From Vulcanococcus sp. Clear-D1 (GTDB lineage: Bacteria > Cyanobacteriota > Cyanobacteriia > PCC-6307 > Cyanobiaceae): a stretch of DNA of 64,000 nucleotides. The DNA is taken from positions 124,001 through 188,000 of the forward strand of contig NZ_JACVZV010000018.1 in the NCBI RefSeq assembly GCF_014654725.1, read 5' to 3'. Under the pieces are notes generated by a model. It was not told the DNA's origin. It searched no databases and saw nothing but the letters and a program-made list of their open reading frames with translations. The position numbers and the translations under genes were made by a program. Of the stretch, positions 1 to 64,000 are shown piece after piece (the stretch's first letter is position 1; each line of letters starts with the position of its first letter).

Positions 1-1328
1 GGGCGCAGGCCCTGCTGCTCGAGGGCCTCCATGCAGCCCAGCAGGAAGCGGATCACCTCCGGCAGGCCAAAGCGGTGCCGGGCCGCCCACAGCACCTCGA
101 TCTCCAGCGCCGCCTGGGGCATGGGCCCCTGAGATTCACCCGATCGGGGGATGGCAGAGGGAGCCGGTGGTGCCAGCAGGCCCACCAGGCAGAAGCCGCA
201 GTAGTCGCTCTCCGCCTCCCCCTTGAAGCTCAGGTCACACGAGAGGGCCAGCAGGGCGTAGTGACGCTGGCTGCCGTCCTCGCGGGGGAAGGGCGGCCGG
301 ATCCACTGCCGCAGGAAGATGGATCCAGACGCCGGGCTGGGCCGCTGCTGATACAGCGCCGCCCACCAGTAGGCACCGAGGCGAGCTCTGATCTTGAGCA
401 GTTCCGGCAGGGGGAAGCGCTCTGGACACAGCGCTTCGCCCGCCTGTCGCCAATCGGGGATCAGGGTGCAGGTGGGCGGCAGCTTGGGGCGATCGGCCGG
501 CTCTTCGGCGATCGCCGGCAGATCGAGCACGGTCCACTGCTGCGGGGCCTCCCCCAGCTCCTGCTCGTACAACCAGCCGATCACGTCCTGGTGGTCCCAG
601 CGGGTGAGCACGACCACCTGGGCCGAGAGGTTCGGCTGCTCGGTGCCGTCAGGACCCAGCACCGTCGACGGTTCGGCGCGGGTGAGCCACACCGAGCGCA
701 GCCAGTCGATCAGCTTCTGCCGCAGCGCAGGGGATGCTGCATCACCCGGGCCCTTGTAGGGGTCGTCGATGATTCCCAGGCTGTAGCCCTTTCCCGTGAA
801 CGGGCCATCCACACCAGCAGCGATGCAGCCACCCCGCTGCCGCGTCAGCCAGTTCCCCACGGCCGCCGAATCTCTGGCGAGCAGATGGCCCGTCACCCGG
901 TAGAAGTGGCGGGCTTCTCTGGAGTGGGCGTAGGCCAGCTCAGCTGAGTACGAGGCGATCGCCGCAAACAGATGCGGGTAGCGCTGCAGGAAGTAGGCCG
1001 GAAACAGCTTGGAGACCAGGAGCGATTTCCCCAGGCGCGGCGGACAGGTGACGATCAACCGGCTCAGCTGGCCATCGGCCACCTGCTGGAGCAGGTCAAT
1101 CAGCACCTCAGCCCAGCGGTGGAAGCCATAGCGGGGATAGGCCTCAGCGATGAAGCTCCGCAGGCTCAGCGGTTCCGCCTGGATTGGAGTGATGCTGGCC
1201 GGCAGGTGAAGCAGGCCGCCGTCGCCCCAGGGGTCCAGCTCAGGCAACAGCAGGCCGCCCCCCTCGTATGAGGAGGCTTCGGGTTGGAGAACCGTTGGCA
1301 CTGCCGCTGTGGTCGTCACCGTTCTCAT
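1..1328 (-). CDS. terL: terminase large subunit, N-terminal 442 residues (cut by window start)
   Basis: This is the start-proximal part of the gene that is complete at 55775-57421. It holds the ATPase half, with Walker A CPPRLGKS at residues 95-102, and stops at the window edge inside the nuclease half. The ATG at 1326-1328 overlaps the stop of the small-subunit gene by 4 bp (ATGA), indicating translational coupling. See the complete copy for function. Confidence 0.93.
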   Translation of the reverse strand, partial: MRTVTTTAAVPTVLQPEASSYEGGGLLLPELDPWGDGGLLHLPASITPIQAEPLSLRSFIAEAYPRYGFHRWAEVLIDLLQQVADGQLSRLIVTCPPRLGKSLLVSKLFPAYFLQRYPHLFAAIASYSAELAYAHSREARHFYRVTGHLLARDSAAVGNWLTRQRGGCIAAGVDGPFTGKGYSLGIIDDPYKGPGDAASPALRQKLIDWLRSVWLTRAEPSTVLGPDGTEQPNLSAQVVVLTRWDHQDVIGWLYEQELGEAPQQWTVLDLPAIAEEPADRPKLPPTCTLIPDWRQAGEALCPERFPLPELLKIRARLGAYWWAALYQQRPSPASGSIFLRQWIRPPFPREDGSQRHYALLALSCDLSFKGEAESDYCGFCLVGLLAPPAPSAIPRSGESQGPMPQAALEIEVLWAARHRFGLPEVIRFLLGCMEALEQQGLR

Positions 1329-1846
1329 GCCCGGGGCTCCGGCGGCTTGATGGGGGCCCGCAGCAGCCCGCCGATCTCGGCGATCACCCGGAAGGCGCCG
1401 ACGGCGGCATTGAACTGGCCCGCGTCCATCGCCCGCCGGGCGCAGTCGTTGAGGGCAAAGATCTGCTCGGCCTGGTGGCGGCGCCGGTCGGTGATCAGCT
1501 CCTCCACCATTCGCTCGCGGGCGAGGTTGAGGTAGCGGTTGACCGTCTGGGTGTTGTGGATTCCCCAGTTCTCACGAGCATTTTCAATGATCTGCACCAG
1601 AGGTAGGCGCTGAGCCACCCAGAGCTGTGCCTGAGCAATGCGCCGTTCCACCTCCAGCCGCGAGGGCCTGGGAGTGAGTTGAACCGCCACACCCTTGGGG
1701 CGACGCGGTGGATTGGCATGGCCGATTGGCCTGGCCGGATCAGTGGGCTGGTACAGCGGCTGGCCGTTGTCGTCCTCCGCGCTGGCCGCAGCGCGCAGCT
1801 CCTCCACTGGATCAGCGGGAGGCAGGGCGTGGGCACGCTGCGGCAT
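1325..1846 (-). CDS. terS: terminase small subunit-like protein (173 aa)
   Basis: The protein has a proline-rich N-terminal 45 residues followed by a helical domain. One segment (around residues 62-100) resembles a helix-turn-helix of the kind small terminases use to recognise packaging DNA. The C-terminal half is predicted helical (RRHQAEQIFALNDCARRAMD) and ends in a proline-rich tail. Its position, directly upstream of and 4 bp overlapped with the large subunit on the same strand, is the main support. A small terminase would bind the pac or cos site and hand DNA to TerL. No specific TerS family was recognised, so another DNA-binding packaging accessory remains possible. Confidence 0.65.
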   Translation of the reverse strand: MPQRAHALPPADPVEELRAAASAEDDNGQPLYQPTDPARPIGHANPPRRPKGVAVQLTPRPSRLEVERRIAQAQLWVAQRLPLVQIIENARENWGIHNTQTVNRYLNLARERMVEELITDRRRHQAEQIFALNDCARRAMDAGQFNAAVGAFRVIAEIGGLLRAPIKPPEPRA

Positions 1847-1850
1847 CGGC

Positions 1851-2219
1851 TCAGAACGGCTGGTCCTGCGCCTTCGGGGGGCGGATGGTCCAGAAGGGCT
1901 TGCCGCGCTTCTCGGTGGCGCTGCCCTGCTGGATGGCGCTTTCCTTGGCGGACTTGAGCTGCTGCTCGATCTGCTGGACGGCCGCCGGGAACTCGTAGCT
2001 CAGACGGCCAAGGCTGTGGGAGAAGGCCCAGTCGTTGTGGGAGAAGGAGGGGTCCAGCTGGCCGGACGCCATCGCCGCGCTGAGGGCCTCCAGCAGCGGC
2101 TCAAGCTGCTGCTCCAGTTCCTTCTGCTGGGCCTTGATCGCGGTCAGCGCATCCAGCAGGCCATCGATGCCATCGACCGCTGGAGCAGTCGGTTCAACAG
2201 GAGCAGAAGCGGCAGCCAT
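1851..2219 (-). CDS. small coiled-coil protein upstream of terminase (122 aa)
   Basis: Start chosen at the ATG opening MAAASAPVEP, because the longer reading adds 30 residues of unlike composition. Residues from about 20 to 55 are rich in Q, E and L (AIKAQQKELEQQLEPLLEAL) and look like a coiled coil. The C-terminus (KRGKPFWTIRPP) is basic and aromatic. It sits 4 bp from the terminase small-subunit gene on the same strand, so it is probably the first gene of the packaging operon. No family recognised; a packaging cofactor or DNA-binding accessory are possible roles. Confidence 0.6.
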   Translation of the reverse strand: MAAASAPVEPTAPAVDGIDGLLDALTAIKAQQKELEQQLEPLLEALSAAMASGQLDPSFSHNDWAFSHSLGRLSYEFPAAVQQIEQQLKSAKESAIQQGSATEKRGKPFWTIRPPKAQDQPF

Positions 2220-2342
2220 CACCAGGAACAGAGCATCGAGCAGGCCAGCAGGGCATAGCCCAGTGCTCAGCCCACTGTATGGGCTCTGTACTAAGAGCCG
2301 CAATCGCAAGGGCTGTTAGTTCCTAATGGCTCCGTCTGCTGA

Positions 2343-3029
2343 TCAGAAGGGCCTGCGGGCCAGGCAGTAGCGGCTCCAGGCGGCGGCCCAGGCCGCCAGG
2401 CACTGCTCACGGCTGTAGAAGGTGCTGGTGAAGGCTTCTCCGGGTTTGCTCCAGATCGTCTGGCCCCGCTCGTAGTGGTTTCCCTGGGTGGCCTCCAGCA
2501 CCATGTAGCCCCCGAGTTGGGCGGCGGTGGAATAGGGCCGGCCGTGGGCCGAGAGGGTTTTGAGGTCGTAGAGCACCCGCACCGGCTCACCATGGCGCTC
2601 GCTCAGCGCCGGTGAGACATAGGCGCCATCGAAGGCCCCGGCCACGTTGCGGGCCAGACAGCAGGTGAGCCGCTCGCTGGCGATCACCTCCACCTCCTCC
2701 CAGAGCGGCAGCTGCAAAAGCGGCAGGATCCAGTTCCGGTATGGGTGATGGCCCGGCAGTGTCTCGGCTTCCAGCAGGGCATCGCTGGCGCTTTTGCCCA
2801 CCAGGAAGCGGGCCTGGCTGTAGTGCTCCAGGGCCGCATGCACCGTGGTCCCGCGCGGCTCCCAGATCGGTCGCTTGGCCTCGATCGCGCGCTTGGCGGT
2901 TTCGCTCAAGCCATGGGCCAGCACGCCGGTGATCGACACCGGAAACAGGTGATCGCCCAGCCAGTAGCGGTGGGCCGCCTCATCCCGCCAGAGGCCGGGG
3001 ATGGGGTCCAGCCAGGTCGTCGTCAGCAT
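2343..3029 (-). CDS. PD-(D/E)XK nuclease, RecB/Cas4-like (228 aa)
   Basis: The nuclease core is visible: a histidine/glutamate helix (GTTVHAALEHYSQAR), then GAFDGAY (catalytic Asp), then VRVLYDLKT (the D-L-K of the D/E-x-K motif), then a Q-x-x-G-Y helix (AQLGGYM). This order is typical of RecB-type exonucleases in phages and Cas4-like proteins. It probably processes DNA ends during replication or recombination, in keeping with the primase, helicase and Rad52-type genes nearby. The start ATG lies 21 bp from a perfect inverted repeat (3051-3071) that may be an operator. A second reading is at 58436-59122. Confidence 0.75.
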   Translation of the reverse strand: MLTTTWLDPIPGLWRDEAAHRYWLGDHLFPVSITGVLAHGLSETAKRAIEAKRPIWEPRGTTVHAALEHYSQARFLVGKSASDALLEAETLPGHHPYRNWILPLLQLPLWEEVEVIASERLTCCLARNVAGAFDGAYVSPALSERHGEPVRVLYDLKTLSAHGRPYSTAAQLGGYMVLEATQGNHYERGQTIWSKPGEAFTSTFYSREQCLAAWAAAWSRYCLARRPF

Positions 3030-3322
3030 GGCCGTTTCCCCTGCAACGGGCTGTGACGGCAGGCGTCACAGCCGAAATCCTGCGCCAGAGCAGGGGTTGA
3101 GCCGACCCTGTGACGCTGTAACCCTCTTTCTCTAAATAGAAGCATTAGCAAGCAGCAGTGTGTCCTGACGCAGGTGTGCATAGGTGTTGATGTGTGTGTG
3201 TGAGGGTGTCTATCCCCGCCGAAAAGCGTCACAGCGTTACAGCCGCTGTGATCGATTGCGCTGCAGTCGATCTGGGCATAACGGTGGGGTGTTGCGGGGT
3301 GTCATGGCTGTGACGCTGCGCC
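3030..3322. promoter_or_regulatory. gene-less region with five CTGTGACG octamers: operator cluster or origin candidate
   Basis: This 293-bp gap between the nuclease and primase genes contains the octamer CTGTGACG or its complement at 3051-3058, 3064-3071, 3108-3115, 3227-3234 and 3308-3315. The first two form a perfect inverted repeat with a 5-nt loop. A second inverted repeat is TCACAGCG (3229-3236) with CGCTGTGA (3244-3251). Between them lie an AT-richer stretch (3120-3150) and a GT-rich stretch (3170-3210). Repeated octamers plus a melting-prone tract beside a primase gene would fit an iteron-type origin. Binding sites for a phage regulator controlling both minus-strand genes would fit equally well. 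Confidence 0.5.
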
Positions 3323-6046
3323 TCAGAGAACCGCCAGCGGGATCGCCACCGCCCGCGTGACCATGCCGGCGCCGCAGAAGCGCACCGGCCCGCGCCGCTG
3401 AGCACCGGCCAGGCGCAGCAACACCACCGCCCAGCCATGGGCCCAGGCCGACTCCCGCAGGATGTGGGCGATCGGTTCGGCCGTGTTGCTCACCAGCAGA
3501 TGGGGCGGCTCCAGCCGCAATCCCTGGCGGGCCAGGGCTTGAGCAGCCAACTCCGCGCTGATCTCCAGGTCGTGAGCCTGGTGGGCAGCGAGCTCCACCA
3601 GCTCGCCGATGGTGCGGGTGACGCTGCGATCGGCGCACTCCACCCGCAGCGGGTGCTGGAGGATCGTCTGGATGCAGCGCTGCTCATCGCTGAGCTCGGT
3701 GCTCTGGCTGTAGCTCTCCCAGTCGTGGCAGGCGATGCACTGCTCGGCCTCCTCCTGGGTGGGGACCACATCGCTGAGCAGCGACCAGGCCCCGGCCATC
3801 AAGGTGCCGTACTGATCCCCCAGCCGCTGGGAGTCGAAGTGCCGGGCCGCTACCCGGGTGAACACCCCCTCGGCCTGGCGGATCATCGGGATCAAGCCCA
3901 CGGTGCGGGCGATCAGCCGCCGGCCCAGCTCGCTGGAAATGTGGCGATCGAGGTCCCGATCCAGGGATACCCAGTGCATCTCCCGCTCACCCTTGGGCAG
4001 CTCGGCGGGGTTGCGCAGGGTGAGCTGGGCAAAGCGGCTGCGGTCCGCCCCCTGCTTGAGGGCGGTGGCAATCGAGCTGAGCAGGAACATCGAGCGCACC
4101 CGGTAGCGGCTCACCTCCCCGCTCGGGGAGCCCTTGAGCAGGGAGGCCCCGCTTTCGCTGCTGGCCACCCGCGCCAGCGACAGGATTCCCTGCATCCGCT
4201 GTTGATCCGGCCGCTCATTGCTCTCGGCCTCGTCGAACACCACCGGCACGGCGTCGGAGCAGATCGACTGGCGCAGCGCCGCTTCTGTTGTCGAGCCGCT
4301 CACCAGCAGCGCGAAGTCACCCAGCAGGGGGGTGATGTAGCGATCGAGGATCGCGCTCTTCCCCGAGCCCGCACCGCCGGTGAGCCACACATGGGGCCGC
4401 CAGCGCAGCGAACCGCAGATCGGGCCGAGCACCACCCAGCCCACCAGCAGGGTGCCCGAGGCGGGCACATCCCAGTGGAAGCGGTTGGCGATGCTCACGA
4501 TCACCGCCGCCTCCTGTACCGACAGCGGTTCCACATCGCCCGGCCCATCGAGGCGCGGCATGCGCTGGTAGACGTAGCGCGAGCGAAAAGGCGTGGTGAT
4601 CAGGTGCTCCCCCTCGGGGGTGACGAGCCGATCGCCCAGGTGCAGCAGGGGCCGGCTGTCATCCCACCAGGCCCCGCGGCCGCGGATGCGATCGGGGGTG
4701 AATAGCCCTGCGGCGATCGAGCGCTCGTAGAGGTCGCTGGCCGCCGCCGACCAGTTCACGCCGGTGCGGCTGGGGTAGAGGGTCTCCCAGTGGGCCAGGG
4801 GCGCCAGGGCCACCAGATGGGTGGCGGTGTGGGCTGAGCGGCTCAACCGCAGCACCTGCCCGGTGCGGCCGGAGCGGTAGTAGCTGGCTTCGCCGTCGTA
4901 GCCGAGGCACTGGAACGGCGCCCCGCCACCGCCACCTGCCGGTGACTCAGCGGAGGTGGGCTCCTGCCGATCAGCTTCTGCGTCCTGGTTCGAGGCCCCT
5001 TGTGCTGCCGGTAGGGGCTGCAGCCACTGCTGCAGCTGCTCGGCCGCTTCCGCTGGGCTCCAGTCGGCATCGGCCAGATCCCAGCCCTGCGGCAGATCGG
5101 GCGGTGGCTCCACCAGCTGCACACTGCAGCCCTGCTCGCGCAACAGAGAGGCCAGCCGTGGCATCGCCTTGCGGCCCGGTGCGTCGGCATCGGGCCAGAG
5201 CGTCACCGTCCGCCCCGCCAGCCCCAGTGGGGCCAGCGGTTGCCAGTCGGCCTTGCCGATCGCATTGGTGCCGTTGGCCCAGCTGATCACCACGTGATCG
5301 GGAAACAGCAGCGCAGCTGCATCGGCCGTGCCCTCCCCCTCCACCACCAACACCGGTGCGTCTGGGCGTTGGGCCAACCCCGGCAGGCCGTAGAGGGGTC
5401 GGGGGGCTGGCCACTCGCAGGAGAAGGGATCGCGGCGGCTGGGTCGGTGCCAGCCACCATCGAGCCAGACCCGATGCAGAAAGCCCTTGCGGCCGCTGCG
5501 GCCAGGGCAGAGCCGCTGGATCCAGAACAGCGGGTTCCCCGCCGCATCGCGGTAGCACCACTGGGCGATCGCACCCCGCTCCAGCTCTGGCGGCGCGGCG
5601 TCAGCAGGCGGCACCTCGGGTTGGCGCCAGGGCCGACTGGCGTGGCCGGGGAGTCCTGTGGCCGCAGGGGTGGCCGGTGGGGCAGGGAGCTTGCCGCCGG
5701 AACCGTTGCCGGTGCTCACCGGCTGGGGCCGATGCCGCTCGGTCCCGGCTGGATCCAGGCCCAGGTAGCGCTCCACTTCTTCGCAGGCCTGGCGGAAGCT
5801 CCAGCGGCGCACCCGCATCAGCAGGTCAATCCCGGTCCCCCCACCCCCCAGGTGGTCTTTGCCACCGCACTGGTTGCAGAACCAGGAGCCGTTCCCGTCC
5901 CGGTCGTCAAAGCGGTAGCGGTCCCGCCCGCCGCAGGCAGGGCAGGGCTGGTGGCGGTTGCTGAGCTGCTCGACAGGCAGTCCAGCAAGCGCCTTGAGGA
6001 TTTCCTTCCAGCGGCCATTGGCCGCGGTCATCACGTCGGTTGCCAT
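3323..6046 (-). CDS. replicative primase-helicase: zinc finger, TOPRIM, C-terminal P-loop ATPase (907 aa)
   Basis: Domains in order: a CHC2-like zinc finger (C35, C38, C57, C60); a linker; a TOPRIM fold with the catalytic glutamate in VVEGEGTADAA (E236) and the acidic pair in WPDADAPG (D286, D288); a low-complexity linker near 340-375; and a DUF927-like ATPase with Walker A GGAGSGKS at 557-564 and an acidic Walker B-like VVFDEAESN. The combination matches single-polypeptide primase/helicases of phages, satellites and plasmids, which prime and unwind DNA at the element's own origin. It lies next to the repeat region 3030-3322. No DNA polymerase is encoded, so synthesis must rely on the host enzyme. 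Confidence 0.85.
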   Translation of the reverse strand: MATDVMTAANGRWKEILKALAGLPVEQLSNRHQPCPACGGRDRYRFDDRDGNGSWFCNQCGGKDHLGGGGTGIDLLMRVRRWSFRQACEEVERYLGLDPAGTERHRPQPVSTGNGSGGKLPAPPATPAATGLPGHASRPWRQPEVPPADAAPPELERGAIAQWCYRDAAGNPLFWIQRLCPGRSGRKGFLHRVWLDGGWHRPSRRDPFSCEWPAPRPLYGLPGLAQRPDAPVLVVEGEGTADAAALLFPDHVVISWANGTNAIGKADWQPLAPLGLAGRTVTLWPDADAPGRKAMPRLASLLREQGCSVQLVEPPPDLPQGWDLADADWSPAEAAEQLQQWLQPLPAAQGASNQDAEADRQEPTSAESPAGGGGGAPFQCLGYDGEASYYRSGRTGQVLRLSRSAHTATHLVALAPLAHWETLYPSRTGVNWSAAASDLYERSIAAGLFTPDRIRGRGAWWDDSRPLLHLGDRLVTPEGEHLITTPFRSRYVYQRMPRLDGPGDVEPLSVQEAAVIVSIANRFHWDVPASGTLLVGWVVLGPICGSLRWRPHVWLTGGAGSGKSAILDRYITPLLGDFALLVSGSTTEAALRQSICSDAVPVVFDEAESNERPDQQRMQGILSLARVASSESGASLLKGSPSGEVSRYRVRSMFLLSSIATALKQGADRSRFAQLTLRNPAELPKGEREMHWVSLDRDLDRHISSELGRRLIARTVGLIPMIRQAEGVFTRVAARHFDSQRLGDQYGTLMAGAWSLLSDVVPTQEEAEQCIACHDWESYSQSTELSDEQRCIQTILQHPLRVECADRSVTRTIGELVELAAHQAHDLEISAELAAQALARQGLRLEPPHLLVSNTAEPIAHILRESAWAHGWAVVLLRLAGAQRRGPVRFCGAGMVTRAVAIPLAVL

Positions 6047-6061
6047 GGGTGTCGCTACGGA

Positions 6062-6256
6062 TCAACGACGCTCAGCGGCTGCCGCCAACACAGGCCCAGG
6101 CAGGGCAAGGCCGGCCTGTTCTGCCGCGATCGCCGCGTCGATCACCTGGCGCAGCACCGCCGAGCGACTGAGGGTGCCATGCAAGCGGCGCTGGTCAAGC
6201 CAAGCCAGCTGCGCCTCGGTGATGGAGACGCTCAGAGGCGGCGCAAAGGAAGCCAT
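6062..6256 (-). CDS. small ribbon-helix-helix-like protein (64 aa)
   Basis: Start taken at the ATG opening MASFAPPLSVSITEAQ. The segment SVSITEAQLAWLDQRRLHG followed by SRSAVLRQVIDAAI has the strand-helix-helix pattern of small phage RHH regulators. It ends 15 bp before the primase start on the same strand and faces the helicase gene across a 103-bp divergent gap. It could therefore be an autoregulator of the replication genes. Assignment rests on the hydrophobic pattern only. Confidence 0.6.
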   Translation of the reverse strand: MASFAPPLSVSITEAQLAWLDQRRLHGTLSRSAVLRQVIDAAIAAEQAGLALPGPVLAAAAERR

Positions 6257-6359
6257 GTATGCCTGGAGTTCTGAGCACAGCCTAAGCACACCCGGCAGGG
6301 CTTGATAAGTTGAACATTGCTGAGGCGTCTGACTCAGTGCAAAGCCTGTCGTCACGCCC

Positions 6360-7787
6360 ATGGCCCCGATCGCTCTGCGCGACTACCAGCAGCGGCTGCT
6401 GGATGATCTCCGCGCTGCCCTCAAGGTTCACCAGCGGGTTTGCGCCGTCATGCCCACCGGTGCGGGCAAGGGTCAGACCATCGGCGCGATCGTTCAGGGC
6501 GCCGCCAGCAAGGGCCGGCGGGTGCTGGTGCTCGCCCACCGGGCCGAGCTGATCGAGCAGCTCACCGGCACCGTGCGGGCCTGGGGGCTGGAGCCCGATG
6601 TGATCGCTCCTGGCCACATGCTGCAGGGCCAGCAGGTCGCCGTGGGCTCGGTGCAGACCGTGGCCCGGCGGCTGGGGCAGCTGCCCCAGCCGGATCTGAT
6701 CATTCAGGACGAGGCCCACCACCTGGTCGCCGGCAACGTCTGGGGCCGGATCATCGAGGCCTGGCCTTATGCCCACCTGATCGGCAAGACCGCTACCCCC
6801 GAACGCCTTGATGGCAAGGGGTTGGGCGTGGAGGCCGGCGGCTATTTCGAGGCCCTGGTGCTGGGGCCCTCAGCGGTCTGGCTGGTCGAACAGGGCTGGC
6901 TGGCCAGGCCCAAGGTGTTCTCCTGGCCAGGGGCCAGGAACAGCAAACTGCGACGTCGCATGGGCGAGTTCGACCTGGAGGAGGCGGCACGCGCCTTCGG
7001 GGAACGGGCCGCCATTGGTGATGCGGTGTCGCACTACCGACGCCGACTGCACCCGGGCACCGCCATCTGCTTTTGCTGCACGATCGAACACGCCGAGCAG
7101 ATGGCCGGAGCCTTCCGCGCTGCGGGAATCCGGGCCGCGGCGGTGAGTGGCGGCACGCCGGCCGAGGAGCGCAAACGCCTGATCGCAGGACTGGGCACTG
7201 GGGAGGTGGAGGTGCTAACCAGCTGCATGATCATTTCTGAGGGCACCGACATCCCCTCGGTGGGCGGCGCGATCCTGATGCGCCCCACCGCTTCCCTGAG
7301 CCTCTATCTGCAGATGGTCGGCCGGGCCCTGCGTCCCGCACTTGGGAAGCAGGAAGCGGTGATCCTCGATCACGTCGGCAACGCCCATCGCCACGGCCTG
7401 CCCACCGATGAGCGCGAGTGGAAACTGGCCGGTCGGCGCCGGCGTGAGGGTGTCTCGATCCCGATCAAGGACTGCCCCGTCTGCTTCTGCAGCTGCTCCA
7501 GCGCGACACAGGTCTGCCCGGACTGCGGCCATCTGTTTCTGGCCGAGGAACGCGATGAGCAGCGCCGTCGGCTCCAGCAGGTTGAGGGTGAACTGGTGGA
7601 AGTCACGGGCGCAGCCCGCCACCGGCCTAAGCCCAACCAGCAGCAACGGTCGCGGCGCACGCACCCGGCCGCAGGCTGTCGCACCTTCGAGCAGCTGCTG
7701 CAACGCGAGCAGGATCGGGGCTACAAGCCAGGCTGGGCCAGGCACGTCTGGGCAGCCAGGCAAAAAGGTGGAGGAGCGAACCTCTAA
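6360..7787 (+). CDS. DEAD/DEAH-box superfamily 2 helicase, type III res-like (475 aa)
   Basis: SF2 motifs are clear: motif Q region RDYQQRLLDDL, Walker A PTGAGKG (32-38), motif Ia VLAHRAELIEQL, motif II DEAH (117-120), motif III KTATPERLDG, and motif VI QMVGRALRP. A cysteine cluster near residues 372-395 (CPVCFC...CPDCGH) looks like a zinc ribbon. The family includes UvsW-like and plasmid helicases that remodel forks and recombination intermediates. It is divergent from the primase block, separated by 103 bp, and its last 4 bp overlap the convergent exported-protein gene. It probably works with the primase, nuclease and Rad52-type protein. Confidence 0.85.
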   Translation: MAPIALRDYQQRLLDDLRAALKVHQRVCAVMPTGAGKGQTIGAIVQGAASKGRRVLVLAHRAELIEQLTGTVRAWGLEPDVIAPGHMLQGQQVAVGSVQTVARRLGQLPQPDLIIQDEAHHLVAGNVWGRIIEAWPYAHLIGKTATPERLDGKGLGVEAGGYFEALVLGPSAVWLVEQGWLARPKVFSWPGARNSKLRRRMGEFDLEEAARAFGERAAIGDAVSHYRRRLHPGTAICFCCTIEHAEQMAGAFRAAGIRAAAVSGGTPAEERKRLIAGLGTGEVEVLTSCMIISEGTDIPSVGGAILMRPTASLSLYLQMVGRALRPALGKQEAVILDHVGNAHRHGLPTDEREWKLAGRRRREGVSIPIKDCPVCFCSCSSATQVCPDCGHLFLAEERDEQRRRLQQVEGELVEVTGAARHRPKPNQQQRSRRTHPAAGCRTFEQLLQREQDRGYKPGWARHVWAARQKGGGANL

Positions 7788-8311
7788 GTGCAGCCGATTT
7801 CACCCCAGATGTAGAACGATCTACCTTGCGAGGGGTAAACGCAGCGGTCTTGCACCAGATTGGAGTCGCCGCCTACTGACCAACCCACTCCCCATTCCCA
7901 CATGTAGAAGACCACACTCCCTACATCGGGGCAGGCGGAGAGGACTTGCTCTGTGTATTTCTTGGTGAGCTGTGGGCTGCTCGTGAGTGCCTGGTTTGCG
8001 TTGTGCGCCTGCTGAGTAGCCTGCAGCCCTCGCGACCACTGCGTGTTGAGGTTGAAGACGATCCGCTGCTGCTTCTCTGGTATGGGCGAGGCTGCAGCGG
8101 GACTTTCTGACGCTGGTGAATAGATCTGCACATCTTGCAGATCCCCGCCCAGCCTGTTTTCAATGTCGCTGTGTACTTGATGAATGGCATTGAGGCAGCG
8201 AGGGTCCTTGATGCTTTCGTAGGCGGAAGCTCTGCCGTTCGCAAAAGCTGATCTGCCGGCCAGGGACGCCATGGTCAAAGCAAGCGTGACAAAAGAGATG
8301 AGCGCTTTCAT
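7784..8311 (-). CDS. predicted exported protein, paralogue of upstream gene (175 aa)
   Basis: Start set at MKALISFVTLALTMASLAG, a good Sec signal peptide ending near SAFANG. The mature part has a conserved C-terminal block, VLSACPDVGSVVFYMWEWG, closely similar to ILEACPDIGLVSFNHWHEG in the upstream gene, followed by aromatic-rich sequence. The start overlaps the stop of that gene by 4 bp (ATGA), so the two are co-translated. Function unknown. As an exported product on a phage-like element it could alter the envelope of a lysogen, for example by superinfection exclusion. Confidence 0.7.
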   Translation of the reverse strand: MKALISFVTLALTMASLAGRSAFANGRASAYESIKDPRCLNAIHQVHSDIENRLGGDLQDVQIYSPASESPAAASPIPEKQQRIVFNLNTQWSRGLQATQQAHNANQALTSSPQLTKKYTEQVLSACPDVGSVVFYMWEWGVGWSVGGDSNLVQDRCVYPSQGRSFYIWGEIGCT

Positions 8312-8913
8312 GGTGAGAAGTAGTACCCCCATTCGTATTGCATGACATTCGTGCCGTCCTCTCCAGGGACTAGGCGTGTATGCGGGCCATCTCCGAGGTC
8401 TACCCATCGAAAGGTGCGAGCCGTGCCATCAGGGAAAAAGCCAACTGGGACCCCGCCCTCATGCCAGTGATTGAAGCTCACCAGGCCAATGTCTGGACAT
8501 GCTTCCAAGATCCGTGCGCCAAGAGCGGATAGGTAAACTGGAGAGGAGAGAAGGCCCTGGTAAAGCTTGCCGGAGTCCCCAGATAAATTGATGTCCAGCT
8601 GCTGCGGTCTTCCTGGAGGCGCACCGTAGTAATACTTGCGGATGGAGGTGCTATCCAGTGTGATTGTTGGATACACCATCCGCGCGATGCGAGTGCCGGC
8701 ATTGGCTCGATAGGGAGAGAAGAAGCCTCTCGATCTGAGCTCGGATTGGACTGATGATTGTGCTTCTGTACAAGTCGCCGTTGTGCTCTTCAATCTGGTG
8801 AAGTGAAGTGACTGTGCGAGGGCGCTGCTACTCAAGCCCTGCAAGGTCTGCCAGGTCAGGATCAGGGCCGTCAGTGGACGGAAAAAGGTATGGCCAATCA
8901 ATGGCGGGTGCAT
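8308..8913 (-). CDS. predicted exported protein, first of the paralogous pair (201 aa)
   Basis: Start chosen at MHPPLIGHTFFRPL, which gives a signal-like hydrophobic stretch (LTALILTWQTL) ending in ALAQS. The mature domain contains a pair of cysteines (ATCTEAQ, EACPDIG) and the block ILEACPDIGLVSF shared with its neighbour. GC is visibly lower than in the replication genes. No family recognised. Duplication followed by divergence is the simplest origin of the pair. They form a two-gene unit convergent with the helicase gene. Confidence 0.65.
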   Translation of the reverse strand: MHPPLIGHTFFRPLTALILTWQTLQGLSSSALAQSLHFTRLKSTTATCTEAQSSVQSELRSRGFFSPYRANAGTRIARMVYPTITLDSTSIRKYYYGAPPGRPQQLDINLSGDSGKLYQGLLSSPVYLSALGARILEACPDIGLVSFNHWHEGGVPVGFFPDGTARTFRWVDLGDGPHTRLVPGEDGTNVMQYEWGYYFSP

Positions 8914-9065
8914 TTCCTTGGTGGCTGACGATGTCCTGCTTGGCATACGTAGGTATAGGCCGGAAGTCAATTTCAGTCAGGCCTGGCTGCCGCGACTGAA
9001 GGGCGGTGTGGCCTGGTAAGGCGCTCGCCAGGGTGGTCGCTGGCCCGAGTCTGGCAACAGGAGGC

Positions 9066-9443
9066 ATGGCCTTCTCCCCCAGCGAACACGAGATCCAGCA
9101 GCGCATTCGCCTGGCCTGCGGCCGCGGGGCCGTGCGGCTCTGGCGCAACAACACCGGTGCCCTGGTCGACCAGCAGGGACGCTTCGTGCGCTTTGGGCTC
9201 TGCAAGGGCAGCAGCGACCTGATCGGCCTGCGCGCGCTGGAGATCACGCCCGAGCTGGTCGGCCAGCGGCTCGCCCAGTTCGTCGCCCTGGAGGTCAAGA
9301 CAGCCCAGGGCGTGCTCAGCCCGGAGCAGCGGGCCTTCCTGCGCCTCGTGCAGGAGCTCGGAGGCGCGGCAGCGGTCTGCCGCTCCGTGGATGAAGCCGA
9401 GCAGCTGCTTGGCACCCCGAGGCAAGTACGGCTGGGACACTGA
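9066..9443 (+). CDS. VRR-NUC domain nuclease (125 aa)
   Basis: The stand-alone VRR-NUC pattern is visible: an N-terminal helix (SEHEIQQRIRLACG), WRNNTGA, GLCKGSSDLIG (the core with the catalytic Asp), ALEVKTAQG (the E-x-K pair), then LSPEQRAFLRLVQELGG and a C-terminal AAVCRS strand. Phage VRR-NUC proteins of this size are predicted endonucleases of the PD-(D/E)XK superfamily, probably resolving branched or nicked DNA. Start chosen at MAFSPSEHEI rather than 60 bp upstream because the domain begins there. The stop overlaps the next start (TGATG). Confidence 0.85.
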   Translation: MAFSPSEHEIQQRIRLACGRGAVRLWRNNTGALVDQQGRFVRFGLCKGSSDLIGLRALEITPELVGQRLAQFVALEVKTAQGVLSPEQRAFLRLVQELGGAAAVCRSVDEAEQLLGTPRQVRLGH

Positions 9444-9607
9444 TGGATCCGGCAGAACTGAAGCAGCAGCTGAGGCGTCTCACGCAGGCCCACCCGGACG
9501 AGCACCCCTACACCCTTGCTCTGAGATTGCAGGCAGAGACAGGGAAGGTGATCACTGGCCAACTTGCCAAGCAGATCCTGCAGAGGCTTGGACAGGCTCG
9601 GACCTGA
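9443..9607 (+). CDS. small helical protein coupled to the VRR-NUC gene (54 aa)
   Basis: The ATG shares its A with the TGA stop of the nuclease gene. The product starts MDPAELKQQLRRLTQ and ends LAKQILQRLGQART. It is helical and looks like a compact helix-turn-helix or cofactor, but no family is recognised. The overlap and matching codon use argue that it is a real gene despite its size. Confidence 0.55.
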   Translation: MDPAELKQQLRRLTQAHPDEHPYTLALRLQAETGKVITGQLAKQILQRLGQART

Positions 9608-9654
9608 TATGCCAGGACGTGTCAGGACGTGACTAGGAGTGCCAAGTCTGCCGT

Positions 9655-10407
9655 ATGGTTCGGGAAATCCCATTCAGGATCCTGAACGTGGCCATCACCT
9701 ACGCGGAGCTGCTTGAGCGCCAGGAGGAGAACCGCGCAGCGTTCGGTCGGATGCTGCTGAACTGGCGAAGAACCAACGGCTGGACCCAATACACCGCCTG
9801 CAGCTGGGCGGAAGAGGCCGGCTTCGATGCGATCTCCTACGGCAACCTCTCGGTGATCGAGCAGGGCAAGGCCGGCGAGCTGCGCCAGAAGGCCTTCTGG
9901 CAGCTGGGCGAGCTGAACCGCCGCATCGCCGACAAGGACTGGGGCCCGGTCAAGAGCCAGGCGATCAAGGAGAAGCTCGAGAACGCCATTCCCCTGGGTG
10001 ACAACGACTGCCCAACCTGGACGCCCCTGGAGCTCTGGGCCTGCTACTGCGGTCTAAGAGATGTGCCGGAAGCATTCCGCACCACCCCCGCGCCGACCGT
10101 TGGCCAGCGCAAGGCCACGGAGCTCTCGAGCAAGTGGCGCAACCAGATGCGCCGGGTTGTCGACGAATGCGGCCTCGAGCCCAGCGACGCCCTCAACTCC
10201 CTGGCGGTCGAGGCCAGCGAAGAGCATCGCAAGCGCTTCTATGCCGTGCTCACGGGCTTCGGCGACTACAAGCCGGAGGAGCTGGTCCCGTTGTGGATCG
10301 AGGGCGACCTCTACCTGCCCAAGCGCTGGCTGGACCAGTGGGAGGCGGCCAACAGGAAGGGCGCCAAGCCCAGCGGCCGCAAAGCCAAGAAGCCAGTCAA
10401 GGCCTGA
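9655..10407 (+). CDS. phage protein with Xre-like N-terminal region (250 aa)
   Basis: Residues about 30-95 (FGRMLLNWRRTNGWTQ followed by ISYGNLSVIEQG) follow the lambda-repressor/Xre helix-turn-helix pattern, with the typical WTQ and an N-LS-x-IE recognition region. The rest is helical and ends in a lysine-rich tail (GRKAKKPVKA). It may regulate the early operon starting at 10498 or bind DNA during replication. The ATG at 9655 is the first in frame; GTG at 9688 would also keep the HTH. A short tandem repeat (CAGGACGTG spaced by TCAGGACGTG, near 9613-9632) precedes it and could be an operator. Confidence 0.65.
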   Translation: MVREIPFRILNVAITYAELLERQEENRAAFGRMLLNWRRTNGWTQYTACSWAEEAGFDAISYGNLSVIEQGKAGELRQKAFWQLGELNRRIADKDWGPVKSQAIKEKLENAIPLGDNDCPTWTPLELWACYCGLRDVPEAFRTTPAPTVGQRKATELSSKWRNQMRRVVDECGLEPSDALNSLAVEASEEHRKRFYAVLTGFGDYKPEELVPLWIEGDLYLPKRWLDQWEAANRKGAKPSGRKAKKPVKA

Positions 10408-10497
10408 TGGCTAGGAATTAACAGTCGCTATGAGTGCGGCTTCCAGCAAAGAGCTCTAAGATCCGGACCAGCGGGCAACCGCCCGATTCGATCCGTC

Positions 10498-11268
10498 ATG
10501 GCTTCACCCCCCAGGCCTCCAGGGGCCGGCATTGAGGCGCCGCCGGCCGTCCTGGCCCACGCCACCCCCGAGCAACAGCTCACCCATGCCCTGGCCAGCT
10601 TTCAGGCTGAGGTGTCCCCCATTGCCGCCGCCGATCTGGCGGAGGTGATGCACTCAGCCCGCCCTGCCTTCCGCGGCGGGATCGGCTGGTCCGCCCGCCT
10701 GCGCGAGCAGCAAGGCCGCTCCAGGCTTCAAGTCACGGTGATGCACGTCGCCGGGGCCGAGCTCTACAGCGAGTCCTGGGCCGATGAGGCCAGTGATCTG
10801 GCCGAAACCACCGGTCTGATGTTGGCCATGCTGCTGGGCATTCCTGTGTCCACTCAGGCTCGGGCTGTAGAGCCCTGTGTAGATGCAGAGGAGCAGGCGA
10901 CTGGAAAGTCTGACGTGAATCCTCTGCCACAGATTTGTCCCGATCAGCGAGCCGAGGATCCGTCTCCTGAGGGGCCAGTCCCCCTGGCTGATTCCAGGGA
11001 TGACGGCGCTCCTGCAGACGCTGATCCAGCTCTGGCTCCCCTCACCCCTGAGGAGGTCAGTGAGGTTCACCGCCGTGTGCTCGATCTGCCCCAGGCCACG
11101 CGCCGGGAGCTGACCACTGCGTTCCGCGAGCACTTCCAGGTGCCGCGCAATGCCCGCTCCATCGGTGATCGCATCACCCAACGGCAGCACAGCGACTTCA
11201 TCGCGCTCTTCCTCGAAGAAGCGCAGGTCCAGGTGCAGGCAGAAGCTCCTGCGGAGCCAGGACCATGA
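10498..11268 (+). CDS. recombination-operon protein sharing a C-terminal module with the Rad52-type protein (256 aa)
   Basis: The N-terminal 130 residues are predicted alpha/beta (GIGWSARLREQQGRSRLQVT) without a recognised family. A variable linker covers about 130-185. The last 70 residues (LTTAFREHFQVP, SIGDRITQRQH, FIALFLEEAQ) match the C-terminus of the Rad52/22-like protein at 18425-19393 (LTRAFRKRFQVP, TIADRINQKCH, WIEAFLVSHR). The shared tail suggests a common partner or a DNA-binding module. It is the first gene of an operon whose genes overlap by 1-8 bp down to 13425. Confidence 0.6.
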   Translation: MASPPRPPGAGIEAPPAVLAHATPEQQLTHALASFQAEVSPIAAADLAEVMHSARPAFRGGIGWSARLREQQGRSRLQVTVMHVAGAELYSESWADEASDLAETTGLMLAMLLGIPVSTQARAVEPCVDAEEQATGKSDVNPLPQICPDQRAEDPSPEGPVPLADSRDDGAPADADPALAPLTPEEVSEVHRRVLDLPQATRRELTTAFREHFQVPRNARSIGDRITQRQHSDFIALFLEEAQVQVQAEAPAEPGP

Positions 11269-11510
11269 GCGAGAGCCATCGCCCACGGCCGCCACGCCGC
11301 TACGGCGAGCAGCCCCGCTCTCAGGCTGGTCGCCATTTCATCCAGACCCAGGTGCGCACCGATGTGTACCTGCGGATCCGCGAGGTGATGGAGCGCCACA
11401 ACATCTCCGCCAGCGGAGCGGTGCATCACCTGCTGCGCGAGCGCTTTGGCCTGCCGCCCCTTCCTCCATTCGATCAACACCAGATTTCCACCTATTCATC
11501 CCATGGCTAA
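11265..11510 (+). CDS. small ribbon-helix-helix-like protein (81 aa)
   Basis: Starts on an ATGA overlap with the preceding stop. An arginine-rich N-terminus is followed by FIQTQVRTDVYLRIREVMERHN and SASGAVHHLLRERFG, a strand-helix-turn-helix arrangement like Arc/CopG regulators. It is probably a DNA-binding protein of the early operon, and overlaps the next gene's start by 8 bp. Confidence 0.6.
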   Translation: MSESHRPRPPRRYGEQPRSQAGRHFIQTQVRTDVYLRIREVMERHNISASGAVHHLLRERFGLPPLPPFDQHQISTYSSHG

Positions 11511-12087
11511 AGACATCTTCCGTACGCCCCTCGCCGAAGTGCGTTGGGCTCACCTGATCACCCCGAGGCAACAGCTCGACAAGAGCAAACCCAAGGCCTG
11601 GACTGCCGATCTCCTGCTCGCCAACAGCGACGAGAAGGCCCAGTCCTTCCTGCTGGCGATGGAGGACCAGTTCATCGCCCTGCACGGCAGCCGCAAGCGC
11701 CGCGCCGAAAAGGGCTTCCCCTGGAAGCCCGACAAGGAGAAGCCCAGCGAGATCACGGTGGTGCGCTTCAAGGTGCCGCAGTTTCAGCGGCGCGACGGCT
11801 CTCTGTCTGAGGGCCCCCGCATCGTCGATGCCAAAAAGCAGCCCTGGGATGGGGCCGCCATCGGCAACGGCTCCAAGGTGGTCGTCGCCTTCGACATCTA
11901 CGACTGGGACGGGGAGAATGGCTGCGGCATGACCTTCCAGCCTCGGGCCGTTCAGGTCGTGGAGTTCGTGCCCTACGAGCAGGTCGATCCCACCGACGGG
12001 TTTGAGGAGGTCGAGGGCTACACCACAACCGGCGCTGCTGCCGGTGATTGGAGCGCCGGCGCTGCCGACGACGAGGAGCTGTTCTGA
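11503..12087 (+). CDS. DUF2815-like single-stranded DNA-binding protein (194 aa)
   Basis: Start set at MAKDIFRTPLAEVRWAHLI, since the longer frame runs back through the previous gene. The sequence fits the phage DUF2815/ssDNA-binding group: an N-terminal strand with WAHLITPRQQLDKSKPKAW, a middle ending in RRDGS, then NGSKVVVAFDIYDW and GMTFQPRAVQVVEF, and an acidic C-terminus with a terminal aromatic (DDEELF). That acidic tail is the usual interaction handle of SSB-type proteins. It would coat ssDNA during replication and recombination. Confidence 0.75.
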   Translation: MAKDIFRTPLAEVRWAHLITPRQQLDKSKPKAWTADLLLANSDEKAQSFLLAMEDQFIALHGSRKRRAEKGFPWKPDKEKPSEITVVRFKVPQFQRRDGSLSEGPRIVDAKKQPWDGAAIGNGSKVVVAFDIYDWDGENGCGMTFQPRAVQVVEFVPYEQVDPTDGFEEVEGYTTTGAAAGDWSAGAADDEELF

Positions 12088-12392
12088 TGCCACTCGATCG
12101 TCAGGACCACAACGCCGGGGCCTGGAGGGGCAGGCACCTTCAGCGGCCCGGTCCCCAGCTGCCTGCGTTCTGCCGCACCCGCCGGCCCACCGTCATGGTC
12201 ACGGCCTCCAGCCTGGCCGGCCTTCGCCTGCTGGTGTTCCTGGTGCTCCTCTTTCAGCTGAGCACCCTGCTGCTGGTGCTCGCCGGGCCCGTTCCGCCGC
12301 GGCCGGTGGCCAGCACAAGCACCGTCTTCCGCCCCGTTGCCGGCATTGACGCCGGTGAGGTTCCCCCCGTCACACCGCTTTCAGACCGATGA
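12087..12392 (+). CDS. small single-pass membrane protein (101 aa)
   Basis: ATG overlaps the preceding TGA by one base. A basic N-terminal half is followed by one strong membrane segment (GLRLLVFLVLLFQLSTLLL, about residues 44-66) and a proline-rich tail. Its place inside a DNA-metabolism operon is odd. Possible roles include membrane anchoring of replication, a lysis regulator, or exclusion. No family recognised. Confidence 0.55.
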   Translation: MPLDRQDHNAGAWRGRHLQRPGPQLPAFCRTRRPTVMVTASSLAGLRLLVFLVLLFQLSTLLLVLAGPVPPRPVASTSTVFRPVAGIDAGEVPPVTPLSDR

Positions 12393-13195
12393 ACAACGCG
12401 ACGACGTCATCCCATCCAGCTGCACCTGTTGCCTCGATGAATCACCCCGCTCTGGTCTCCCGCTCCTGGAACGGCACGCCGATCTCTCGGCGCACCAGCG
12501 ATGGCTACGTGAATGCCACGGCCATGTGCAAGGCCAACGGCAAGCGGTGGAAGGACTACCGAGAGTCCGACCGGTGCCAGCTCTATCTAGACGCGCTGGA
12601 AAGCGTGGCCGGAATTTCCGTCCACGCCCTTGTTGAGTCCCGCTCAGGCGGTGCCGGTGGCGGTGGCACCTGGGTCCATCCCCAGGTCGCGGTCGATCTG
12701 GCCCGCTGGATCAGCGCGCCGTTCGCGGTGTGGATGGACAGCTGGTTCCTGGAGAGCGTCCAGCAGGCTCAACTGGCTCCTGTGGAAACACCACCACCCC
12801 GGCTCAGGGAGGCCGAGGTGATCGCCCTGGTGGAACGCAGCATCAGCCTGTTCGAGCGGCTCGGCGGCCTGGATCAACGCGACGAGCTCCTGTTCAAGGA
12901 CATCGTGCGCAGCAACGTCCTGACCGCAAGCTCGGGGCTGCTGCCCGGTGCCCCGACTGACGAGGAGCTCACCCTGGGAGACGCCTGGCTGGAGGTGTTC
13001 CAGCAAGCGCTTCCGCGCAACCAGTTCTGCGCAGCCGGCCGGCTCGTGGCCAGGGCGTACCGCGAAGAGTTCGGCGAAGAGCCCCCCTGCCGCCAACAGT
13101 TTGTTGATGGGGCCCCGCGCCAGGTCAAGAGCTACCGCCGCTCCTGGTTGATCAACACCCTCAAGCGCTGCCGCGCCCAACTGGCCGGGGGCTGA
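12389..13195 (+). CDS. KilA-N domain protein (268 aa)
   Basis: The KilA-N domain is clear in the first 125 residues: SRRTSDGYVNATAMCKANGK, KDYRESDRC, a variable loop, GTWVHPQVAVDLARWISAPF and VWMDSWFLE. The C-terminal 130 residues are helical with no recognised domain. KilA-N proteins are DNA-binding proteins of phages and large viruses, often early regulators or antirepressors. The start sits on an ATGA overlap, and the stop (TGATG) overlaps the next HTH gene. Confidence 0.85.
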   Translation: MNNATTSSHPAAPVASMNHPALVSRSWNGTPISRRTSDGYVNATAMCKANGKRWKDYRESDRCQLYLDALESVAGISVHALVESRSGGAGGGGTWVHPQVAVDLARWISAPFAVWMDSWFLESVQQAQLAPVETPPPRLREAEVIALVERSISLFERLGGLDQRDELLFKDIVRSNVLTASSGLLPGAPTDEELTLGDAWLEVFQQALPRNQFCAAGRLVARAYREEFGEEPPCRQQFVDGAPRQVKSYRRSWLINTLKRCRAQLAGG

Positions 13196-13425
13196 TGGAC
13201 ACGCCGACAACGTCATCCCACCAGCGGGTCTGGGTCACGACGGCAGAAGCCTGCGCTGCCCTGGGGATGAGCCGCGAAACCCTCCGCCAGCTGCGGCTGC
13301 GAGGGGTGCTCACCCCGGGCAAGCACTACCGCCGCTGGGGCTGCACCCAGGGACGGGGGCCACTGCAGTGGCACCTGGAGAACGTGGAGGCCACCATCAC
13401 CGGCTGGAGCCGGCGCCACCTGTAG
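13195..13425 (+). CDS. excisionase-like helix-turn-helix protein (76 aa)
   Basis: A winged-helix/MerR-type helix-turn-helix is visible: WVTTAEACAALGMSRETLRQLRLR, then GVLTPGKHYRRWG. The size and fold resemble phage excisionases and small Cox-type regulators. The gene is last in the operon from 10498 and lies 1.5 kb from the integrase gene. It is therefore a candidate recombination directionality factor, though a transcriptional regulator fits equally. Confidence 0.65.
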   Translation: MDTPTTSSHQRVWVTTAEACAALGMSRETLRQLRLRGVLTPGKHYRRWGCTQGRGPLQWHLENVEATITGWSRRHL

Positions 13426-13439
13426 CTATCGAGGTCCGA

Positions 13440-13841
13440 TCAGGGAACCAGTGGCTGGCTGATCTCCTTGATCAGAGCGGCATTGAGCTTGTTCTCGCAG
13501 CCCAGCCAGACGATGGGATGGATCGAGCCCCCCTCCGCCTTCGCTGCGGCTCGCTCGCAGACCTGCCGGCGGCTGGTGCGCCATTGCTCCAGAAGGGCTG
13601 AGCTGCCCAGCAGTCGCTGCAGCGTGACGTCGTTCTGATTCCGCTGGCGCCATAGGCAGGCCACGATTTCCTGGGTGTTGCCGTCGCAGTCGGGCTGAAA
13701 GGGAAATCGCCGCAGCTGCTGCACGGATTGGTTCAGGCTGTCGTCCGCAGCCTGGGCGGACCCTGGAATCAGCACTGCTGAGATCACCAACGGAGCGAGC
13801 AGCAGGAGGGGCACGGAGCCGGACACCATCGAACCAGGCAT
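13440..13841 (-). CDS. exported LprI-like (DUF1311) protein (133 aa)
   Basis: Start chosen at MPGSMVSGSVPLLLLAPLV, giving a signal peptide cleaved near GSAQA. The mature part has the LprI/DUF1311 cysteine layout (DCDGN, VACLW, RQVCERA, WLGCENK) around a helical NQNDVTLQRLL stretch and a final helix. Family members are periplasmic and some bind lysozyme. Here it might protect the host envelope or modulate a phage lysin. It is convergent with the HTH gene ending at 13425. Confidence 0.65.
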   Translation of the reverse strand: MPGSMVSGSVPLLLLAPLVISAVLIPGSAQAADDSLNQSVQQLRRFPFQPDCDGNTQEIVACLWRQRNQNDVTLQRLLGSSALLEQWRTSRRQVCERAAAKAEGGSIHPIVWLGCENKLNAALIKEISQPLVP

Positions 13842-13946
13842 GGACCTGAGCAGGCATAGGACGCACCAGCCCGACGCTCTTGCGGAAGCTGCGGTTGCTG
13901 CGATTATTTCGATTACGATTCGCGTGGCCTTCCCCTCCTCCTGTCC

Positions 13947-14420
13947 ATGGCCGTCGCTCTCCCCGGCTCCATTGAGCCCGTGATCCCAACGGCTGAGGCG
14001 GCTGAGGCCGCAGGGGCGAGCTTGCGCGATCTCGCTGGCTTCCGTGCCAGCCATGGCCTACGTCAAGCCAGCCTCTCCCTCGATCTGGAGGGTGGCCAGC
14101 GCGCATCCGTTCCCATCCCGGCCGCGGTGCTGGAGTTGCTGCAGGGAATCCTGGTGCAGATGGCCCAGGGCAATGCCGTCACGCTGGTGCCGGTGCACGC
14201 CGAGCTGACCACCCAGCAGGCCGCTGATCTGCTGAACGTCTCGCGGCCCTTCCTGATCGAGCGCCTGACGCAAGGGGAGATCCCTTTCCGCAAGGTCGGC
14301 ACCCATCGGCGCATCCGCCTAGCCGACTTGATGGCCTACAAGCACGCCATCGATCAGCAGCGTGCCGCGGCCCTCGATGAGTTGGCTGCCCAGGCCCAGG
14401 AGCTGGGGATGGGCTACTGA
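13947..14420 (+). CDS. antitoxin with excisionase-type HTH (157 aa)
   Basis: The C-terminal half has a DNA-binding HTH of the excisionase/MerR group (LTTQQAADLLNVSRPFLIER, then IPFRKVGTHRRIRLADLMAY). It is immediately followed by a PIN-domain gene with a 1-nt gap. This gene order and HTH type are typical of antitoxins paired with PIN toxins in cyanobacteria and actinobacteria. It should neutralise the toxin and autoregulate the operon. The N-terminal 70 residues are not recognised. Confidence 0.8.
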   Translation: MAVALPGSIEPVIPTAEAAEAAGASLRDLAGFRASHGLRQASLSLDLEGGQRASVPIPAAVLELLQGILVQMAQGNAVTLVPVHAELTTQQAADLLNVSRPFLIERLTQGEIPFRKVGTHRRIRLADLMAYKHAIDQQRAAALDELAAQAQELGMGY

Positions 14421-14421
14421 G

Positions 14422-14991
14422 GTGAATCGCTTCACCGTCGTCTACGACGCTTGCGTTCTCTATCCGGCTCCACTCCGCGATCTGCTGATGCGCCTGGCGC
14501 TCACGGATCTCTACCGGGCCCGCTGGAGCAACCAGATTCACGACGAGTGGATCAACGCTGTGCTGCGTAACCGGCCCGATCTCTCCAGAGCGCAGCTGGA
14601 GCGCACCCGCTCGCTGATGAATGCCCACGTGCGTGATGCGCTGGTGGATGGCCATCAGCCCCTGATTCCAGCCCTGGAATTACCAGATCCGGATGACCGC
14701 CATGTTCTGGCTGCCGCCATCAAGTGCGGAGCCGATCTGATCATCACCTTCAACCTGAATGACTTCCCGGATCACGCCCTGGCGAGCTATGGCCTTGGCG
14801 CCTGCCATCCCGATTCGTTTCTGGTGGATCAACTGAACCTGGATGCCGAACGGGTCTGCACGGCGATGCGGCAGCACCGGGCCAGTCTGAAGAACCCACC
14901 CAAGACAGTCGAGGAGTACCTGGTAACCCTGGAGGAACAAGGGTTGAGCAGGTTCTCGGAGGCCGTGCGGCACTACGCCGCTGAGCTCTGA
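14422..14991 (+). CDS. PIN-domain toxin (189 aa)
   Basis: Starts with GTG at 14422, right after the antitoxin stop. PIN acidic residues are visible: VVYDACVLYP (first Asp), an HDEW segment, LPDPDDRHVLAAAI (acidic cluster) and LIITFNLNDFP (last Asp). Such proteins are Mg-dependent ribonucleases that stop translation when freed from the antitoxin. The pair should stabilise the element or act as an abortive defence. The 3' end overlaps the convergent integrase by 19 bp. Confidence 0.8.
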   Translation: MNRFTVVYDACVLYPAPLRDLLMRLALTDLYRARWSNQIHDEWINAVLRNRPDLSRAQLERTRSLMNAHVRDALVDGHQPLIPALELPDPDDRHVLAAAIKCGADLIITFNLNDFPDHALASYGLGACHPDSFLVDQLNLDAERVCTAMRQHRASLKNPPKTVEEYLVTLEEQGLSRFSEAVRHYAAEL

Positions 14992-16241
14992 ACGCGAAGC
15001 CCCTGGCCCAGCCGTTGTTCCGCCTTGGCGAAGGCGTCATCCACCACGTCATCCCCGCACCAGCGGCTGTAGGCCGCCAGGTGGGTCTGGACGCTGTGCC
15101 CCATTGCCGCGGCCACCACCTTGGGTGGCAGGTCGCAGATCACGTGGGCCCGGTGCGCGTAGCCGTGCCGGCAGGAGTAGGGCACGAGCTTCTCGCCCTT
15201 GGCTTCGTACTCCTGCCGGAGTTTGTTCCAGAGGGTGCGTCGGTGCAGGTACTGCCTGATGTCGTTGCCGCAAAAGCCAGCACGCATCGGGGGGAGATCG
15301 TCAGGGCAGAACTGCTCGGCTAGCTTCCAGTCGACTGCCCAGTCATCGCAAGGCAGCAGCCGCAGGGCGCGAGGTTTGGTCTTACCGCGGGAGGCAACCT
15401 TTTCATAGGTGCACCACAGGCGCCCATCGCGTAACTGCAGGTGCTGGAGCTCCTCGGGGCGCAATCCATAGGCGGCCATCAGTTGGAAGGCCAGTCGCCA
15501 ACGCGGGTCGGGCAAAGCCCGCACCAACGCCAGGATGTGGTCCACTTCCAGGGGGGTGGTGACCGCTTTCGCAGAGCGTGACCGCCCCACAAAGGGGCTC
15601 AGGTCGGTTGGTGGCTCCCAGCTGGCTGCCGGGAGCTGGCCCTGGGCCACCGCCCAGCGGAGCAGGGCCGAGGTGGCCTGCATCTGAATCTGCCGGGTCC
15701 GCCCACCGGGCTTGTCCGCCCAGTGCAGGGTGAGCCGATCCAGCAGCTGAGTGGCGCTTCGGGGTGGCTGACGGGTGGCGAAGGCTTCCAGAACCAGCTT
15801 CATGTGGTGCCGATGCACCCTGGTCCAGGTGGAGTCCTTGATTTCGCCGCTGCGGATTTTGTACTCGCGATAACGTTGAATCAGGGCATTCCAGTCTGTC
15901 TGCTGTTCAAGATTGGACCTTTGGGTGGCAGTGGATCCGTCATCTGATTCTTCTGTTGAAGTGAACGTGATCTTCTTTGCTGCCAGTTCGGGCTCTATTC
16001 CGCTGCTGAAATCGTCGTAGATCCTGCAAACGGCATCGCCAATCTTCTTGGCGTGGTCGAAGTGCCAGGGGATCGGAAGTTGTATCTGACGCCGCTTGCC
16101 GCCGCCCGCTTTGGCTGTGATGTTCAGCCGGGTGAGCCCTCGGTGCTCCGCCAGCGACCATCCCCTTGGACATCCCTTGCGGGACAAGGCGTGAGCCGCC
16201 TCCACGCGGATGGCGATCTCCCAGGGGGCTGCCTCAGACAT
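14973..16241 (-). CDS. int: tyrosine recombinase / phage integrase (422 aa)
   Basis: The C-terminal catalytic domain shows the first Arg in MAAYGLRPEELQHLQL, a lysine strand, the H-x-x-R box in SCRHGYAHRAH, and GHSVQTHLAAYSRW with the downstream His and the nucleophilic Tyr. An N-terminal arm/core-binding region precedes it. It should insert the circle into the host tRNA-Gly gene, whose 3' end is copied 124 bp upstream of the start. TGTGAGAAG repeats abut the start codon, so integrase binding could repress its own expression. Confidence 0.92.
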   Translation of the reverse strand: MSEAAPWEIAIRVEAAHALSRKGCPRGWSLAEHRGLTRLNITAKAGGGKRRQIQLPIPWHFDHAKKIGDAVCRIYDDFSSGIEPELAAKKITFTSTEESDDGSTATQRSNLEQQTDWNALIQRYREYKIRSGEIKDSTWTRVHRHHMKLVLEAFATRQPPRSATQLLDRLTLHWADKPGGRTRQIQMQATSALLRWAVAQGQLPAASWEPPTDLSPFVGRSRSAKAVTTPLEVDHILALVRALPDPRWRLAFQLMAAYGLRPEELQHLQLRDGRLWCTYEKVASRGKTKPRALRLLPCDDWAVDWKLAEQFCPDDLPPMRAGFCGNDIRQYLHRRTLWNKLRQEYEAKGEKLVPYSCRHGYAHRAHVICDLPPKVVAAAMGHSVQTHLAAYSRWCGDDVVDDAFAKAEQRLGQGLRVQSSAA

Positions 16242-16261
16242 GTGAGAAGGTCTGTGAGAAG
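16241..16261. repeat. arm-type repeat pair, integrase side of attP
   Basis: TGTGAGAAG occurs at 16241-16249 and again at 16253-16261. The same 21-bp double unit recurs at 16474-16494 on the other side of the tRNA fragment. Paired direct repeats flanking a core are the usual form of integrase arm sites. Confidence 0.6.
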
Positions 16262-16313
16262 GTCGCCCCTACAGCCTGGCACGGCCTGTCAGGTGTGGTC
16301 AGCCGCTGGCGGC

Positions 16314-16342
16314 CCTAAAGCCAGTGCCAGACTGGCTTTAGG
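16314..16342. terminator. perfect 12-bp inverted repeat near attP
   Basis: CCTAAAGCCAGT (16314-16325), loop GCCAG, and ACTGGCTTTAGG (16331-16342) pair perfectly. There is no T-run, so it may be a factor-assisted terminator, an integrase accessory site or an operator rather than a classic intrinsic terminator. Confidence 0.5.
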
Positions 16343-16365
16343 AGGGATTTCTCAGGCCTGGACTA

Positions 16366-16410
16366 GAAGCGGGTGACCGGGCTCGAACCGGCGACGTTCA
16401 GCTTGGGAAG
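16366..16410 (-). other. attP: attP core: 3' fragment of tRNA-Gly(CCC)
   Basis: Read on the minus strand, the 45 bp start with CTTCCCAAGCT (anticodon loop, anticodon CCC), continue through the T-arm with GGTTCGAGCCC, and end in the acceptor strand CACCCGC followed by TTC. The 5' half of a tRNA is not convincing: the adjoining bases (to about 16445) show only a weak D-arm likeness. Integration at this site would rebuild a complete host tRNA gene. The uninterrupted fragment in a circle is what an excised or episomal form should carry. Confidence 0.85.
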
Positions 16411-16945
16411 CTTCTTGGCTAGTTGAGCAAACTGCCCGTGCTGCAGTGAGTCTCGTATTCCTTCAGGCTTGGATGTGAGAAGGTCTGTGAGAAGCTTCTG
16501 GCCTTCTCCCCTGCTGTGAGAGGGCGCAGGTTGGAGCCGGCGGAGGCAGGGCAAAGGGGCGCGGGCTGCTCTGCGAAGGACGTTCTCTTTATGCGAACCC
16601 AGCATTCCTTTGCCCAAGGCAATCCTTCGCCAAGTCCGCGAGGTAGAAGCAGGATCTGAAAGTTGAATCCAGCGTGGTCGAAAGATCGAAGGCATGGAAT
16701 AACAAGCGTCGCGGCCCCTGTGGTTTCAGCAGTGCGTCCGGTCGGCGACGGCCGTCCTTCAGCGTGCCACGGCTGCACCGTGGCGTGCATCGGCCAGCCG
16801 CCTCCGCCCTCCGCTCCGGGGCCGGTGCGGGGGTGGCGGGCAGGGCCGCTCTCCCGCGGCTGCGGTGGCCGGGCGTTTGCCCGCGTTGATGGGGCTGGAA
16901 TGAGGTCCTAAGCCCCCTCGCGCGGCTGCGCGGCCAGCTGGGCAT
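16411..16945. other. gene-less flank of attP
   Basis: No convincing gene. It holds the second arm-repeat pair (16474-16494), a degenerate TGTGAGAGG at 16515-16523, and a 7-bp perfect hairpin GCCACGG / CCGTGGC (16766-16772 and 16778-16784). Short palindromic GC blocks follow to about 16935. Composition shifts from mixed to very GC-rich near 16720. Confidence 0.5.
16474..16494. repeat. arm-type repeat pair, far side of attP
   Basis: Exact second copy of the 21-bp unit at 16241-16261, with TGTGAGAAG at 16474-16482 and 16486-16494. The two pairs bracket the tRNA-Gly fragment at distances of about 105 and 64 bp. Confidence 0.6.
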
Positions 16946-17158
16946 TCAGTGCTGAATTTGGCGGACTTGCTTATCAGCCTCCAAGCTCGTCCCAGTATGG
17001 TCTCGCTTTGCGTAGATCCACTGCGCCGCAGCCTTTTTGGTCCCCTTGCAGTGCGTTTGTACTGGTAGAATAAAGGCTGCGCCAAAGGCCACGAGCCCAT
17101 CGCCTGCGGCAATGAAATCTTCGGGCAACTTGCCCTGTTCGTTTGCTCTGTAGCCCAT
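16946..17158 (-). CDS. hypothetical small protein (70 aa)
   Basis: The frame from MGYRANEQGKLPEDF contains balanced composition, VAFGAAFILPVQTHCKG and a charged C-terminus. GC is lower than in the flanks. It overlaps head to head with the SLOG gene start at 17157. No family recognised; a spurious frame cannot be excluded. Confidence 0.4.
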   Translation of the reverse strand: MGYRANEQGKLPEDFIAAGDGLVAFGAAFILPVQTHCKGTKKAAAQWIYAKRDHTGTSLEADKQVRQIQH

Positions 17159-17678
17159 GAGCTTGTTCTCTGCTGCAGTGGCCCAGGCCGCTGCATTGCC
17201 GCTTCCCGGTCTCCTGCCGTCGCCGGTGCTGGCGCATCGCTCGGTTGTCATTGTCGCTGCCGGTGGCCGTGATCTCGTCTGGCCTCAAGAGCGCATCGCC
17301 TCCGCCCTGCTCCAGCGCAGCGGTGGTCGCGCCGTCCATCTGCTGGTGCATGGCGGTGCCCGTGGTGCCGATCAGGCCATCGGGCGTGCCGCCCATCAGC
17401 TCGGTTGGCGGGTCCAGGCCCTTGCCGCCGAGTGGCGCCGCTATGGCCGCTCCGCCGGCCCCATCCGCAATCGGCGTCTGCTGGAGCGGGCGCTGGTGGA
17501 GGCCCAGGCCCGCACCTCCCCAGCGTTCAGCGCCTCGGTGCTGGTGATCGCCTTCCCCGGTGGTGCGGGCACGGCCTCGCTGGTGCAGCAGGCCCGGCGC
17601 TGCTCAGTCCGTTCGCCGGTGCCGGTGGTGGTGATGGAAGTGCCGCCGCCGTTCTCGCCGGAGCCCTTCGCCGCCTGA
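17157..17678 (+). CDS. SLOG-family (DUF2493/YspA-like) protein (173 aa)
   Basis: The Rossmann-like SLOG core is visible: VVIVAAGGRD, VHLLVHGGARGADQAIG, GWRVQALAAEWRRYGRSAGPI-RNRR, then VLVIAFPGGAGTASLVQ. This matches the DUF2493 group found in phages and plasmids. SLOG proteins bind nucleotide-type ligands; this branch has no settled function. The first 25 residues may be over-long, and a start near 17229 would still include the domain. It begins a plus-strand run with the Gp157-like and Rad52-type genes. Confidence 0.8.
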   Translation: MSLFSAAVAQAAALPLPGLLPSPVLAHRSVVIVAAGGRDLVWPQERIASALLQRSGGRAVHLLVHGGARGADQAIGRAAHQLGWRVQALAAEWRRYGRSAGPIRNRRLLERALVEAQARTSPAFSASVLVIAFPGGAGTASLVQQARRCSVRSPVPVVVMEVPPPFSPEPFAA

Positions 17679-17727
17679 TCGGCATACGCCCCGCATCTTT
17701 CTCGTTCCCACCCTCATCCACGTCCTT

Positions 17728-18345
17728 ATGTCTGTTCTCACCACCACCGCTCCTCTCCCTCCGGCCCTCCCCCAAGCAGCAGGCCCCGCCTGCTCGCTGC
17801 AGCGCGCCGGTTCCCTCTGGCAGCTGGGCATCGAGGCCCAGGAGCTCACCACTGCCATCGGCCAGCTGGCCCAGCAGCTGGAAGCCGACGACGAAGACGC
17901 CCGGTCCCAGGCGCTCGCCGAGCTGGAGGCCGCCCTGCTGGCCGAGGAGGGCAACAAGCAGGCCCTCGCAGCCAAGGCCGATGCCACTTGCTGGGTGATC
18001 GAGCACCTGCGCGGCCAGGCCACTTACCGCCAGCAGCAGGCCAAGCGACTCACCGAGCTGTCGCGTTCCGATGGCAGTCGGGCCGATGCCTTGGAGGAAT
18101 CGCTGGTGCTGGTGCTCACTCGGCTGCAGCCCTCCGCCACCCGCTTCTCGTTCCCCAATCACGAGCTGCGCAGCACCCGCTCCACCGCCGTCGCCATCGA
18201 GAACGAGGCGCTCCTCGACCCCGAATGGCTCACGGTCAAGACCACCTTCCAGGCCGATAAGACCGCCATCAAGGCAGCGCTGAAGGCCGGCGAGCAGATC
18301 ACCGGTGCCCAGCTCCTCTCCCGTCGCTCCTGGCGCATCTGCTGA
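17728..18345 (+). CDS. siphovirus Gp157-like protein (205 aa)
   Basis: The layout fits the Gp157 family: a helical, glutamine- and glutamate-rich first half (IEAQELTTAIGQLAQQLEAD), a middle helix with CWVIEHLRGQ and YRQQQAKRLTEL, then LVLVLTRLQPSATRFSFP with a beta segment and WLTVKTTFQADKTAIKAALK-AGE ending GAQLLSRRSWRI. Gp157-type proteins occur in phage recombination clusters. Position just upstream of the Rad52-type gene agrees. Their exact role is unsettled. Confidence 0.75.
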   Translation: MSVLTTTAPLPPALPQAAGPACSLQRAGSLWQLGIEAQELTTAIGQLAQQLEADDEDARSQALAELEAALLAEEGNKQALAAKADATCWVIEHLRGQATYRQQQAKRLTELSRSDGSRADALEESLVLVLTRLQPSATRFSFPNHELRSTRSTAVAIENEALLDPEWLTVKTTFQADKTAIKAALKAGEQITGAQLLSRRSWRIC

Positions 18346-18424
18346 CGGCCACAGGCCGCCCGCAAGTGGGGTTCCGGTGCTGCAGCCGGGGCCCTCTCCT
18401 CCTCACACCATTGCTTCCATCGCC

Positions 18425-19393
18425 ATGACCGTCGCCGCTCCTTCTGCCAACGGGGCCAGCACCACCAGCCGCCCCGCTCCTCCTCGACCAAGCCAGAGGC
18501 CGCCATCGGCCCTGGAGCTGATCCGCTCAACTGACCGCGCCGAGGCGCTCCCTCCAGCCGCGCCGGAAGCCACGTCGGCCGCCGTCCCGGTTCATCCCCC
18601 TGGCTTCTCCCCCGAGCAGCTCGCCGCCCTCTCCGCCCCGCTCGATCGGGCCAACGTCCGTCAGCGCGAGCAGGGACGCAGCCGCGTGAGCTATCTCGAG
18701 GGTTGGCAGGTGATCGCGGAAGCCAACCGCATCTTTGGCTTCGATGGCTGGCAGCGTCAGACCATCGCCGTCCGTTGCGTCGCCCAAGCCGAACGCATGA
18801 TCGGCCGGGATCAGAAGCCCGGTTGGGGCGTCACCTACACCGCCCGCGTGCGCGTCACCGTTACCGCCGGAAGCCTGACGCCCCTGGTTCGGGAGGGCAG
18901 CGGCGCCGGCCACGGCATCGATGTGGACCTGGGCCAGGCCCATGAATCCGCCCTCAAGGAGGCCGAAACCGACGCCATGAAGCGGGCACTGATGACCTTT
19001 GGGAACCCGTTTGGCCTCGCCTTGTACGACAAGGCGCAGAGGCAGGTCAGCAGCGCAGCAGGTCAGGGAGAGGGAGCGCAGCGGCCAGGTGGGCAGCAGC
19101 CTTACGTGAGCCGGGCGGCGGCTGGCGCTCCCTCCCCCACCACTGCATCCCCGGCCCTGGTCGATCCCGGCCAGCAGGCCCTCGATGCCGACACGATCCA
19201 GCGCCTCCACAGCAGCCTGCGGGCCCTGCCCCGCCCTCGGCTGGAGAGCCTCACCCGGGCCTTCCGCAAGCGGTTCCAGGTGCCCGAGGAGGCGGTGACG
19301 ATCGCCGATCGGATCAATCAGAAGTGCCACCACGACTGGATTGAGGCCTTCCTTGTGTCGCACCGAGATGTGCGCCAAGTCGAGCAGCAGTAG
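18425..19393 (+). CDS. Rad52/22-type single-strand annealing protein (322 aa)
   Basis: Start at ATG 18425 after a leader of 79 bp. A proline-rich N-terminus precedes the Rad52/22 core: LDRANVRQREQGRSRVSYLEG, WQVIAEANRIFGFDGWQR, VTYTARVRVTV, GSGAGHGIDVDLGQAHESALKEAETDAMKRAL, FGNPFGLALYD. The protein should anneal complementary strands during phage recombination, together with the ssDNA-binding protein and nucleases nearby. The last 65 residues carry the module shared with the 10498-11268 gene product. Confidence 0.88.
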   Translation: MTVAAPSANGASTTSRPAPPRPSQRPPSALELIRSTDRAEALPPAAPEATSAAVPVHPPGFSPEQLAALSAPLDRANVRQREQGRSRVSYLEGWQVIAEANRIFGFDGWQRQTIAVRCVAQAERMIGRDQKPGWGVTYTARVRVTVTAGSLTPLVREGSGAGHGIDVDLGQAHESALKEAETDAMKRALMTFGNPFGLALYDKAQRQVSSAAGQGEGAQRPGGQQPYVSRAAAGAPSPTTASPALVDPGQQALDADTIQRLHSSLRALPRPRLESLTRAFRKRFQVPEEAVTIADRINQKCHHDWIEAFLVSHRDVRQVEQQ

Positions 19394-19471
19394 TGACCGG
19401 AAGCGCATGGATGGCCCCGTCACAGCTCCACCTGGAGTGGGGCCTCATCGCATCACCTGACCACCGTGAGC

Positions 19472-19780
19472 TCAGCGAATGCAGATCAAGGACTCGATCG
19501 AAAGCTGGGAGAGTTGCTCAGCTACGTGATGCTGGACTTCCTCACTCTGTTGACTCAGCGGCAGCACCTCCAGGCATGGACTCCCACAAGTCAGGTTGAT
19601 CTCCTGGCCCTTCATCAACGGCAGAACCCTGGGATCCTCAAAGTTGGCGCTGGTGGCAAAGACCAGATGCCTGTCGTGGTCTGCATCAAAGACGTACCCC
19701 ACGACGTACAACGTCCCGTCAGGACCGGTCGCGCTGGTCACCACCTCGTGGAGAAAAGCTCGGGTTGGTTGCACCGCCAT
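19472..19780 (-). CDS. hypothetical protein (102 aa)
   Basis: The product is predicted alpha/beta with FLHEVVTSATGPDGTLYVVG, a DADHDRHLVFAT turn and a helical acidic C-terminus. Composition is protein-like and the frame is uninterrupted on the strand opposite its neighbours. No family recognised. Confidence 0.5.
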   Translation of the reverse strand: MAVQPTRAFLHEVVTSATGPDGTLYVVGYVFDADHDRHLVFATSANFEDPRVLPLMKGQEINLTCGSPCLEVLPLSQQSEEVQHHVAEQLSQLSIESLICIR

Positions 19781-20375
19781 CGCTGGTTGTCCTCTTCAAG
19801 CGAGGGGGCTGGTGCTGCACCACAGCCGCACCCTTGGGGATGCCGAGCGGTGCGCCGCGTCTTCACTCGATCGCTGTCCACAGAGCGAGGGGCGGAAGGA
19901 AATGGACTGGTCGGGCGGCGTGGAAGGCCCGGAATCACTAGCCATGGGCTGACTGCAGAGTCATGAACAAGGGCCCGCATGGGTAGAAGCAGAGGGCTCC
20001 AACTCCCCCCGGCCTTTCTCGTTCCGAAAGGCCGGCCCCGCGGACATCAAGGTCTAACACCGGGTTTTGGAGCCCAACACCACGGGTAGCGTCCAGCGCC
20101 TTTACGTCTTGCCACATTTGGTGGTCAGCCCTAGGATCGCCCCCTGGTGATCTGGCTCCGAGAGCTTCGCGGTTGGGCATCCCGAGAACCGCCACAACCT
20201 GCAGCCAAACCTGAAATTGAGAGCCCCTGCGCGGCAACGGTTCTCACTCGTTCTCAATAAGGGCTTGTGCCAGTCGAAAAACAGGCTGCCCGCATCGCCT
20301 TGCGCCTCGCTCAGGCCTGGGCGGACCCCGGCGTGACTCCGTTGCCCGGCCCCTTGCTAGTACGCTTGTACTTCT
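19781..20375. other. gene-less interval with a strong hairpin
   Basis: No convincing coding frame. The clearest structure is a perfect 10-bp hairpin, CCGGCCTTTC (20009-20018) and GAAAGGCCGG (20026-20035) with a 7-nt loop. A LexA-type palindrome lies at the right end (20359-20372). The rest shows nothing I can name. Confidence 0.5.
20359..20372. promoter_or_regulatory. LexA (SOS) box candidate
   Basis: AGTACGCTTGTACT fits the cyanobacterial LexA consensus RGTACNNNDGTWCB at every defined position and is a palindrome with 5-bp arms. It ends 3 bp before the ATG of the Cys-rich gene at 20376. LexA bound here would block that gene until DNA damage. Confidence 0.55.
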
Positions 20376-20672
20376 ATGGAGTCGCTGATGGCGCTTCATC
20401 GTCCCCGCCCGATAGGGCCAGCCGATCGGATCGATCTCCCTACTGAGGAGTGGCCGTTCCTCGACCAGGAGGTGCTGGAGCAGGCACGGAGCCACAAGGT
20501 CTGCATGACTTGCCACTGGTTCCAGCACCAAGCGGGCGTGAACTGCATCCCGCTGCTCACCTGCCAGCTGCACCAGGGCTTGATCGCCCACGGGGAGCAC
20601 CTCACCAGCTGCTGCCAAGGTTGGACCGACGACATGGCCCGCCAGGCGGGCAGGGCTCCGGACGTGGCTTGA
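20376..20672 (+). CDS. Cys/His-rich small protein, putative metal binding (98 aa)
   Basis: Contains KVCMTCHWFQHQ, LLTCQLHQGLIAHGEHLT and SCCQGW, a Cys-His pattern that could hold zinc. The N-terminal third is charged (RIDLPTEEWPFLDQEVLEQ). Similar short Cys/His proteins occur in cyanobacteria and their phages, but I cannot name a family. Expression may be SOS-controlled through the box directly upstream. The alternative start at MALHRPRP (20388) would place that box in the leader. Confidence 0.65.
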   Translation: MESLMALHRPRPIGPADRIDLPTEEWPFLDQEVLEQARSHKVCMTCHWFQHQAGVNCIPLLTCQLHQGLIAHGEHLTSCCQGWTDDMARQAGRAPDVA

Positions 20673-20806
20673 TCTGCCATGGACGACGAGGACACCGAAA
20701 CCCGGCTGGGCCGGCTGGCCTGCATCGGTCCATCAGACGAGGTGCGTCAGGCAGGCGGCGGTCATGGTGGGCAGGCCACGGGGCTGGCGATCACGCCACC
20801 CGGCCT

Positions 20807-20892
20807 GCCCCGGCTTGCGCACCGCGCAAGGGCTGACGCGAGTCGCTTCGCTTCGCTGCGCGACCCTTGCGCGCCGCTGGCGGCGCCGGGGC
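20807..20892 (+). promoter_or_regulatory. structured leader, copy A (nested hairpin)
   Basis: Outer stem GCCCCGGC (20807-20814) pairs with GCCGGGGC (20885-20892). Inner stem GCGCAAGGG (20824-20832) pairs with CCCTTGCGC (20864-20872). The inner strand continues CTGACGCGAGTC, a string repeated inside a different stem at 44500. It ends 30 bp before the ATG at 20923. Probably an RNA leader or a mobile palindrome. Confidence 0.6.
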
Positions 20893-20922
20893 TGAACGGC
20901 GGTGTCGTTCGCCAGCCCAGCC

Positions 20923-21135
20923 ATGGCCGCCACTCCCCTGGTCCGCGCCTGCCCGATCCGCATCATCTCGGTGCACCTGCTCGATGCCGCCGGCCAGCTG
21001 CTGCGGGTGCTGTTCCTCGATCGCGAGGGGCACATCAGCGCCCTGCCGCACTACGTGCCCAGGGCCGAGGCCCTGATCCTGGCCTCCAATCAGCAGCGGG
21101 TGCTTGGGCCCCAGGCCAGGGTGCACGTGCTCTGA
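20923..21135 (+). CDS. small conserved-looking protein behind a structured leader (70 aa)
   Basis: Start at MAATPLVRACPIRI, directly behind leader A. The product alternates strands and turns (IISVHLLDAAGQLLRVLFLD, REGHISALPHYVP) and ends QARVHVL, suggesting a compact beta fold. No family recognised. It shares its genetic setting (nested hairpin then ATGGC) with several short plus-strand genes of this element. Confidence 0.55.
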   Translation: MAATPLVRACPIRIISVHLLDAAGQLLRVLFLDREGHISALPHYVPRAEALILASNQQRVLGPQARVHVL

Positions 21136-21149
21136 GGCGCCAGCGCCTC
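21134..21149 (+). terminator. short hairpin at the end of the 20923 gene
   Basis: GAGGCGC (21134-21140) and GCGCCTC (21143-21149) pair perfectly around a 2-nt loop, overlapping the stop codon. No U-tract follows. Possible terminator. Confidence 0.4.
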
Positions 21150-21246
21150 TCCCGGCTGGCACTGCCGGCCGGGATTTACCGAAACCCTGTCGGTTGGTTC
21201 CGTCTGGCGATCGGGATGGGTATAAACCGGGGGTCCCTCCCAGCCG

Positions 21247-21342
21247 ATGCTCAACTACACCGCCGACTCCCATTGTGGCAACGGCCCCACCAGCGTCTGG
21301 GGCATCAGAGGGGGGTGCGCACGGGAAACCAGAGGTTGGTGA
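21247..21342 (+). pseudogene. short remnant frame at the left edge of the cargo island (31 aa)
   Basis: A 31-codon frame starting MLNYTADSHCGNGPTSVWG follows a 5' region resembling those of other plus-strand genes (CTCCCAGCCG then ATG). It then loses sense and ends inside the start region of the DUF6932-like gene. It may be the 5' end of a gene cut by island insertion, but could be noise. Confidence 0.3.
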
Positions 21343-21344
21343 GC

Positions 21345-21800
21345 ATGCCAATCCCTGATTTTAATGAGTATGGATTGCTAGATGATGGAATTTACGCGTG
21401 CACGATGAGAGAAGTGGAGGCGGCACTGGTATGGAATGAGCAACGCCGCAGGCTGACAGAGTCGCTGCAGGCTTTTATCAGAGACGAACTCCTGGATCGT
21501 TTCACGGCAATTCCGCCACTTGTGCTCGATGGCAGCTATGTCACTTCAGAAGAGAGCCCAGCAAATATCAACCTCGTGATTGAGTTGCAGGGCTTGCCAA
21601 GCGATCAGCAGTGGGAGGGGCAAATGCTGTACTTGCGCAATGTCGAACTCTTTGGTGCTTACAAGATTGACATGCGCCCCAGTCTAGAGAAGCTTGATCA
21701 GGACTTTGTGAGTTACTTCCGGTCTTGCGATCCAAGAAAAGCACTTGAAAAAGAGCTTGATTGCAAGATCAAGAAAGGGCTGCTGAGGTTGATGTTATGA
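21345..21800 (+). CDS. DUF6932-like nucleotidyltransferase-fold protein (151 aa)
   Basis: Begins MPIPDFNEYGLLDDGIYACT, the usual opening of this family (MPIP..N..GLLP.G.H.CT). A nucleotidyltransferase-like glycine-serine motif follows (LDGSYVTSEESP) and then ANINLVIEL. In relatives the last motif carries aspartates (D-I-D); here they read N-I-N, so catalysis may be lost. AGAGG at 21331-21335 is a plausible ribosome site; an in-frame GTG at 21339 is an alternative start. Its stop overlaps the next ATG by 4 bp, so the two act as a unit. GC is lower than in the phage genes. Confidence 0.65.
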   Translation: MPIPDFNEYGLLDDGIYACTMREVEAALVWNEQRRRLTESLQAFIRDELLDRFTAIPPLVLDGSYVTSEESPANINLVIELQGLPSDQQWEGQMLYLRNVELFGAYKIDMRPSLEKLDQDFVSYFRSCDPRKALEKELDCKIKKGLLRLML

Positions 21801-22807
21801 GCGGCTGGATCGACATCGTCGAGGGCAAGGCCCGTATCATTCACCGCGAGCTCCTGGCAGCTCGGGAGCTGGCAGTGCGGCTTGGCAAGGATCCTGAGCT
21901 GATCAGCGCGCCGTATTTCGAGCTGCTCGCCAGGCTCTATCGGGACGAGTTCCCCTACGCATCACTGGCAGATCACGCCGATCTGGTCGCTCGATTTACG
22001 GGGCCAGGTGTGATGACCCACGAACCCCCCATTTCCCTTGTCACCGGTGCATTCTCGAAGCTGCGTACGCAGATTCAGAAGATCGCCAAATCGATCGCTG
22101 GTCTCAGCGAAGAGAAGCGTGTTCGCTGGCCGGCAGACCTGGATCCGTATCTCTCAGGGCTGGCCTATGGAAGCCTGGTCGTGGGAATGCGGGTCCCGAG
22201 GCCAGATGATGTTGGCGCTCAAGGTCAGCTGGTACTTGAGGGCGTGACCGATGGCCTCTATGAAGCCGTCCGTGAAGCAGTGTGCAGCCTTCCTCTGATT
22301 CCTCGGCTCATCAAGGATGAAGCCGTCAGTGAGGATGTTTATTCCCTGTTCCCGGACCCAGCTGTTCGTGACACCGTAATGGTGGCGGCCCAGAAGCTTG
22401 CACCCACCCCCAGGAGCAAGGCCATCACCGAGCTGTTCCTCAGTTGTCCGGGGGAAAGCAAGGTGGCGCCCGCGGCGCTCACCCGAGAGAGCGGCAAGAT
22501 CCTGCAGCGATCCTTGGATCAGGCATCAGGACAGCGCTTCCGGGGAACTGATGCCTTCGAGGGGGTGGTGCGGGAGATCGACCTGGACGCCCTGCGCTTC
22601 GAGATCCGAGGAGCCCGGTATCAGCGCGGTATCCGCTGCATCTACGACGATCGGCACAAGGGGCAGGCGCGCGAGATCCTCGACTGCTCCGTCCGGGTCA
22701 GAGGTAGCTACGAGGCTGCGGCCGATGAACAGCCCAGGCTTGTGGCGGTGGAATCCATTGAGATCCTCAAGAGACCAGCGGAGCAGATGGACCTGTTGGG
22801 GCAGTGA
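21797..22807 (+). CDS. hypothetical partner of the DUF6932-like protein (336 aa)
   Basis: Starts on an ATGA overlap. The N-terminal 180 residues are mainly helical (GKARIIHRELLAARELAVRL). The C-terminal third is beta-rich with FEGVVREIDLDALRFEIRG, IRCIYDDRHKGQAREILD and a final RLVAVESIEIL. That tail resembles small beta-barrel domains that follow toxin or regulatory cores. No family recognised. Tight coupling to a nucleotidyltransferase-fold gene at the edge of a defence-like island suggests a toxin-antitoxin or defence pair. Confidence 0.6.
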   Translation: MSGWIDIVEGKARIIHRELLAARELAVRLGKDPELISAPYFELLARLYRDEFPYASLADHADLVARFTGPGVMTHEPPISLVTGAFSKLRTQIQKIAKSIAGLSEEKRVRWPADLDPYLSGLAYGSLVVGMRVPRPDDVGAQGQLVLEGVTDGLYEAVREAVCSLPLIPRLIKDEAVSEDVYSLFPDPAVRDTVMVAAQKLAPTPRSKAITELFLSCPGESKVAPAALTRESGKILQRSLDQASGQRFRGTDAFEGVVREIDLDALRFEIRGARYQRGIRCIYDDRHKGQAREILDCSVRVRGSYEAAADEQPRLVAVESIEILKRPAEQMDLLGQ

Positions 22808-23279
22808 GTCCTTCTCAGATGCTTGCCACTCTTTGAAGCTCAACTCAGCCCCACGTACACCGGCTGGAACCACTGCATCCACCGGCTCTGACGATTCTCG
22901 CCATACAGCATGGTGTGCCAATGGCCGCGGCGCTAGTGGGGCCTGCGGGAGTGCAGTCCAGCCGGAAGTCTTTGCTGATCAACACCAAACACTTGGTCCA
23001 CCCATCTCTAACCCGATGGGTCCGGTCATCAACACGTGTCGGCTATTCCAATGAATTCCACCAAGCAATGGGCCGCTTGTCCTATCCAGTCACAGATCCA
23101 GGCCACTGTGAGAACCATGGACTTGCCGGATGTTTATGCAGGATTCGCATACTTGTTGCGCAGCGTGTTGCGGTTCACCTGCCTGCAGCGCAGGGGGATG
23201 ACCAAGCCCTGTTGAAGGGTCAGGATGGGGCTCGACCCCCTCGAGCACCCTGGCTCGCCAGGGCCGTGCCGCCCACCCC
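22808..23279. other. gene-less leader of the DUF499 operon with twin hairpins
   Basis: No convincing gene in 472 bp. Immediately before the DUF499 start are two hairpins: GCTCGA / TCGAGC (23230-23235 and 23241-23246) and CCCTGGC / GCCAGGG (23248-23254 and 23257-23263). An interrupted repeat TATGC / GCATA lies near 23137-23153. The region probably holds the operon promoter, but I see no confident -35/-10 pair. Confidence 0.5.
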
Positions 23280-26200
23280 ATGAGCCCTCCCACCATCTAC
23301 GAGCTCTGCCGGCCCCGGGCCGACGTGCTGGAAGGGCGCATCCGCGATGAAGACTTCGCTGCCGACCTGAGCCAGGTGCTGAAGGGCACGGCACCGGAGC
23401 TCTACAAGAACCCGGCCCTGTTCTTCGCGAACACCCACCCCACCAGGGGCCTGCGCGAGCTGTTCCTGGCAGTGGTGGACCGGCTCACCAGCGCCGGCAG
23501 CCAGCTGGGCAGCATCCTGCGGCTCGACACCAGCTACGGCGGCGGCAAGACGCACGCCTTGATCGGCCTGAACCACATCCTGACGGCCGCCGATCAGATC
23601 CCCAACCTGGCTGAGTTCATCGACCCAGCCCGGCTGCCAAGTCAGAAGGTCACCGTCGCGGCCTTCGACGGCGAGAACGCCGACCCGATGAACGGCCGGC
23701 GCATGGAGGGCAATGTGCTGGCCTTCACTCCCTGGGGGGAGCTGGCGGTGCAGCTGGCTGGCCCAGCGGGCTACGAGCGCATCCGCAATAGCGACCGGCT
23801 TGGAGCAGCTCCTCCTGGGGCGGAAACCCTGCGGGAGCTGATTGGCGAGCGGCCGGTGCTGATCCTGATCGATGAGCTCTCGATCTATCTGCGCAAGATC
23901 AAGGGCCCCGCTGCCGGTCAGGCGGCTGAGCAGCTCACTCCCTTCCTCACCGATCTGATCAAGGCGGTGAACTCCTCCCCCCAGGCGGTGCTGGTGTTCA
24001 CCCTGGCCCTGGGCAAGGGCGGGCAGTCGGTGGACGCCTATGGAGAGGAAAACCAGCGAATCGATCGGATTTTTGCCGAACTGCAGTCGGTTACGGGCCG
24101 GCAGATCACGGCCCTCACGCCCACCAGCGAAGACGAAACGGTGCAGGTGCTGACCCGGCGTCTGTTCGAGTCGATCGACCGCAGCCGGGTGGAGGAGGTG
24201 GTGCAGTCCTACCAGGAGATCTGGAGCCGCACCGCCGAGGCCCTGCCGCCGGTGGGGCAAAGCGATGACCGGGCTGCCAATTTGCGCAAGGGGTATCCGC
24301 TCCATCCGGAGCTGATCGACACCCTCATGCAGAAGACCTCCACCCTGGAAAACTTCCAGCGGGTGCGGGGCATGCTGCGGCTGCTGGCGCAGACCGTTGG
24401 GCAGCTCTGGCGCGAGCAGCCACGGGGCGTCACGTCCGTCCATCTCCACCATGTGGATCCGGGCAACGAGCGGATTCGGCTGGAGCTTTCCACCAAGCTG
24501 GGGCTGCAAGCCTTCATTCCGGCGATCCGGGCGGATGTGTCCACCACACCGGAAGAAGGAGGCAAGGCCCTAGCCCAGAGGCTGGATGCCCAGGAATTCA
24601 CAGGGATGGAGCCCTATGGCTCCATGGCAGCTCGCACGGTGCTGTTCCACTCCCTGGCCTTCAACGAACCGCTGAAGGGCCTCAGCCGCCTGGAGCTGAA
24701 CTACAGCCTCTATGCCCCGGCTGTGGATCCGGCCTTTGTGGACAAGGCGGTGCGCCTCTTGCAGGAGGAGTCGGAGTATCTCGACGACAGCGGCACCAGC
24801 AAGCTGCGCTTCCTTACCGACGCCAACCTCAACCAGATGGTGAGGAAGCGGGAGGGGCAGTTCGATCTGGAGAGTGTGCGTGAGGAACTTAACCGTCGTA
24901 TTGGCACGATCTTCGCCAAGCAACGGCTGGAGCCTGTGTTGTTCCCGTCCAGCCCGGCTGACATCCCCGACGACACGGATGGCCCTTACCTGGCGGTGAT
25001 CCACTGGGAAGGCCACACCGTGGAGCAGGCGAACATCCACCTGCCGGAGCTGGTGGTGCGGCTGTTCAAGGAGAAGGGCGACAACGCCAATGTGCGCCTG
25101 AACCGGAACAACCTCGTGTTCGTCTGCGCCGATGCCCTGCAGGTGGACGACATGCTTCGCAAGGCCCGCACCTACCTGGCGCTGCAGCAGATGCAGCAGG
25201 GCGATCTATTCGCGAGCTTGCAGTCACACCAGCAGGATCAGGTCAAGGAGCGCTACGGCCAGGCGCAGCAGGGCTTCGCCCTGGCGGTGCAGCAGTGCTA
25301 CCGGCACGTGTTCTATCCCGAGCGGGGTCAGTGGCCCGAGGTGCCCCTCACCCATGCCGCCATCACGGTCACCAGCGCCAGCAGTGAGCCGGGGGTGGGT
25401 CAGAAGCAGGTGGAGCGGGTGCTGCGGGAAGCCCGAGAGCTGGTGTTGGCGGAAGATGCGCCGCCGGCCCCGAACTACATGGCCGACAAGACACCGCTCA
25501 AGCGGCTGGGAGTGATGAGCACGCGGGATCTGCGCAACGAGTACTACCGCGATCCGGCCCTGCCGATCCTGCTTGGGGATGAGGTGCTCAAGAAGTGCCT
25601 GCGCATGGGACTGGATCAGGGCTTGTTTGTCTACAAGGAGGGCGATCGCCTCGAAGGCCAGGGCCTGCCGCCGGGAACGCTCTCCATCAGTGAGGACGGC
25701 AAGATCTACACGATGGAGAAGGCGCTGGAGTTGAGCGTCTGGCCGCCGAAGACCTCAGCTCCATCCGGTGAGGGTGGTGTGGATCAGCCAACCGTGTTTG
25801 GTGGTGAAGGTGGAACAACTCCGGTGGCTGGAGGAGGAGAGACGGGCACCGCTGTTCAGGTGGGATTTGGCTCCACCAGCCCCGGCAGTGGTGGCGGAGC
25901 GGGCGTTGCACCACCCCCAGGCCCTGGGGTGATCGAGCGGACCGACAACGTGAAGACAGCCCTCACCCAGCTGGCCCAGCAGGTGAGCAGCTCGGGCAAG
26001 GCGATCAAAAACCTCACCTGGCGCATGAACAGTGGCGACGGCTTCCTGCCGATGGCCCTGCTCAAGGCCGAGCCTGGCGCCACGGTGCGGGTCGAGATGA
26101 TGGAGGGGGGCTGGAGCAGCGGCGACGGCAGCGCCGAATGGAGCTTCGACTTCAACGGCACGCCCGAGGAAGCCAGCCATCTGCGGGGCTTCATCGAGGG

Positions 26201-26381
26201 CCAGTGGCGGAGAGGCGGCGAAAAGTCGCTCGACATCACCTATCAGCTCCGCTACGAGCCACCCTTGCGCTGGGATGACGGCGGCGAGGGCTGGATCTCT
26301 CGCCTCACCCGGGCTGGCCTCAGCGCTCAGACCGCCACGATCCGGCTGGAGTTGACCGCTATTGGCGAGGAACAGCCATGA
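23280..26381 (+). CDS. DUF499-family defence-associated ATPase (1033 aa)
   Basis: Near the N-terminus lies the P-loop LDTSYGGGKTHALIGLNHI (about residues 81-99), followed by LILIDELSIYLR, a Walker B with acidic pair, about residue 200. The long middle is helical. A glycine-rich linker near 840-885 separates a small C-terminal beta domain. This matches DUF499 proteins, which co-occur with DUF1156 methyltransferases and PLD/SNF2 helicases in prokaryotic anti-phage islands. It is probably a sensor or motor of the complex. The stop overlaps the next gene (ATGA). Confidence 0.85.
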   Translation: MSPPTIYELCRPRADVLEGRIRDEDFAADLSQVLKGTAPELYKNPALFFANTHPTRGLRELFLAVVDRLTSAGSQLGSILRLDTSYGGGKTHALIGLNHILTAADQIPNLAEFIDPARLPSQKVTVAAFDGENADPMNGRRMEGNVLAFTPWGELAVQLAGPAGYERIRNSDRLGAAPPGAETLRELIGERPVLILIDELSIYLRKIKGPAAGQAAEQLTPFLTDLIKAVNSSPQAVLVFTLALGKGGQSVDAYGEENQRIDRIFAELQSVTGRQITALTPTSEDETVQVLTRRLFESIDRSRVEEVVQSYQEIWSRTAEALPPVGQSDDRAANLRKGYPLHPELIDTLMQKTSTLENFQRVRGMLRLLAQTVGQLWREQPRGVTSVHLHHVDPGNERIRLELSTKLGLQAFIPAIRADVSTTPEEGGKALAQRLDAQEFTGMEPYGSMAARTVLFHSLAFNEPLKGLSRLELNYSLYAPAVDPAFVDKAVRLLQEESEYLDDSGTSKLRFLTDANLNQMVRKREGQFDLESVREELNRRIGTIFAKQRLEPVLFPSSPADIPDDTDGPYLAVIHWEGHTVEQANIHLPELVVRLFKEKGDNANVRLNRNNLVFVCADALQVDDMLRKARTYLALQQMQQGDLFASLQSHQQDQVKERYGQAQQGFALAVQQCYRHVFYPERGQWPEVPLTHAAITVTSASSEPGVGQKQVERVLREARELVLAEDAPPAPNYMADKTPLKRLGVMSTRDLRNEYYRDPALPILLGDEVLKKCLRMGLDQGLFVYKEGDRLEGQGLPPGTLSISEDGKIYTMEKALELSVWPPKTSAPSGEGGVDQPTVFGGEGGTTPVAGGGETGTAVQVGFGSTSPGSGGGAGVAPPPGPGVIERTDNVKTALTQLAQQVSSSGKAIKNLTWRMNSGDGFLPMALLKAEPGATVRVEMMEGGWSSGDGSAEWSFDFNGTPEEASHLRGFIEGQWRRGGEKSLDITYQLRYEPPLRWDDGGEGWISRLTRAGLSAQTATIRLELTAIGEEQP

Positions 26382-26830
26382 CCCAGGCCATTGCTTCTGG
26401 CCGGCCGGCCTACGAACTGCGCAGCAAGCAGCGCGGCCCCAGCGATCTGCAGCTGGAGGTGTGGCAGGTGCCCAGCACCGCGACCCCCGAGCTGAAGGAG
26501 CCCCGCCGGGTGGCGGGCCTGGGCGGCCACAAGCTGCTTTTGGTGGAGGGTGCAGTACTGCGGCGCCTCAAGGCCGAGCAGGTGAGCCTCGGCAAGCTCA
26601 AAAAGGGCGAGGCTCGACGGGATGCCCTCTCGGAGGATCTGGCCCTGGCGATGGGGCTGCTGTTCAAGCTGCTGGCCCCGATGCGCAACGTGGCGGGGAT
26701 CGAAAACTGCGCCCGTGGCATCGATGCCATGGCCCGTGAGGAGGCGGCCTACTGGCTGGGCATGGCCATGCACCGCAAGAACCCTCGGCGGGTGCTGGCG
26801 GCGCTGCGCCTGTTGCTGAGCGCAAGCTGA
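26378..26830 (+). CDS. small protein of the DUF499/DUF1156 operon (150 aa)
   Basis: Overlaps the DUF499 gene by 4 bp and the next start by 1 bp. The N-terminal half is beta-rich with RVAGLGGHKLLLVEGAVLRRL; the C-terminal half is helical (LALAMGLLFKLLAPMRN, then YWLGMAMHRKNPRRVLAALR). In related systems a short protein often lies between the ATPase and the methyltransferase. This one does not obviously resemble DUF3780, the commonest accessory I recall. Its role is unknown, presumably adaptor or regulator. Confidence 0.6.
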   Translation: MTQAIASGRPAYELRSKQRGPSDLQLEVWQVPSTATPELKEPRRVAGLGGHKLLLVEGAVLRRLKAEQVSLGKLKKGEARRDALSEDLALAMGLLFKLLAPMRNVAGIENCARGIDAMAREEAAYWLGMAMHRKNPRRVLAALRLLLSAS

Positions 26831-27450
26831 TGACACTGCAAGCAATGAATAGCGCTGCTCCCTTACTAATTGATGCTGCGGCCAACGCAACTGATGCTAT
26901 TAATCCGCAAGCGACCCCATTAGACCTCAAGGCCTACATCCCTTTGTTCTCATTCTTGGGGGCTGCGGCTGGCGGCATCATTGCAGCCCTCGCACAGACT
27001 CGGATCGCCAGGCTTAATGCGGATAACTCCAATACGTCTCGGCTTGCGGTCCGCAAAGAGGAAGTCATTTCGGAGGGAGTATTGGAGCTAATTAGGCTTG
27101 ACCCATACAAGAAGCAGGATGGCGAGGCAAATCAGCTTGCATTGCGGGCCGCAAACTCAATCAAACTCTTTCTCGACAAAGAAGAAATAGCAGACAGAAA
27201 ACTTGAGGGGGCGGTTGAACACCTGATCCACATTTATGCATGCGTGGTCAGCCCCAGCATGGACGAAGAACTTGTTGACAGGCTGATGATCCTGAAGAAT
27301 CCAGACGTTGATGCCGAAAGCATGACAAGTCGACGGCTCGAGGAATTACTGGAGCTATTGCAGCAAGCTCGCTTAGAAGTTCTCTGGGCAGCAAGATCGT
27401 TAATCGCACAGGACAGGCTCAAGCTACGAGATCAGCTCTCAAGGAATTAA
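26830..27450 (+). CDS. single-pass membrane protein inserted in the defence operon (206 aa)
   Basis: One membrane segment (IPLFSFLGAAAGGIIAALAQT, about residues 37-57) follows a short N-terminal region. A helical, charged cytoplasmic domain makes up the rest. GC is clearly lower than in the genes on both sides, so it looks like a later addition. It starts on a TGATG overlap and ends 5 bp before the methyltransferase, so it is co-expressed. A membrane protein is unexpected in a DNA-modification defence operon and could be an effector or an anchor. Confidence 0.65.
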   Translation: MTLQAMNSAAPLLIDAAANATDAINPQATPLDLKAYIPLFSFLGAAAGGIIAALAQTRIARLNADNSNTSRLAVRKEEVISEGVLELIRLDPYKKQDGEANQLALRAANSIKLFLDKEEIADRKLEGAVEHLIHIYACVVSPSMDEELVDRLMILKNPDVDAESMTSRRLEELLELLQQARLEVLWAARSLIAQDRLKLRDQLSRN

Positions 27451-27455
27451 TTCTC

Positions 27456-30446
27456 ATGAAAGATACTGCCAAACGCCTGATCGAAGAGTGGCTGCCGATT
27501 GCCGACATCGGCATCGAGAGCGTGCGCGAACGGACCCCGATGACGCCTTTCCCGGCGCCCAACCGGCTGCATGTGTGGTGGGCACGACGGCCGCTGGTGG
27601 CCTCGCGGGCAGCTGTACTGGCCTCGCTGCTGCCGGCTGATGCCGATCGAGACATTTTCCGGCATGTGTTGGGGATTCAAGGGGATCCTGTCGCGGCAAA
27701 GAGGCGTATCGCCAAGGCGACCCGTGAAGGAGTCCGGCTTGGAGCTGATGCCTACGGCTACAGCCGAGCCTTCAGCTATTCACCAAGTGAAAGAGAACAT
27801 ATCTGGTTACGGGAAGAGATGCAAAAGCTGGGTATTCATCAGCCAACTGTGTTGGATCCAACAGCAGGTGGAGGTGCCATCCCCTTTGAAGCTCTGCGCC
27901 TTCGTTGCAGCACCTTCGCCAACGACATCAACCCAGTAGCGGTCTTGGTGGAGAAAGCCACCTTTGAGTGGCCGACGAAGTTTGGGCCTGGCCTGGTTGA
28001 CGAGGTCAAGCGCCTGGGCAATCAGTTGGCCAGCCGAGTGAGGGAGAGGCTGGCCTGGACTTTCCCCCCAGAATCTGAAGCCGATTGCAGGCCTGACGGT
28101 TACCTCTGGGCCCGCACTATTCACTGCCCATACTGTGCGGGCAAGGTGCCTCTGTCGCCGAACTGGAAGCTGGCACCCGATGGCACTGGCGTAAAGGTGG
28201 TACCGCACCTAGGCGATGGCTCTGGTGACATCAGCCGTTATTGCAGCTTCGAGATCGTTGGCAGCATCCGCGAGCAGAGCGACGGCACCGTAAAGGGTGG
28301 TGATGCTACCTGCCCCTATCCCGACTGTGGCCGGGTGATTGATAGCGACCAGGTGAAGAAGCAAGCTCAGGCGGGCGGCATGGGCGAACAGCTCTTTGCG
28401 GTGGTCTACAAGCGCCGGCTACCTACCGAGTACACCAAGACCGGCAAGCCTAAAAAGGACAAGTGGGAGCGCGGCTACCGCCCCCCTAATCCAGTGGACG
28501 ATAACAGCGCGGCGATCGAAGCCGCCATTGCGGAAAAGCTGCCGGAGTGGGAGGCGCTGGACCTGGTGCCGAATGAGAAGTTCCCTGAGGTCTGCAATGA
28601 CGACCGCCCCATTCAGTACGGGATGCCGTTGTGGCGCGATCTGTTCTCGCCCCGGCAGCTGCTCTGTCATGGCACCAGCGTGGAGATCTTCCGCGAGTTG
28701 GTGAATGAGCAGATGGCAACGCCTGGTGGGTTGAGCGACGGCGGCCGTGCTGCTTTGGCGTATGTCGCATTGGCACTGGATAAGTTGCGCGACTACAACT
28801 CACGAATGACAAGGTGGATAAGCAATCGCGAGGTAATGGCAAACACCTTTGATAGGCATGACTTCGCCTTTAAGTGGTCTTACACAGAGATGGCATCAAT
28901 GCTGGAGGGGCGTGGGTTCGACTGGGCTTTCTCCTTGGTTGTGAAGTGCATAGATGAGCTGATCGACCTGATCGGTGCTGGCAGTGCTCGTTTGGCTGAT
29001 GCAGGGCCTTTGTTCGCGACCCCAGCTGCGACATCCACATCCGCACCAGTCCCATTACACATTTCCTGCGGCTCCGGCGACACCCTTGCACACATCTCCT
29101 CCGCCAGCGTGGATGCTGTTGTGATGGATCCGCCCTACTACGACAACGTGATGTACGCGGAGCTGAGCGATTTCTTCTATGTCTGGCTCAAGCGCACAGC
29201 TGGCCTGCTGTACCCAGAACTTTTCATGGCGCCGCTCACTGACAAGGAGAACGAGGCCGTCGCCAACCCTGCGCTGCACAAGGGTAAGAAGGGCGCCAAG
29301 GCTCTGGCTGGTCTCGACTATCAGCAGAAGATGGCCGAGATCTTCGCCGAGTGCCGTCGCGTCCTCAAGGACGACGGCGTGATGACGTTGATGTTCACCC
29401 ACAAGGCCACCGGGGCATGGGATGCACTCACCAAGGGGTTGATCGATGCCGGCTTCGCCATCACGGCGTCCTGGCCCATCAACACCGAGGCGGAAGGATC
29501 ACTTCACATCAAGGACAAGTCGGCCGCCAACAGCACGATTTTCCTGGTCTGCAGACCGCGCCCTGAGCAAAAGCCGGAAGACGGCGTGCAGTACTGGGAA
29601 GACCTCGAACCTCGGGTGAAGGCCGCTGTGCGCCAGCGCATCGAGCAGTTTCAGGCCGGCGGCATTCGCGGGGTTGATCTCTACCTTTCCTGTTTCGGGC
29701 CTGCCTTGGAGGAGTTCTCCCTTCACTGGCCGATCAAACGTGGTCAGCCCAAACCGATCGAAGAGAAAACAAGGAAGCGCGGTCGTGCTCAGCTCACCCT
29801 GGAGGAGCTTCTGGGAGAGGACGATCCCTACTCGGTCAGCCCTGAAGATGCTCTTGATGCAGCCCGACGCGAGGTGAAGGCATGGCGCATGGAAAAACTC
29901 ACCTCTGGATCCCGCCGCGCCCAGCTAGATCCCCTCACGGAATGGTTTGTGCTCGCATGGGATGCCTTTGAGGCCCCTCAGTTCCCCTTCGATGAAGCCC
30001 TGCGCCTGGCTCGTGTTGTGGGTCTTGACCTCGACAAGGATGTTGTTGGCGTGCTGGCCGAGAAGAAGGCCAGTGATCTGATCCTCTGGGACAGCTCGAC
30101 TCGCGCCACCAAGGGCAAGCTCGGCTCACCCGATGGAACGCGCTCCTGGATCGATGCCATTCACCACTGCGCCCACCGCGCCCGGAGCATTGACCTCAAC
30201 TCTGCCAAGCAACTGCTCGACGACAATGGTCTGGCCAACAGCGCCGACTTCCTCACTGCCATGGAAGCCGTACTGGAAGTGCTGCCCCTCTCGGCCCGCT
30301 ACACCGGCTTCGATCCGGTGAAGGCCGCTGCTCCAGCTGCGTCCGACTTCGAGGCCCTGGAGAACCTGCGTCGTCTGGCGCTCGCTGAGCAGGTGCCGGC
30401 ACCCAAGCAGCTGGAGTTGGTGCTGGCGGACCTGGCTGAGGCATAA
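27456..30446 (+). CDS. DUF1156 DNA methyltransferase (996 aa)
   Basis: The DUF1156 opening is clear (RLIEEWLPIADIGIESVRER and RLHVWWARRPLVASRA). Motif I reads LDPTAGGGAIPFEALRLR near residue 133. Two Cys pairs (CPYCAGK, CPYPDCG) look like zinc ribbons. The catalytic motif IV is VMDPPYYDNVMYAELSDFF near residue 554. DPPY points to amino-group methylation, N6-adenine or N4-cytosine. By analogy it marks self DNA while partner proteins act on unmodified phage DNA. The insert between motifs I and IV explains the large size. Confidence 0.88.
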   Translation: MKDTAKRLIEEWLPIADIGIESVRERTPMTPFPAPNRLHVWWARRPLVASRAAVLASLLPADADRDIFRHVLGIQGDPVAAKRRIAKATREGVRLGADAYGYSRAFSYSPSEREHIWLREEMQKLGIHQPTVLDPTAGGGAIPFEALRLRCSTFANDINPVAVLVEKATFEWPTKFGPGLVDEVKRLGNQLASRVRERLAWTFPPESEADCRPDGYLWARTIHCPYCAGKVPLSPNWKLAPDGTGVKVVPHLGDGSGDISRYCSFEIVGSIREQSDGTVKGGDATCPYPDCGRVIDSDQVKKQAQAGGMGEQLFAVVYKRRLPTEYTKTGKPKKDKWERGYRPPNPVDDNSAAIEAAIAEKLPEWEALDLVPNEKFPEVCNDDRPIQYGMPLWRDLFSPRQLLCHGTSVEIFRELVNEQMATPGGLSDGGRAALAYVALALDKLRDYNSRMTRWISNREVMANTFDRHDFAFKWSYTEMASMLEGRGFDWAFSLVVKCIDELIDLIGAGSARLADAGPLFATPAATSTSAPVPLHISCGSGDTLAHISSASVDAVVMDPPYYDNVMYAELSDFFYVWLKRTAGLLYPELFMAPLTDKENEAVANPALHKGKKGAKALAGLDYQQKMAEIFAECRRVLKDDGVMTLMFTHKATGAWDALTKGLIDAGFAITASWPINTEAEGSLHIKDKSAANSTIFLVCRPRPEQKPEDGVQYWEDLEPRVKAAVRQRIEQFQAGGIRGVDLYLSCFGPALEEFSLHWPIKRGQPKPIEEKTRKRGRAQLTLEELLGEDDPYSVSPEDALDAARREVKAWRMEKLTSGSRRAQLDPLTEWFVLAWDAFEAPQFPFDEALRLARVVGLDLDKDVVGVLAEKKASDLILWDSSTRATKGKLGSPDGTRSWIDAIHHCAHRARSIDLNSAKQLLDDNGLANSADFLTAMEAVLEVLPLSARYTGFDPVKAAAPAASDFEALENLRRLALAEQVPAPKQLELVLADLAEA

Positions 30447-30452
30447 GCAGCC

Positions 30453-33400
30453 ATGGCCGGCCTCGCCGATCACGCCTGGAAGGGGCGCTTCAGCAGCTCG
30501 ATCGAGAGCCTGTTGGACGGGTTCTACAGGCCGGCCCTGATGGATGCCACCCGCTACTGGCGCATCACCGGCTACTTCACCAGCCGCTCTCTTCTCCAGG
30601 TACTCGAAGGCGTGGAGCACCTAGTGGCGGCCTCAGCCGATGGGATCGGGCATGGACAGATGCGCCTGATCACAGGCGTTTTCCTCAGCGAGGCAGACAT
30701 CACCGCTCTGGCGGCTGGAGCCCCCGGTGAGACCGTTCTCGCCGATCACCTCTCGAAACACTTCCCCTTCAAGGGAGTCGAGCCCGGAGGCCAGGGTGCT
30801 GCAGCCCTAGGGGCCGAGCTCCTGGCCTGGCTTGTGGATCGTGGGCACCTGGAGATCCGCGTGGGGCTGCCCCTCATCGACGGGCTGATCGTCAACGACG
30901 GCGCGATCTTCCATGCCAAGGAAGGCGTGATCGAAGACAACCACGGGCAACGATTGGGCTTCAGCGGCAGCGTCAACGAAACGCCCAACGGCTGGACCAG
31001 CAACTTCGAAACCATCCAGACCTTCTGCTCCTGGAAGCCTGGTGGTGCCGAGGCCATTGATGATCTGGAGGCTGGCTTCCTACGGCTCTGGGAAAACCAA
31101 GACTCCGGCGCCCGCACCTTCACCCTGCCCGAGGCAATCCGCCAGCAATTGGCCATCTTCCAACCAACGGAAGGGGTGCCCCGTCGCCTCAAACCTTTCC
31201 TGAACGATCTGCCCGCGCCGGAGCCAGAGCCCGTCGTTGAGAGCGTCCCCGACATCGATGAACGGCGCCGCATCGTGTGGAGCTACGTGCTTCAGGCTGC
31301 CACCAGCGATCTGCCCGGGGCCGAACGGGTTGGTGAAGGCACCAGTGCCGTCACTCCCTGGCCACATCAACAGCGGGCCTTCCAGCGTCTCTGGCAGCAG
31401 TGGCCGCCCAGACTGCTGATCGCCGACGAGGTGGGCCTCGGCAAAACGGTGCAGGCCGGCCTGCTGCTGCGCCAAGCCTGGTTAAGCGGGCGTGCCCGCC
31501 GCATGTTGGTGATGGCACCCGCGTCGGTGCTCAAGCAGTGGCAGCGGGAACTGCGTGAGAAGTTCGGCCTCGACTGGCCCATCTACAGCGGCAAGTCGCT
31601 CGACTGGCAGCCCACCCGCTTCCGTCCGGCTGGGCTCTCCCAACCAGTGGACCGGAGCAGCTGGACCGCAGAGCCTTATGTGCTGGTCTCCAGCCACCTG
31701 ATGAGGCGGCGCGATCGCCACAAGGATCTGCTGGAAGCCGAGCCTTACGACCTGGTGGTGCTCGATGAAGCCCACCACGCCCGCACCCGTCGAGAGAACA
31801 GCAGCAGCGGCGGTGAGCGCCTCCGCCCCAACACCCTGATGCAGCTCATGCAGCAGCTGCGCCAACGCACCAACGGTCTGCTGCTGCTCACCGCCACGCC
31901 CATGCAGGTGAGTGAGCTGGAGGTGTGGGACCTGCTCGCCCTGCTGGGCATGCCCCCCGAGTGGACCGAAGACGCCTTCGAGCGGTTCTTCGAGTGGGTG
32001 GAGAAGGAGAACCCGGATGAGGCCACCCTGTCGTACCTGGCCGGACTGTGGCGCAGCAGCGTGTCGGCCTTTGGCGAGGCACCGGGCAATGCCCTGCCGG
32101 AAGACCTGCGCAAGTCGCCACTGCGCAAACGCAAGGCCCTGCGGGCCCTCAACGACACCGATCCCCTCTCCCGCCGCAATCTCAGCATCGAGATCCGCCA
32201 GGCCTCCCTCGCACTAGCCAAACGTTGGACCCCGGTGCAGGGGCTGATCTCCCGCCACAGCCGCAACCTGCTGCGGGCCTACAAGCAGCAGGGATCGATG
32301 GATCTGGCCATCGGCACCCGCCATGTGGATGACCGCTTCCTGGAGAGCACGCCGCAGGAGCGGGCGCTGTACGACGCCGTGGAGGACTTCATCTCCACCC
32401 AGTACGCCCAGGCCTCTGGCCAGAAGAAATCGGCGGTGGGCTTCGTGATGACGATCTACCGCCGCCGCCTCGCCAGCAGCGTGGCCGCCCTGGTCTCCAC
32501 ACTGGAGAAACGACTAGCCGGCCAGCAGCAGCAGCTGGAGGAAGACGCTGCAGCCGCAGAAGACGACGACATCAGTGGAGAGCAAACCTTCGATCTGGAG
32601 GGCATGCAGATCGCCTTCCAGGAAGCCTCGCTCCAGGGTGAACTCGATGCCATCGGTGTGCTGCTCGATCAGGCCAGGCCTCTGGTAGGCCACGACAGCA
32701 AGGGGGCCGAGTTCCTCAAGGCCATCGAGGAGCTGCAGGCCCAGGGCTACAAGCAGGTGATCGTCTTCTCCCAGTACAGCGACACCGTCGATGCCCTCAA
32801 GGAGCTGCTGATCGGCGCAGGGCGCACCAGCCTGATGGCTTTCACCGGACGCGGCGGCGAGATCCTGCAGAGGGGTGGGGTCTGGAAGGCCCTGAACCGC
32901 GAGGCCACCAAACGGGGCTTCAAGGAAGGCAAGGCCGAGATCCTGCTCTGCACCGATGCGGCAGCCGAAGGCCTGAACTTCCAGTTCTGCGGTGCCCTGA
33001 TCAACTACGACATGCCCTGGAACCCGATGCGGGTGGAGCAGCGCATTGGCCGCATCGACCGCATCGGCCAGACCCACGAGCAGATGCAGATCATCAACCT
33101 GCACCTCGATGGCACGGTGGAGGCTGATGTGTACCGGGCGCTGAAGGGTCGGATCGCGATGTTCGAGCAGGTGGTAGGCAAGCTGCAGCCGATTCTGGCC
33201 AAGGCATCAAGCTCCATCTCCCAGGCCACACTCGTCAGCCGTGATCAGCGGGAGAAGGCACGGGCATCTGCTGTGGCGGCTGTCGAACAGGAGCCCGAGA
33301 TCAAGGGTCTGGACCTTGATGACGTCCTCCAGGACCTCGATGCCATCCGTGATGTGGTGAACACCCTGCAGCCCTCACCACTCACCTTGGCTGATCTGGA

Positions 33401-33662
33401 AGCCATCCTCAGACAACCGGCGTTGCTGCCACCCGGCTGCAGTGCCCGCTCAATTGGCGCCTACGACTTCGCCTGGACCCAGCCCGGTCTCGACAAGGAA
33501 ATGCGCGTCACCTGCAACGCCTCCTACTTCGATGACAACAGCGATAGCTGTGAGCTGTGGGTGCCGGGAAGTCCGTTGTTCCCCATGGAACCAATACAGG
33601 ACTTAGGCACTTCCAATTCCGCATGTATTTCAAGGCAGCAGTTCGATATAGCATTGAAATGA
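30453..33662 (+). CDS. PLD-like/SNF2 helicase of the defence operon (1069 aa, possibly 3'-truncated)
   Basis: The N-terminus resembles PLD-containing helicases (YWRITGYFTSRSLLQVLEG; FSGSVNETPNGW near residue 170). SNF2 motifs follow: ADEVGLGKTVQAGLLLRQA, VLDEAHHAR, LLLTATPMQ, VIVFSQYSDTVDAL, ALINYDMPWNPMRVEQRIG-RIDRIGQ. It lies 6 bp after the methyltransferase. The protein ends soon after LWVPGSPLFP in a low-GC, unlike tail (DLGTSNSACISRQQF), just where composition changes before the KAP gene. The native C-terminus may have been replaced. Confidence 0.85.
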   Translation: MAGLADHAWKGRFSSSIESLLDGFYRPALMDATRYWRITGYFTSRSLLQVLEGVEHLVAASADGIGHGQMRLITGVFLSEADITALAAGAPGETVLADHLSKHFPFKGVEPGGQGAAALGAELLAWLVDRGHLEIRVGLPLIDGLIVNDGAIFHAKEGVIEDNHGQRLGFSGSVNETPNGWTSNFETIQTFCSWKPGGAEAIDDLEAGFLRLWENQDSGARTFTLPEAIRQQLAIFQPTEGVPRRLKPFLNDLPAPEPEPVVESVPDIDERRRIVWSYVLQAATSDLPGAERVGEGTSAVTPWPHQQRAFQRLWQQWPPRLLIADEVGLGKTVQAGLLLRQAWLSGRARRMLVMAPASVLKQWQRELREKFGLDWPIYSGKSLDWQPTRFRPAGLSQPVDRSSWTAEPYVLVSSHLMRRRDRHKDLLEAEPYDLVVLDEAHHARTRRENSSSGGERLRPNTLMQLMQQLRQRTNGLLLLTATPMQVSELEVWDLLALLGMPPEWTEDAFERFFEWVEKENPDEATLSYLAGLWRSSVSAFGEAPGNALPEDLRKSPLRKRKALRALNDTDPLSRRNLSIEIRQASLALAKRWTPVQGLISRHSRNLLRAYKQQGSMDLAIGTRHVDDRFLESTPQERALYDAVEDFISTQYAQASGQKKSAVGFVMTIYRRRLASSVAALVSTLEKRLAGQQQQLEEDAAAAEDDDISGEQTFDLEGMQIAFQEASLQGELDAIGVLLDQARPLVGHDSKGAEFLKAIEELQAQGYKQVIVFSQYSDTVDALKELLIGAGRTSLMAFTGRGGEILQRGGVWKALNREATKRGFKEGKAEILLCTDAAAEGLNFQFCGALINYDMPWNPMRVEQRIGRIDRIGQTHEQMQIINLHLDGTVEADVYRALKGRIAMFEQVVGKLQPILAKASSSISQATLVSRDQREKARASAVAAVEQEPEIKGLDLDDVLQDLDAIRDVVNTLQPSPLTLADLEAILRQPALLPPGCSARSIGAYDFAWTQPGLDKEMRVTCNASYFDDNSDSCELWVPGSPLFPMEPIQDLGTSNSACISRQQFDIALK

Positions 33663-33789
33663 CAAGCTATGTCAACACATTTCAAGAATTTTATGCTCGG
33701 CCGGCACATGCTTTTTGGCATTATTTTGCGGCCAACCAGATTGCAGTCGCACTGGCGTTCGCCAATACCCCTAACTCGACAAGAACAAA

Positions 33790-36105
33790 ATGACTGGTAT
33801 TCCTGACGATCACGCTACCACCAACAAGGCCTTTCCATTCACAGACAAGGCTTCAGGAGGCTTCGGAGACTGGAGAGACGAGTTTAATCGTCAGGAATTC
33901 TGCAACCAGGTTGGCAGCCTGCTTCTCGAGCATAGAAGCCCTGAAGGCATTGCAATTTCCATCGAAGGAGAATGGGGGTCCGGCAAGTCTTCGGCACTAG
34001 CCATGATTAAGGCCTTCTTAACCATACATAAGCAGGATCTATCTTCCAAATCCTCAGGATCTCTGACGAGAATAGCTAAATTTAAGCGGTGGCTTCGGAG
34101 ACATAGGCGTAAGAGCCCTCTTGCGCATGAAGATTGCACTCCGATTCTCGCTGAATTCAATCCTTGGCTAGTTGGCGCTGCAGATCACATGATTCAAGCT
34201 TTCATGGCTCAAATTGCATCTGAGCTTGGTCAGGTCAACCAAAACGCCAAAGCAACTGAAGCCGCTCAGCGTCTTATCGCATACGCACAACTGCTAGAGC
34301 CGCTGAAATGGATTCCAGGAGCAGAGCCTTGGACCTCGATTGTAAGAGGAGTCGTTGATAAAACTGGGCAAGGAGTTAAAAAAGTCAGCGAACTTCACAA
34401 GCTCAATATTGGCAAGCAGAGAGACGCTCTAAAGAAAACACTGCTCGAGCTGGGTCGTAACATTATCATCTTTATCGATGATATCGACAGGCTGCCACCT
34501 GCTGAAGTATTTCAGATTGTGCGTGCTATTCAGGCCGTCTCAGATTTGCCACGTTGTTCCTTCGTCATTGCCCTAGACCCTTTCTATACAGAAAAAGCAC
34601 TACAGACGGCTGCTAGCTTCGAGAGCCCTGGACAATATCTTGACAAGATTATTCAGCTCCGTCTTTTTCTTCCGCAAGTAAACAAGGCTGACTTGGAGTT
34701 ATATTTTGAGAAACGGCTATGGCAGGCCATCACTCCTTTGCAGCAAGATCGCTTTCGTGACGAGCAAAAGCGCCTAAGCCAGATCTGGCAGTTGGGAGTG
34801 AAGCCACTCATTCAGACGCCAAGGGATGTTATCCGGATCATCAATCGGTTTCTGTATATAGAGCCAAAGTGTGGCACGGAGGTCTGCTGGGGTGATCTGT
34901 TGGGATTGCAAACGATTGCAATAGTTCTGCCGAATGTATTCAGGCACATCATGCAAAATCCAGGTGCTTACACAGGGATCGACATGGCCGACTCCTACCA
35001 GCGTGGCAGCCATCAAGAGCACGTCGACCAGTTTGCAGATGAGCGTGCAACTGTATTAAAATCCTTGCCAGACAAGACAAGAATTCAGACCCAGCGGCTG
35101 TTAGAAGATCTTTTTCCATTGTTGCGCAAATACTCTTATGACAAACTTGGTCAACAGGAATTTTCAAAGAACAGAAGGATTGCTGCCAATGACAGATTAA
35201 GAATAGCGCTCACCTATGATCTTCCCTCTGATGAAGTCTCGCAAGCTGACGTTCAGTCCTTTTGTTGTGATCCAGCAAGTAGAGACAATGTAATCAGGAG
35301 AGTTATTGCCAAGGATTTACTGGATCGCATTCTTGATCTTGCACTGCAAAAAATTGATTTATCTACGGTTCCCGACAAAAGAGAATTTGTGGTTTTCCTG
35401 GGAACAATTGTCGAAGATCAACAAATCAATGGTCGCTCTCAGGGATTCCGATCGCTGTTTTACATGTCCACAATTGATAAGATCATACGGCTTTCCGAAG
35501 TTGTGTTGGCGAGCTTGGGTGATGACGGTGATGAGCTGAGTGTTCTTAGCGACTTGGTCTCGAACCCTGCTATTCTTTCGTTGGCCACTCATCTACTGGC
35601 AAGGATCCTCGCCAAGCGTGAGGAAGGACTACAGCAGAGCGAGATCGCATCCACAAAGACTTTCATCCCAGCATCGGAGAATCCAGTCCTCAAAGAATGG
35701 TTTGATACAGCGGTCAACGTCCTTCGCAGCGAAGCCTTTGCGGAAATTGCCGATAAGTGGATTATAGTACGGATTCTTTTGTCACTACAGGAAGGCCGAG
35801 AGCAAATTCCAGACTTGCTTCTGCCTCATATCAATTCTGACCACCGCATCGATGCCATTGCTGATATCTTTATTAGCAACGAGACTGATTCGGCAGAGGG
35901 GACTACGGTTGCCTGCAAGAACGAATACTTGAGAGAGCTAGGCGATCCTGGCATCATTCGCGCGAGAGCAGATAGTCGCTTGAGCGATCCATTGGTTCAA
36001 GCAAACAAGAGACTTGTTGCGATATACAAGTCAATTGTGCAACAGCAGAAAATCTATGTTCAGAATGCGGAGCAAGAGCAAGAGTGGAGCGAATTGAGTA
36101 GCTAG
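33790..36105 (+). CDS. KAP-family P-loop NTPase (771 aa)
   Basis: KAP features: Walker A ISIEGEWGSGKSSALAMIK, the FNPWLVGAADHMIQAFM motif, and Walker B NIIIFIDDIDRLPPAEVFQI. The rest is helical. I see no strong membrane insertion, which many KAP NTPases have between the Walker motifs. KAP proteins occur widely in phage-defence loci, mostly as membrane-linked sensors or effectors. Low GC and a 127-bp gap separate it from the helicase, so it was probably acquired separately. No nuclease domain is visible in it. Confidence 0.82.
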   Translation: MTGIPDDHATTNKAFPFTDKASGGFGDWRDEFNRQEFCNQVGSLLLEHRSPEGIAISIEGEWGSGKSSALAMIKAFLTIHKQDLSSKSSGSLTRIAKFKRWLRRHRRKSPLAHEDCTPILAEFNPWLVGAADHMIQAFMAQIASELGQVNQNAKATEAAQRLIAYAQLLEPLKWIPGAEPWTSIVRGVVDKTGQGVKKVSELHKLNIGKQRDALKKTLLELGRNIIIFIDDIDRLPPAEVFQIVRAIQAVSDLPRCSFVIALDPFYTEKALQTAASFESPGQYLDKIIQLRLFLPQVNKADLELYFEKRLWQAITPLQQDRFRDEQKRLSQIWQLGVKPLIQTPRDVIRIINRFLYIEPKCGTEVCWGDLLGLQTIAIVLPNVFRHIMQNPGAYTGIDMADSYQRGSHQEHVDQFADERATVLKSLPDKTRIQTQRLLEDLFPLLRKYSYDKLGQQEFSKNRRIAANDRLRIALTYDLPSDEVSQADVQSFCCDPASRDNVIRRVIAKDLLDRILDLALQKIDLSTVPDKREFVVFLGTIVEDQQINGRSQGFRSLFYMSTIDKIIRLSEVVLASLGDDGDELSVLSDLVSNPAILSLATHLLARILAKREEGLQQSEIASTKTFIPASENPVLKEWFDTAVNVLRSEAFAEIADKWIIVRILLSLQEGREQIPDLLLPHINSDHRIDAIADIFISNETDSAEGTTVACKNEYLRELGDPGIIRARADSRLSDPLVQANKRLVAIYKSIVQQQKIYVQNAEQEQEWSELSS

Positions 36106-36207
36106 ACACTGGGGCGAGAAGTTTCAGCGGCCAAAGTTGCAGGTTGTTCGGCCTGAACTGAGTTACAGGCTTCGCTTTGAGGTCGGTACCGTAGGCCCTT
36201 CCATGCT

Positions 36208-36306
36208 CCGCGCCTCGGCAAGGGTTTCACCAGCCAGCCGGGTTGGACGTTGGGCTTCGCTGCGCTCCGCCATCGAGGCGGGGCTGGCCCTTGCCTTTCG
36301 GCGCGG
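36208..36306 (+). promoter_or_regulatory. structured leader, copy D (nested hairpin)
   Basis: Outer stem CCGCGCC (36208-36214) pairs with GGCGCGG (36300-36306). Inner stem GGCAAGGG (36217-36224) pairs with CCCTTGCC (36288-36295). The interior shares CGTTGG, CGCTGCGCTCCGC and GGGGCTG in order with copy B at 42079. It ends 30 bp before the GTG at 36337. Confidence 0.6.
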
Positions 36307-36336
36307 TTGCAGGGCGGGTCCTGCGTCACCCCTCCA

Positions 36337-37053
36337 GTGGCTGCTGCCGAGTCCCACCGTGCCTCCCTGTCCTTCCCATCGGACAACGGCAAAACCGGCC
36401 CGATCGCTGTCTCCGGCACCAGCCGGCTCACTTGCCCTTCCTCTTGCCCATTGGCTGGCGATCAGGGCTGCTACGCCGAGGCTGGCTTCCATACCAGGCT
36501 GCACTGGGATCGGCTTAGCCACGGCGAGAGCGGCTCCCCGGCAGCGGCCTTCATCAAGCAGGTGCTGGCGCTGCCGGCCGGCATCCTCTTCCGCCATTGC
36601 GTCGCCGGTGATCAGTGGCCTGATCCAGCTGATCCTCTGCGCATCGATCACGGCCTGTTGCTCCAGCTGGCCAGAGCCACACGGCATCTGCGGGCGGCCT
36701 GGTCGTTCACCCACTTCCCGATGGGCCCCGCCAATCAGGCCACCATCCGGCTGGCAGCCGCCAAGGGGCTGGTGGTCAATGCCTCCACCGAGTCCCGCTC
36801 CACGGCGGCCGCGTTGGTGCGGCAGGGCATCCCGGCGGTCTGCGTGGTGCCGCCCGATGCGCCGGCGGTGAGCCGCCACGAGGGCGTGCGGTTCGTGGCC
36901 TGCCCCGCCAGCCGCAGCGGCCGCAAGGTGCAGTGCATCAGCTGCGGCGGCCGCTTTGGTCTTCCCCTCTGCGCCCAGGCCGATCGGCCGTTTGTGATCA
37001 CCTTTCCCGCTCATGGCCCCCGGGCTGCTGCGGCGGCGGCCCACTGCAGATGA
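36337..37053 (+). CDS. Cys-rich phage protein, DUF7227-like (238 aa)
   Basis: GTG start chosen because the frame upstream overlaps leader D and the spacing matches sibling genes. The N-terminus has NGKTGPIAVSG, LTCPSSCPLAGDQGCYAEAG and HWDRLSHG. The C-terminus has VACPASRSGRKVQC-ISCGGRFG and ends soon after LPLC. These cysteine blocks suggest a bound metal or Fe-S cluster. Proteins of this shape occur in phages and plasmids; I recall them as DUF7227, function unknown. Confidence 0.65.
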   Translation: MAAAESHRASLSFPSDNGKTGPIAVSGTSRLTCPSSCPLAGDQGCYAEAGFHTRLHWDRLSHGESGSPAAAFIKQVLALPAGILFRHCVAGDQWPDPADPLRIDHGLLLQLARATRHLRAAWSFTHFPMGPANQATIRLAAAKGLVVNASTESRSTAAALVRQGIPAVCVVPPDAPAVSRHEGVRFVACPASRSGRKVQCISCGGRFGLPLCAQADRPFVITFPAHGPRAAAAAAHCR

Positions 37054-37073
37054 GCTAGCAGTGCCCTCTGGGT

Positions 37074-37150
37074 CTTGCTCCGGGCCTCTCCAGTCTGAGG
37101 CCCTCCTGACGTCGGGCCTCCGCTGGGATCGGGTCCCGTCGCTGCGCCGC
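37074..37150 (+). promoter_or_regulatory. structured leader, copy E (paired with 43604-43679)
   Basis: These 77 bp differ from 43604-43679 by only a few bases. A 7-bp hairpin GGGCCTC (37082-37088) / GAGGCCC (37097-37103) lies near the 5' end. It ends 17 bp before the ATG at 37168, whose gene is a paralogue of the gene behind the other copy. Confidence 0.65.
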
Positions 37151-37167
37151 ACCCGGCGCCGATCGTC

Positions 37168-37497
37168 ATGGCCACGCTCTCTGGCTTCCCGTCCGTTGCG
37201 GCCGCCTCGCCGTTCTGCAGCCCCGAGGAGGATCCGTTCCTGCTGCTGGAATCCACCCTGCGCTCGGTGCAGGAGATCCTGATCCGCCGGCGTGGGCTGC
37301 CGCTCCGGCGCACTTGGATCGAGCAGCCCTATCGCGAGGAGGAGATCACGCTGCTGGAGGAGAAGGTGCTGCCGGCAATGCAGAGCTGCCTGGAGCGCAT
37401 CGGGGAGATCGATGCGGAGCTCGAGGCGCAGCAGGATGCCGAGATGGCCCGCATCGAAGCCGAGCGCGCGGCAGCGCTGCAGCTGGTGGTGGCCTGA
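37168..37497 (+). CDS. small acidic helical protein, paralogue of 43696-44037 (109 aa)
   Basis: Starts MATLSGFPSV behind leader E. The shared core with its paralogue is EEDPFLLLES, PLRRTWIE, PY-x-EEEITLLEE, VLPA-x-Q and a final E/Q-rich helix (EIDAELEAQQDAEMARIEAE). Predicted to be mostly helical. No family recognised. The two copies retain both leader and coding core, which implies duplication as a cassette. Confidence 0.65.
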   Translation: MATLSGFPSVAAASPFCSPEEDPFLLLESTLRSVQEILIRRRGLPLRRTWIEQPYREEEITLLEEKVLPAMQSCLERIGEIDAELEAQQDAEMARIEAERAAALQLVVA

Positions 37498-37506
37498 GCC
37501 CAGCTT

Positions 37507-37522
37507 GGGGGCTCCAGCCCCC
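37507..37522. terminator. hairpin between convergent genes
   Basis: GGGGGCT (37507-37513) and AGCCCCC (37516-37522) form a perfect 7-bp stem with a 2-nt loop, between genes ending at 37497 (+) and 37539 (-). Probable bidirectional terminator; no U-run. Confidence 0.5.
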
Positions 37523-37538
37523 TGGCCCTCATGATGGC

Positions 37539-37733
37539 TCAGTCGGCTGCAAACACCAGGGTGGAGAGCGGCCACCAGCCGCCACCGCCCTCGTCGTAGG
37601 ACAGCTCTACCATCGGATCAGCATTGAGGGATTCGGGCGCCAGGCTCAGCACACTGGCGCCGCTCTCTGGGCTGATCAGGTCACGCCAGCAGCGCGAGCC
37701 AATCGCCGGCAGGAGTGTCGTGGTGTCAGGCAT
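37539..37733 (-). CDS. small virion-operon protein (64 aa)
   Basis: Starts 3 bp after the propeller gene stop on the same strand. Product MPDTTTLLPAIGSRC with a C-terminal ELSYDEGGGGWWPLS segment. Last gene of the minus-strand late run. Possibly a fibre-associated or assembly protein; no family recognised. Confidence 0.5.
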   Translation of the reverse strand: MPDTTTLLPAIGSRCWRDLISPESGASVLSLAPESLNADPMVELSYDEGGGGWWPLSTLVFAAD

Positions 37734-37736
37734 GGG

Positions 37737-38786
37737 TTATGGGCTCACCATCACCCGGTTGCCAGCGCCGCTGTTGCTCACAGCCGCGAACTGTCTCCGC
37801 TGGGGAGACCAACAAAGCGAGCGCCAGCCCAGATCAGCCGGGGAGCTGCGCACCGTCCAGTTGAGACCATCGGCGCTGGTCATGATCCGGTTGCCGGTGC
37901 CGCTGCTGCTCACCGCCACCAACAGCTCCCGCTCCGGCGCCCAGCAGAGGGAGGTCCAGGCGTTATCGGCTGCTGAACTGCGGCTGCTCCAGCTGAGGCC
38001 ATCCGGGGAGGTCATCACCCGGTTGCCCCGGCCGCTGCTACCCACCGCCACCAGCAAACCCAGCTCCGCCGCCCAGCAGAGCGCCGTCCAACTGTTGGCT
38101 GCGGCGGCTGTCCCCAGCGTCCAGTTGCGGCCATCGCTTGAGGTCATCACCCGCTGGCTCCCGCCGGTGCTGCTCACCGCCACGAACAGCCCCAGTTGAC
38201 GCGCCCAGCAGATCGAGCGCCACTCCTGATCCGCGGCAGCCGGGCCGGCTATCCAGGTGAGGCCATCACTGCTGGTCATCACCCGGTTGCCCGTGCCACC
38301 GCTGGCTACGGCCACGAGCAGGCCCAGCTCGGGTGCCCAGCAGATCGAGGTCCAGTTGTTGTCGACCGGCGTCGCACGCAACGTCCAGCGGTGGCCATCC
38401 GGTGAGGTCATCACCCGCTGGCCCGTGCCGCTGTCGCTGACGGCCACGTACAGCCCCAGCTCGGCGGCCCAGCAGAGCGCCACCCAGTTCTGATCCGCCG
38501 CTGATGGTTGGGGGCTCCAGCGGATGCCATTGCTTGAGGTCATCACCCGGTTGCCGCTGCCGCTGTTGGCGACGCAGGCGTAGAGCTGCAACACCGGCGA
38601 CCAGCAGATCGCCTGCCAGCTGTTGTCCGCCGCCGAGCGCACGGTCGACCAGAGCACACCGCTGATTCCCAGCACTGGCGGCGGGCTCAGGAGGTCTGCC
38701 ATCGCCGCTGCCGGCAGCTGGTAGGTGCCGGCCTGGGGTCCGACGGGACGGGTGATCGCCAGCAGGTCGCCTGGTTGGAGGGTCAT
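37737..38786 (-). CDS. seven-repeat beta-propeller protein, probable receptor-binding or decoration protein (349 aa)
   Basis: After about 45 N-terminal residues, seven repeats of 44-48 residues follow, each with ADxxWxxLCW, then LGLxVAVSxSGxGNRVMTS, then DGxxWxxR. Seven such blades make a closed propeller fold, with W and GNRVMTS as repeat marks. In phages this fold is used for host recognition or capsid decoration. The repeats are similar at DNA level, so blade shuffling is possible. It follows the fibre-like gene at 38799-39476 in the late operon. Confidence 0.75.
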   Translation of the reverse strand: MTLQPGDLLAITRPVGPQAGTYQLPAAAMADLLSPPPVLGISGVLWSTVRSAADNSWQAICWSPVLQLYACVANSGSGNRVMTSSNGIRWSPQPSAADQNWVALCWAAELGLYVAVSDSGTGQRVMTSPDGHRWTLRATPVDNNWTSICWAPELGLLVAVASGGTGNRVMTSSDGLTWIAGPAAADQEWRSICWARQLGLFVAVSSTGGSQRVMTSSDGRNWTLGTAAAANSWTALCWAAELGLLVAVGSSGRGNRVMTSPDGLSWSSRSSAADNAWTSLCWAPERELLVAVSSSGTGNRIMTSADGLNWTVRSSPADLGWRSLCWSPQRRQFAAVSNSGAGNRVMVSP

Positions 38787-38798
38787 CAGCTGCGGCGC

Positions 38799-39476
38799 TC
38801 AGGGCAGGGCCGGCAGGGTGCTCAGGTCAAGCGGCATGTAGTCCCCCGCCGGCTGGGCGGTGGCCATCGCTGCCTGCAGCTGGGCTGCGTCCACCACCCG
38901 CCCCGGGGTGCCGTCCGCCAGCGCCAATGGGTCGGCCAGCTGCACCACGCCGGCAGCGGCGGTGGTTGCGGGCTCGACGCTCAGCAGCGGTTGGGCGGGA
39001 TCGCTCTCATCAACGGCCAGCGGTGCGGCCACCTGGATGCGGATCACGCCGGCGCCATCGGGGCCCAGGGCAGCGTTGGCACTCCAGTTGCTGCCGTCAA
39101 ACAGCAGCAGATCCCCCTGGGCGATGTCCGCTCCGGCGATGCCGCTCCAGCTGGCCATGGCGGGGCCGGAGCTGCTGGCGATGTACACATCCCCCGCCTC
39201 AGCCGCAGCCGGGGCCTCGGTGGTGGTGGGGTCGATCGCCCCCCTGTAGGTGAGCGCGCCAGGGATGGCGGCATGGAGGGTGCCGTCGGCATCCACCGAG
39301 AGGTTGGTGCCGGGCTTGATCGCACCGATCGCCGCCTCCGTGGCGGGGCTGAGCATGAACGCCTTGACCTCATCAGCCGTTGCCCGGTAGGGCGTGCTGC
39401 CGCGCTGCACCAGCAGCAGGTCGGTGGGCTGGGGCAGGGAGCGGCTCGTGGTGCGGCTCTCGGTGGTGGTGGCCAT
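38799..39476 (-). CDS. tail-fibre-like protein (225 aa)
   Basis: Contains LPQPTDLLLVQRGSTPYRAT and AAIPGALTYRGAIDPTTTEAP, then GDVYIASSSGPAMASWSG, YRGA- and GDVY-type stretches common in phage fibre and neck proteins. The C-terminus (GVVQLADPLALADGTPGRVVDAAQLQAA) is a known fibre-tail pattern. The likely role is in host contact together with the propeller, whose start is 13 bp downstream. Confidence 0.65.
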   Translation of the reverse strand: MATTTESRTTSRSLPQPTDLLLVQRGSTPYRATADEVKAFMLSPATEAAIGAIKPGTNLSVDADGTLHAAIPGALTYRGAIDPTTTEAPAAAEAGDVYIASSSGPAMASWSGIAGADIAQGDLLLFDGSNWSANAALGPDGAGVIRIQVAAPLAVDESDPAQPLLSVEPATTAAAGVVQLADPLALADGTPGRVVDAAQLQAAMATAQPAGDYMPLDLSTLPALP

Positions 39477-39513
39477 GGCGATCAGTTCAGAAGGGGGGAA
39501 GTAGGACGAGAGA

Positions 39514-39756
39514 TCAGGCCGGCAGGGGGCTGAGCAGGCGCAGGTCCAGCGCGATCACCACCACCCCATCGCCGGCGGCGGCACTGAGCAGCGGCGCCAG
39601 CGCCTGCAGTGCCGTGACGCCGCCGGACGGCGGTGGTTCAGGGGTGCCGCCGTCCTGCAGCTGCGCCTGGCCCAGGAAGATCACCCCCTGCGGCCGGCTG
39701 TTGCTGCGGCACTGGGCGGTCAGCTCGGCCAGCACAGCCGGATCGGGAGTGGCCAT
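39514..39756 (-). CDS. hypothetical late protein (80 aa)
   Basis: Starts MATPDPAVLAELTAQC and contains GVIFLGQAQLQDGG and GDGVVVIALDLRLLSPLPA. Composition fits its neighbours and the frame fills the gap between two late genes. No family recognised. Confidence 0.45.
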   Translation of the reverse strand: MATPDPAVLAELTAQCRSNSRPQGVIFLGQAQLQDGGTPEPPPSGGVTALQALAPLLSAAAGDGVVVIALDLRLLSPLPA

Positions 39757-39836
39757 CGGCGCCAGGGCAGTGCTGCTGAGCTGTTGCCAGCCCCCAGCCA
39801 GGAATGCGCTGGCTGGGACAGCGCTGGCTGCTGGGA

Positions 39837-40538
39837 TCAGAGCAGGGCATCCCCCAGCTCCAGCGCGGCGAGATCCGCGGCATCGTTGATGCCCTCGTTG
39901 CTGACGCTGGCAGTGCCCGATGCACTGGCCTGGGCCTCCAGCGCCATCGCCTGCTCCACGAGTTCGGCCTTGGTCTGGCTGCCATCGAGCTCAACGCCGT
40001 AGACGGTGGAGCAGAACTCCATGATCTGGGCCTTGGTCATGGCCTGGAAGTCGGTGGGCTCAGAAGCCAACAGGGCCTCGCCACCATCGGTGGTGGTCTC
40101 CAACGGGTCGTCGGTAGGAGTGGGCTCATCTGGTGCTGGGGCGTGCTCGGTCGCTTGCGGTTGCTCGGGCTCGAGGTCCAGCGCATCCACCAGCTTTGGC
40201 TCCGGCGCGTTGTCCCCGGTGTCCACCGGGGCCGGCTCATCGCCACCACTGGTGCTGCTGAGCAACTGCCAGCCCAGGGCCTGCCAGCCGGCCAGGTGCA
40301 CCGGCCAGATCGAGCGGGTCGCCCCGTCCTTGCCGATCAGCAGCTGGGTGGGCGGCAGCAGCGATGCATCGCCCACACCCGGATCCGGGCTGACGGTGAG
40401 CCGCTGCTCCGGGCCCGAGAGGCGAACGGGGGTGGAGGCGGGGTTGCTGCTGTCAAAGGGTTGCAGCAGCTCAAGCGGCAGGGCTTCAGCCCCTGCCGCC
40501 ACGTTGAGGGTGTCGAGTGGGTTGCCCATGGCGCTCAC
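39837..40538 (-). CDS. late protein with SAP/HeH-like C-terminus (233 aa)
   Basis: The N-terminal part has a beta-like SGPEQRLTVSPDPGVGDASLL and a tryptophan-rich helix (WPVHLAGWQALGWQLL), followed by an acidic, proline-rich linker. The last 70 residues contain FQAMTKAQIMEFCSTVYGVEL and TKAELVEQAMAL, a helix-extended-helix pattern often found in phage proteins near the capsid gene. ATG at 40529 (MGNPLDTLN) is an alternative start. The upstream gene ends 1 bp away. Confidence 0.6.
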   Translation of the reverse strand: MSAMGNPLDTLNVAAGAEALPLELLQPFDSSNPASTPVRLSGPEQRLTVSPDPGVGDASLLPPTQLLIGKDGATRSIWPVHLAGWQALGWQLLSSTSGGDEPAPVDTGDNAPEPKLVDALDLEPEQPQATEHAPAPDEPTPTDDPLETTTDGGEALLASEPTDFQAMTKAQIMEFCSTVYGVELDGSQTKAELVEQAMALEAQASASGTASVSNEGINDAADLAALELGDALL

Positions 40539-40539
40539 C

Positions 40540-40974
40540 TCACAGCCCTTGGTTGGCGGTGAGCGCCACGGTCATCCCCACCGGCGTGGCGGGAGAGACC
40601 GTCGCCCGCGCCAGCCGCAGGCAGGGCGGGGTGATCAGCGCACTGTCAGCCGGGTCGATCAGCAGTGCGGCCCCGCTGATGATCGCCTCCACCTTGCCGC
40701 CGGCGGCGGGGATAGCGACGGCTGCGGCGGTGATCCAGCTGCCGGCGTTGCCATCGGCCAGTAGCGGCGCCAGCTCCAGGGTCACCGTCACCGCCTCGCT
40801 GTGGCCGGCGTGAGAGGCGACCAGCACAAAGGAGCTGGCGGCATCGAGATCGGTGCCGAGGTTGACGACATCACCGCTACTGCGAGTGTGTTCGTAGCAG
40901 TCGGTGGCCGAGTGGTTGATCCAGCCGACGAGCACCGTCTGGGCGTCGAGCAGCCGGGTGGCTTGAGAAGTCAT
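40540..40974 (-). CDS. capsid-proximal protein, possible head decoration (144 aa)
   Basis: Start chosen at MTSQATRLLDAQTVL, because the longer frame runs into the capsid gene. The product is beta-rich (VVNLGTDLDAASSFVLVA, TVTLELAPLLADG) with little charge. Its size and place directly after the major capsid gene fit a decoration or head-completion protein. No family recognised. Confidence 0.55.
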   Translation of the reverse strand: MTSQATRLLDAQTVLVGWINHSATDCYEHTRSSGDVVNLGTDLDAASSFVLVASHAGHSEAVTVTLELAPLLADGNAGSWITAAAVAIPAAGGKVEAIISGAALLIDPADSALITPPCLRLARATVSPATPVGMTVALTANQGL

Positions 40975-41036
40975 CAGGGGTCTCCTGTGCGAAAGGGATG
41001 AATGGGTCTGGGTAGTCCTCCGGGGTGAGGCGTTAC

Positions 41037-41951
41037 TCAGGGCAGCACCAGCGGCATGGGGGCGACGTTGTACAGGCGTGCGGCTGCCTTGCGGTTGCAG
41101 ACGGCAAAGCCCACGTACCAATCGACCCGCGTGCGGAACACCGGTGCGTCATGCACCTCCCCGAAGTCCCGCACTGAGATCCCGTAGCGCCCCTCGAATG
41201 GGCCCTGCAGACCGCAGACCGCCGCGTCACCGAGCACGCAGCAGTAGATCGAAGTGGTGTCTCCGGGTTCGTCGTACCCGAGCACGGCGTTGCCCTCGGC
41301 GTCCTCCTCCACCAGCAGGATCTCGATCCCCTCGAAATAGTGGCGGCCGTCGATCACCTCATAGAGGTCGCCGCCGGCCTGACGGGAGGCAGTGCTGATC
41401 TGGCGGCGGGCCGCCTTGCTGGCGATCAGCACCTTGTCGCCGCCGTAGCCGATCACGCTGTCGCTCAGCGCCTCCAGCGCCAGCAGGTTGAGGGTGCTGC
41501 CGCCGTTGTCGATCGTCTGGTCCTCGCCGGGCACCAGGCGCTTGCTCAGCCCGTTGAACGCTCGCGGATCGAAGGTGTCGTCGCCGTTGATGATCGCCGC
41601 CTCCAGCGTCAGGCGCATCGAGCGCACTTTCATCTCGGTCTGGGCGGCGCGGGCCTCGGGGCCCTGCATGTCGACGATCGAGCGGTCCACATCCAGGTCG
41701 CCGCCGAACAGGTGCACGAACTCCGAATCGGAGTTGATGACGCCGTAGCTCTGGCGGTAGCCCTCGTTCACCGCCCGGAAGCCGACGCGGGGGAGTTTGG
41801 TTTCAGCCGGAAAGCTCAGCGAGCCCCCCACGAGGTTGCGGAAGGGCAGCCGGCGCAGCAGTTCCCCTTCTGCAAAGGTCTTGAGCACCGCCAGCTGCTC
41901 CGCGCGGCGGGCGTATTTCTGCGCCTCGATCAAGGTCAGGCCCAAGGGCAC
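41037..41951 (-). CDS. major capsid protein (304 aa)
   Basis: GTG start at 41949-41951, preceded by GGGAG, gives MPLGLTLIEAQKYARRAEQ. Longer readings run into leader B. The protein follows the HK97-like coat pattern: N-terminal helix, then LPFRNLVGGSLSFPAETKLP, SMRLTLEAAIINGDD, VLIASKAARRQIS, FEGIEILLVEEDAEGN, and a C-terminal strand block with FRTRVDWYVGFAVCNRKAAARLY. It follows scaffold and portal on the same strand. Mature capsids should be T-number shells of this protein. Confidence 0.85.
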   Translation of the reverse strand: MPLGLTLIEAQKYARRAEQLAVLKTFAEGELLRRLPFRNLVGGSLSFPAETKLPRVGFRAVNEGYRQSYGVINSDSEFVHLFGGDLDVDRSIVDMQGPEARAAQTEMKVRSMRLTLEAAIINGDDTFDPRAFNGLSKRLVPGEDQTIDNGGSTLNLLALEALSDSVIGYGGDKVLIASKAARRQISTASRQAGGDLYEVIDGRHYFEGIEILLVEEDAEGNAVLGYDEPGDTTSIYCCVLGDAAVCGLQGPFEGRYGISVRDFGEVHDAPVFRTRVDWYVGFAVCNRKAAARLYNVAPMPLVLP

Positions 41952-41975
41952 GCTCCCGGGGCCTCGCCCCAGTGA

Positions 41976-41990
41976 CAACAGCAGCTGTTG
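41976..41990. promoter_or_regulatory. short palindrome upstream of capsid start
   Basis: CAACAG (41976-41981) and CTGTTG (41985-41990) pair around CAG, 25 bp upstream of the capsid GTG. Possible operator or leader hairpin; could be chance. Confidence 0.35.
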
Positions 41991-42078
41991 CCAGGTGTCC
42001 CCACGCCCCAACCACCGAGGAGACAGAACCGTGGTGGCCCAGCTCCTGGTGGAGCGGCTACGCGCAGCCCTCCTCATG

Positions 42079-42175
42079 GTCCGGGCGGCCTCAAGGGCTG
42101 CGCGAGTCAGCCGGACTGGTGCGTTGGCTGCGCTGCGCTCCGCATTGCAGAAGGGGCTGCCCCTTGACCCCGCCC
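42079..42175 (+). promoter_or_regulatory. structured leader, copy B (nested hairpin)
   Basis: Outer stem CCGGGCGG (42079-42086) pairs with CCGCCCGG (42168-42175). Inner stem TCAAGGG (42089-42095) pairs with CCCTTGA (42159-42165). The start of the interior, CTGCGCGAGTC, resembles CTGACGCGAGTC of copies A and C. It ends 31 bp before the ATG at 42207. Confidence 0.6.
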
Positions 42176-42206
42176 GGCCTGCTTCGGGGTCTTCGCTACG
42201 CCTGCC

Positions 42207-42407
42207 ATGGCTTCAGCATCCCGGATCCGCGCCTTCCAGCTCCTGAGCTCCCGCACCCTGGAGTTCCTGTGCGAGGAGGCATCGGCCCACCGCCCGGCTC
42301 CTCTTGAGCGGCTGGAGCGCCTCTGCGCCGATCTGCTCTTCGATCGCCAGGTGGCCACGCCAGCTTCGGTGCCCGTCTGGTGCCCCGAGAGCGAGCTGCC
42401 CTTCTGA
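42207..42407 (+). CDS. small helical protein behind leader B (66 aa)
   Basis: Starts MASASRIRAFQLLSSRTLEF and continues LERLERLCADLLFD, an amphipathic helix, ending in WCPESELPF. Composition is coding-like and the start is placed as in the other leader-linked genes. No family recognised. Confidence 0.5.
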   Translation: MASASRIRAFQLLSSRTLEFLCEEASAHRPAPLERLERLCADLLFDRQVATPASVPVWCPESELPF

Positions 42408-42430
42408 GGGCCCAGGCCCTTGGGCCCCTG

Positions 42431-42460
42431 GCCCCGGCTGCGGCCGGGGCTCTTCTTTTG
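42431..42460 (+). terminator. intrinsic terminator after the 42207 gene
   Basis: GCCCCGGC (42431-42438), loop TGCG, GCCGGGGC (42443-42450), followed by TCTTCTTTTG. A GC stem with a T-rich tail on the plus strand is the standard form. Confidence 0.7.
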
Positions 42461-42487
42461 CCCGCAGCCGGCGGCCCCAGGCCATCA

Positions 42488-43261
42488 ATGGCAACAGGGC
42501 TCAGCAGCACCACGCCCATGGCCAGCCCCATGACCCCCGAGCGGTTCCAGGACCGCTTTGAAGCCTTCCGCGGTGAACCTCAGCAGGTCTCCGGCGTCTG
42601 GACCCTCCACGCCGCGATCGCTGCACTGCCCGGCAGCGAGGCCGTCCTCGATGAACAGGCCCCCTGGGCGCTCACCTTCAGCCAGAAACCCGCTGCGACC
42701 CCGGCACCAGCAGTCCCCAGCGGCGGCCTCGATCCCCGCGGCTCAGAGGAAGCCGGGATGGCGGGCCCGCAGCTGGCAGCTCCCGTCCAGCCCGGGGATT
42801 CCTACCTGCTGGTGAATGACCGAGACCAGGACATGGAGGCCTACGACCACACCGGGGCCTTCCTCTGGAAGATCCCCTGCCTGGCCCGTGGCCAGGGCGC
42901 CGACACCGATTGGAGCCACAACAGCACCGACACCCCGCCGGGGCTCTACAGGCTCGGCCAGCTCTACGCCGACTACGAGCAGAACCCCAACCCGCCCTGC
43001 TCCGATACCGCGATGGGCTACGGCTGGTATTCCTTCGACATGGAAGAGCTGGAGGGCCAGGAGGCCGCCCACGGCCGGGCCGGGATCATGCTCCACGGCG
43101 GCGGCTCGGCCTGTGGCTGGCCCGGCGCCTGGGCACCGCAGCAACCCCTGCACCCCACCCTCGGTTGCGTTCGCCTGCACAACGCCGATCTGCGCGACAA
43201 GGTGCTGCCCCTCTACCGGCAGGGCACCGTCTATGTGGGGGTGTTCCAGGAAAAAAAGTGA
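42488..43261 (+). CDS. L,D-transpeptidase (YkuD-like), candidate lysis or wall-remodelling enzyme (257 aa)
   Basis: The C-terminal domain carries the YkuD signature: GIMLHGGGSACGWPG (His motif) and HPTLGCVRLHNADLRDKVLP, where the Cys is the nucleophile and the Arg is the conserved partner. An N-terminal region has a Pro/Ala linker (PAATPAPAVPSGG). Family members cross-link or cleave peptidoglycan peptides. Next to a two-TM holin-like gene it could be the endolysin. A lysogenic-conversion enzyme that hardens the wall is the alternative. ATG at 42521 is another possible start. Confidence 0.75.
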   Translation: MATGLSSTTPMASPMTPERFQDRFEAFRGEPQQVSGVWTLHAAIAALPGSEAVLDEQAPWALTFSQKPAATPAPAVPSGGLDPRGSEEAGMAGPQLAAPVQPGDSYLLVNDRDQDMEAYDHTGAFLWKIPCLARGQGADTDWSHNSTDTPPGLYRLGQLYADYEQNPNPPCSDTAMGYGWYSFDMEELEGQEAAHGRAGIMLHGGGSACGWPGAWAPQQPLHPTLGCVRLHNADLRDKVLPLYRQGTVYVGVFQEKK

Positions 43262-43315
43262 CGACGGGGCTGGTGTTGCCACCGGCTGGGGCCTGATCGC
43301 GACGGAGGAGCGGCG

Positions 43316-43582
43316 ATGCAAGCCAACCCAGCACCCCGACCGCCCAAGCCGCCGTTCGACTGCGAACGGTTTGTGTTCAAGATCCTGGCGGTGGTGATCG
43401 GCACCCAGCTGCTGATCTATTCCCTCGCCGCTGGGGTCTGCGGCCAGCGGGCGATGGAGGGCAGGCCGATCGGCCAGATCTGCCCCGGCACGTTGGAGCA
43501 GCTGCAGGGCGGCTTTGATTCCACCCTCAAACTGCTGCTGGCGCTGCTGGGTGGAGCAGCGCTGACGCGCATGGACCGGTAA
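43316..43582 (+). CDS. two-TM holin-like membrane protein (88 aa)
   Basis: Two hydrophobic segments, FKILAVVIGTQLLIYSLAAG (about 20-40) and LLLALLGGAALTR near the C-terminus, are joined by a short loop with two cysteines (VCGQR, QICPG). The size, topology and position after the YkuD-like gene fit a class II-type holin. Charged N-terminus is proline-rich. A generic small membrane protein remains possible. Confidence 0.6.
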   Translation: MQANPAPRPPKPPFDCERFVFKILAVVIGTQLLIYSLAAGVCGQRAMEGRPIGQICPGTLEQLQGGFDSTLKLLLALLGGAALTRMDR

Positions 43583-43603
43583 CGCCTGGGAGCGGGAGGG
43601 GGG

Positions 43604-43679
43604 CTTGCTCCGGGCCTCTCCAGTCTGAGGCCCTCCTGGCGTCGGGCCTCCGCTGGGATCGGTCCCGTCGCTGCGCCGC
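43604..43679 (+). promoter_or_regulatory. structured leader, copy F (paired with 37074-37150)
   Basis: Near-identical to copy E, with hairpin GGGCCTC (43612-43618) / GAGGCCC (43627-43633) and loop TCCAGTCT. It ends 16 bp before the ATG of the paralogous gene at 43696. Confidence 0.65.
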
Positions 43680-43695
43680 CCTGGCGCCGATCACC

Positions 43696-44037
43696 ATGGC
43701 CACGCTCCCGTCTGGCGTTTCTGCCTTCTGCCGGCCAGAGGAGGATCCGTTCCTGCTGCTGGAGTCCTGCGGCAAGGCCATCGAATCCATCCTGCGGGGG
43801 CATGTCGGCCGCCCACTGCGCCGCACCTGGATCGAGCACCCCTACGGAGAAGAGGAGATCACCCTGCTGGAGGAGGAAGTGTTGCCGGCCATTCAGCAGT
43901 GTCTGCTGCGGGTGGAGGAGATCGATCAGGCGCTGCAGCTCGAGCAGGATCTGGAGATCCAAGCGGTCCAGCGGGCCATGGCTCCTGATCAGAGCGCGCT
44001 GCTGGCTGAGGCCGAAGCGGCTGCCGTGGGCAGCTGA
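43696..44037 (+). CDS. small acidic helical protein, paralogue of 37168-37497 (113 aa)
   Basis: The product MATLPSGVSAFC continues with EEDPFLLLES, PLRRTWIEHPY, EEEITLLEEEVLPAIQQCL and an E/Q-rich C-terminal helix, in the same order as its paralogue. The C-terminal 25 residues differ. Both are predicted soluble helical proteins of unknown role; their shared leader is the strongest clue to common regulation. Confidence 0.65.
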   Translation: MATLPSGVSAFCRPEEDPFLLLESCGKAIESILRGHVGRPLRRTWIEHPYGEEEITLLEEEVLPAIQQCLLRVEEIDQALQLEQDLEIQAVQRAMAPDQSALLAEAEAAAVGS

Positions 44038-44219
44038 GGTCCAGCAGGGGCTTCCTGTTGGGTTTGGCTACGCAGCCAGGTCCTGAAGGAGCCCCTTCTC
44101 CAGATCACGGCGGTGGTCCTCTGAACAGCCACGCAGCCTGTGCCGCTCCGCCTCTCGCGCCTGCTCGGGCTCCGCGGCGCCGGCCGCAGAACAGCAACGG
44201 GCCAAACGCCCGAGCTGCT

Positions 44220-44372
44220 GTGGCAGCAGGGCAGGCCACCAAACGGGCCAGGGCCCATCGCCAGGAACACTGGCCCGGAATGCCGCTGGGAGGGCAGGAG
44301 AAGCGCCGCTTGGCGGCAGGCCGCATCAGTCCTGACGGGGAGCGCTGGGCAGTCCTCGATCCAGGCGGGTAA
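44220..44372 (+). CDS. possible small basic protein (50 aa)
   Basis: GTG start giving MAAGQATKRARAHRQEHWPG and ending GERWAVLDPGG. The C-terminal half looks protein-like and the GTGGCAGC start resembles those of 36337 and 47189. No family recognised; weak evidence. Confidence 0.35.
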   Translation: MAAGQATKRARAHRQEHWPGMPLGGQEKRRLAAGRISPDGERWAVLDPGG

Positions 44373-44488
44373 TGAGCAGCTCTGTCCTCGGGCGCGGTGA
44401 GCGTTCAGCACGGAGTTGCATCCATGCCCGTGGGGCGTGGCTGGCCGGGCGGAGCGAAACCCCTCCGCAGCCTGCCCCTGCGGCTTGC

Positions 44489-44535
44489 GCTGGCCAGGGC
44501 TGACGCGAGTCTCGCTGGGCTCGCCCCTGGCCAGC
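44489..44535 (+). promoter_or_regulatory. structured leader, copy C (hairpin)
   Basis: Stem GCTGGCCAGGG (44489-44499) pairs perfectly with CCCTGGCCAGC (44525-44535). The interior starts CTGACGCGAGTC as in copy A, although the stems differ. CGGCTTGCGC precedes both copies. It ends 48 bp before the ATG at 44584. Confidence 0.6.
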
Positions 44536-44583
44536 ACTGCGCCTGCGGGGCGTCTGGTCGGTGTTCTCCGCTCCACCCCAGCC

Positions 44584-44802
44584 ATGGCCACTCCCCAAGG
44601 CCCCGTCTGCGAAGTCCGCCTGCTTGTGGTTCACCGCTATCAGCCCGGAGTTCAGAAGCTCGGCACCACTCCCTGTGAGGTCGAGTTCTTTGGCCGCCGC
44701 GGCAAGCCCGTCAAGAAGATGCGGCTGATCCCTGCCGAGAAGGCGTTCGCCTTTGCCCGCAAGCTGCAGGGCACCCCCGGCTGCACCGTCTCGGTCTGCT
44801 GA
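44584..44802 (+). CDS. small basic protein behind leader C (72 aa)
   Basis: Starts MATPQGPVCEVRLLVVHRYQ and continues CEVEFFGRRGKPVKKMRL and AFAFARKLQGTPGC, with alternating strands and a basic loop, ending TVSVC. Resembles a compact nucleic-acid-binding or decoration fold by composition only. No family recognised. Confidence 0.55.
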   Translation: MATPQGPVCEVRLLVVHRYQPGVQKLGTTPCEVEFFGRRGKPVKKMRLIPAEKAFAFARKLQGTPGCTVSVC

Positions 44803-44814
44803 GCCAGGGGGCTC

Positions 44815-44844
44815 AGGCCCGGCTGCCGGTTGGTGGCCGGGCCT
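44815..44844. terminator. bidirectional terminator hairpin
   Basis: AGGCCCGGC (44815-44823) and GCCGGGCCT (44836-44844) pair perfectly between convergent genes ending at 44802 (+) and 44844 (-). The plus strand continues TACAG rather than a U-run. Confidence 0.55.
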
Positions 44845-45119
44845 TACAGCCAATGGCGGTAGGCACTCCGCTGCCGGCGGGCCCTGGCTTTGGAGCGAGC
44901 ACTGCCGAACTGAGGACTGCTGCCGTCACGGCGACGGCGCACCCAGACGCCACGGCGAATGAGCTGGCTGTCCTGGGGATTGGCCCGACGGGCGGCCACG
45001 ATCGCCCCATAGCCCCGTTTCTGCTGGCGTTGAGCACGGGACCGGGCCTGGCTGGCGCTGGCGGCCGGCACCACCGTGGCGGTGGATCGGTTGCGCCAGA
45101 ACACCAGATACCAGGCCAT
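44844..45119 (-). CDS. arginine-rich small late protein (91 aa)
   Basis: Starts MAWYLVFWRNRSTATVV and becomes strongly basic (RSRAQRQQKRGYG, RGVWVRRRRDG, RSKARARRQRS). It follows the scaffold gene by 19 bp on the same strand. Basic composition suggests nucleic-acid binding inside the head. No family recognised. Confidence 0.5.
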   Translation of the reverse strand: MAWYLVFWRNRSTATVVPAASASQARSRAQRQQKRGYGAIVAARRANPQDSQLIRRGVWVRRRRDGSSPQFGSARSKARARRQRSAYRHWL

Positions 45120-45138
45120 CGCTCTACCGGCAGGGTGA

Positions 45139-46098
45139 TCAGCGCCGCGGTGCAGCCGCCCTGGGCGTGGTGCCCTTGACGGCCTCCAGATAGAGCTCGG
45201 CCGTACTCAGGGTCTGCAGGTTCACCGCGCCGCCGTGCTCATGGCTCGTTTCAGGCACAGCAGCCGAATAGAGGCCGCTGCGCTGCTGGAACAGGAAGCT
45301 GTACACCGGGTGGCGGCGCAGCTCCTCCATGTAGTCGCCATCGCTCAGGGCCACCCCGTCGGCGGTGAGGGGCTGGCCCTTGCCGTCCACCGGCAGCAGC
45401 CGCTCGCGGCCATCCACATCCGCCAGCTGGAAGTGGCCGCCGCACAGCGTCACGAAAGTGTCAAAGAAGGTGCCCCGTTCGTCGCCACCCACGCGGCCCT
45501 CGGCCTCGGAGAACAGGCGCTCCATCAAGCGCTCCTTGCGCAGATTCTGCACCTGAGAGCGGGCCTCGTCCCGTTCCTTTTCAACGCTGCGCACGCGGCG
45601 CAGGTTGGCCTCGTTGAGCTGGCGCTCGCGCTCGCCCACCTGGCGCTCGAACTCCTCGCGCTTGCGTTCGGCGTCCTGCAGGCGGGCGTATTCGTCCGGG
45701 TTGATCTCCGAGAAGCGCGACAGCTGGGCACGGGCCTTGCGCAGTTCTTTCTCGAGCTGGTTGCTGCGGCGCCGTTCAGCCCGCAGGGGATCAGCATTGC
45801 TGGAAGCGGCTGCAGGGGGGTCGTCGTTGTCGCCGCTGGCGCTGCTCGAGTCCTGGGGAGGAACAGCATCAAAGCTGTCGTCACCTGTGCCGACGTCGTG
45901 GCCGCCGGCCTCGTCGTCGCCCTCATCGAGGGGGTCGAGTTCAGCAGCTAGTGGAGCTAAGGAACCAGCAGGTCCCTGGTTGGGTTGCTGCTGCTGCTGG
46001 CGGTAGGTCTGCCACGGAGCAGAAGAGGCCAGGGGAGCTGGAGCAGCGCCGCTGTTGGCGCCATAGGAATCAGAGGAGAAGAAGGAGGAGGACATCAC
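45139..46098 (-). CDS. scaffold-like protein with long coiled coil (319 aa)
   Basis: A flexible, acidic, Q/P-rich N-terminal 110 residues lead to a long charged helix (RRSNQLEKELRKARAQ through NLRKERLMERLF, about residues 110-210). A short globular C-terminal domain follows (TFFDTFVTLCGGHFQL; GDYMEELRRHPVYSFLF). Disordered acidic arm plus coiled coil plus small capsid-binding end is typical of phage scaffolds. It lies between portal and capsid genes. ATG at 46095 is an equally possible start. Confidence 0.72.
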   Translation of the reverse strand: MMSSSFFSSDSYGANSGAAPAPLASSAPWQTYRQQQQQPNQGPAGSLAPLAAELDPLDEGDDEAGGHDVGTGDDSFDAVPPQDSSSASGDNDDPPAAASSNADPLRAERRRSNQLEKELRKARAQLSRFSEINPDEYARLQDAERKREEFERQVGERERQLNEANLRRVRSVEKERDEARSQVQNLRKERLMERLFSEAEGRVGGDERGTFFDTFVTLCGGHFQLADVDGRERLLPVDGKGQPLTADGVALSDGDYMEELRRHPVYSFLFQQRSGLYSAAVPETSHEHGGAVNLQTLSTAELYLEAVKGTTPRAAAPRR

Positions 46099-46155
46099 CC
46101 ATCACGGCTGTGGTGTTGCGGGCGCCCCGTCCGGGCTGCGCTCGCTTTCCCTGTT

Positions 46156-46180
46156 GCCAGCAGCCGATCCCACTGCTGGC
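46156..46180 (+). promoter_or_regulatory. leader-like hairpin before the 46216 gene
   Basis: GCCAGCAG (46156-46163) and CTGCTGGC (46173-46180) form a perfect stem. A possible outer stem is CGCCCC (46123-46128) with GGGGCG (46193-46198). The layout resembles the other leaders, but the interior lacks their shared strings. Confidence 0.4.
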
Positions 46181-46215
46181 TAGCAACGCCAGGGGGCGTG
46201 CCGGTCCGCGTCAAG

Positions 46216-47160
46216 ATGGAAAGCCCTGGTGCCTGGGGCGTGGCAGATATCACCGCCGTTACTGGTGCCGGCCTGGCCGCAGGAGCCGCCGCCGCTGCAA
46301 AGGTCCGAAAGGGTCTGGATCGCACCACCAAAGTCCTGGCGGTGGCTGCCGGCACGGTTGCGGCTTCGCTCAGCGAGCTCAACAACTTCGGGGTTGACCC
46401 CCAGCTCATCAGCCGCATCACATCTGCGGCCTCCAATCACGGCGTGGCTGCAGCAGATCTGCTGGCCAAGCTGCCCGGGGAACTGGAGCACTACGGCACC
46501 GCAGCGGTTGATGGCTTCCTCAAGGGGGGCGATGCCCTCGGCAAGCACTGGTCCCACATCGAAAGCCGTTTCAACTCCCCCCACCTGGCCGCCGATGCGG
46601 CCAATGGCATCTGGGAGGACGGCTCGGTCAACATTAGCCGCGGCTCCAGCGACATGAGCTGGCTGGAGCGACTCCGGGCCAGCACGGACAACCACCTCGA
46701 TGGACTGATCGCCGCAGCTCAGACCCCTGAGTTCTGGCACCGCACCCTCGGCAATGCCGTGGAGGCCAGTGCCTATTCAGCAGCGATCACCGCGGTGGAT
46801 CAACTGCTGGTGCACCGCGACCTGTTGCTCAACGGCACAGCCGATGAACGCAAAGAGAGGCTCTTGCAGATCCTGCAGACCAGCGGCTTGATGGCTGCCG
46901 GAGCGCTGCCTGTCTCGGTGTTTCTGGCAGTGGCACTGATGCTCGTGCCTGGCCTGGCGGTGGTAATGGGTCCGCTGGGGGTGATCGGCAGTGCCGGACT
47001 CGGGTTGAGGCTGATCACCTCTGCCGTGCGTCATCCCAGCCAGCAGGAGCGGCAGGCGGTCCAGCAGTTGCAGGGCTTCCTGCAGGAGCTGGCCTATGCC
47101 CAGCAGCGCGATAGCGACGGCAATCTGACCATCACCGTGCAGGCCCAGCCGGCGAGCTGA
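46216..47160 (+). CDS. membrane-associated helical protein, possible moron (314 aa)
   Basis: Start taken at MESPGAWGVADITAV. The product has an alanine/glycine-rich N-terminal stretch (GAGLAAGAAAAAKV), a helical middle and a long hydrophobic region at about 235-280 (SVFLAVALMLVPGLAVVMGP plus GVIGSAGLGLRLI) that could form a membrane hairpin. It is on the opposite strand to the flanking scaffold and LysM genes, so it is an independent insertion in the late block. Exclusion or lysogenic-conversion roles are possible. Confidence 0.6.
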   Translation: MESPGAWGVADITAVTGAGLAAGAAAAAKVRKGLDRTTKVLAVAAGTVAASLSELNNFGVDPQLISRITSAASNHGVAAADLLAKLPGELEHYGTAAVDGFLKGGDALGKHWSHIESRFNSPHLAADAANGIWEDGSVNISRGSSDMSWLERLRASTDNHLDGLIAAAQTPEFWHRTLGNAVEASAYSAAITAVDQLLVHRDLLLNGTADERKERLLQILQTSGLMAAGALPVSVFLAVALMLVPGLAVVMGPLGVIGSAGLGLRLITSAVRHPSQQERQAVQQLQGFLQELAYAQQRDSDGNLTITVQAQPAS

Positions 47161-47188
47161 TCGGCTGAGACTTCTCGGGATCAGGATT

Positions 47189-47338
47189 GTGGCTCCCTTC
47201 CCCGGCCTTGGTGGCCGGGCTGTCATCGAGCGTCGGGCTGCTGATTGCATTGGCCGTGGCCAGGGCCAGCTGGTGGCACAGCTCCTCGACCGTGACTTCC
47301 ATGCCTACGTGGAGCATCTGGACTTGGAGGCGGCTTGA
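47189..47338 (+). CDS. possible small protein (49 aa)
   Basis: GTG start with TCAGGA a few bases upstream. The product MAPFPGLGGRAVIERRAADC continues QLVAQLLDRDFHAYVEHLDL, a coding-like amphipathic composition. It fills most of the gap between two genes. No family recognised. Confidence 0.45.
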   Translation: MAPFPGLGGRAVIERRAADCIGRGQGQLVAQLLDRDFHAYVEHLDLEAA

Positions 47339-47354
47339 GCCGCTGGGCTCTCCA

Positions 47355-48539
47355 TCAGCCCGCCGGATCCGGCAGCTCATCCAGTACAGGCGCCGAGCGC
47401 CGGGCCGGCAGGTAGATCCACTCCCCCGTCGGCAGCGGCGTCGAGGGCATGTAGCCAGGCACCAGCAACTGCATCCCCGCCGGGATGGAAGTGGTGGAGC
47501 GGTAGACGGGCAGGAGCAGGGTGGTGCCAGCCGGCAGCGGTTCCTCGCTGGGCCAGCTGCTCAGCTCTGGGTTGAACTGGCGCAGCAGAGAGAGGCTGAG
47601 GTTCTGCTCGGCCGCCACGCTGCTGAGCGTGTCGCCTTCGGAGGTGATGTAGGTCTCGCTCTGCTGCAGCACCGGGTTGAGGCTGCGCAGCTTGCTTTCC
47701 GTGGTGCCATGCCGGCCAGCCAGCACCGCCAGGGAATCCCCCTCGAGGGCGGTGATCGTCTGGGTGCTCTCCAGCTGGGGGTTGATCCGCCGCAGGGTGG
47801 CCACGGTGGTGCCGTAGCGCTCGGCGATCAGGGTCAAGGTGTCGCCCTCCCGCAGCACCAGCACGATGTGGGGCCTGAGCACGAGCTGGATCGCTTCCCC
47901 CAGCAGCGGCTGCACCAACAGGCCGATGCCGCCTGGGCCGTAGTCCGCCCCGAAGTGCTGCACCAGGCAGCCCGCGAACTGGGCCCGGCCGCCGGATGGC
48001 AGACCGCCCTGGGGCGAGAGCTGGGCCAGGTCCCCCAGCCACATCACCCCCTGGCAGGGGGCCTGCACTGTGCCCAGCAGCATTGGATCCCAGGGCAGCG
48101 GCGCCTCCTCGCGGAAACCGGGGGTGGCCCAGGCCTGTTCAGCCGCCAGCCAATCAAAGGTGTTGCTGGTGCTCACCGGCAGGATCGCCGCCCGGCAGAG
48201 GTAGCCCCGCAGCCGCACATCGCCCGGGTCGGTGAGGGCGGTGTCGTTGTAGCCGCTGACGATGCCGCTCTGCTCGAGGAAGCAGTCGATCACGTGCCGG
48301 CGAATGGGCACCGGGCTGCGGCTCTCGGGCCGGTCCACCTCAAACAGGCAGAGGCGAGCGTTGGCGTAGGGCTGCAGGGCCAGCCACAAGGGCAGAGCCC
48401 CAGGGGGCGCAGCCGCGGGCTTGGCCTCCCGGCTGTCGGTCGTTGGGGCAGCTGCAGGCAGAGAGACCAACTGACCCCACAGCGGCGCAGCGCGGAGGGG
48501 ATTGAGGCCCTGGTTCAGCGGCGACAGGGGCTGCTCCAT
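47355..48539 (-). CDS. LysM-repeat virion protein, probable baseplate or injection component (394 aa)
   Basis: The first 230 residues form an unrecognised alpha/beta domain (FEVDRPESRSPVPIRRHV; VMWLGDLAQLSPQGG). Three LysM-like repeats follow (VLREGDTLTLIAERYGTT, ALEGDSLAVLAGRHGTT, TSEGDTLSSVAAEQNLS), each ending LRRINPQL-type. The C-terminus has GMQLLVPGY and GEWIYLPA. LysM binds peptidoglycan sugar chains and is common in phage baseplate hubs. It lies 3 bp after the 48543 gene on the same strand. Confidence 0.75.
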   Translation of the reverse strand: MEQPLSPLNQGLNPLRAAPLWGQLVSLPAAAPTTDSREAKPAAAPPGALPLWLALQPYANARLCLFEVDRPESRSPVPIRRHVIDCFLEQSGIVSGYNDTALTDPGDVRLRGYLCRAAILPVSTSNTFDWLAAEQAWATPGFREEAPLPWDPMLLGTVQAPCQGVMWLGDLAQLSPQGGLPSGGRAQFAGCLVQHFGADYGPGGIGLLVQPLLGEAIQLVLRPHIVLVLREGDTLTLIAERYGTTVATLRRINPQLESTQTITALEGDSLAVLAGRHGTTESKLRSLNPVLQQSETYITSEGDTLSSVAAEQNLSLSLLRQFNPELSSWPSEEPLPAGTTLLLPVYRSTTSIPAGMQLLVPGYMPSTPLPTGEWIYLPARRSAPVLDELPDPAG

Positions 48540-48542
48540 CGC

Positions 48543-49040
48543 TCAGCCCCGCACCAGTGATCCCCGGAAGGGGTCGGGGTTGCACTGGCGCCAGTTCTGC
48601 AGCCGCGGCAGCAGCAACACCAGCTGGCCGATGTGCTGGCTGCGCTGCTTCCCCAGCACCACCGCCGGCGAGGGGCCCGCAGGATTCCACTCGCTCTCGG
48701 TTTCCTCCAGCAGCAGCTCTGTGGCGTACTCCACCACCGCCAACTTGCTCAGCGGCAGCGGGTTGGGCACCACGCCGCCGGCCACGCCCTTGCGCCTGCT
48801 GCGCACAGGGCTGTTCACCTCCGCCGGGGTCAGCGCCGCCAGCTGCTGATCCAGGCTCACGATTGCTTCCAGGTGGCCCTGGGCGGTGCACACCCCCGTG
48901 GGGTAGTGGGTCTGCAGCTGCGCCATCTCCCGGTTCAGGGCCGCCAGGGCAGCACTGGTCGCCGGGATAGCGAGGGCGATGCGCAGGGCCTCGGCGTCAC
49001 CAGGGCGCCAGGTGCAGGTGGTTGGGGAGGTCTGGGTCAT
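48543..49040 (-). CDS. head-tail region protein (165 aa)
   Basis: Start chosen at MTQTSPTTCTWRPGDAEALR. A helical first half (LRIALAIPATSAALAALNREMAQL) and a final block VVEYATELLLEETESEWNPAG with VVLGKQRSQHIGQLVLLLP. Situated 16 bp after the portal gene. Possible connector or head-completion protein; no family recognised. Confidence 0.55.
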   Translation of the reverse strand: MTQTSPTTCTWRPGDAEALRIALAIPATSAALAALNREMAQLQTHYPTGVCTAQGHLEAIVSLDQQLAALTPAEVNSPVRSRRKGVAGGVVPNPLPLSKLAVVEYATELLLEETESEWNPAGPSPAVVLGKQRSQHIGQLVLLLPRLQNWRQCNPDPFRGSLVRG

Positions 49041-49056
49041 GCCCTCCCTTGCCAGC

Positions 49057-50646
49057 TCAACCCCCGATCTCCCCATTGGGCTCGCCCAGCCCCAGCCGTT
49101 GGCGCAGCTCCACGCCGTCGATCACCCCCCGCTCATGCAGCACCAGCCATTCCTGCACTGAGGGTTGGGGTTTTCGTGGCGGCTGGGGCGGCACCAGTGG
49201 GCAGATCTCCACGCTGCAGGCAGGTGCATCCGCCAGCTTTTCGCCGGTGAGGCGGGTCCACTGGCGTAGCAGGGTGCTGAGCATCGAGCTCTTCTGGCCC
49301 GCAAGCGACTGCAGCACCGCAAAGCTTTGGCCAGCAGTCAGGGAAATCTCCAGCTCTGTGCGGGCAGGGCCGTGGCCGCCGGCTGGGATCAGGGCGTCGC
49401 GGCGCATGGCTTCTTCCAGCTGCTGCAGATAGGCCCGGTGCTCCGCCAGCGAACGCGCCTCGATCTCGACCCACTGGAACTTGGCGCCCTCGGGCAGGTC
49501 CATGAAGGAGGAGGTCGAGAGCACCAGGCGCTGGGGCCGCTGGCCCTCTGCGGCGGCGGTGGCTGCACCCGAGCCGAGGGCCCCATCACTGCGGCGGAAG
49601 CCGTAGGCATCGACCAGCCCCGTGCGCACACCCACCGGCAGGGCGGTGCGGGAGAGGAGATCCTCGTATTCACTCCGGCAGCGGTAGTGATTGAGGTACT
49701 GGTGGGCCAGGCCCAGGTGGGGCAGATCGCCTTCGCCAAAGGCGGTGCCATCCACCGAGTACCAAAGGGCCGGCAGGTCAAAGCGCTGGGGCATCCGCTC
49801 CGGCTCCCCCACCGGCACCACGTCGTAGCCATCAACGCCGCCGGGGCTGGGGTTGGCCTGCCAGCTGCGCAGCACCAGGCCGTCATCGCTCACCGAGAGG
49901 CGGCGGTACAGCCAGGCCGCCGGATCCGGTACCAGGCCTCCGTGAGCGTCGATCACCACCGTGGGCACCGCTGCATTGCCAGTGGCGAATCGGGGCGGCA
50001 GCGCCTGCCGCAGCGGTTCCCGCCAGACGATCTCCACCGGCCCCGATGCCGGAGCGCCTGTGGCGCAATCGGTGGGCAGGCGCCAGTTGAGCAGGTCGCC
50101 ACGGGGCACCAGCTGCAGACGGGGCAGGGATAGCCGGTCGCCCTTGGCGAGGGCCTCCAGCTGGTCCCCCTCTGAGGGCCAACGGTGCTGGGGCGGCAGT
50201 TGCAGGATCAGGCAGCCGCCATCGCGCAGGGTGAGCAGGTCGGCCAGGAACAGGAACACCCCCAGGTCGGTGCCCTGGCCGTCCACATCGGTCGCTACCC
50301 GGCTCAGGGAGTCGGGCAGCTCCTGCCAGGCCAGCCGTGACAGCATCCCCGCGTAGGTGCGCAGGGCATCGCGGTAGAAGCCGGTGGGGCGAGCTGCCTC
50401 GAGCCGCTTGAGGTAGCAGGTCTCGGGCTCCTCAATCCCGCGGGGCAGATACACCGGCCGGCGGCTGGTGCCGTCAGGAAGCTCCAGCAGGGTCCAGCAG
50501 TCGTAAACCAGCTGAAGGCGGTCACGTAGGCCGCTCAGGGTTGGGTGCTCTAGCCAGGGAGGCTTAACGGGAGCCTGAAAACCAATAGCGGGTGGGAGCG
50601 CGCAGAAGGAGGCTGGAGCTGGGCTGGGACGGAGGGATGTCGGCAT
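49057..50646 (-). CDS. portal protein, DUF4055-like (529 aa)
   Basis: The length and block order fit the DUF4055 portal group: N-terminal PPWLEHPTLSGLRDRLQ, YLPRGIEEPETCYLKRLEAA, LTLRDGGCLILQLPP, GLAHQYLNHYRCRSEYEDLL, and the C-terminal SLAEHRAYLQQLEEAMRR followed by TAGQSFAVLQSLAGQKSS. Portals form the dodecameric ring at the capsid vertex through which TerL pumps DNA. The gene order terminase, portal, scaffold, capsid is kept on this strand, except for the low-GC island 50.8-55.0 kb. Confidence 0.82.
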   Translation of the reverse strand: MPTSLRPSPAPASFCALPPAIGFQAPVKPPWLEHPTLSGLRDRLQLVYDCWTLLELPDGTSRRPVYLPRGIEEPETCYLKRLEAARPTGFYRDALRTYAGMLSRLAWQELPDSLSRVATDVDGQGTDLGVFLFLADLLTLRDGGCLILQLPPQHRWPSEGDQLEALAKGDRLSLPRLQLVPRGDLLNWRLPTDCATGAPASGPVEIVWREPLRQALPPRFATGNAAVPTVVIDAHGGLVPDPAAWLYRRLSVSDDGLVLRSWQANPSPGGVDGYDVVPVGEPERMPQRFDLPALWYSVDGTAFGEGDLPHLGLAHQYLNHYRCRSEYEDLLSRTALPVGVRTGLVDAYGFRRSDGALGSGAATAAAEGQRPQRLVLSTSSFMDLPEGAKFQWVEIEARSLAEHRAYLQQLEEAMRRDALIPAGGHGPARTELEISLTAGQSFAVLQSLAGQKSSMLSTLLRQWTRLTGEKLADAPACSVEICPLVPPQPPRKPQPSVQEWLVLHERGVIDGVELRQRLGLGEPNGEIGG

Positions 50647-50863
50647 TGCGAACTGGCGGGACTCCAGCTATTGCCGGAGTCAGGATTAGAGCGCCAAAAG
50701 CAAGGAACAGCTATACATCACGAAGGCAATACTTTTCTAGTAACCCCCTCTGCCGCTTCATGGCGGAGAAGCAGTTCTATGGGCGCTTCTGAGTTTGCGG
50801 ATTACATCGAACACTTAAGGGGCTAGATTCAAGCCGTCCATGCGCTTGCATTCATCGGCGTTG
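50647..50863. other. junction between phage genes and the low-GC island
   Basis: No gene. GC drops sharply near 50690. The interval probably contains the portal-side end of the inserted block and the promoter of the portal run, but I see no clear -35/-10 pair or terminal repeat. Confidence 0.4.
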
Positions 50864-51685
50864 CTACGACATGCCCTCCATGAGGGTAGAGCGTTCATGA
50901 AGAATTGAGGCATATGCTTCTTGCAATCCATTTGAATAAAAGAATCTCTCTGCTCGGTCTAGACAAGCAATGGCCTCTTGAAAGTCGCCTTGCGCAAGAA
51001 GTGAGCGGCACTTGATGATGTGAGGACAGGCACTAGGGCAATTGTTTGCGATAGCAATCTCGGACCATTTGCCAGCGTCTTCCTGGCGATGAGGCAGCAG
51101 CCAGTAGAGAATGCAAATCCATTCTAGAAACTTATGCTGAAAAGGTGGGCTTGCATCAGAGGAGTCAGCTATGTGCTCGGCTAGTTCATAGTCTTTGCCC
51201 TCGAGTGCGCAAGCCATGCATGTCGCAGCAAATATCTTGTAGTTGTTGGACAGTATACTGCTGTCATAGTCGGAGAGCTTCTTCGATATGAGCTCAAAAC
51301 TATCTACGTACCAATCATAGGCTTTGCGAGGGCCAATGCTCACGCAAAGAGCACGATAGAATTCGTCAAGCCGATCAAATGTCAGCGAAGAAAGAGCTGA
51401 AAACTCTCCGATCGCAAACGAAGGCAAGCCCGCCGAGAGAAGAAGTCTGCAGTTCTTGAAACGGATATCGTTAATGTGTCCATTGTTCAATAATACATAA
51501 TGCAGGGCGCTTGAGTCTGCTTTCTCTAGATCCTCGTTGTCATTCCTCCTCCCTGTTGGTATGGGCAGCTCACTAATAATTGCATCTTGAGCTTGAAGTA
51601 AGACTTGGGCAGCTTGTTCAAGTCGCTCAACATTGCTCAAGCCGTGGGATGCACTTGAGGAATGGTCGTCTTCAATTGCTGCCAT
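50864..51685 (-). CDS. helical-repeat (TPR-like) protein of the GTPase locus (273 aa)
   Basis: Start chosen at MAAIEDDHSSSASHG, 1 bp after the stop of the upstream gene. From residue 90 onward successive helices of TPR-like spacing are seen (AFSALSSLTFDRLDEF-type, NNYKIFAATCMACALEGKDYELAEH, IIKCRSLLAQGDFQEAIACLDRAERFF). Such solenoids are protein-interaction platforms. Low GC and AT-rich third positions match the rest of the island. Third gene of the minus-strand trio. Confidence 0.65.
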   Translation of the reverse strand: MAAIEDDHSSSASHGLSNVERLEQAAQVLLQAQDAIISELPIPTGRRNDNEDLEKADSSALHYVLLNNGHINDIRFKNCRLLLSAGLPSFAIGEFSALSSLTFDRLDEFYRALCVSIGPRKAYDWYVDSFELISKKLSDYDSSILSNNYKIFAATCMACALEGKDYELAEHIADSSDASPPFQHKFLEWICILYWLLPHRQEDAGKWSEIAIANNCPSACPHIIKCRSLLAQGDFQEAIACLDRAERFFYSNGLQEAYASILHERSTLMEGMS

Positions 51686-51686
51686 G

Positions 51687-52712
51687 TTAGTTGTCAAGCA
51701 TTCCAATTATGTGTGAGTAGAAAGTGTCAGCAATCCTCTCAAAATCATCTTCAATATCGGCAGGAGAAGGGCCCTCATCCATGAAGATCGCTAGGTTATC
51801 TAATTGTCTGTTCAGAATATCTCGCTTATGAATATCGATTTCATGAGCCGGAGGTTGCCAGAACGGGATGAGGAGTTTGACAAGCCTTAGTCGTTTTTCG
51901 GGGGGCATGCTCCACGCATCAATGAGGATCTCATACGCTCTTTTCCTGTCACGCTGTATCACCTTTTCGGGGTCATGGAAAAGCTTAGACTTAGTGCATG
52001 CATGCATGAAATGCTGAACAGTCCTAGATCTATATTCCGCTGAATATCGTGCCAGCATATCCCTCATGGCAAGAGATTGCCGGACTAGATATAGTAGTCC
52101 ATCTGGCTCTGCCGCTGACTTGACTTGGTTTGCCGCAATAGATAGTTCATCTGTCCAGTCATCTGGACTTTCATTGTCTTCCGCGGCCAAGTATTGAGAA
52201 CGCGGATAATTTTGTGCGTCGGCTGAGGGCGGAGTCTCGGCTGCAGTATCAGCCGTCAGACCCTTGTAATAAGATAATATCCCATGAAGGTTTAGCTCGT
52301 GAAGCTCAACGAGTCTTGGTTCATGGTTCCTGGCAGACTGGTATCCGATAATCTCTGACGCAAGTAGGCTTTGGATGTCGGCAAGCGAATACTGTTGAAA
52401 GGCATAGTTGTCATCGAGTTCTTGGAGAACACCAACGCCTAGCTTGATCGGTCGACCGATCTGCTCAAAATAAGGTATCCCTTGAAGGTTAAATGCACTA
52501 ATCCGTCCGCACCACATTTGGAGATGAATATTCTCGTCCACGAGACGACATGAGGCAGTGATGTCTCTGTCTGCATAGTCCAGCGGAAAAAAACTCTTTA
52601 TTCTTTTCCTAAGATCCATTCCTGGCATGCCGAGCGAAGCAGGAAGACCTGTAATCAACTGATAGTCGCACCACTTATTTCTGGTGATAATGGCTAAGTA
52701 GCATTTATGCAT
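51687..52712 (-). CDS. companion of the GTPase, unknown fold (341 aa)
   Basis: Lies 5 bp downstream of the GTPase stop. The first half is beta-rich (CYLAIITRNKWCDYQLITGLP, then SFFPLDYADRDITASCR, GRPIKLGVGVLQ), the second helical (SLAMRDMLARYSAEYRSRTV; ILIDAWSMPPEKRLRLVKLLIPFW). GTPase-linked bacterial conflict systems often carry a GTPase-associated partner with such a mixed structure, but no specific family is recognised. Probably forms a complex with the GTPase. Confidence 0.6.
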   Translation of the reverse strand: MHKCYLAIITRNKWCDYQLITGLPASLGMPGMDLRKRIKSFFPLDYADRDITASCRLVDENIHLQMWCGRISAFNLQGIPYFEQIGRPIKLGVGVLQELDDNYAFQQYSLADIQSLLASEIIGYQSARNHEPRLVELHELNLHGILSYYKGLTADTAAETPPSADAQNYPRSQYLAAEDNESPDDWTDELSIAANQVKSAAEPDGLLYLVRQSLAMRDMLARYSAEYRSRTVQHFMHACTKSKLFHDPEKVIQRDRKRAYEILIDAWSMPPEKRLRLVKLLIPFWQPPAHEIDIHKRDILNRQLDNLAIFMDEGPSPADIEDDFERIADTFYSHIIGMLDN

Positions 52713-52717
52713 GATGC

Positions 52718-53920
52718 TTAACCCTCAAGGTCTCGGATCGTCACGATGCATTCGGGATTCATCGCCTCAAAGGTATGCATTCCTTTGAGAAACATTTCAC
52801 AGCAATACTGCTGAGCTCGTAGCTCGTCTGCAATTTGTCCCTGTTGCTTTAGAATCTCTTGTAGGGCGGTCTCGTGTTCTTTGACCTGCTCGGTATGTCG
52901 ACGTTCAGCTTCACCTCCAATTCCTTCGCCTACCCATTTGAAAAGAGAACCGGCGAAAGGAAGCTGAGAAAGTCCATCAAAGCCTCTTTTCATCCCAACA
53001 CGAATTCCCCCTTCAAGATCAAGCTCTGGGCGCTTGCCCAGCTTGATCTCTGCCTCTCTGGCTCGTTTTAACTGCTCTTGCTCGGCGTAGATCTGCTGCT
53101 CAATATAAAGAGGTATCAACGATGTTAAAGGGAATTCAACATTGAAGGGCTCAGGGAACACTTCTTCTCGCTTATTCATGGTATCAGATTCCTCATCATA
53201 CCAGGCAAAGTTTTCTCCGACTGAACTGACTGGATAAACACGAATAGACGCTTTGCGATCTCCTTTGATCATTGCCTCCTCAACCAATGGCCGAGCAAAC
53301 TCACTGACCTCTCGTATTTTTGTAAACAGAAGGCGCTTGCAGTCCTGAAGGCTTAGCCCGGCCGACTGCAGTACATCCCATTTTGATATAACAAACTGCG
53401 TGGGCTTTGTTGCATCTTGCAGAAGAGGAGGGATAACTGTTGAGCCAAATCGTACGGCCCATCTCACTCCAGGCTTGCTGCCTTGATGCAGCTGAAGCAG
53501 TCTTAAGCCGTCTACCAGCACAAGATAGCCATCGGCGCTCCGAATCGCCTTCTGCACTTCTGCGTCAACGTCTGTGTAGCCCTCAAAATTACCTCCAGCG
53601 TAGTCAAGATAGTTGAATGTCAGGGCTTTGACTGTTTTGCCATCATTCTTCCTTACGCGACAATCAAAGCTCCAGGATGAAACGTTTGCAGTTCCGGGAG
53701 GCCACTCGGATTCAAAAGCAACCGTTTCGTAGATCTTGTTCAGGGTATTGATTTTGTCTTGTTGATCTGGCAAGGAAAGATAAAAATCAAGATTCCCTCT
53801 GGCAGGCACATTTAACTTTTTCCAAAGTGCCGCAAGATATACTGTTTTCCCCGAGCCTGAGGGGCCAATCATTAGAATATTAAAATCTGTCTTGGCTTTC
53901 TCGAGATTAGATTTGCCCAT
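52718..53920 (-). CDS. P-loop GTPase of a conflict-system type (400 aa)
   Basis: Start chosen at MGKSNLEKAKTDFNILMIG, because the upstream extension crosses the divergent neighbour's start. Walker A GPSGSGKT is at 19-26. A switch-like DYAGG follows at 106-110, in place of the usual DxxG. The base-recognition motif reads SKWD at 179-182, a variant of NKxD. The last 120 residues are a charged coiled coil (QQIYAEQEQLKRAREAEIK). It is probably a TRAFAC-type regulatory GTPase controlling an effector. Confidence 0.78.
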   Translation of the reverse strand: MGKSNLEKAKTDFNILMIGPSGSGKTVYLAALWKKLNVPARGNLDFYLSLPDQQDKINTLNKIYETVAFESEWPPGTANVSSWSFDCRVRKNDGKTVKALTFNYLDYAGGNFEGYTDVDAEVQKAIRSADGYLVLVDGLRLLQLHQGSKPGVRWAVRFGSTVIPPLLQDATKPTQFVISKWDVLQSAGLSLQDCKRLLFTKIREVSEFARPLVEEAMIKGDRKASIRVYPVSSVGENFAWYDEESDTMNKREEVFPEPFNVEFPLTSLIPLYIEQQIYAEQEQLKRAREAEIKLGKRPELDLEGGIRVGMKRGFDGLSQLPFAGSLFKWVGEGIGGEAERRHTEQVKEHETALQEILKQQGQIADELRAQQYCCEMFLKGMHTFEAMNPECIVTIRDLEG

Positions 53921-53983
53921 GGTCAAAGGGGTCCATACTCTTAGGTCCAAGCTAACATGGTAAACAGAGTTTGAGGTCTGGCC

Positions 53984-55024
53984 GTGGGTGACCATGAATC
54001 CATCCTTAAGGATTTCACTTCGTACGACGCTTATTCCTCGGCCTGCCGAGCGACTGGAATACTTCCGCTGACTTGGTTTGAGTTTTGCAGGGCAAAGGAA
54101 AATCGTCTTGCTGCAGCCTATACGTCAACCGCCGGTATAATATTTAATGCCGAGGACATCGAGAGGCATATTCCCGATCCATTGGAATTCGGAAGTCTAT
54201 CGCCAAGCATTCGCTCTAAGTTCCATCTTGCAGGAACGCATGGTGCTTATAGGAATGGAGAGGAAGCGGCCGAAGTCTTTTATCAGGACACCCCTGAACC
54301 GATCATCAGATCTGGATCAGAGGTTCTTTTAGAGTCGTTCCTTGATGGGAAGCACTATTCGCATATCGTTCCGCATTCTGGGGGTGGCAGCTATGACCCT
54401 CAAAATATGATTTGGACGCCAGCCAATGAGAATCTGAGGCAGGGAGATACCCCCTTGACTCAATATCAAGCCGCATTGTATGAGATCAGAAATGATCAAG
54501 AGGCGATTGCTATGGCTCGGGATATTGACCGAATTGACCTCTTGGGTGACATAGAAACCATTGGTTCTGTTGTTGCCGCTTGTGCGGCTACAGGGAGCTT
54601 GAATGCTGTAACGCAAAGACTTGCTTATCTCTACGGTTTGGGCGGAGGCCAGGCAATTTCCGCCTTGCCCCAGATGGCTGAACTGATTGCAGCTGACATT
54701 ACTTATGCCGCAGTAAACTCTTCAATCCGTGGTGCTTCTTCTGCTGGTGTGGCTGTGCTAACAGGGAATCCCATGCTTGGGGCGGCAATAGGTTTTGTTG
54801 TAGTGGATGGCCTCAGCCTTCTTGGAAAAGTTCTAAACCAACAAGTCACTTCTTCTGACGCTGGAGAATTCGCGGCGAAAGCGCTTGGCTCTGGTGCATT
54901 GGTGGCAACATGCGTCGCGTTACCGCCGATTGGAATCTCGCTGGCTGTTCTGAATGTTCTTGGGTCCTTCATGCGCGGTAGTGCGGCAGGGGCTGGCTGG
55001 ATAAAAGCGGAAATCAATCGATAG
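53984..55024 (+). CDS. HNH-like protein with C-terminal membrane helices, candidate effector (346 aa)
   Basis: GTG start; divergent from the GTPase, 63 bp apart. The HNH-like core is DGKHYSHIVPHSGGG (121-135), then PQNMIWTPANENLRQGD (139-155), with His residues and Asn141/Asn150 in the expected order. The C-terminal 150 residues contain three hydrophobic stretches (about 192-205, 253-285, 302-330) rich in Gly and Ala, as in pore-forming helices. A nuclease-like domain plus membrane helices suggests a toxic effector. HNH folds without nuclease activity also exist. Confidence 0.65.
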   Translation: MGDHESILKDFTSYDAYSSACRATGILPLTWFEFCRAKENRLAAAYTSTAGIIFNAEDIERHIPDPLEFGSLSPSIRSKFHLAGTHGAYRNGEEAAEVFYQDTPEPIIRSGSEVLLESFLDGKHYSHIVPHSGGGSYDPQNMIWTPANENLRQGDTPLTQYQAALYEIRNDQEAIAMARDIDRIDLLGDIETIGSVVAACAATGSLNAVTQRLAYLYGLGGGQAISALPQMAELIAADITYAAVNSSIRGASSAGVAVLTGNPMLGAAIGFVVVDGLSLLGKVLNQQVTSSDAGEFAAKALGSGALVATCVALPPIGISLAVLNVLGSFMRGSAAGAGWIKAEINR

Positions 55025-55076
55025 CAAGTGTTCTGCTTTTGCCGGATCTCTGTCCTTGGCGATTGATCATTGGCAT

Positions 55077-55766
55077 TTAATCAATCTGCAGGCTCACTAT
55101 TCTTGCTGAGCAAGCCTCAAGTATGGTTTGCCACTGCTGCCTTGTTATTCTCAGGTGTTTCAGCATCGCGGCTAACGAGACGTCTGAACCAAGCATCCGG
55201 TGCCCCCGTGCGTGAATTTCCCGCCAGGTCGGCGGCACCTTGAGCAGGAACCCGTTGTCACGCAGGAAGTGTGTGATCTCCCCGTTGGCGTAGGTGCGGC
55301 CATAGGGCCGAAATGGGCCCCGTGAGGGGTCGTAGCGCCGGGCCGCTTTAATCAGCCCGATCATGGCGATCTGTAGCAGATCCTCCTTGGGGTGAACGGT
55401 GCGCCGAGCGAAGTTACCGGCGATTTTTTCGGCCAGATCCCTGTGCTCCAACGCCAGGGCATCGGCAGCGGCGTGTGGCCGCACCGGCCGTTCTCGCCGT
55501 GGCCTGCAGCGAGGAGGCTGCTGACACTGAGTTCTGGGCAGGTGAAGCACTGGAGCGTGGAGGTTGATCTCCAGCTGCTGCGCACGGGCATGGCACGCCG
55601 GCCGGCGGTAGCGCCGTTGCCGCAGCATTCGCTCCGCCCCAGCTGCATTGCCCACCAGCACCACCGTGAGCGGCAACACCAGCTGTACAGCAGAAGGAGT
55701 CAGCACGGCAGGGCGTGGGCTCTCCACTGCGGAAGGCTTGGGATGTTCCCGCACCGCGGACACCAT
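55077..55766 (-). CDS. sigma-70-like factor lacking region 4 (229 aa)
   Basis: ATG 8 bp after the terminase stop. Region 2 is clear: LAEKIAGNFARRTVHPKEDL, LQIAMIGLIKAARRYDPSRG, PFRPYGRTYANGEITHFLRD, as in SigB/SigF-group factors. Region 3 follows (VPPTWREIHARGHRM; ITRQQWQTILEACSARIVSL). The protein stops two residues later, where region 4 would begin and where GC falls towards the HNH/GTPase island. It may be truncated. The N-terminal 100 residues are low-complexity, and M at 55628 is an alternative start. It may direct late transcription. Confidence 0.7.
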   Translation of the reverse strand: MVSAVREHPKPSAVESPRPAVLTPSAVQLVLPLTVVLVGNAAGAERMLRQRRYRRPACHARAQQLEINLHAPVLHLPRTQCQQPPRCRPRRERPVRPHAAADALALEHRDLAEKIAGNFARRTVHPKEDLLQIAMIGLIKAARRYDPSRGPFRPYGRTYANGEITHFLRDNGFLLKVPPTWREIHARGHRMLGSDVSLAAMLKHLRITRQQWQTILEACSARIVSLQID

Positions 55767-55774
55767 CGGCCCGC

Positions 55775-57421
55775 TCACCGGCTCACCAGCAGCGGCGTCA
55801 CCACCGGCTGGATGCCCTGAGCCTTCCAGTAGCGGCCCTCCAGCCAGAGGGCGCCGTGGCAGAAGGCATCCACCAGGTCCTTGCTTCCCTTCGGGAAGCG
55901 GATGGCTTCTTCCACCAGCGGCTGGGCGCGGTGGTGGAAGCGGATCTGACCCGCCTCCACCAGGGGTGCGACAGCATGGGCACGGGTTTCCTTGCTGCCC
56001 CGGGCGGTGATCGGCAGCATCCCCGGCACGCGGCGCCTGAGCGTCTGCAGCACGGCCGGGCCGTTGGCCGCGTCCTCGATCAGGACGGCATGGGGGCGCA
56101 GGCCCTGCTGCTCGAGGGCCTCCATGCAGCCCAGCAGGAAGCGGATCACCTCCGGCAGGCCAAAGCGGTGCCGGGCCGCCCACAGCACCTCGATCTCCAG
56201 CGCCGCCTGGGGCATGGGCCCCTGAGATTCACCCGATCGGGGGATGGCAGAGGGAGCCGGTGGTGCCAGCAGGCCCACCAGGCAGAAGCCGCAGTAGTCG
56301 CTCTCCGCCTCCCCCTTGAAGCTCAGGTCACACGAGAGGGCCAGCAGGGCGTAGTGACGCTGGCTGCCGTCCTCGCGGGGGAAGGGCGGCCGGATCCACT
56401 GCCGCAGGAAGATGGATCCAGACGCCGGGCTGGGCCGCTGCTGATACAGCGCCGCCCACCAGTAGGCACCGAGGCGAGCTCTGATCTTGAGCAGTTCCGG
56501 CAGGGGGAAGCGCTCTGGACACAGCGCTTCGCCCGCCTGTCGCCAATCGGGGATCAGGGTGCAGGTGGGCGGCAGCTTGGGGCGATCGGCCGGCTCTTCG
56601 GCGATCGCCGGCAGATCGAGCACGGTCCACTGCTGCGGGGCCTCCCCCAGCTCCTGCTCGTACAACCAGCCGATCACGTCCTGGTGGTCCCAGCGGGTGA
56701 GCACGACCACCTGGGCCGAGAGGTTCGGCTGCTCGGTGCCGTCAGGACCCAGCACCGTCGACGGTTCGGCGCGGGTGAGCCACACCGAGCGCAGCCAGTC
56801 GATCAGCTTCTGCCGCAGCGCAGGGGATGCTGCATCACCCGGGCCCTTGTAGGGGTCGTCGATGATTCCCAGGCTGTAGCCCTTTCCCGTGAACGGGCCA
56901 TCCACACCAGCAGCGATGCAGCCACCCCGCTGCCGCGTCAGCCAGTTCCCCACGGCCGCCGAATCTCTGGCGAGCAGATGGCCCGTCACCCGGTAGAAGT
57001 GGCGGGCTTCTCTGGAGTGGGCGTAGGCCAGCTCAGCTGAGTACGAGGCGATCGCCGCAAACAGATGCGGGTAGCGCTGCAGGAAGTAGGCCGGAAACAG
57101 CTTGGAGACCAGGAGCGATTTCCCCAGGCGCGGCGGACAGGTGACGATCAACCGGCTCAGCTGGCCATCGGCCACCTGCTGGAGCAGGTCAATCAGCACC
57201 TCAGCCCAGCGGTGGAAGCCATAGCGGGGATAGGCCTCAGCGATGAAGCTCCGCAGGCTCAGCGGTTCCGCCTGGATTGGAGTGATGCTGGCCGGCAGGT
57301 GAAGCAGGCCGCCGTCGCCCCAGGGGTCCAGCTCAGGCAACAGCAGGCCGCCCCCCTCGTATGAGGAGGCTTCGGGTTGGAGAACCGTTGGCACTGCCGC
57401 TGTGGTCGTCACCGTTCTCAT
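55775..57421 (-). CDS. terL: terminase large subunit, complete (548 aa)
   Basis: ATPase half: Walker A CPPRLGKSLLVSKLF (from residue 95), then GKGYSLGIIDDPYKG as Walker B, and a coupling-type VVVLTRWDHQDVIG. Nuclease half: ALSCDLSFKGEAESDYCGF (first Asp), HAVLIEDAANGPAVLQ (second acidic motif) and GSKDLVDAFCHGALWL (last Asp). These are the RNase H-like nuclease residues of TerL. The motor cuts concatemers and pumps DNA through the portal. The gene bridges the point where the window overlaps itself. Confidence 0.92.
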   Translation of the reverse strand: MRTVTTTAAVPTVLQPEASSYEGGGLLLPELDPWGDGGLLHLPASITPIQAEPLSLRSFIAEAYPRYGFHRWAEVLIDLLQQVADGQLSRLIVTCPPRLGKSLLVSKLFPAYFLQRYPHLFAAIASYSAELAYAHSREARHFYRVTGHLLARDSAAVGNWLTRQRGGCIAAGVDGPFTGKGYSLGIIDDPYKGPGDAASPALRQKLIDWLRSVWLTRAEPSTVLGPDGTEQPNLSAQVVVLTRWDHQDVIGWLYEQELGEAPQQWTVLDLPAIAEEPADRPKLPPTCTLIPDWRQAGEALCPERFPLPELLKIRARLGAYWWAALYQQRPSPASGSIFLRQWIRPPFPREDGSQRHYALLALSCDLSFKGEAESDYCGFCLVGLLAPPAPSAIPRSGESQGPMPQAALEIEVLWAARHRFGLPEVIRFLLGCMEALEQQGLRPHAVLIEDAANGPAVLQTLRRRVPGMLPITARGSKETRAHAVAPLVEAGQIRFHHRAQPLVEEAIRFPKGSKDLVDAFCHGALWLEGRYWKAQGIQPVVTPLLVSR

Positions 57422-57939
57422 GCCCGGGGCTCCGGCGGCTTGATGGGGGCCCGCAGCAGCCCGCCGATCTCGGCGATCACCCGGAAGGCGCCGACGGCGG
57501 CATTGAACTGGCCCGCGTCCATCGCCCGCCGGGCGCAGTCGTTGAGGGCAAAGATCTGCTCGGCCTGGTGGCGGCGCCGGTCGGTGATCAGCTCCTCCAC
57601 CATTCGCTCGCGGGCGAGGTTGAGGTAGCGGTTGACCGTCTGGGTGTTGTGGATTCCCCAGTTCTCACGAGCATTTTCAATGATCTGCACCAGAGGTAGG
57701 CGCTGAGCCACCCAGAGCTGTGCCTGAGCAATGCGCCGTTCCACCTCCAGCCGCGAGGGCCTGGGAGTGAGTTGAACCGCCACACCCTTGGGGCGACGCG
57801 GTGGATTGGCATGGCCGATTGGCCTGGCCGGATCAGTGGGCTGGTACAGCGGCTGGCCGTTGTCGTCCTCCGCGCTGGCCGCAGCGCGCAGCTCCTCCAC
57901 TGGATCAGCGGGAGGCAGGGCGTGGGCACGCTGCGGCAT
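57418..57939 (-). CDS. terS: terminase small subunit-like protein, second reading
   Basis: Same gene as 1325-1846, here with the complete downstream TerL gene. Its TGA overlaps the TerL start. Confidence 0.65.
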   Translation of the reverse strand: MPQRAHALPPADPVEELRAAASAEDDNGQPLYQPTDPARPIGHANPPRRPKGVAVQLTPRPSRLEVERRIAQAQLWVAQRLPLVQIIENARENWGIHNTQTVNRYLNLARERMVEELITDRRRHQAEQIFALNDCARRAMDAGQFNAAVGAFRVIAEIGGLLRAPIKPPEPRA

Positions 57940-57943
57940 CGGC

Positions 57944-58312
57944 TCAGAACGGCTGGTCCTGCGCCTTCGGGGGGCGGATGGTCCAGAAGGGCTTGCCGCG
58001 CTTCTCGGTGGCGCTGCCCTGCTGGATGGCGCTTTCCTTGGCGGACTTGAGCTGCTGCTCGATCTGCTGGACGGCCGCCGGGAACTCGTAGCTCAGACGG
58101 CCAAGGCTGTGGGAGAAGGCCCAGTCGTTGTGGGAGAAGGAGGGGTCCAGCTGGCCGGACGCCATCGCCGCGCTGAGGGCCTCCAGCAGCGGCTCAAGCT
58201 GCTGCTCCAGTTCCTTCTGCTGGGCCTTGATCGCGGTCAGCGCATCCAGCAGGCCATCGATGCCATCGACCGCTGGAGCAGTCGGTTCAACAGGAGCAGA
58301 AGCGGCAGCCAT
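57944..58312 (-). CDS. small coiled-coil protein, second reading
   Basis: Same gene as 1851-2219; ATG at 58310-58312. Confidence 0.6.
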   Translation of the reverse strand: MAAASAPVEPTAPAVDGIDGLLDALTAIKAQQKELEQQLEPLLEALSAAMASGQLDPSFSHNDWAFSHSLGRLSYEFPAAVQQIEQQLKSAKESAIQQGSATEKRGKPFWTIRPPKAQDQPF

Positions 58313-58435
58313 CACCAGGAACAGAGCATCGAGCAGGCCAGCAGGGCATAGCCCAGTGCTCAGCCCACTGTATGGGCTCTGTACTAAGAGCCGCAATCGC
58401 AAGGGCTGTTAGTTCCTAATGGCTCCGTCTGCTGA

Positions 58436-59122
58436 TCAGAAGGGCCTGCGGGCCAGGCAGTAGCGGCTCCAGGCGGCGGCCCAGGCCGCCAGGCACTGCT
58501 CACGGCTGTAGAAGGTGCTGGTGAAGGCTTCTCCGGGTTTGCTCCAGATCGTCTGGCCCCGCTCGTAGTGGTTTCCCTGGGTGGCCTCCAGCACCATGTA
58601 GCCCCCGAGTTGGGCGGCGGTGGAATAGGGCCGGCCGTGGGCCGAGAGGGTTTTGAGGTCGTAGAGCACCCGCACCGGCTCACCATGGCGCTCGCTCAGC
58701 GCCGGTGAGACATAGGCGCCATCGAAGGCCCCGGCCACGTTGCGGGCCAGACAGCAGGTGAGCCGCTCGCTGGCGATCACCTCCACCTCCTCCCAGAGCG
58801 GCAGCTGCAAAAGCGGCAGGATCCAGTTCCGGTATGGGTGATGGCCCGGCAGTGTCTCGGCTTCCAGCAGGGCATCGCTGGCGCTTTTGCCCACCAGGAA
58901 GCGGGCCTGGCTGTAGTGCTCCAGGGCCGCATGCACCGTGGTCCCGCGCGGCTCCCAGATCGGTCGCTTGGCCTCGATCGCGCGCTTGGCGGTTTCGCTC
59001 AAGCCATGGGCCAGCACGCCGGTGATCGACACCGGAAACAGGTGATCGCCCAGCCAGTAGCGGTGGGCCGCCTCATCCCGCCAGAGGCCGGGGATGGGGT
59101 CCAGCCAGGTCGTCGTCAGCAT
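58436..59122 (-). CDS. PD-(D/E)XK nuclease, second reading
   Basis: Same gene as 2343-3029, with no visible difference. Confidence 0.75.
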   Translation of the reverse strand: MLTTTWLDPIPGLWRDEAAHRYWLGDHLFPVSITGVLAHGLSETAKRAIEAKRPIWEPRGTTVHAALEHYSQARFLVGKSASDALLEAETLPGHHPYRNWILPLLQLPLWEEVEVIASERLTCCLARNVAGAFDGAYVSPALSERHGEPVRVLYDLKTLSAHGRPYSTAAQLGGYMVLEATQGNHYERGQTIWSKPGEAFTSTFYSREQCLAAWAAAWSRYCLARRPF

Positions 59123-59415
59123 GGCCGTTTCCCCTGCAACGGGCTGTGACGGCAGGCGTCACAGCCGAAATCCTGCGCCAGAGCAGGGGTTGAGCCGACC
59201 CTGTGACGCTGTAACCCTCTTTCTCTAAATAGAAGCATTAGCAAGCAGCAGTGTGTCCTGACGCAGGTGTGCATAGGTGTTGATGTGTGTGTGTGAGGGT
59301 GTCTATCCCCGCCGAAAAGCGTCACAGCGTTACAGCCGCTGTGATCGATTGCGCTGCAGTCGATCTGGGCATAACGGTGGGGTGTTGCGGGGTGTCATGG
59401 CTGTGACGCTGCGCC
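59123..59415. promoter_or_regulatory. octamer-repeat region, second reading
   Basis: Same as 3030-3322. CTGTGACG-type octamers fall at 59144, 59157, 59201, 59320 and 59401. Confidence 0.5.
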
Positions 59416-62139
59416 TCAGAGAACCGCCAGCGGGATCGCCACCGCCCGCGTGACCATGCCGGCGCCGCAGAAGCGCACCGGCCCGCGCCGCTGAGCACCG
59501 GCCAGGCGCAGCAACACCACCGCCCAGCCATGGGCCCAGGCCGACTCCCGCAGGATGTGGGCGATCGGTTCGGCCGTGTTGCTCACCAGCAGATGGGGCG
59601 GCTCCAGCCGCAATCCCTGGCGGGCCAGGGCTTGAGCAGCCAACTCCGCGCTGATCTCCAGGTCGTGAGCCTGGTGGGCAGCGAGCTCCACCAGCTCGCC
59701 GATGGTGCGGGTGACGCTGCGATCGGCGCACTCCACCCGCAGCGGGTGCTGGAGGATCGTCTGGATGCAGCGCTGCTCATCGCTGAGCTCGGTGCTCTGG
59801 CTGTAGCTCTCCCAGTCGTGGCAGGCGATGCACTGCTCGGCCTCCTCCTGGGTGGGGACCACATCGCTGAGCAGCGACCAGGCCCCGGCCATCAAGGTGC
59901 CGTACTGATCCCCCAGCCGCTGGGAGTCGAAGTGCCGGGCCGCTACCCGGGTGAACACCCCCTCGGCCTGGCGGATCATCGGGATCAAGCCCACGGTGCG
60001 GGCGATCAGCCGCCGGCCCAGCTCGCTGGAAATGTGGCGATCGAGGTCCCGATCCAGGGATACCCAGTGCATCTCCCGCTCACCCTTGGGCAGCTCGGCG
60101 GGGTTGCGCAGGGTGAGCTGGGCAAAGCGGCTGCGGTCCGCCCCCTGCTTGAGGGCGGTGGCAATCGAGCTGAGCAGGAACATCGAGCGCACCCGGTAGC
60201 GGCTCACCTCCCCGCTCGGGGAGCCCTTGAGCAGGGAGGCCCCGCTTTCGCTGCTGGCCACCCGCGCCAGCGACAGGATTCCCTGCATCCGCTGTTGATC
60301 CGGCCGCTCATTGCTCTCGGCCTCGTCGAACACCACCGGCACGGCGTCGGAGCAGATCGACTGGCGCAGCGCCGCTTCTGTTGTCGAGCCGCTCACCAGC
60401 AGCGCGAAGTCACCCAGCAGGGGGGTGATGTAGCGATCGAGGATCGCGCTCTTCCCCGAGCCCGCACCGCCGGTGAGCCACACATGGGGCCGCCAGCGCA
60501 GCGAACCGCAGATCGGGCCGAGCACCACCCAGCCCACCAGCAGGGTGCCCGAGGCGGGCACATCCCAGTGGAAGCGGTTGGCGATGCTCACGATCACCGC
60601 CGCCTCCTGTACCGACAGCGGTTCCACATCGCCCGGCCCATCGAGGCGCGGCATGCGCTGGTAGACGTAGCGCGAGCGAAAAGGCGTGGTGATCAGGTGC
60701 TCCCCCTCGGGGGTGACGAGCCGATCGCCCAGGTGCAGCAGGGGCCGGCTGTCATCCCACCAGGCCCCGCGGCCGCGGATGCGATCGGGGGTGAATAGCC
60801 CTGCGGCGATCGAGCGCTCGTAGAGGTCGCTGGCCGCCGCCGACCAGTTCACGCCGGTGCGGCTGGGGTAGAGGGTCTCCCAGTGGGCCAGGGGCGCCAG
60901 GGCCACCAGATGGGTGGCGGTGTGGGCTGAGCGGCTCAACCGCAGCACCTGCCCGGTGCGGCCGGAGCGGTAGTAGCTGGCTTCGCCGTCGTAGCCGAGG
61001 CACTGGAACGGCGCCCCGCCACCGCCACCTGCCGGTGACTCAGCGGAGGTGGGCTCCTGCCGATCAGCTTCTGCGTCCTGGTTCGAGGCCCCTTGTGCTG
61101 CCGGTAGGGGCTGCAGCCACTGCTGCAGCTGCTCGGCCGCTTCCGCTGGGCTCCAGTCGGCATCGGCCAGATCCCAGCCCTGCGGCAGATCGGGCGGTGG
61201 CTCCACCAGCTGCACACTGCAGCCCTGCTCGCGCAACAGAGAGGCCAGCCGTGGCATCGCCTTGCGGCCCGGTGCGTCGGCATCGGGCCAGAGCGTCACC
61301 GTCCGCCCCGCCAGCCCCAGTGGGGCCAGCGGTTGCCAGTCGGCCTTGCCGATCGCATTGGTGCCGTTGGCCCAGCTGATCACCACGTGATCGGGAAACA
61401 GCAGCGCAGCTGCATCGGCCGTGCCCTCCCCCTCCACCACCAACACCGGTGCGTCTGGGCGTTGGGCCAACCCCGGCAGGCCGTAGAGGGGTCGGGGGGC
61501 TGGCCACTCGCAGGAGAAGGGATCGCGGCGGCTGGGTCGGTGCCAGCCACCATCGAGCCAGACCCGATGCAGAAAGCCCTTGCGGCCGCTGCGGCCAGGG
61601 CAGAGCCGCTGGATCCAGAACAGCGGGTTCCCCGCCGCATCGCGGTAGCACCACTGGGCGATCGCACCCCGCTCCAGCTCTGGCGGCGCGGCGTCAGCAG
61701 GCGGCACCTCGGGTTGGCGCCAGGGCCGACTGGCGTGGCCGGGGAGTCCTGTGGCCGCAGGGGTGGCCGGTGGGGCAGGGAGCTTGCCGCCGGAACCGTT
61801 GCCGGTGCTCACCGGCTGGGGCCGATGCCGCTCGGTCCCGGCTGGATCCAGGCCCAGGTAGCGCTCCACTTCTTCGCAGGCCTGGCGGAAGCTCCAGCGG
61901 CGCACCCGCATCAGCAGGTCAATCCCGGTCCCCCCACCCCCCAGGTGGTCTTTGCCACCGCACTGGTTGCAGAACCAGGAGCCGTTCCCGTCCCGGTCGT
62001 CAAAGCGGTAGCGGTCCCGCCCGCCGCAGGCAGGGCAGGGCTGGTGGCGGTTGCTGAGCTGCTCGACAGGCAGTCCAGCAAGCGCCTTGAGGATTTCCTT
62101 CCAGCGGCCATTGGCCGCGGTCATCACGTCGGTTGCCAT
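59416..62139 (-). CDS. primase-helicase, second reading
   Basis: Same gene as 3323-6046; complete here as well, start ATG at 62137-62139. Confidence 0.85.
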   Translation of the reverse strand: MATDVMTAANGRWKEILKALAGLPVEQLSNRHQPCPACGGRDRYRFDDRDGNGSWFCNQCGGKDHLGGGGTGIDLLMRVRRWSFRQACEEVERYLGLDPAGTERHRPQPVSTGNGSGGKLPAPPATPAATGLPGHASRPWRQPEVPPADAAPPELERGAIAQWCYRDAAGNPLFWIQRLCPGRSGRKGFLHRVWLDGGWHRPSRRDPFSCEWPAPRPLYGLPGLAQRPDAPVLVVEGEGTADAAALLFPDHVVISWANGTNAIGKADWQPLAPLGLAGRTVTLWPDADAPGRKAMPRLASLLREQGCSVQLVEPPPDLPQGWDLADADWSPAEAAEQLQQWLQPLPAAQGASNQDAEADRQEPTSAESPAGGGGGAPFQCLGYDGEASYYRSGRTGQVLRLSRSAHTATHLVALAPLAHWETLYPSRTGVNWSAAASDLYERSIAAGLFTPDRIRGRGAWWDDSRPLLHLGDRLVTPEGEHLITTPFRSRYVYQRMPRLDGPGDVEPLSVQEAAVIVSIANRFHWDVPASGTLLVGWVVLGPICGSLRWRPHVWLTGGAGSGKSAILDRYITPLLGDFALLVSGSTTEAALRQSICSDAVPVVFDEAESNERPDQQRMQGILSLARVASSESGASLLKGSPSGEVSRYRVRSMFLLSSIATALKQGADRSRFAQLTLRNPAELPKGEREMHWVSLDRDLDRHISSELGRRLIARTVGLIPMIRQAEGVFTRVAARHFDSQRLGDQYGTLMAGAWSLLSDVVPTQEEAEQCIACHDWESYSQSTELSDEQRCIQTILQHPLRVECADRSVTRTIGELVELAAHQAHDLEISAELAAQALARQGLRLEPPHLLVSNTAEPIAHILRESAWAHGWAVVLLRLAGAQRRGPVRFCGAGMVTRAVAIPLAVL

Positions 62140-62154
62140 GGGTGTCGCTACGGA

Positions 62155-62349
62155 TCAACGACGCTCAGCGGCTGCCGCCAACACAGGCCCAGGCAGGGCA
62201 AGGCCGGCCTGTTCTGCCGCGATCGCCGCGTCGATCACCTGGCGCAGCACCGCCGAGCGACTGAGGGTGCCATGCAAGCGGCGCTGGTCAAGCCAAGCCA
62301 GCTGCGCCTCGGTGATGGAGACGCTCAGAGGCGGCGCAAAGGAAGCCAT
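62155..62349 (-). CDS. ribbon-helix-helix-like protein, second reading
   Basis: Same gene as 6062-6256. Confidence 0.6.
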   Translation of the reverse strand: MASFAPPLSVSITEAQLAWLDQRRLHGTLSRSAVLRQVIDAAIAAEQAGLALPGPVLAAAAERR

Positions 62350-62452
62350 GTATGCCTGGAGTTCTGAGCACAGCCTAAGCACACCCGGCAGGGCTTGATA
62401 AGTTGAACATTGCTGAGGCGTCTGACTCAGTGCAAAGCCTGTCGTCACGCCC

Positions 62453-63880
62453 ATGGCCCCGATCGCTCTGCGCGACTACCAGCAGCGGCTGCTGGATGAT
62501 CTCCGCGCTGCCCTCAAGGTTCACCAGCGGGTTTGCGCCGTCATGCCCACCGGTGCGGGCAAGGGTCAGACCATCGGCGCGATCGTTCAGGGCGCCGCCA
62601 GCAAGGGCCGGCGGGTGCTGGTGCTCGCCCACCGGGCCGAGCTGATCGAGCAGCTCACCGGCACCGTGCGGGCCTGGGGGCTGGAGCCCGATGTGATCGC
62701 TCCTGGCCACATGCTGCAGGGCCAGCAGGTCGCCGTGGGCTCGGTGCAGACCGTGGCCCGGCGGCTGGGGCAGCTGCCCCAGCCGGATCTGATCATTCAG
62801 GACGAGGCCCACCACCTGGTCGCCGGCAACGTCTGGGGCCGGATCATCGAGGCCTGGCCTTATGCCCACCTGATCGGCAAGACCGCTACCCCCGAACGCC
62901 TTGATGGCAAGGGGTTGGGCGTGGAGGCCGGCGGCTATTTCGAGGCCCTGGTGCTGGGGCCCTCAGCGGTCTGGCTGGTCGAACAGGGCTGGCTGGCCAG
63001 GCCCAAGGTGTTCTCCTGGCCAGGGGCCAGGAACAGCAAACTGCGACGTCGCATGGGCGAGTTCGACCTGGAGGAGGCGGCACGCGCCTTCGGGGAACGG
63101 GCCGCCATTGGTGATGCGGTGTCGCACTACCGACGCCGACTGCACCCGGGCACCGCCATCTGCTTTTGCTGCACGATCGAACACGCCGAGCAGATGGCCG
63201 GAGCCTTCCGCGCTGCGGGAATCCGGGCCGCGGCGGTGAGTGGCGGCACGCCGGCCGAGGAGCGCAAACGCCTGATCGCAGGACTGGGCACTGGGGAGGT
63301 GGAGGTGCTAACCAGCTGCATGATCATTTCTGAGGGCACCGACATCCCCTCGGTGGGCGGCGCGATCCTGATGCGCCCCACCGCTTCCCTGAGCCTCTAT
63401 CTGCAGATGGTCGGCCGGGCCCTGCGTCCCGCACTTGGGAAGCAGGAAGCGGTGATCCTCGATCACGTCGGCAACGCCCATCGCCACGGCCTGCCCACCG
63501 ATGAGCGCGAGTGGAAACTGGCCGGTCGGCGCCGGCGTGAGGGTGTCTCGATCCCGATCAAGGACTGCCCCGTCTGCTTCTGCAGCTGCTCCAGCGCGAC
63601 ACAGGTCTGCCCGGACTGCGGCCATCTGTTTCTGGCCGAGGAACGCGATGAGCAGCGCCGTCGGCTCCAGCAGGTTGAGGGTGAACTGGTGGAAGTCACG
63701 GGCGCAGCCCGCCACCGGCCTAAGCCCAACCAGCAGCAACGGTCGCGGCGCACGCACCCGGCCGCAGGCTGTCGCACCTTCGAGCAGCTGCTGCAACGCG
63801 AGCAGGATCGGGGCTACAAGCCAGGCTGGGCCAGGCACGTCTGGGCAGCCAGGCAAAAAGGTGGAGGAGCGAACCTCTAA
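62453..63880 (+). CDS. DEAH-box helicase, second reading
   Basis: Same gene as 6360-7787, complete; its last 4 bp overlap the truncated exported-protein gene at the window end. Confidence 0.85.
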   Translation: MAPIALRDYQQRLLDDLRAALKVHQRVCAVMPTGAGKGQTIGAIVQGAASKGRRVLVLAHRAELIEQLTGTVRAWGLEPDVIAPGHMLQGQQVAVGSVQTVARRLGQLPQPDLIIQDEAHHLVAGNVWGRIIEAWPYAHLIGKTATPERLDGKGLGVEAGGYFEALVLGPSAVWLVEQGWLARPKVFSWPGARNSKLRRRMGEFDLEEAARAFGERAAIGDAVSHYRRRLHPGTAICFCCTIEHAEQMAGAFRAAGIRAAAVSGGTPAEERKRLIAGLGTGEVEVLTSCMIISEGTDIPSVGGAILMRPTASLSLYLQMVGRALRPALGKQEAVILDHVGNAHRHGLPTDEREWKLAGRRRREGVSIPIKDCPVCFCSCSSATQVCPDCGHLFLAEERDEQRRRLQQVEGELVEVTGAARHRPKPNQQQRSRRTHPAAGCRTFEQLLQREQDRGYKPGWARHVWAARQKGGGANL

Positions 63881-64000
63881 GTGCAGCCGATTTCACCCCA
63901 GATGTAGAACGATCTACCTTGCGAGGGGTAAACGCAGCGGTCTTGCACCAGATTGGAGTCGCCGCCTACTGACCAACCCACTCCCCATTCCCACATGTAG
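63877..64000 (-). CDS. exported protein, C-terminal fragment (cut by window end)
   Basis: Last 40 or so codons of the gene complete at 7784-8311. The conserved tail after the ACPDVG block is present; the signal peptide lies beyond the window. Confidence 0.9.
   Translation of the reverse strand, partial: YMWEWGVGWSVGGDSNLVQDRCVYPSQGRSFYIWGEIGCT

Follow-up and report, generated by a model that had tools for sequence, protein, structure and literature searches.

Our analysis shows that the sigma factor gene bordering a low-GC island in the analyzed stretch of Vulcanococcus sp. Clear-D1 DNA (64,000 nucleotides, hereafter the window) is intact, and that its region 4 is absent by descent and not by insertion. 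The encoded protein is the sigma normally found next to terL in picocyanobacterial prophages and siphoviruses, and the boundary at which it appeared to be cut off is, judged by sequence and covariation, an integron attC site in 13 of 99 sister loci. Taken as a whole, we hold with moderate confidence that an intact, short late sigma acts via a -10-only promoter box and that the low-GC island is cargo in a variable sigma–portal slot, which holds integron cassettes in part of the sister elements. The sigma gene, its recognizable parts and its upstream neighbors are arranged as follows:

55077..55766, minus strand: terL-linked sigma factor of 229 aa with only regions 2 and 3 (Pfam/PHROGs, family alignments, AlphaFold)
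55251..55451, minus strand: sigma region 2, residues 106–172 (Sigma70_r2, 48.9 bits; median dN/dS 0.027 over codons 91–180)
55095..55232, minus strand: sigma region 3 helices, residues 179–224 (AlphaFold helices H179–193, H198–205, H209–220)
55775..57421, minus strand: terminase large subunit, terL (phrog_38, E 3.7e-74)
57418..57939, minus strand: probable terminase small subunit, terS (position as in P-SS2, S-CBS2 and S-CRES1; weak PHROG match only)

The open reading frame starts at 55766 on the minus strand, its stop codon ends at 55077, and the convergent island gene ends at 55024, with 52 bp in between; frame, coordinates and spacing had been given correctly by the first-pass annotation, which had also rightly described a protein of SigB/SigF type that has regions 2 and 3 but lacks region 4. 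On the protein, Pfam detects only Sigma70_r2 (residues 106–172, E 5.8e-13, 48.9 bits vs a cut-off of 24) and no separate region 3 match, and PHROGs assigns an RNA polymerase sigma factor (E 1.6e-20). Searched against solved structures, a profile from 81 family members finds first 8x6g (E 6e-21), S. aureus SigB by its structure title, and then 1l0o, which we take to be SigF. Region 3 is represented by AlphaFold helices at residues 179–220 and by profile alignments to 1l0o and FliA that extend beyond region 2. The AlphaFold model, computed on the 81-member family alignment, has high confidence between about residues 91 and 220 (88–98 in blocks of ten residues, except for one at 72 and one at 79) and has helices at the positions expected for sigma2 and sigma3; the N-terminus is of low confidence. 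The matches listed by Foldseek for this model all belong to sigma chains or polymerase complexes, although their TM-scores are low (0.29–0.34 over the query). Neither of the Pfam region 4 families PF04545 and PF08281 matches anywhere in the 64-kb window at E <= 1; in the host's own sigma (L004), which served as control, Pfam does detect region 4. Compared with 19 sisters, the window gene has a median dN/dS of 0.027 over codons 91–180 (N-terminal codons were left out, as the codon comparison there is gap-free); the sigma gene is therefore under selection, and by this codon comparison region 2 is under purifying selection. Region 3 of the window copy is unusually diverged, at silent and coding sites alike: Over codons 181–229, pN and pS are 0.315 and 0.696 between the window and the 19 sisters vs 0.096 and 0.441 among those sisters.

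The short C-terminus is a property of the family. A tblastn search of 300 family genomes recovered the sigma gene in 54 at E <= 1e-15, six of them weak, and the locus set was enlarged with loci from virus contigs and genome contigs. Within 600 nt upstream of sigma, terL is found in 97 of 105 loci; it lies further off in one, and the DNA examined holds no terL in seven. The gene order terS–terL–sigma is that of the isolated cyanophages P-SS2, S-CBS2 and S-CRES1, and 34 of the 41 loci best matched by the sigmas of these three phages are terL-linked, five of the other seven being the full-length sigmas of L220–L222, L224 and L225. In 105 of 106 window-type loci, which are not all independent as many are the same element taken from two collections, the sigma ends 0–21 codons beyond the last matched residue of the window (exactly there in 21), the sole exception being L257 with a sigma 72 residues longer. 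This count leaves out L226, which has no sigma, and eight loci in which the match ends before residue 221 (L216, L217 and L250–L255; in the last six, 58–60 residues follow residue 207 and the DNA examined contains no terL). By comparison, the full-length sigmas from the same search extend 94–149 residues beyond the match, as expected for region 4. The earlier premise that family members go on into region 4 is thus not borne out: 105 of the 106 loci are too short for it. Three island-free loci, namely L162 (the same element as L100), L247 and L249, end at about the same point, with a sigma–portal gap of 58 bp in L162/L100 and overlapping sigma and portal genes in L247 and L249; this refutes the proposal that the island had been inserted into the sigma gene. 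The missing region 4, which had been suspected past the island near 50.7 kb, likewise yields no PF04545 or PF08281 match at E <= 1 in the window.

A second sigma copy in the same genome was considered as an island-free comparison and rejected: It sits in the other prophage of a perfect tandem pair, next to an identical island, and therefore says nothing on truncation. The tandem repeat itself (window 1–7907 and 56094–64000; G000:C18 about 84274–196505) has a unit of 56,093 bp, that is, two identical prophages one after the other; a 46-bp core is present three times, its outer copy overlapping a tRNA-Gly(CCC) gene. The repeat may be a genuine double lysogen or may stem from the assembly. Elsewhere in the prophage, diverged direct repeats (window 37749–38643, 68–72% identity, offset 132 bp and multiples) probably encode a repetitive structural protein, and positions 34001–36000 form another low-GC stretch (46–48% GC). 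Further sigma-like frames were also observed. A second short sigma without region 4 (G000:C24:239989-240414; L003, L123; 137 aa, 37% identical) lies in a prophage-like stretch next to a longer sigma and genes that, by eye from their translations, are primase-, helicase-, phosphoesterase- and integrase-like. Two small frames of 84–90 aa (G000:C32:25511-25687 and G000:C4:11297-11455) give stand-alone sigma region 4 matches of 44 bits and are possibly separate region 4 partners or merely small HTH proteins.

A sigma that lacks region 4 raises the matter of the promoters it might read, and a short conserved box stands in front of two late genes:

50668..50675, minus strand: candidate -10 element, the box GGCAATAG, 29 nt upstream of the portal start codon
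49057..50646, minus strand: portal gene (phrog_145 portal, E 1.8e-18; Pfam DUF4055)
46151..46158, minus strand: GGCAACAG box before the scaffold gene, the same candidate element
45139..46098, minus strand: head scaffold gene (phrog_206, E 3.8e-13)

The box GG(C/T)AANAG lies about 28–33 nt upstream of the portal start and occurs again before the scaffold gene, and no -35 element is common to all lineages. In a first set, from which L103 (two sigma genes) and loci without portal were left out, 45 of 48 elements have GGCAA[T/A/G][A/G]G ahead of the portal, and the remaining three have a variant of it. In a second set, GGCAANNG stands near the portal start in 73 of 79 window-type sequences, those with an identical 150-nt upstream region having been removed and 12 S-CBS2-type sequences set apart; an in-frame start codon follows 15–60 nt past the box in 57, and at 28–33 nt in 53 of these 57, the one nearest 29 nt having been chosen where several fitted. 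Mean pairwise identity rises from 28% left of the box (both between lineages and inside the second one; 41% inside the close lineage) to 78–86% in the box (78–82% for comparisons that involve the second lineage), a figure partly due to site picking, and is 32–48% to its right. A motif-free count points the same way: After removal of near-identical flanks (61 reduced to 36), the commonest 6-mers are TGGCAA, CAATAG and GCAATA, each in 16 of 36 upstream regions, vs a maximum of 12 in 200 shuffles that keep single-base content only. Before the scaffold gene the box is present in 19 of 21 elements, among many of which the left-hand sequence differs. For late genes other than portal and scaffold there is no clear family-wide case, one small gene having the box in 6 of 21 elements. 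A crude test of box-to-start spacing over all ORFs, which is not clean, counted 42 at the true offset vs 14–27 at shifted offsets; of the 42, 16 are portals and 10 belong to one scaffold-protein cluster, most of whose listed members are in-gene starts. The box is placed as a -10 element followed by a short leader would be, and it presumably resembles SigF/FliA-type -10 elements; we therefore regard it as a candidate -10-only late promoter. It could also be a translation signal instead. Of the two first-pass readings, that of a factor working without -35 recognition is the more plausible: Region 4 is absent family-wide and the -10-like box has no all-lineage -35, and the use of the box as a promoter is our inference.

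In 13 close relatives, a dyad (ATGCAGATCCTGCAT) lies upstream of the box within a conserved stretch of about 250 nt (mean column identity 75%) at the portal side of the slot between sigma and portal (e.g., L041:10645-10900); several of these stretches, which contain inverted repeats, begin at a RYYYAAC-like border, and the stretch is absent from the window. Given its conservation, a regulator may bind the dyad and replace the missing -35 contact. Downstream of the scaffold box (window about 46090–46160, minus strand; L128–L147), a conserved GC-rich leader, which by eye probably folds into a stem-loop, reaches to the scaffold start; upstream of this box lies another variable slot, which separates the LysM gene from the scaffold gene. 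S-CBS2-type loci (e.g., L259, L275, L283) show, again by eye, a conserved intergenic block about 60–120 nt before the portal-like match, which is unlike the box and possibly the matching late promoter of that lineage.

Conserved sequence at a cargo border might have another origin, and the box might be a recombination or module-boundary sequence and not a promoter element. The sequence shared by all lineages does begin at the box, with variable cargo on its left, and the window has GGCAAAAG at the left cargo border as well (55036–55043). We nevertheless find this explanation rather unlikely: The box is kept in the cargo-free loci L162, L247 and L249, its distance to the start codon is nearly constant, and at the left cargo border it is absent from all sister loci (0 of 93, with about 0.05 expected per locus), on which ground a direct-repeat model was rejected.

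The candidate promoter also bears on whether the protein is a working sigma at all. It might instead be a modulator that binds core RNA polymerase via sigma2 and blocks or redirects host transcription, late genes being served by another sigma. In line with this, the protein has no region 4, and the family end lies where the sigma finger would be expected to begin. Moreover, P-SS2 carries a second sigma, of group 2 (PMC2784084, excerpts). On the other hand, region 2 has hardly changed, its DNA-reading part included, and the late genes are preceded by a conserved -10-like box, which makes a pure modulator unlikely in our judgment. Sigma activity and the promoter role of the box are what we infer from these sequence features.

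Between sigma and portal, sister elements carry a slot of variable content, with a median of 2.0 kb and a maximum of 5.4 kb in 83 loci and up to 7 kb in another locus set; slots above 500 bp (n = 77) have a mean GC content of 51% vs 67% upstream. In many elements, a long inverted repeat ending in GTTRRRY follows directly after the sigma stop codon. These repeats are shown by their features to be integron attC sites: The sister loci have paired core sites, a bulge and covarying stems. For 16 attC sequences, eight from the slot and eight from the host array, 90.8% of cells are paired vs 78.6% in shuffled sequences and 30–41% with shifted partners, and 39 cells are changed on both sides vs 17 in shuffles, the structure having been derived from those same sequences; covariation is alike with 37 attC sequences in an alignment fitted to the model. 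A first covariance model (R1), trained on the eight slot and eight host sites, gives 31 matches at E <= 0.01 in the 99 sister loci plus window (1.11 Mb), eight of which had served for its training, and one match (E 0.0043) in 50 control sources. A second model (R2), trained on 28 slot and nine host sites, gives 36 matches at E <= 0.01 in 26 of 99 sister loci and none in the window, 28 of the 36 being in the training set. All 36 have late-strand orientation and fall inside the slot (21% of bases; taken up to the contig end in loci without portal). The 53 control sources, 799 kb of DNA largely from outside the slot, contain no R2 match at E <= 0.01, the best having E 0.51; at this threshold the model finds no attC in 73 of the 99 sister loci. 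In 13 loci the site takes in the sigma stop codon, starting 4–5 nt upstream of its last base; here, as far as model matches can tell, it is true that the island boundary is an attC site. In four more, the site starts 16–18 nt after that base. A pattern search revealed a second attC type, with six sites in six loci, all in slots; two of these loci also have an R2 match. At least two attC sites are present in ten loci (L041, L043, L049, L148, L166, L168, L183 and L196 by R2; L194 and L210 with one site per type).

Hairpins after a stop codon can also end transcription, and the window's own cargo has no clear attC, so that one might take the slot for an ordinary recombination hotspot and the attC-like repeats for terminators. 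We consider this very unlikely, as core sites, bulge position and covariation are those of attC and not of terminators, the repeats align with the host's chromosomal integron array, and at 22 of 33 sites examined an opposite-strand ORF terminates no more than 64 nt from the repeat, each time on the same side of it. The repeats in the sister loci are thus best read as attC sites, and the slots as carriers of cassettes.

Of 181 mechanically called cargo ORFs, 138 run opposite to the late genes. A cargo scan covered 89 of 156 cluster representatives (the longer ones) and one host ORF, with mechanically picked ORFs and no background compared; among the matches listed, the best 25 of 81 Pfam and 25 of 299 PADLOC families, defence-type families comprise OLD/GajA-like ATPases (4), GmrSD (2), HEPN (2), FRG (2), RelA/SpoT (2) and an ABC-3C domain (1), and transposases and methyltransferases also appear. 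The host genome has a single integrase over the cut-off, an integron integrase (447.8 bits, over the curated cut-off) on another contig than the window and with an attC array nearby. This chromosomal integron (G000:C24:138508-146158, L295, and 149128-150066) comprises the integrase and nine attC sites in a row, and its ORFs run in the opposite direction relative to the attC model to those in the phage slots, a point against the proposed exchange with the slots. Several ORFs of its cassettes encode acidic proteins of about 210–290 aa, and two neighboring cassettes look identical. An integron integrase occurs in 60 of the 300 family genomes, namely in 33 of 48 sigma genomes vs 27 of 252 others (Fisher p 2e-16, uncorrected for relatedness; six weak matches left out).

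The window's own slot holds four genes in two orientations and an attC-like repeat:

53984..55024, plus strand: island gene 1 (346 aa), without family match; a likeness to HNH is seen by eye only
52718..53995, minus strand: island gene 2, DO-GTPase1-like, 425 aa (Pfam 42.5 bits, cut-off 27)
51687..52712, minus strand: island gene 3, 341 aa, no family assigned
50864..51706, minus strand: island gene 4, 280 aa, weak TPR (below Pfam cut-off)
55000..55081, minus strand: degenerate attC-like inverted repeat (best R2 match in 50400–55400, 7.2 bits, E 0.98)

Its GC content of 48% vs 67–69% on the flanks confirms that the island is low in GC, as the first-pass annotation had said. The DO-GTPase1-like gene has no counterpart in the other 299 family genomes at E <= 1e-20, PADLOC gives a best E of 0.04 on the four island genes, and Rfam has no match on eight loci. 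The degenerate repeat is in register with the sister attC sites, its start lying 4 nt upstream of the final base of the sigma stop codon. As it is not significant (no R2 match in 50400–55400 better than 7.2 bits, E 0.98) and its core is missing, R' being without GTT, an integron origin is for the window a likely history but not a demonstrated one; the repeat gives a weak hint of it. The divergence of the sigma 3' end at silent sites (pS 0.70 vs 0.44) suggests that this end may have been exchanged along with the cargo. That the island was inserted into a once full-length sigma gene and removed its region 4, as the stop 52 bp from the island and the unusually diverged 3' end of this copy might suggest, is extremely improbable given that island-free relatives stop at about the same place, that no region 4 match lies beyond the island and that region 2 is under purifying selection.

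With the sigma gene intact, we propose the following mechanism. The sigma most likely directs host RNA polymerase to the phage late operons via the -10-only box GG(C/T)AANAG and, as a late sigma, would read the -10 alone, much as T4 gp55 reads TATAAATA. The low-GC island would be cargo in the variable slot between sigma and portal, which in part of the sister elements holds integron gene cassettes, presumably loaded or exchanged there by the host integron integrase. Since the attC site is fused to the sigma stop codon in 13 loci, cargo could be exchanged without harm to the gene. More tentatively, we put forward as a possibility that the 3' end of the late sigma in one lineage of temperate cyanophages is a standing dock for cassettes with accessory and defence genes, loaded by the host integrase, in which a region-4-less sigma and -10-only boxes would keep the late operons on the far side running whatever is inserted. 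An apparently broken gene thereby becomes a family-wide design, a region-4-less sigma in isolated cyanophages and prophages, and -10-only transcription becomes testable outside T4. Integron cassettes, some with defence-type genes, would occupy one reserved place in a phage lineage of many picocyanobacteria, and phages would be a route for gene exchange between chromosomal integrons.

Several known systems resemble parts of this arrangement. Group 3 sigmas of the SigB/SigF/FliA type have region 4, which contacts the -35 element and the beta flap; the window sigma shares region 2 and region 3 sequence with them, but region 4 is missing in the terL-linked family. T4 gp55 has no region 4 and works together with gp33 and the sliding clamp. 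Like the terL-linked sigma it is a phage sigma without region 4, and the candidate box of our family would be a short -10-only promoter like its own; gp55 is not named among the best 60 of 74 family-profile matches to solved structures. The short late promoter that gp55 recognizes lies between -13 and -6 (PMC1524935, excerpts). Closest are the sigmas of P-SS2, S-CBS2 and S-CRES1, which share the terS–terL–sigma order, align over regions 2–3 with 27–34% identity, and have Sigma70_r2 and no region 4 in the Pfam listing. They differ in about 57–95 extra residues without family match, the tail in P-SS2 resembling a region 4 remnant by eye, and their neighborhoods (L120–L122) have no R2 attC match. 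P-SS2 ORF003 has been described as “type III rpoS”, a group 3 sigma of 214 aa adjoining terL, in an account whose accessible part is silent on a missing region 4 (PMC2784084). In the literature searched, with incomplete coverage and including the accessible part of PMC6157547, we found no account of a cyanophage sigma lacking region 4, nor, with the same coverage, one of cyanophage integron cassettes.

Chromosomal integrons of Synechococcus resemble that of the window's host, and the integron of one Synechococcus sp. is already listed (PMC3108266, excerpts); unlike in these, attC sites occur in phage slots of sister loci, and the integrase of the window genome is on another contig. An earlier survey describes 21 phages with integrons or clusters of attC sites, and phage attC sites have been shown to recombine with IntI1 (PMC9892861, excerpts); a term search of the accessible text found no cyanobacterial names among these 21 phages. 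Cassettes can also enter genomes outside integrons at attG sites (Loot et al. 2024, as cited in the accessible part of PMC12901181), a possible likeness to the phage slot. The phage integrons and CALINs described in the accessible part of PMC9892861 are likewise attC-bearing cassettes in phage genomes, with or without integrase, whereas the sister loci studied here use one fixed, lineage-wide slot, often fused to the sigma stop codon.
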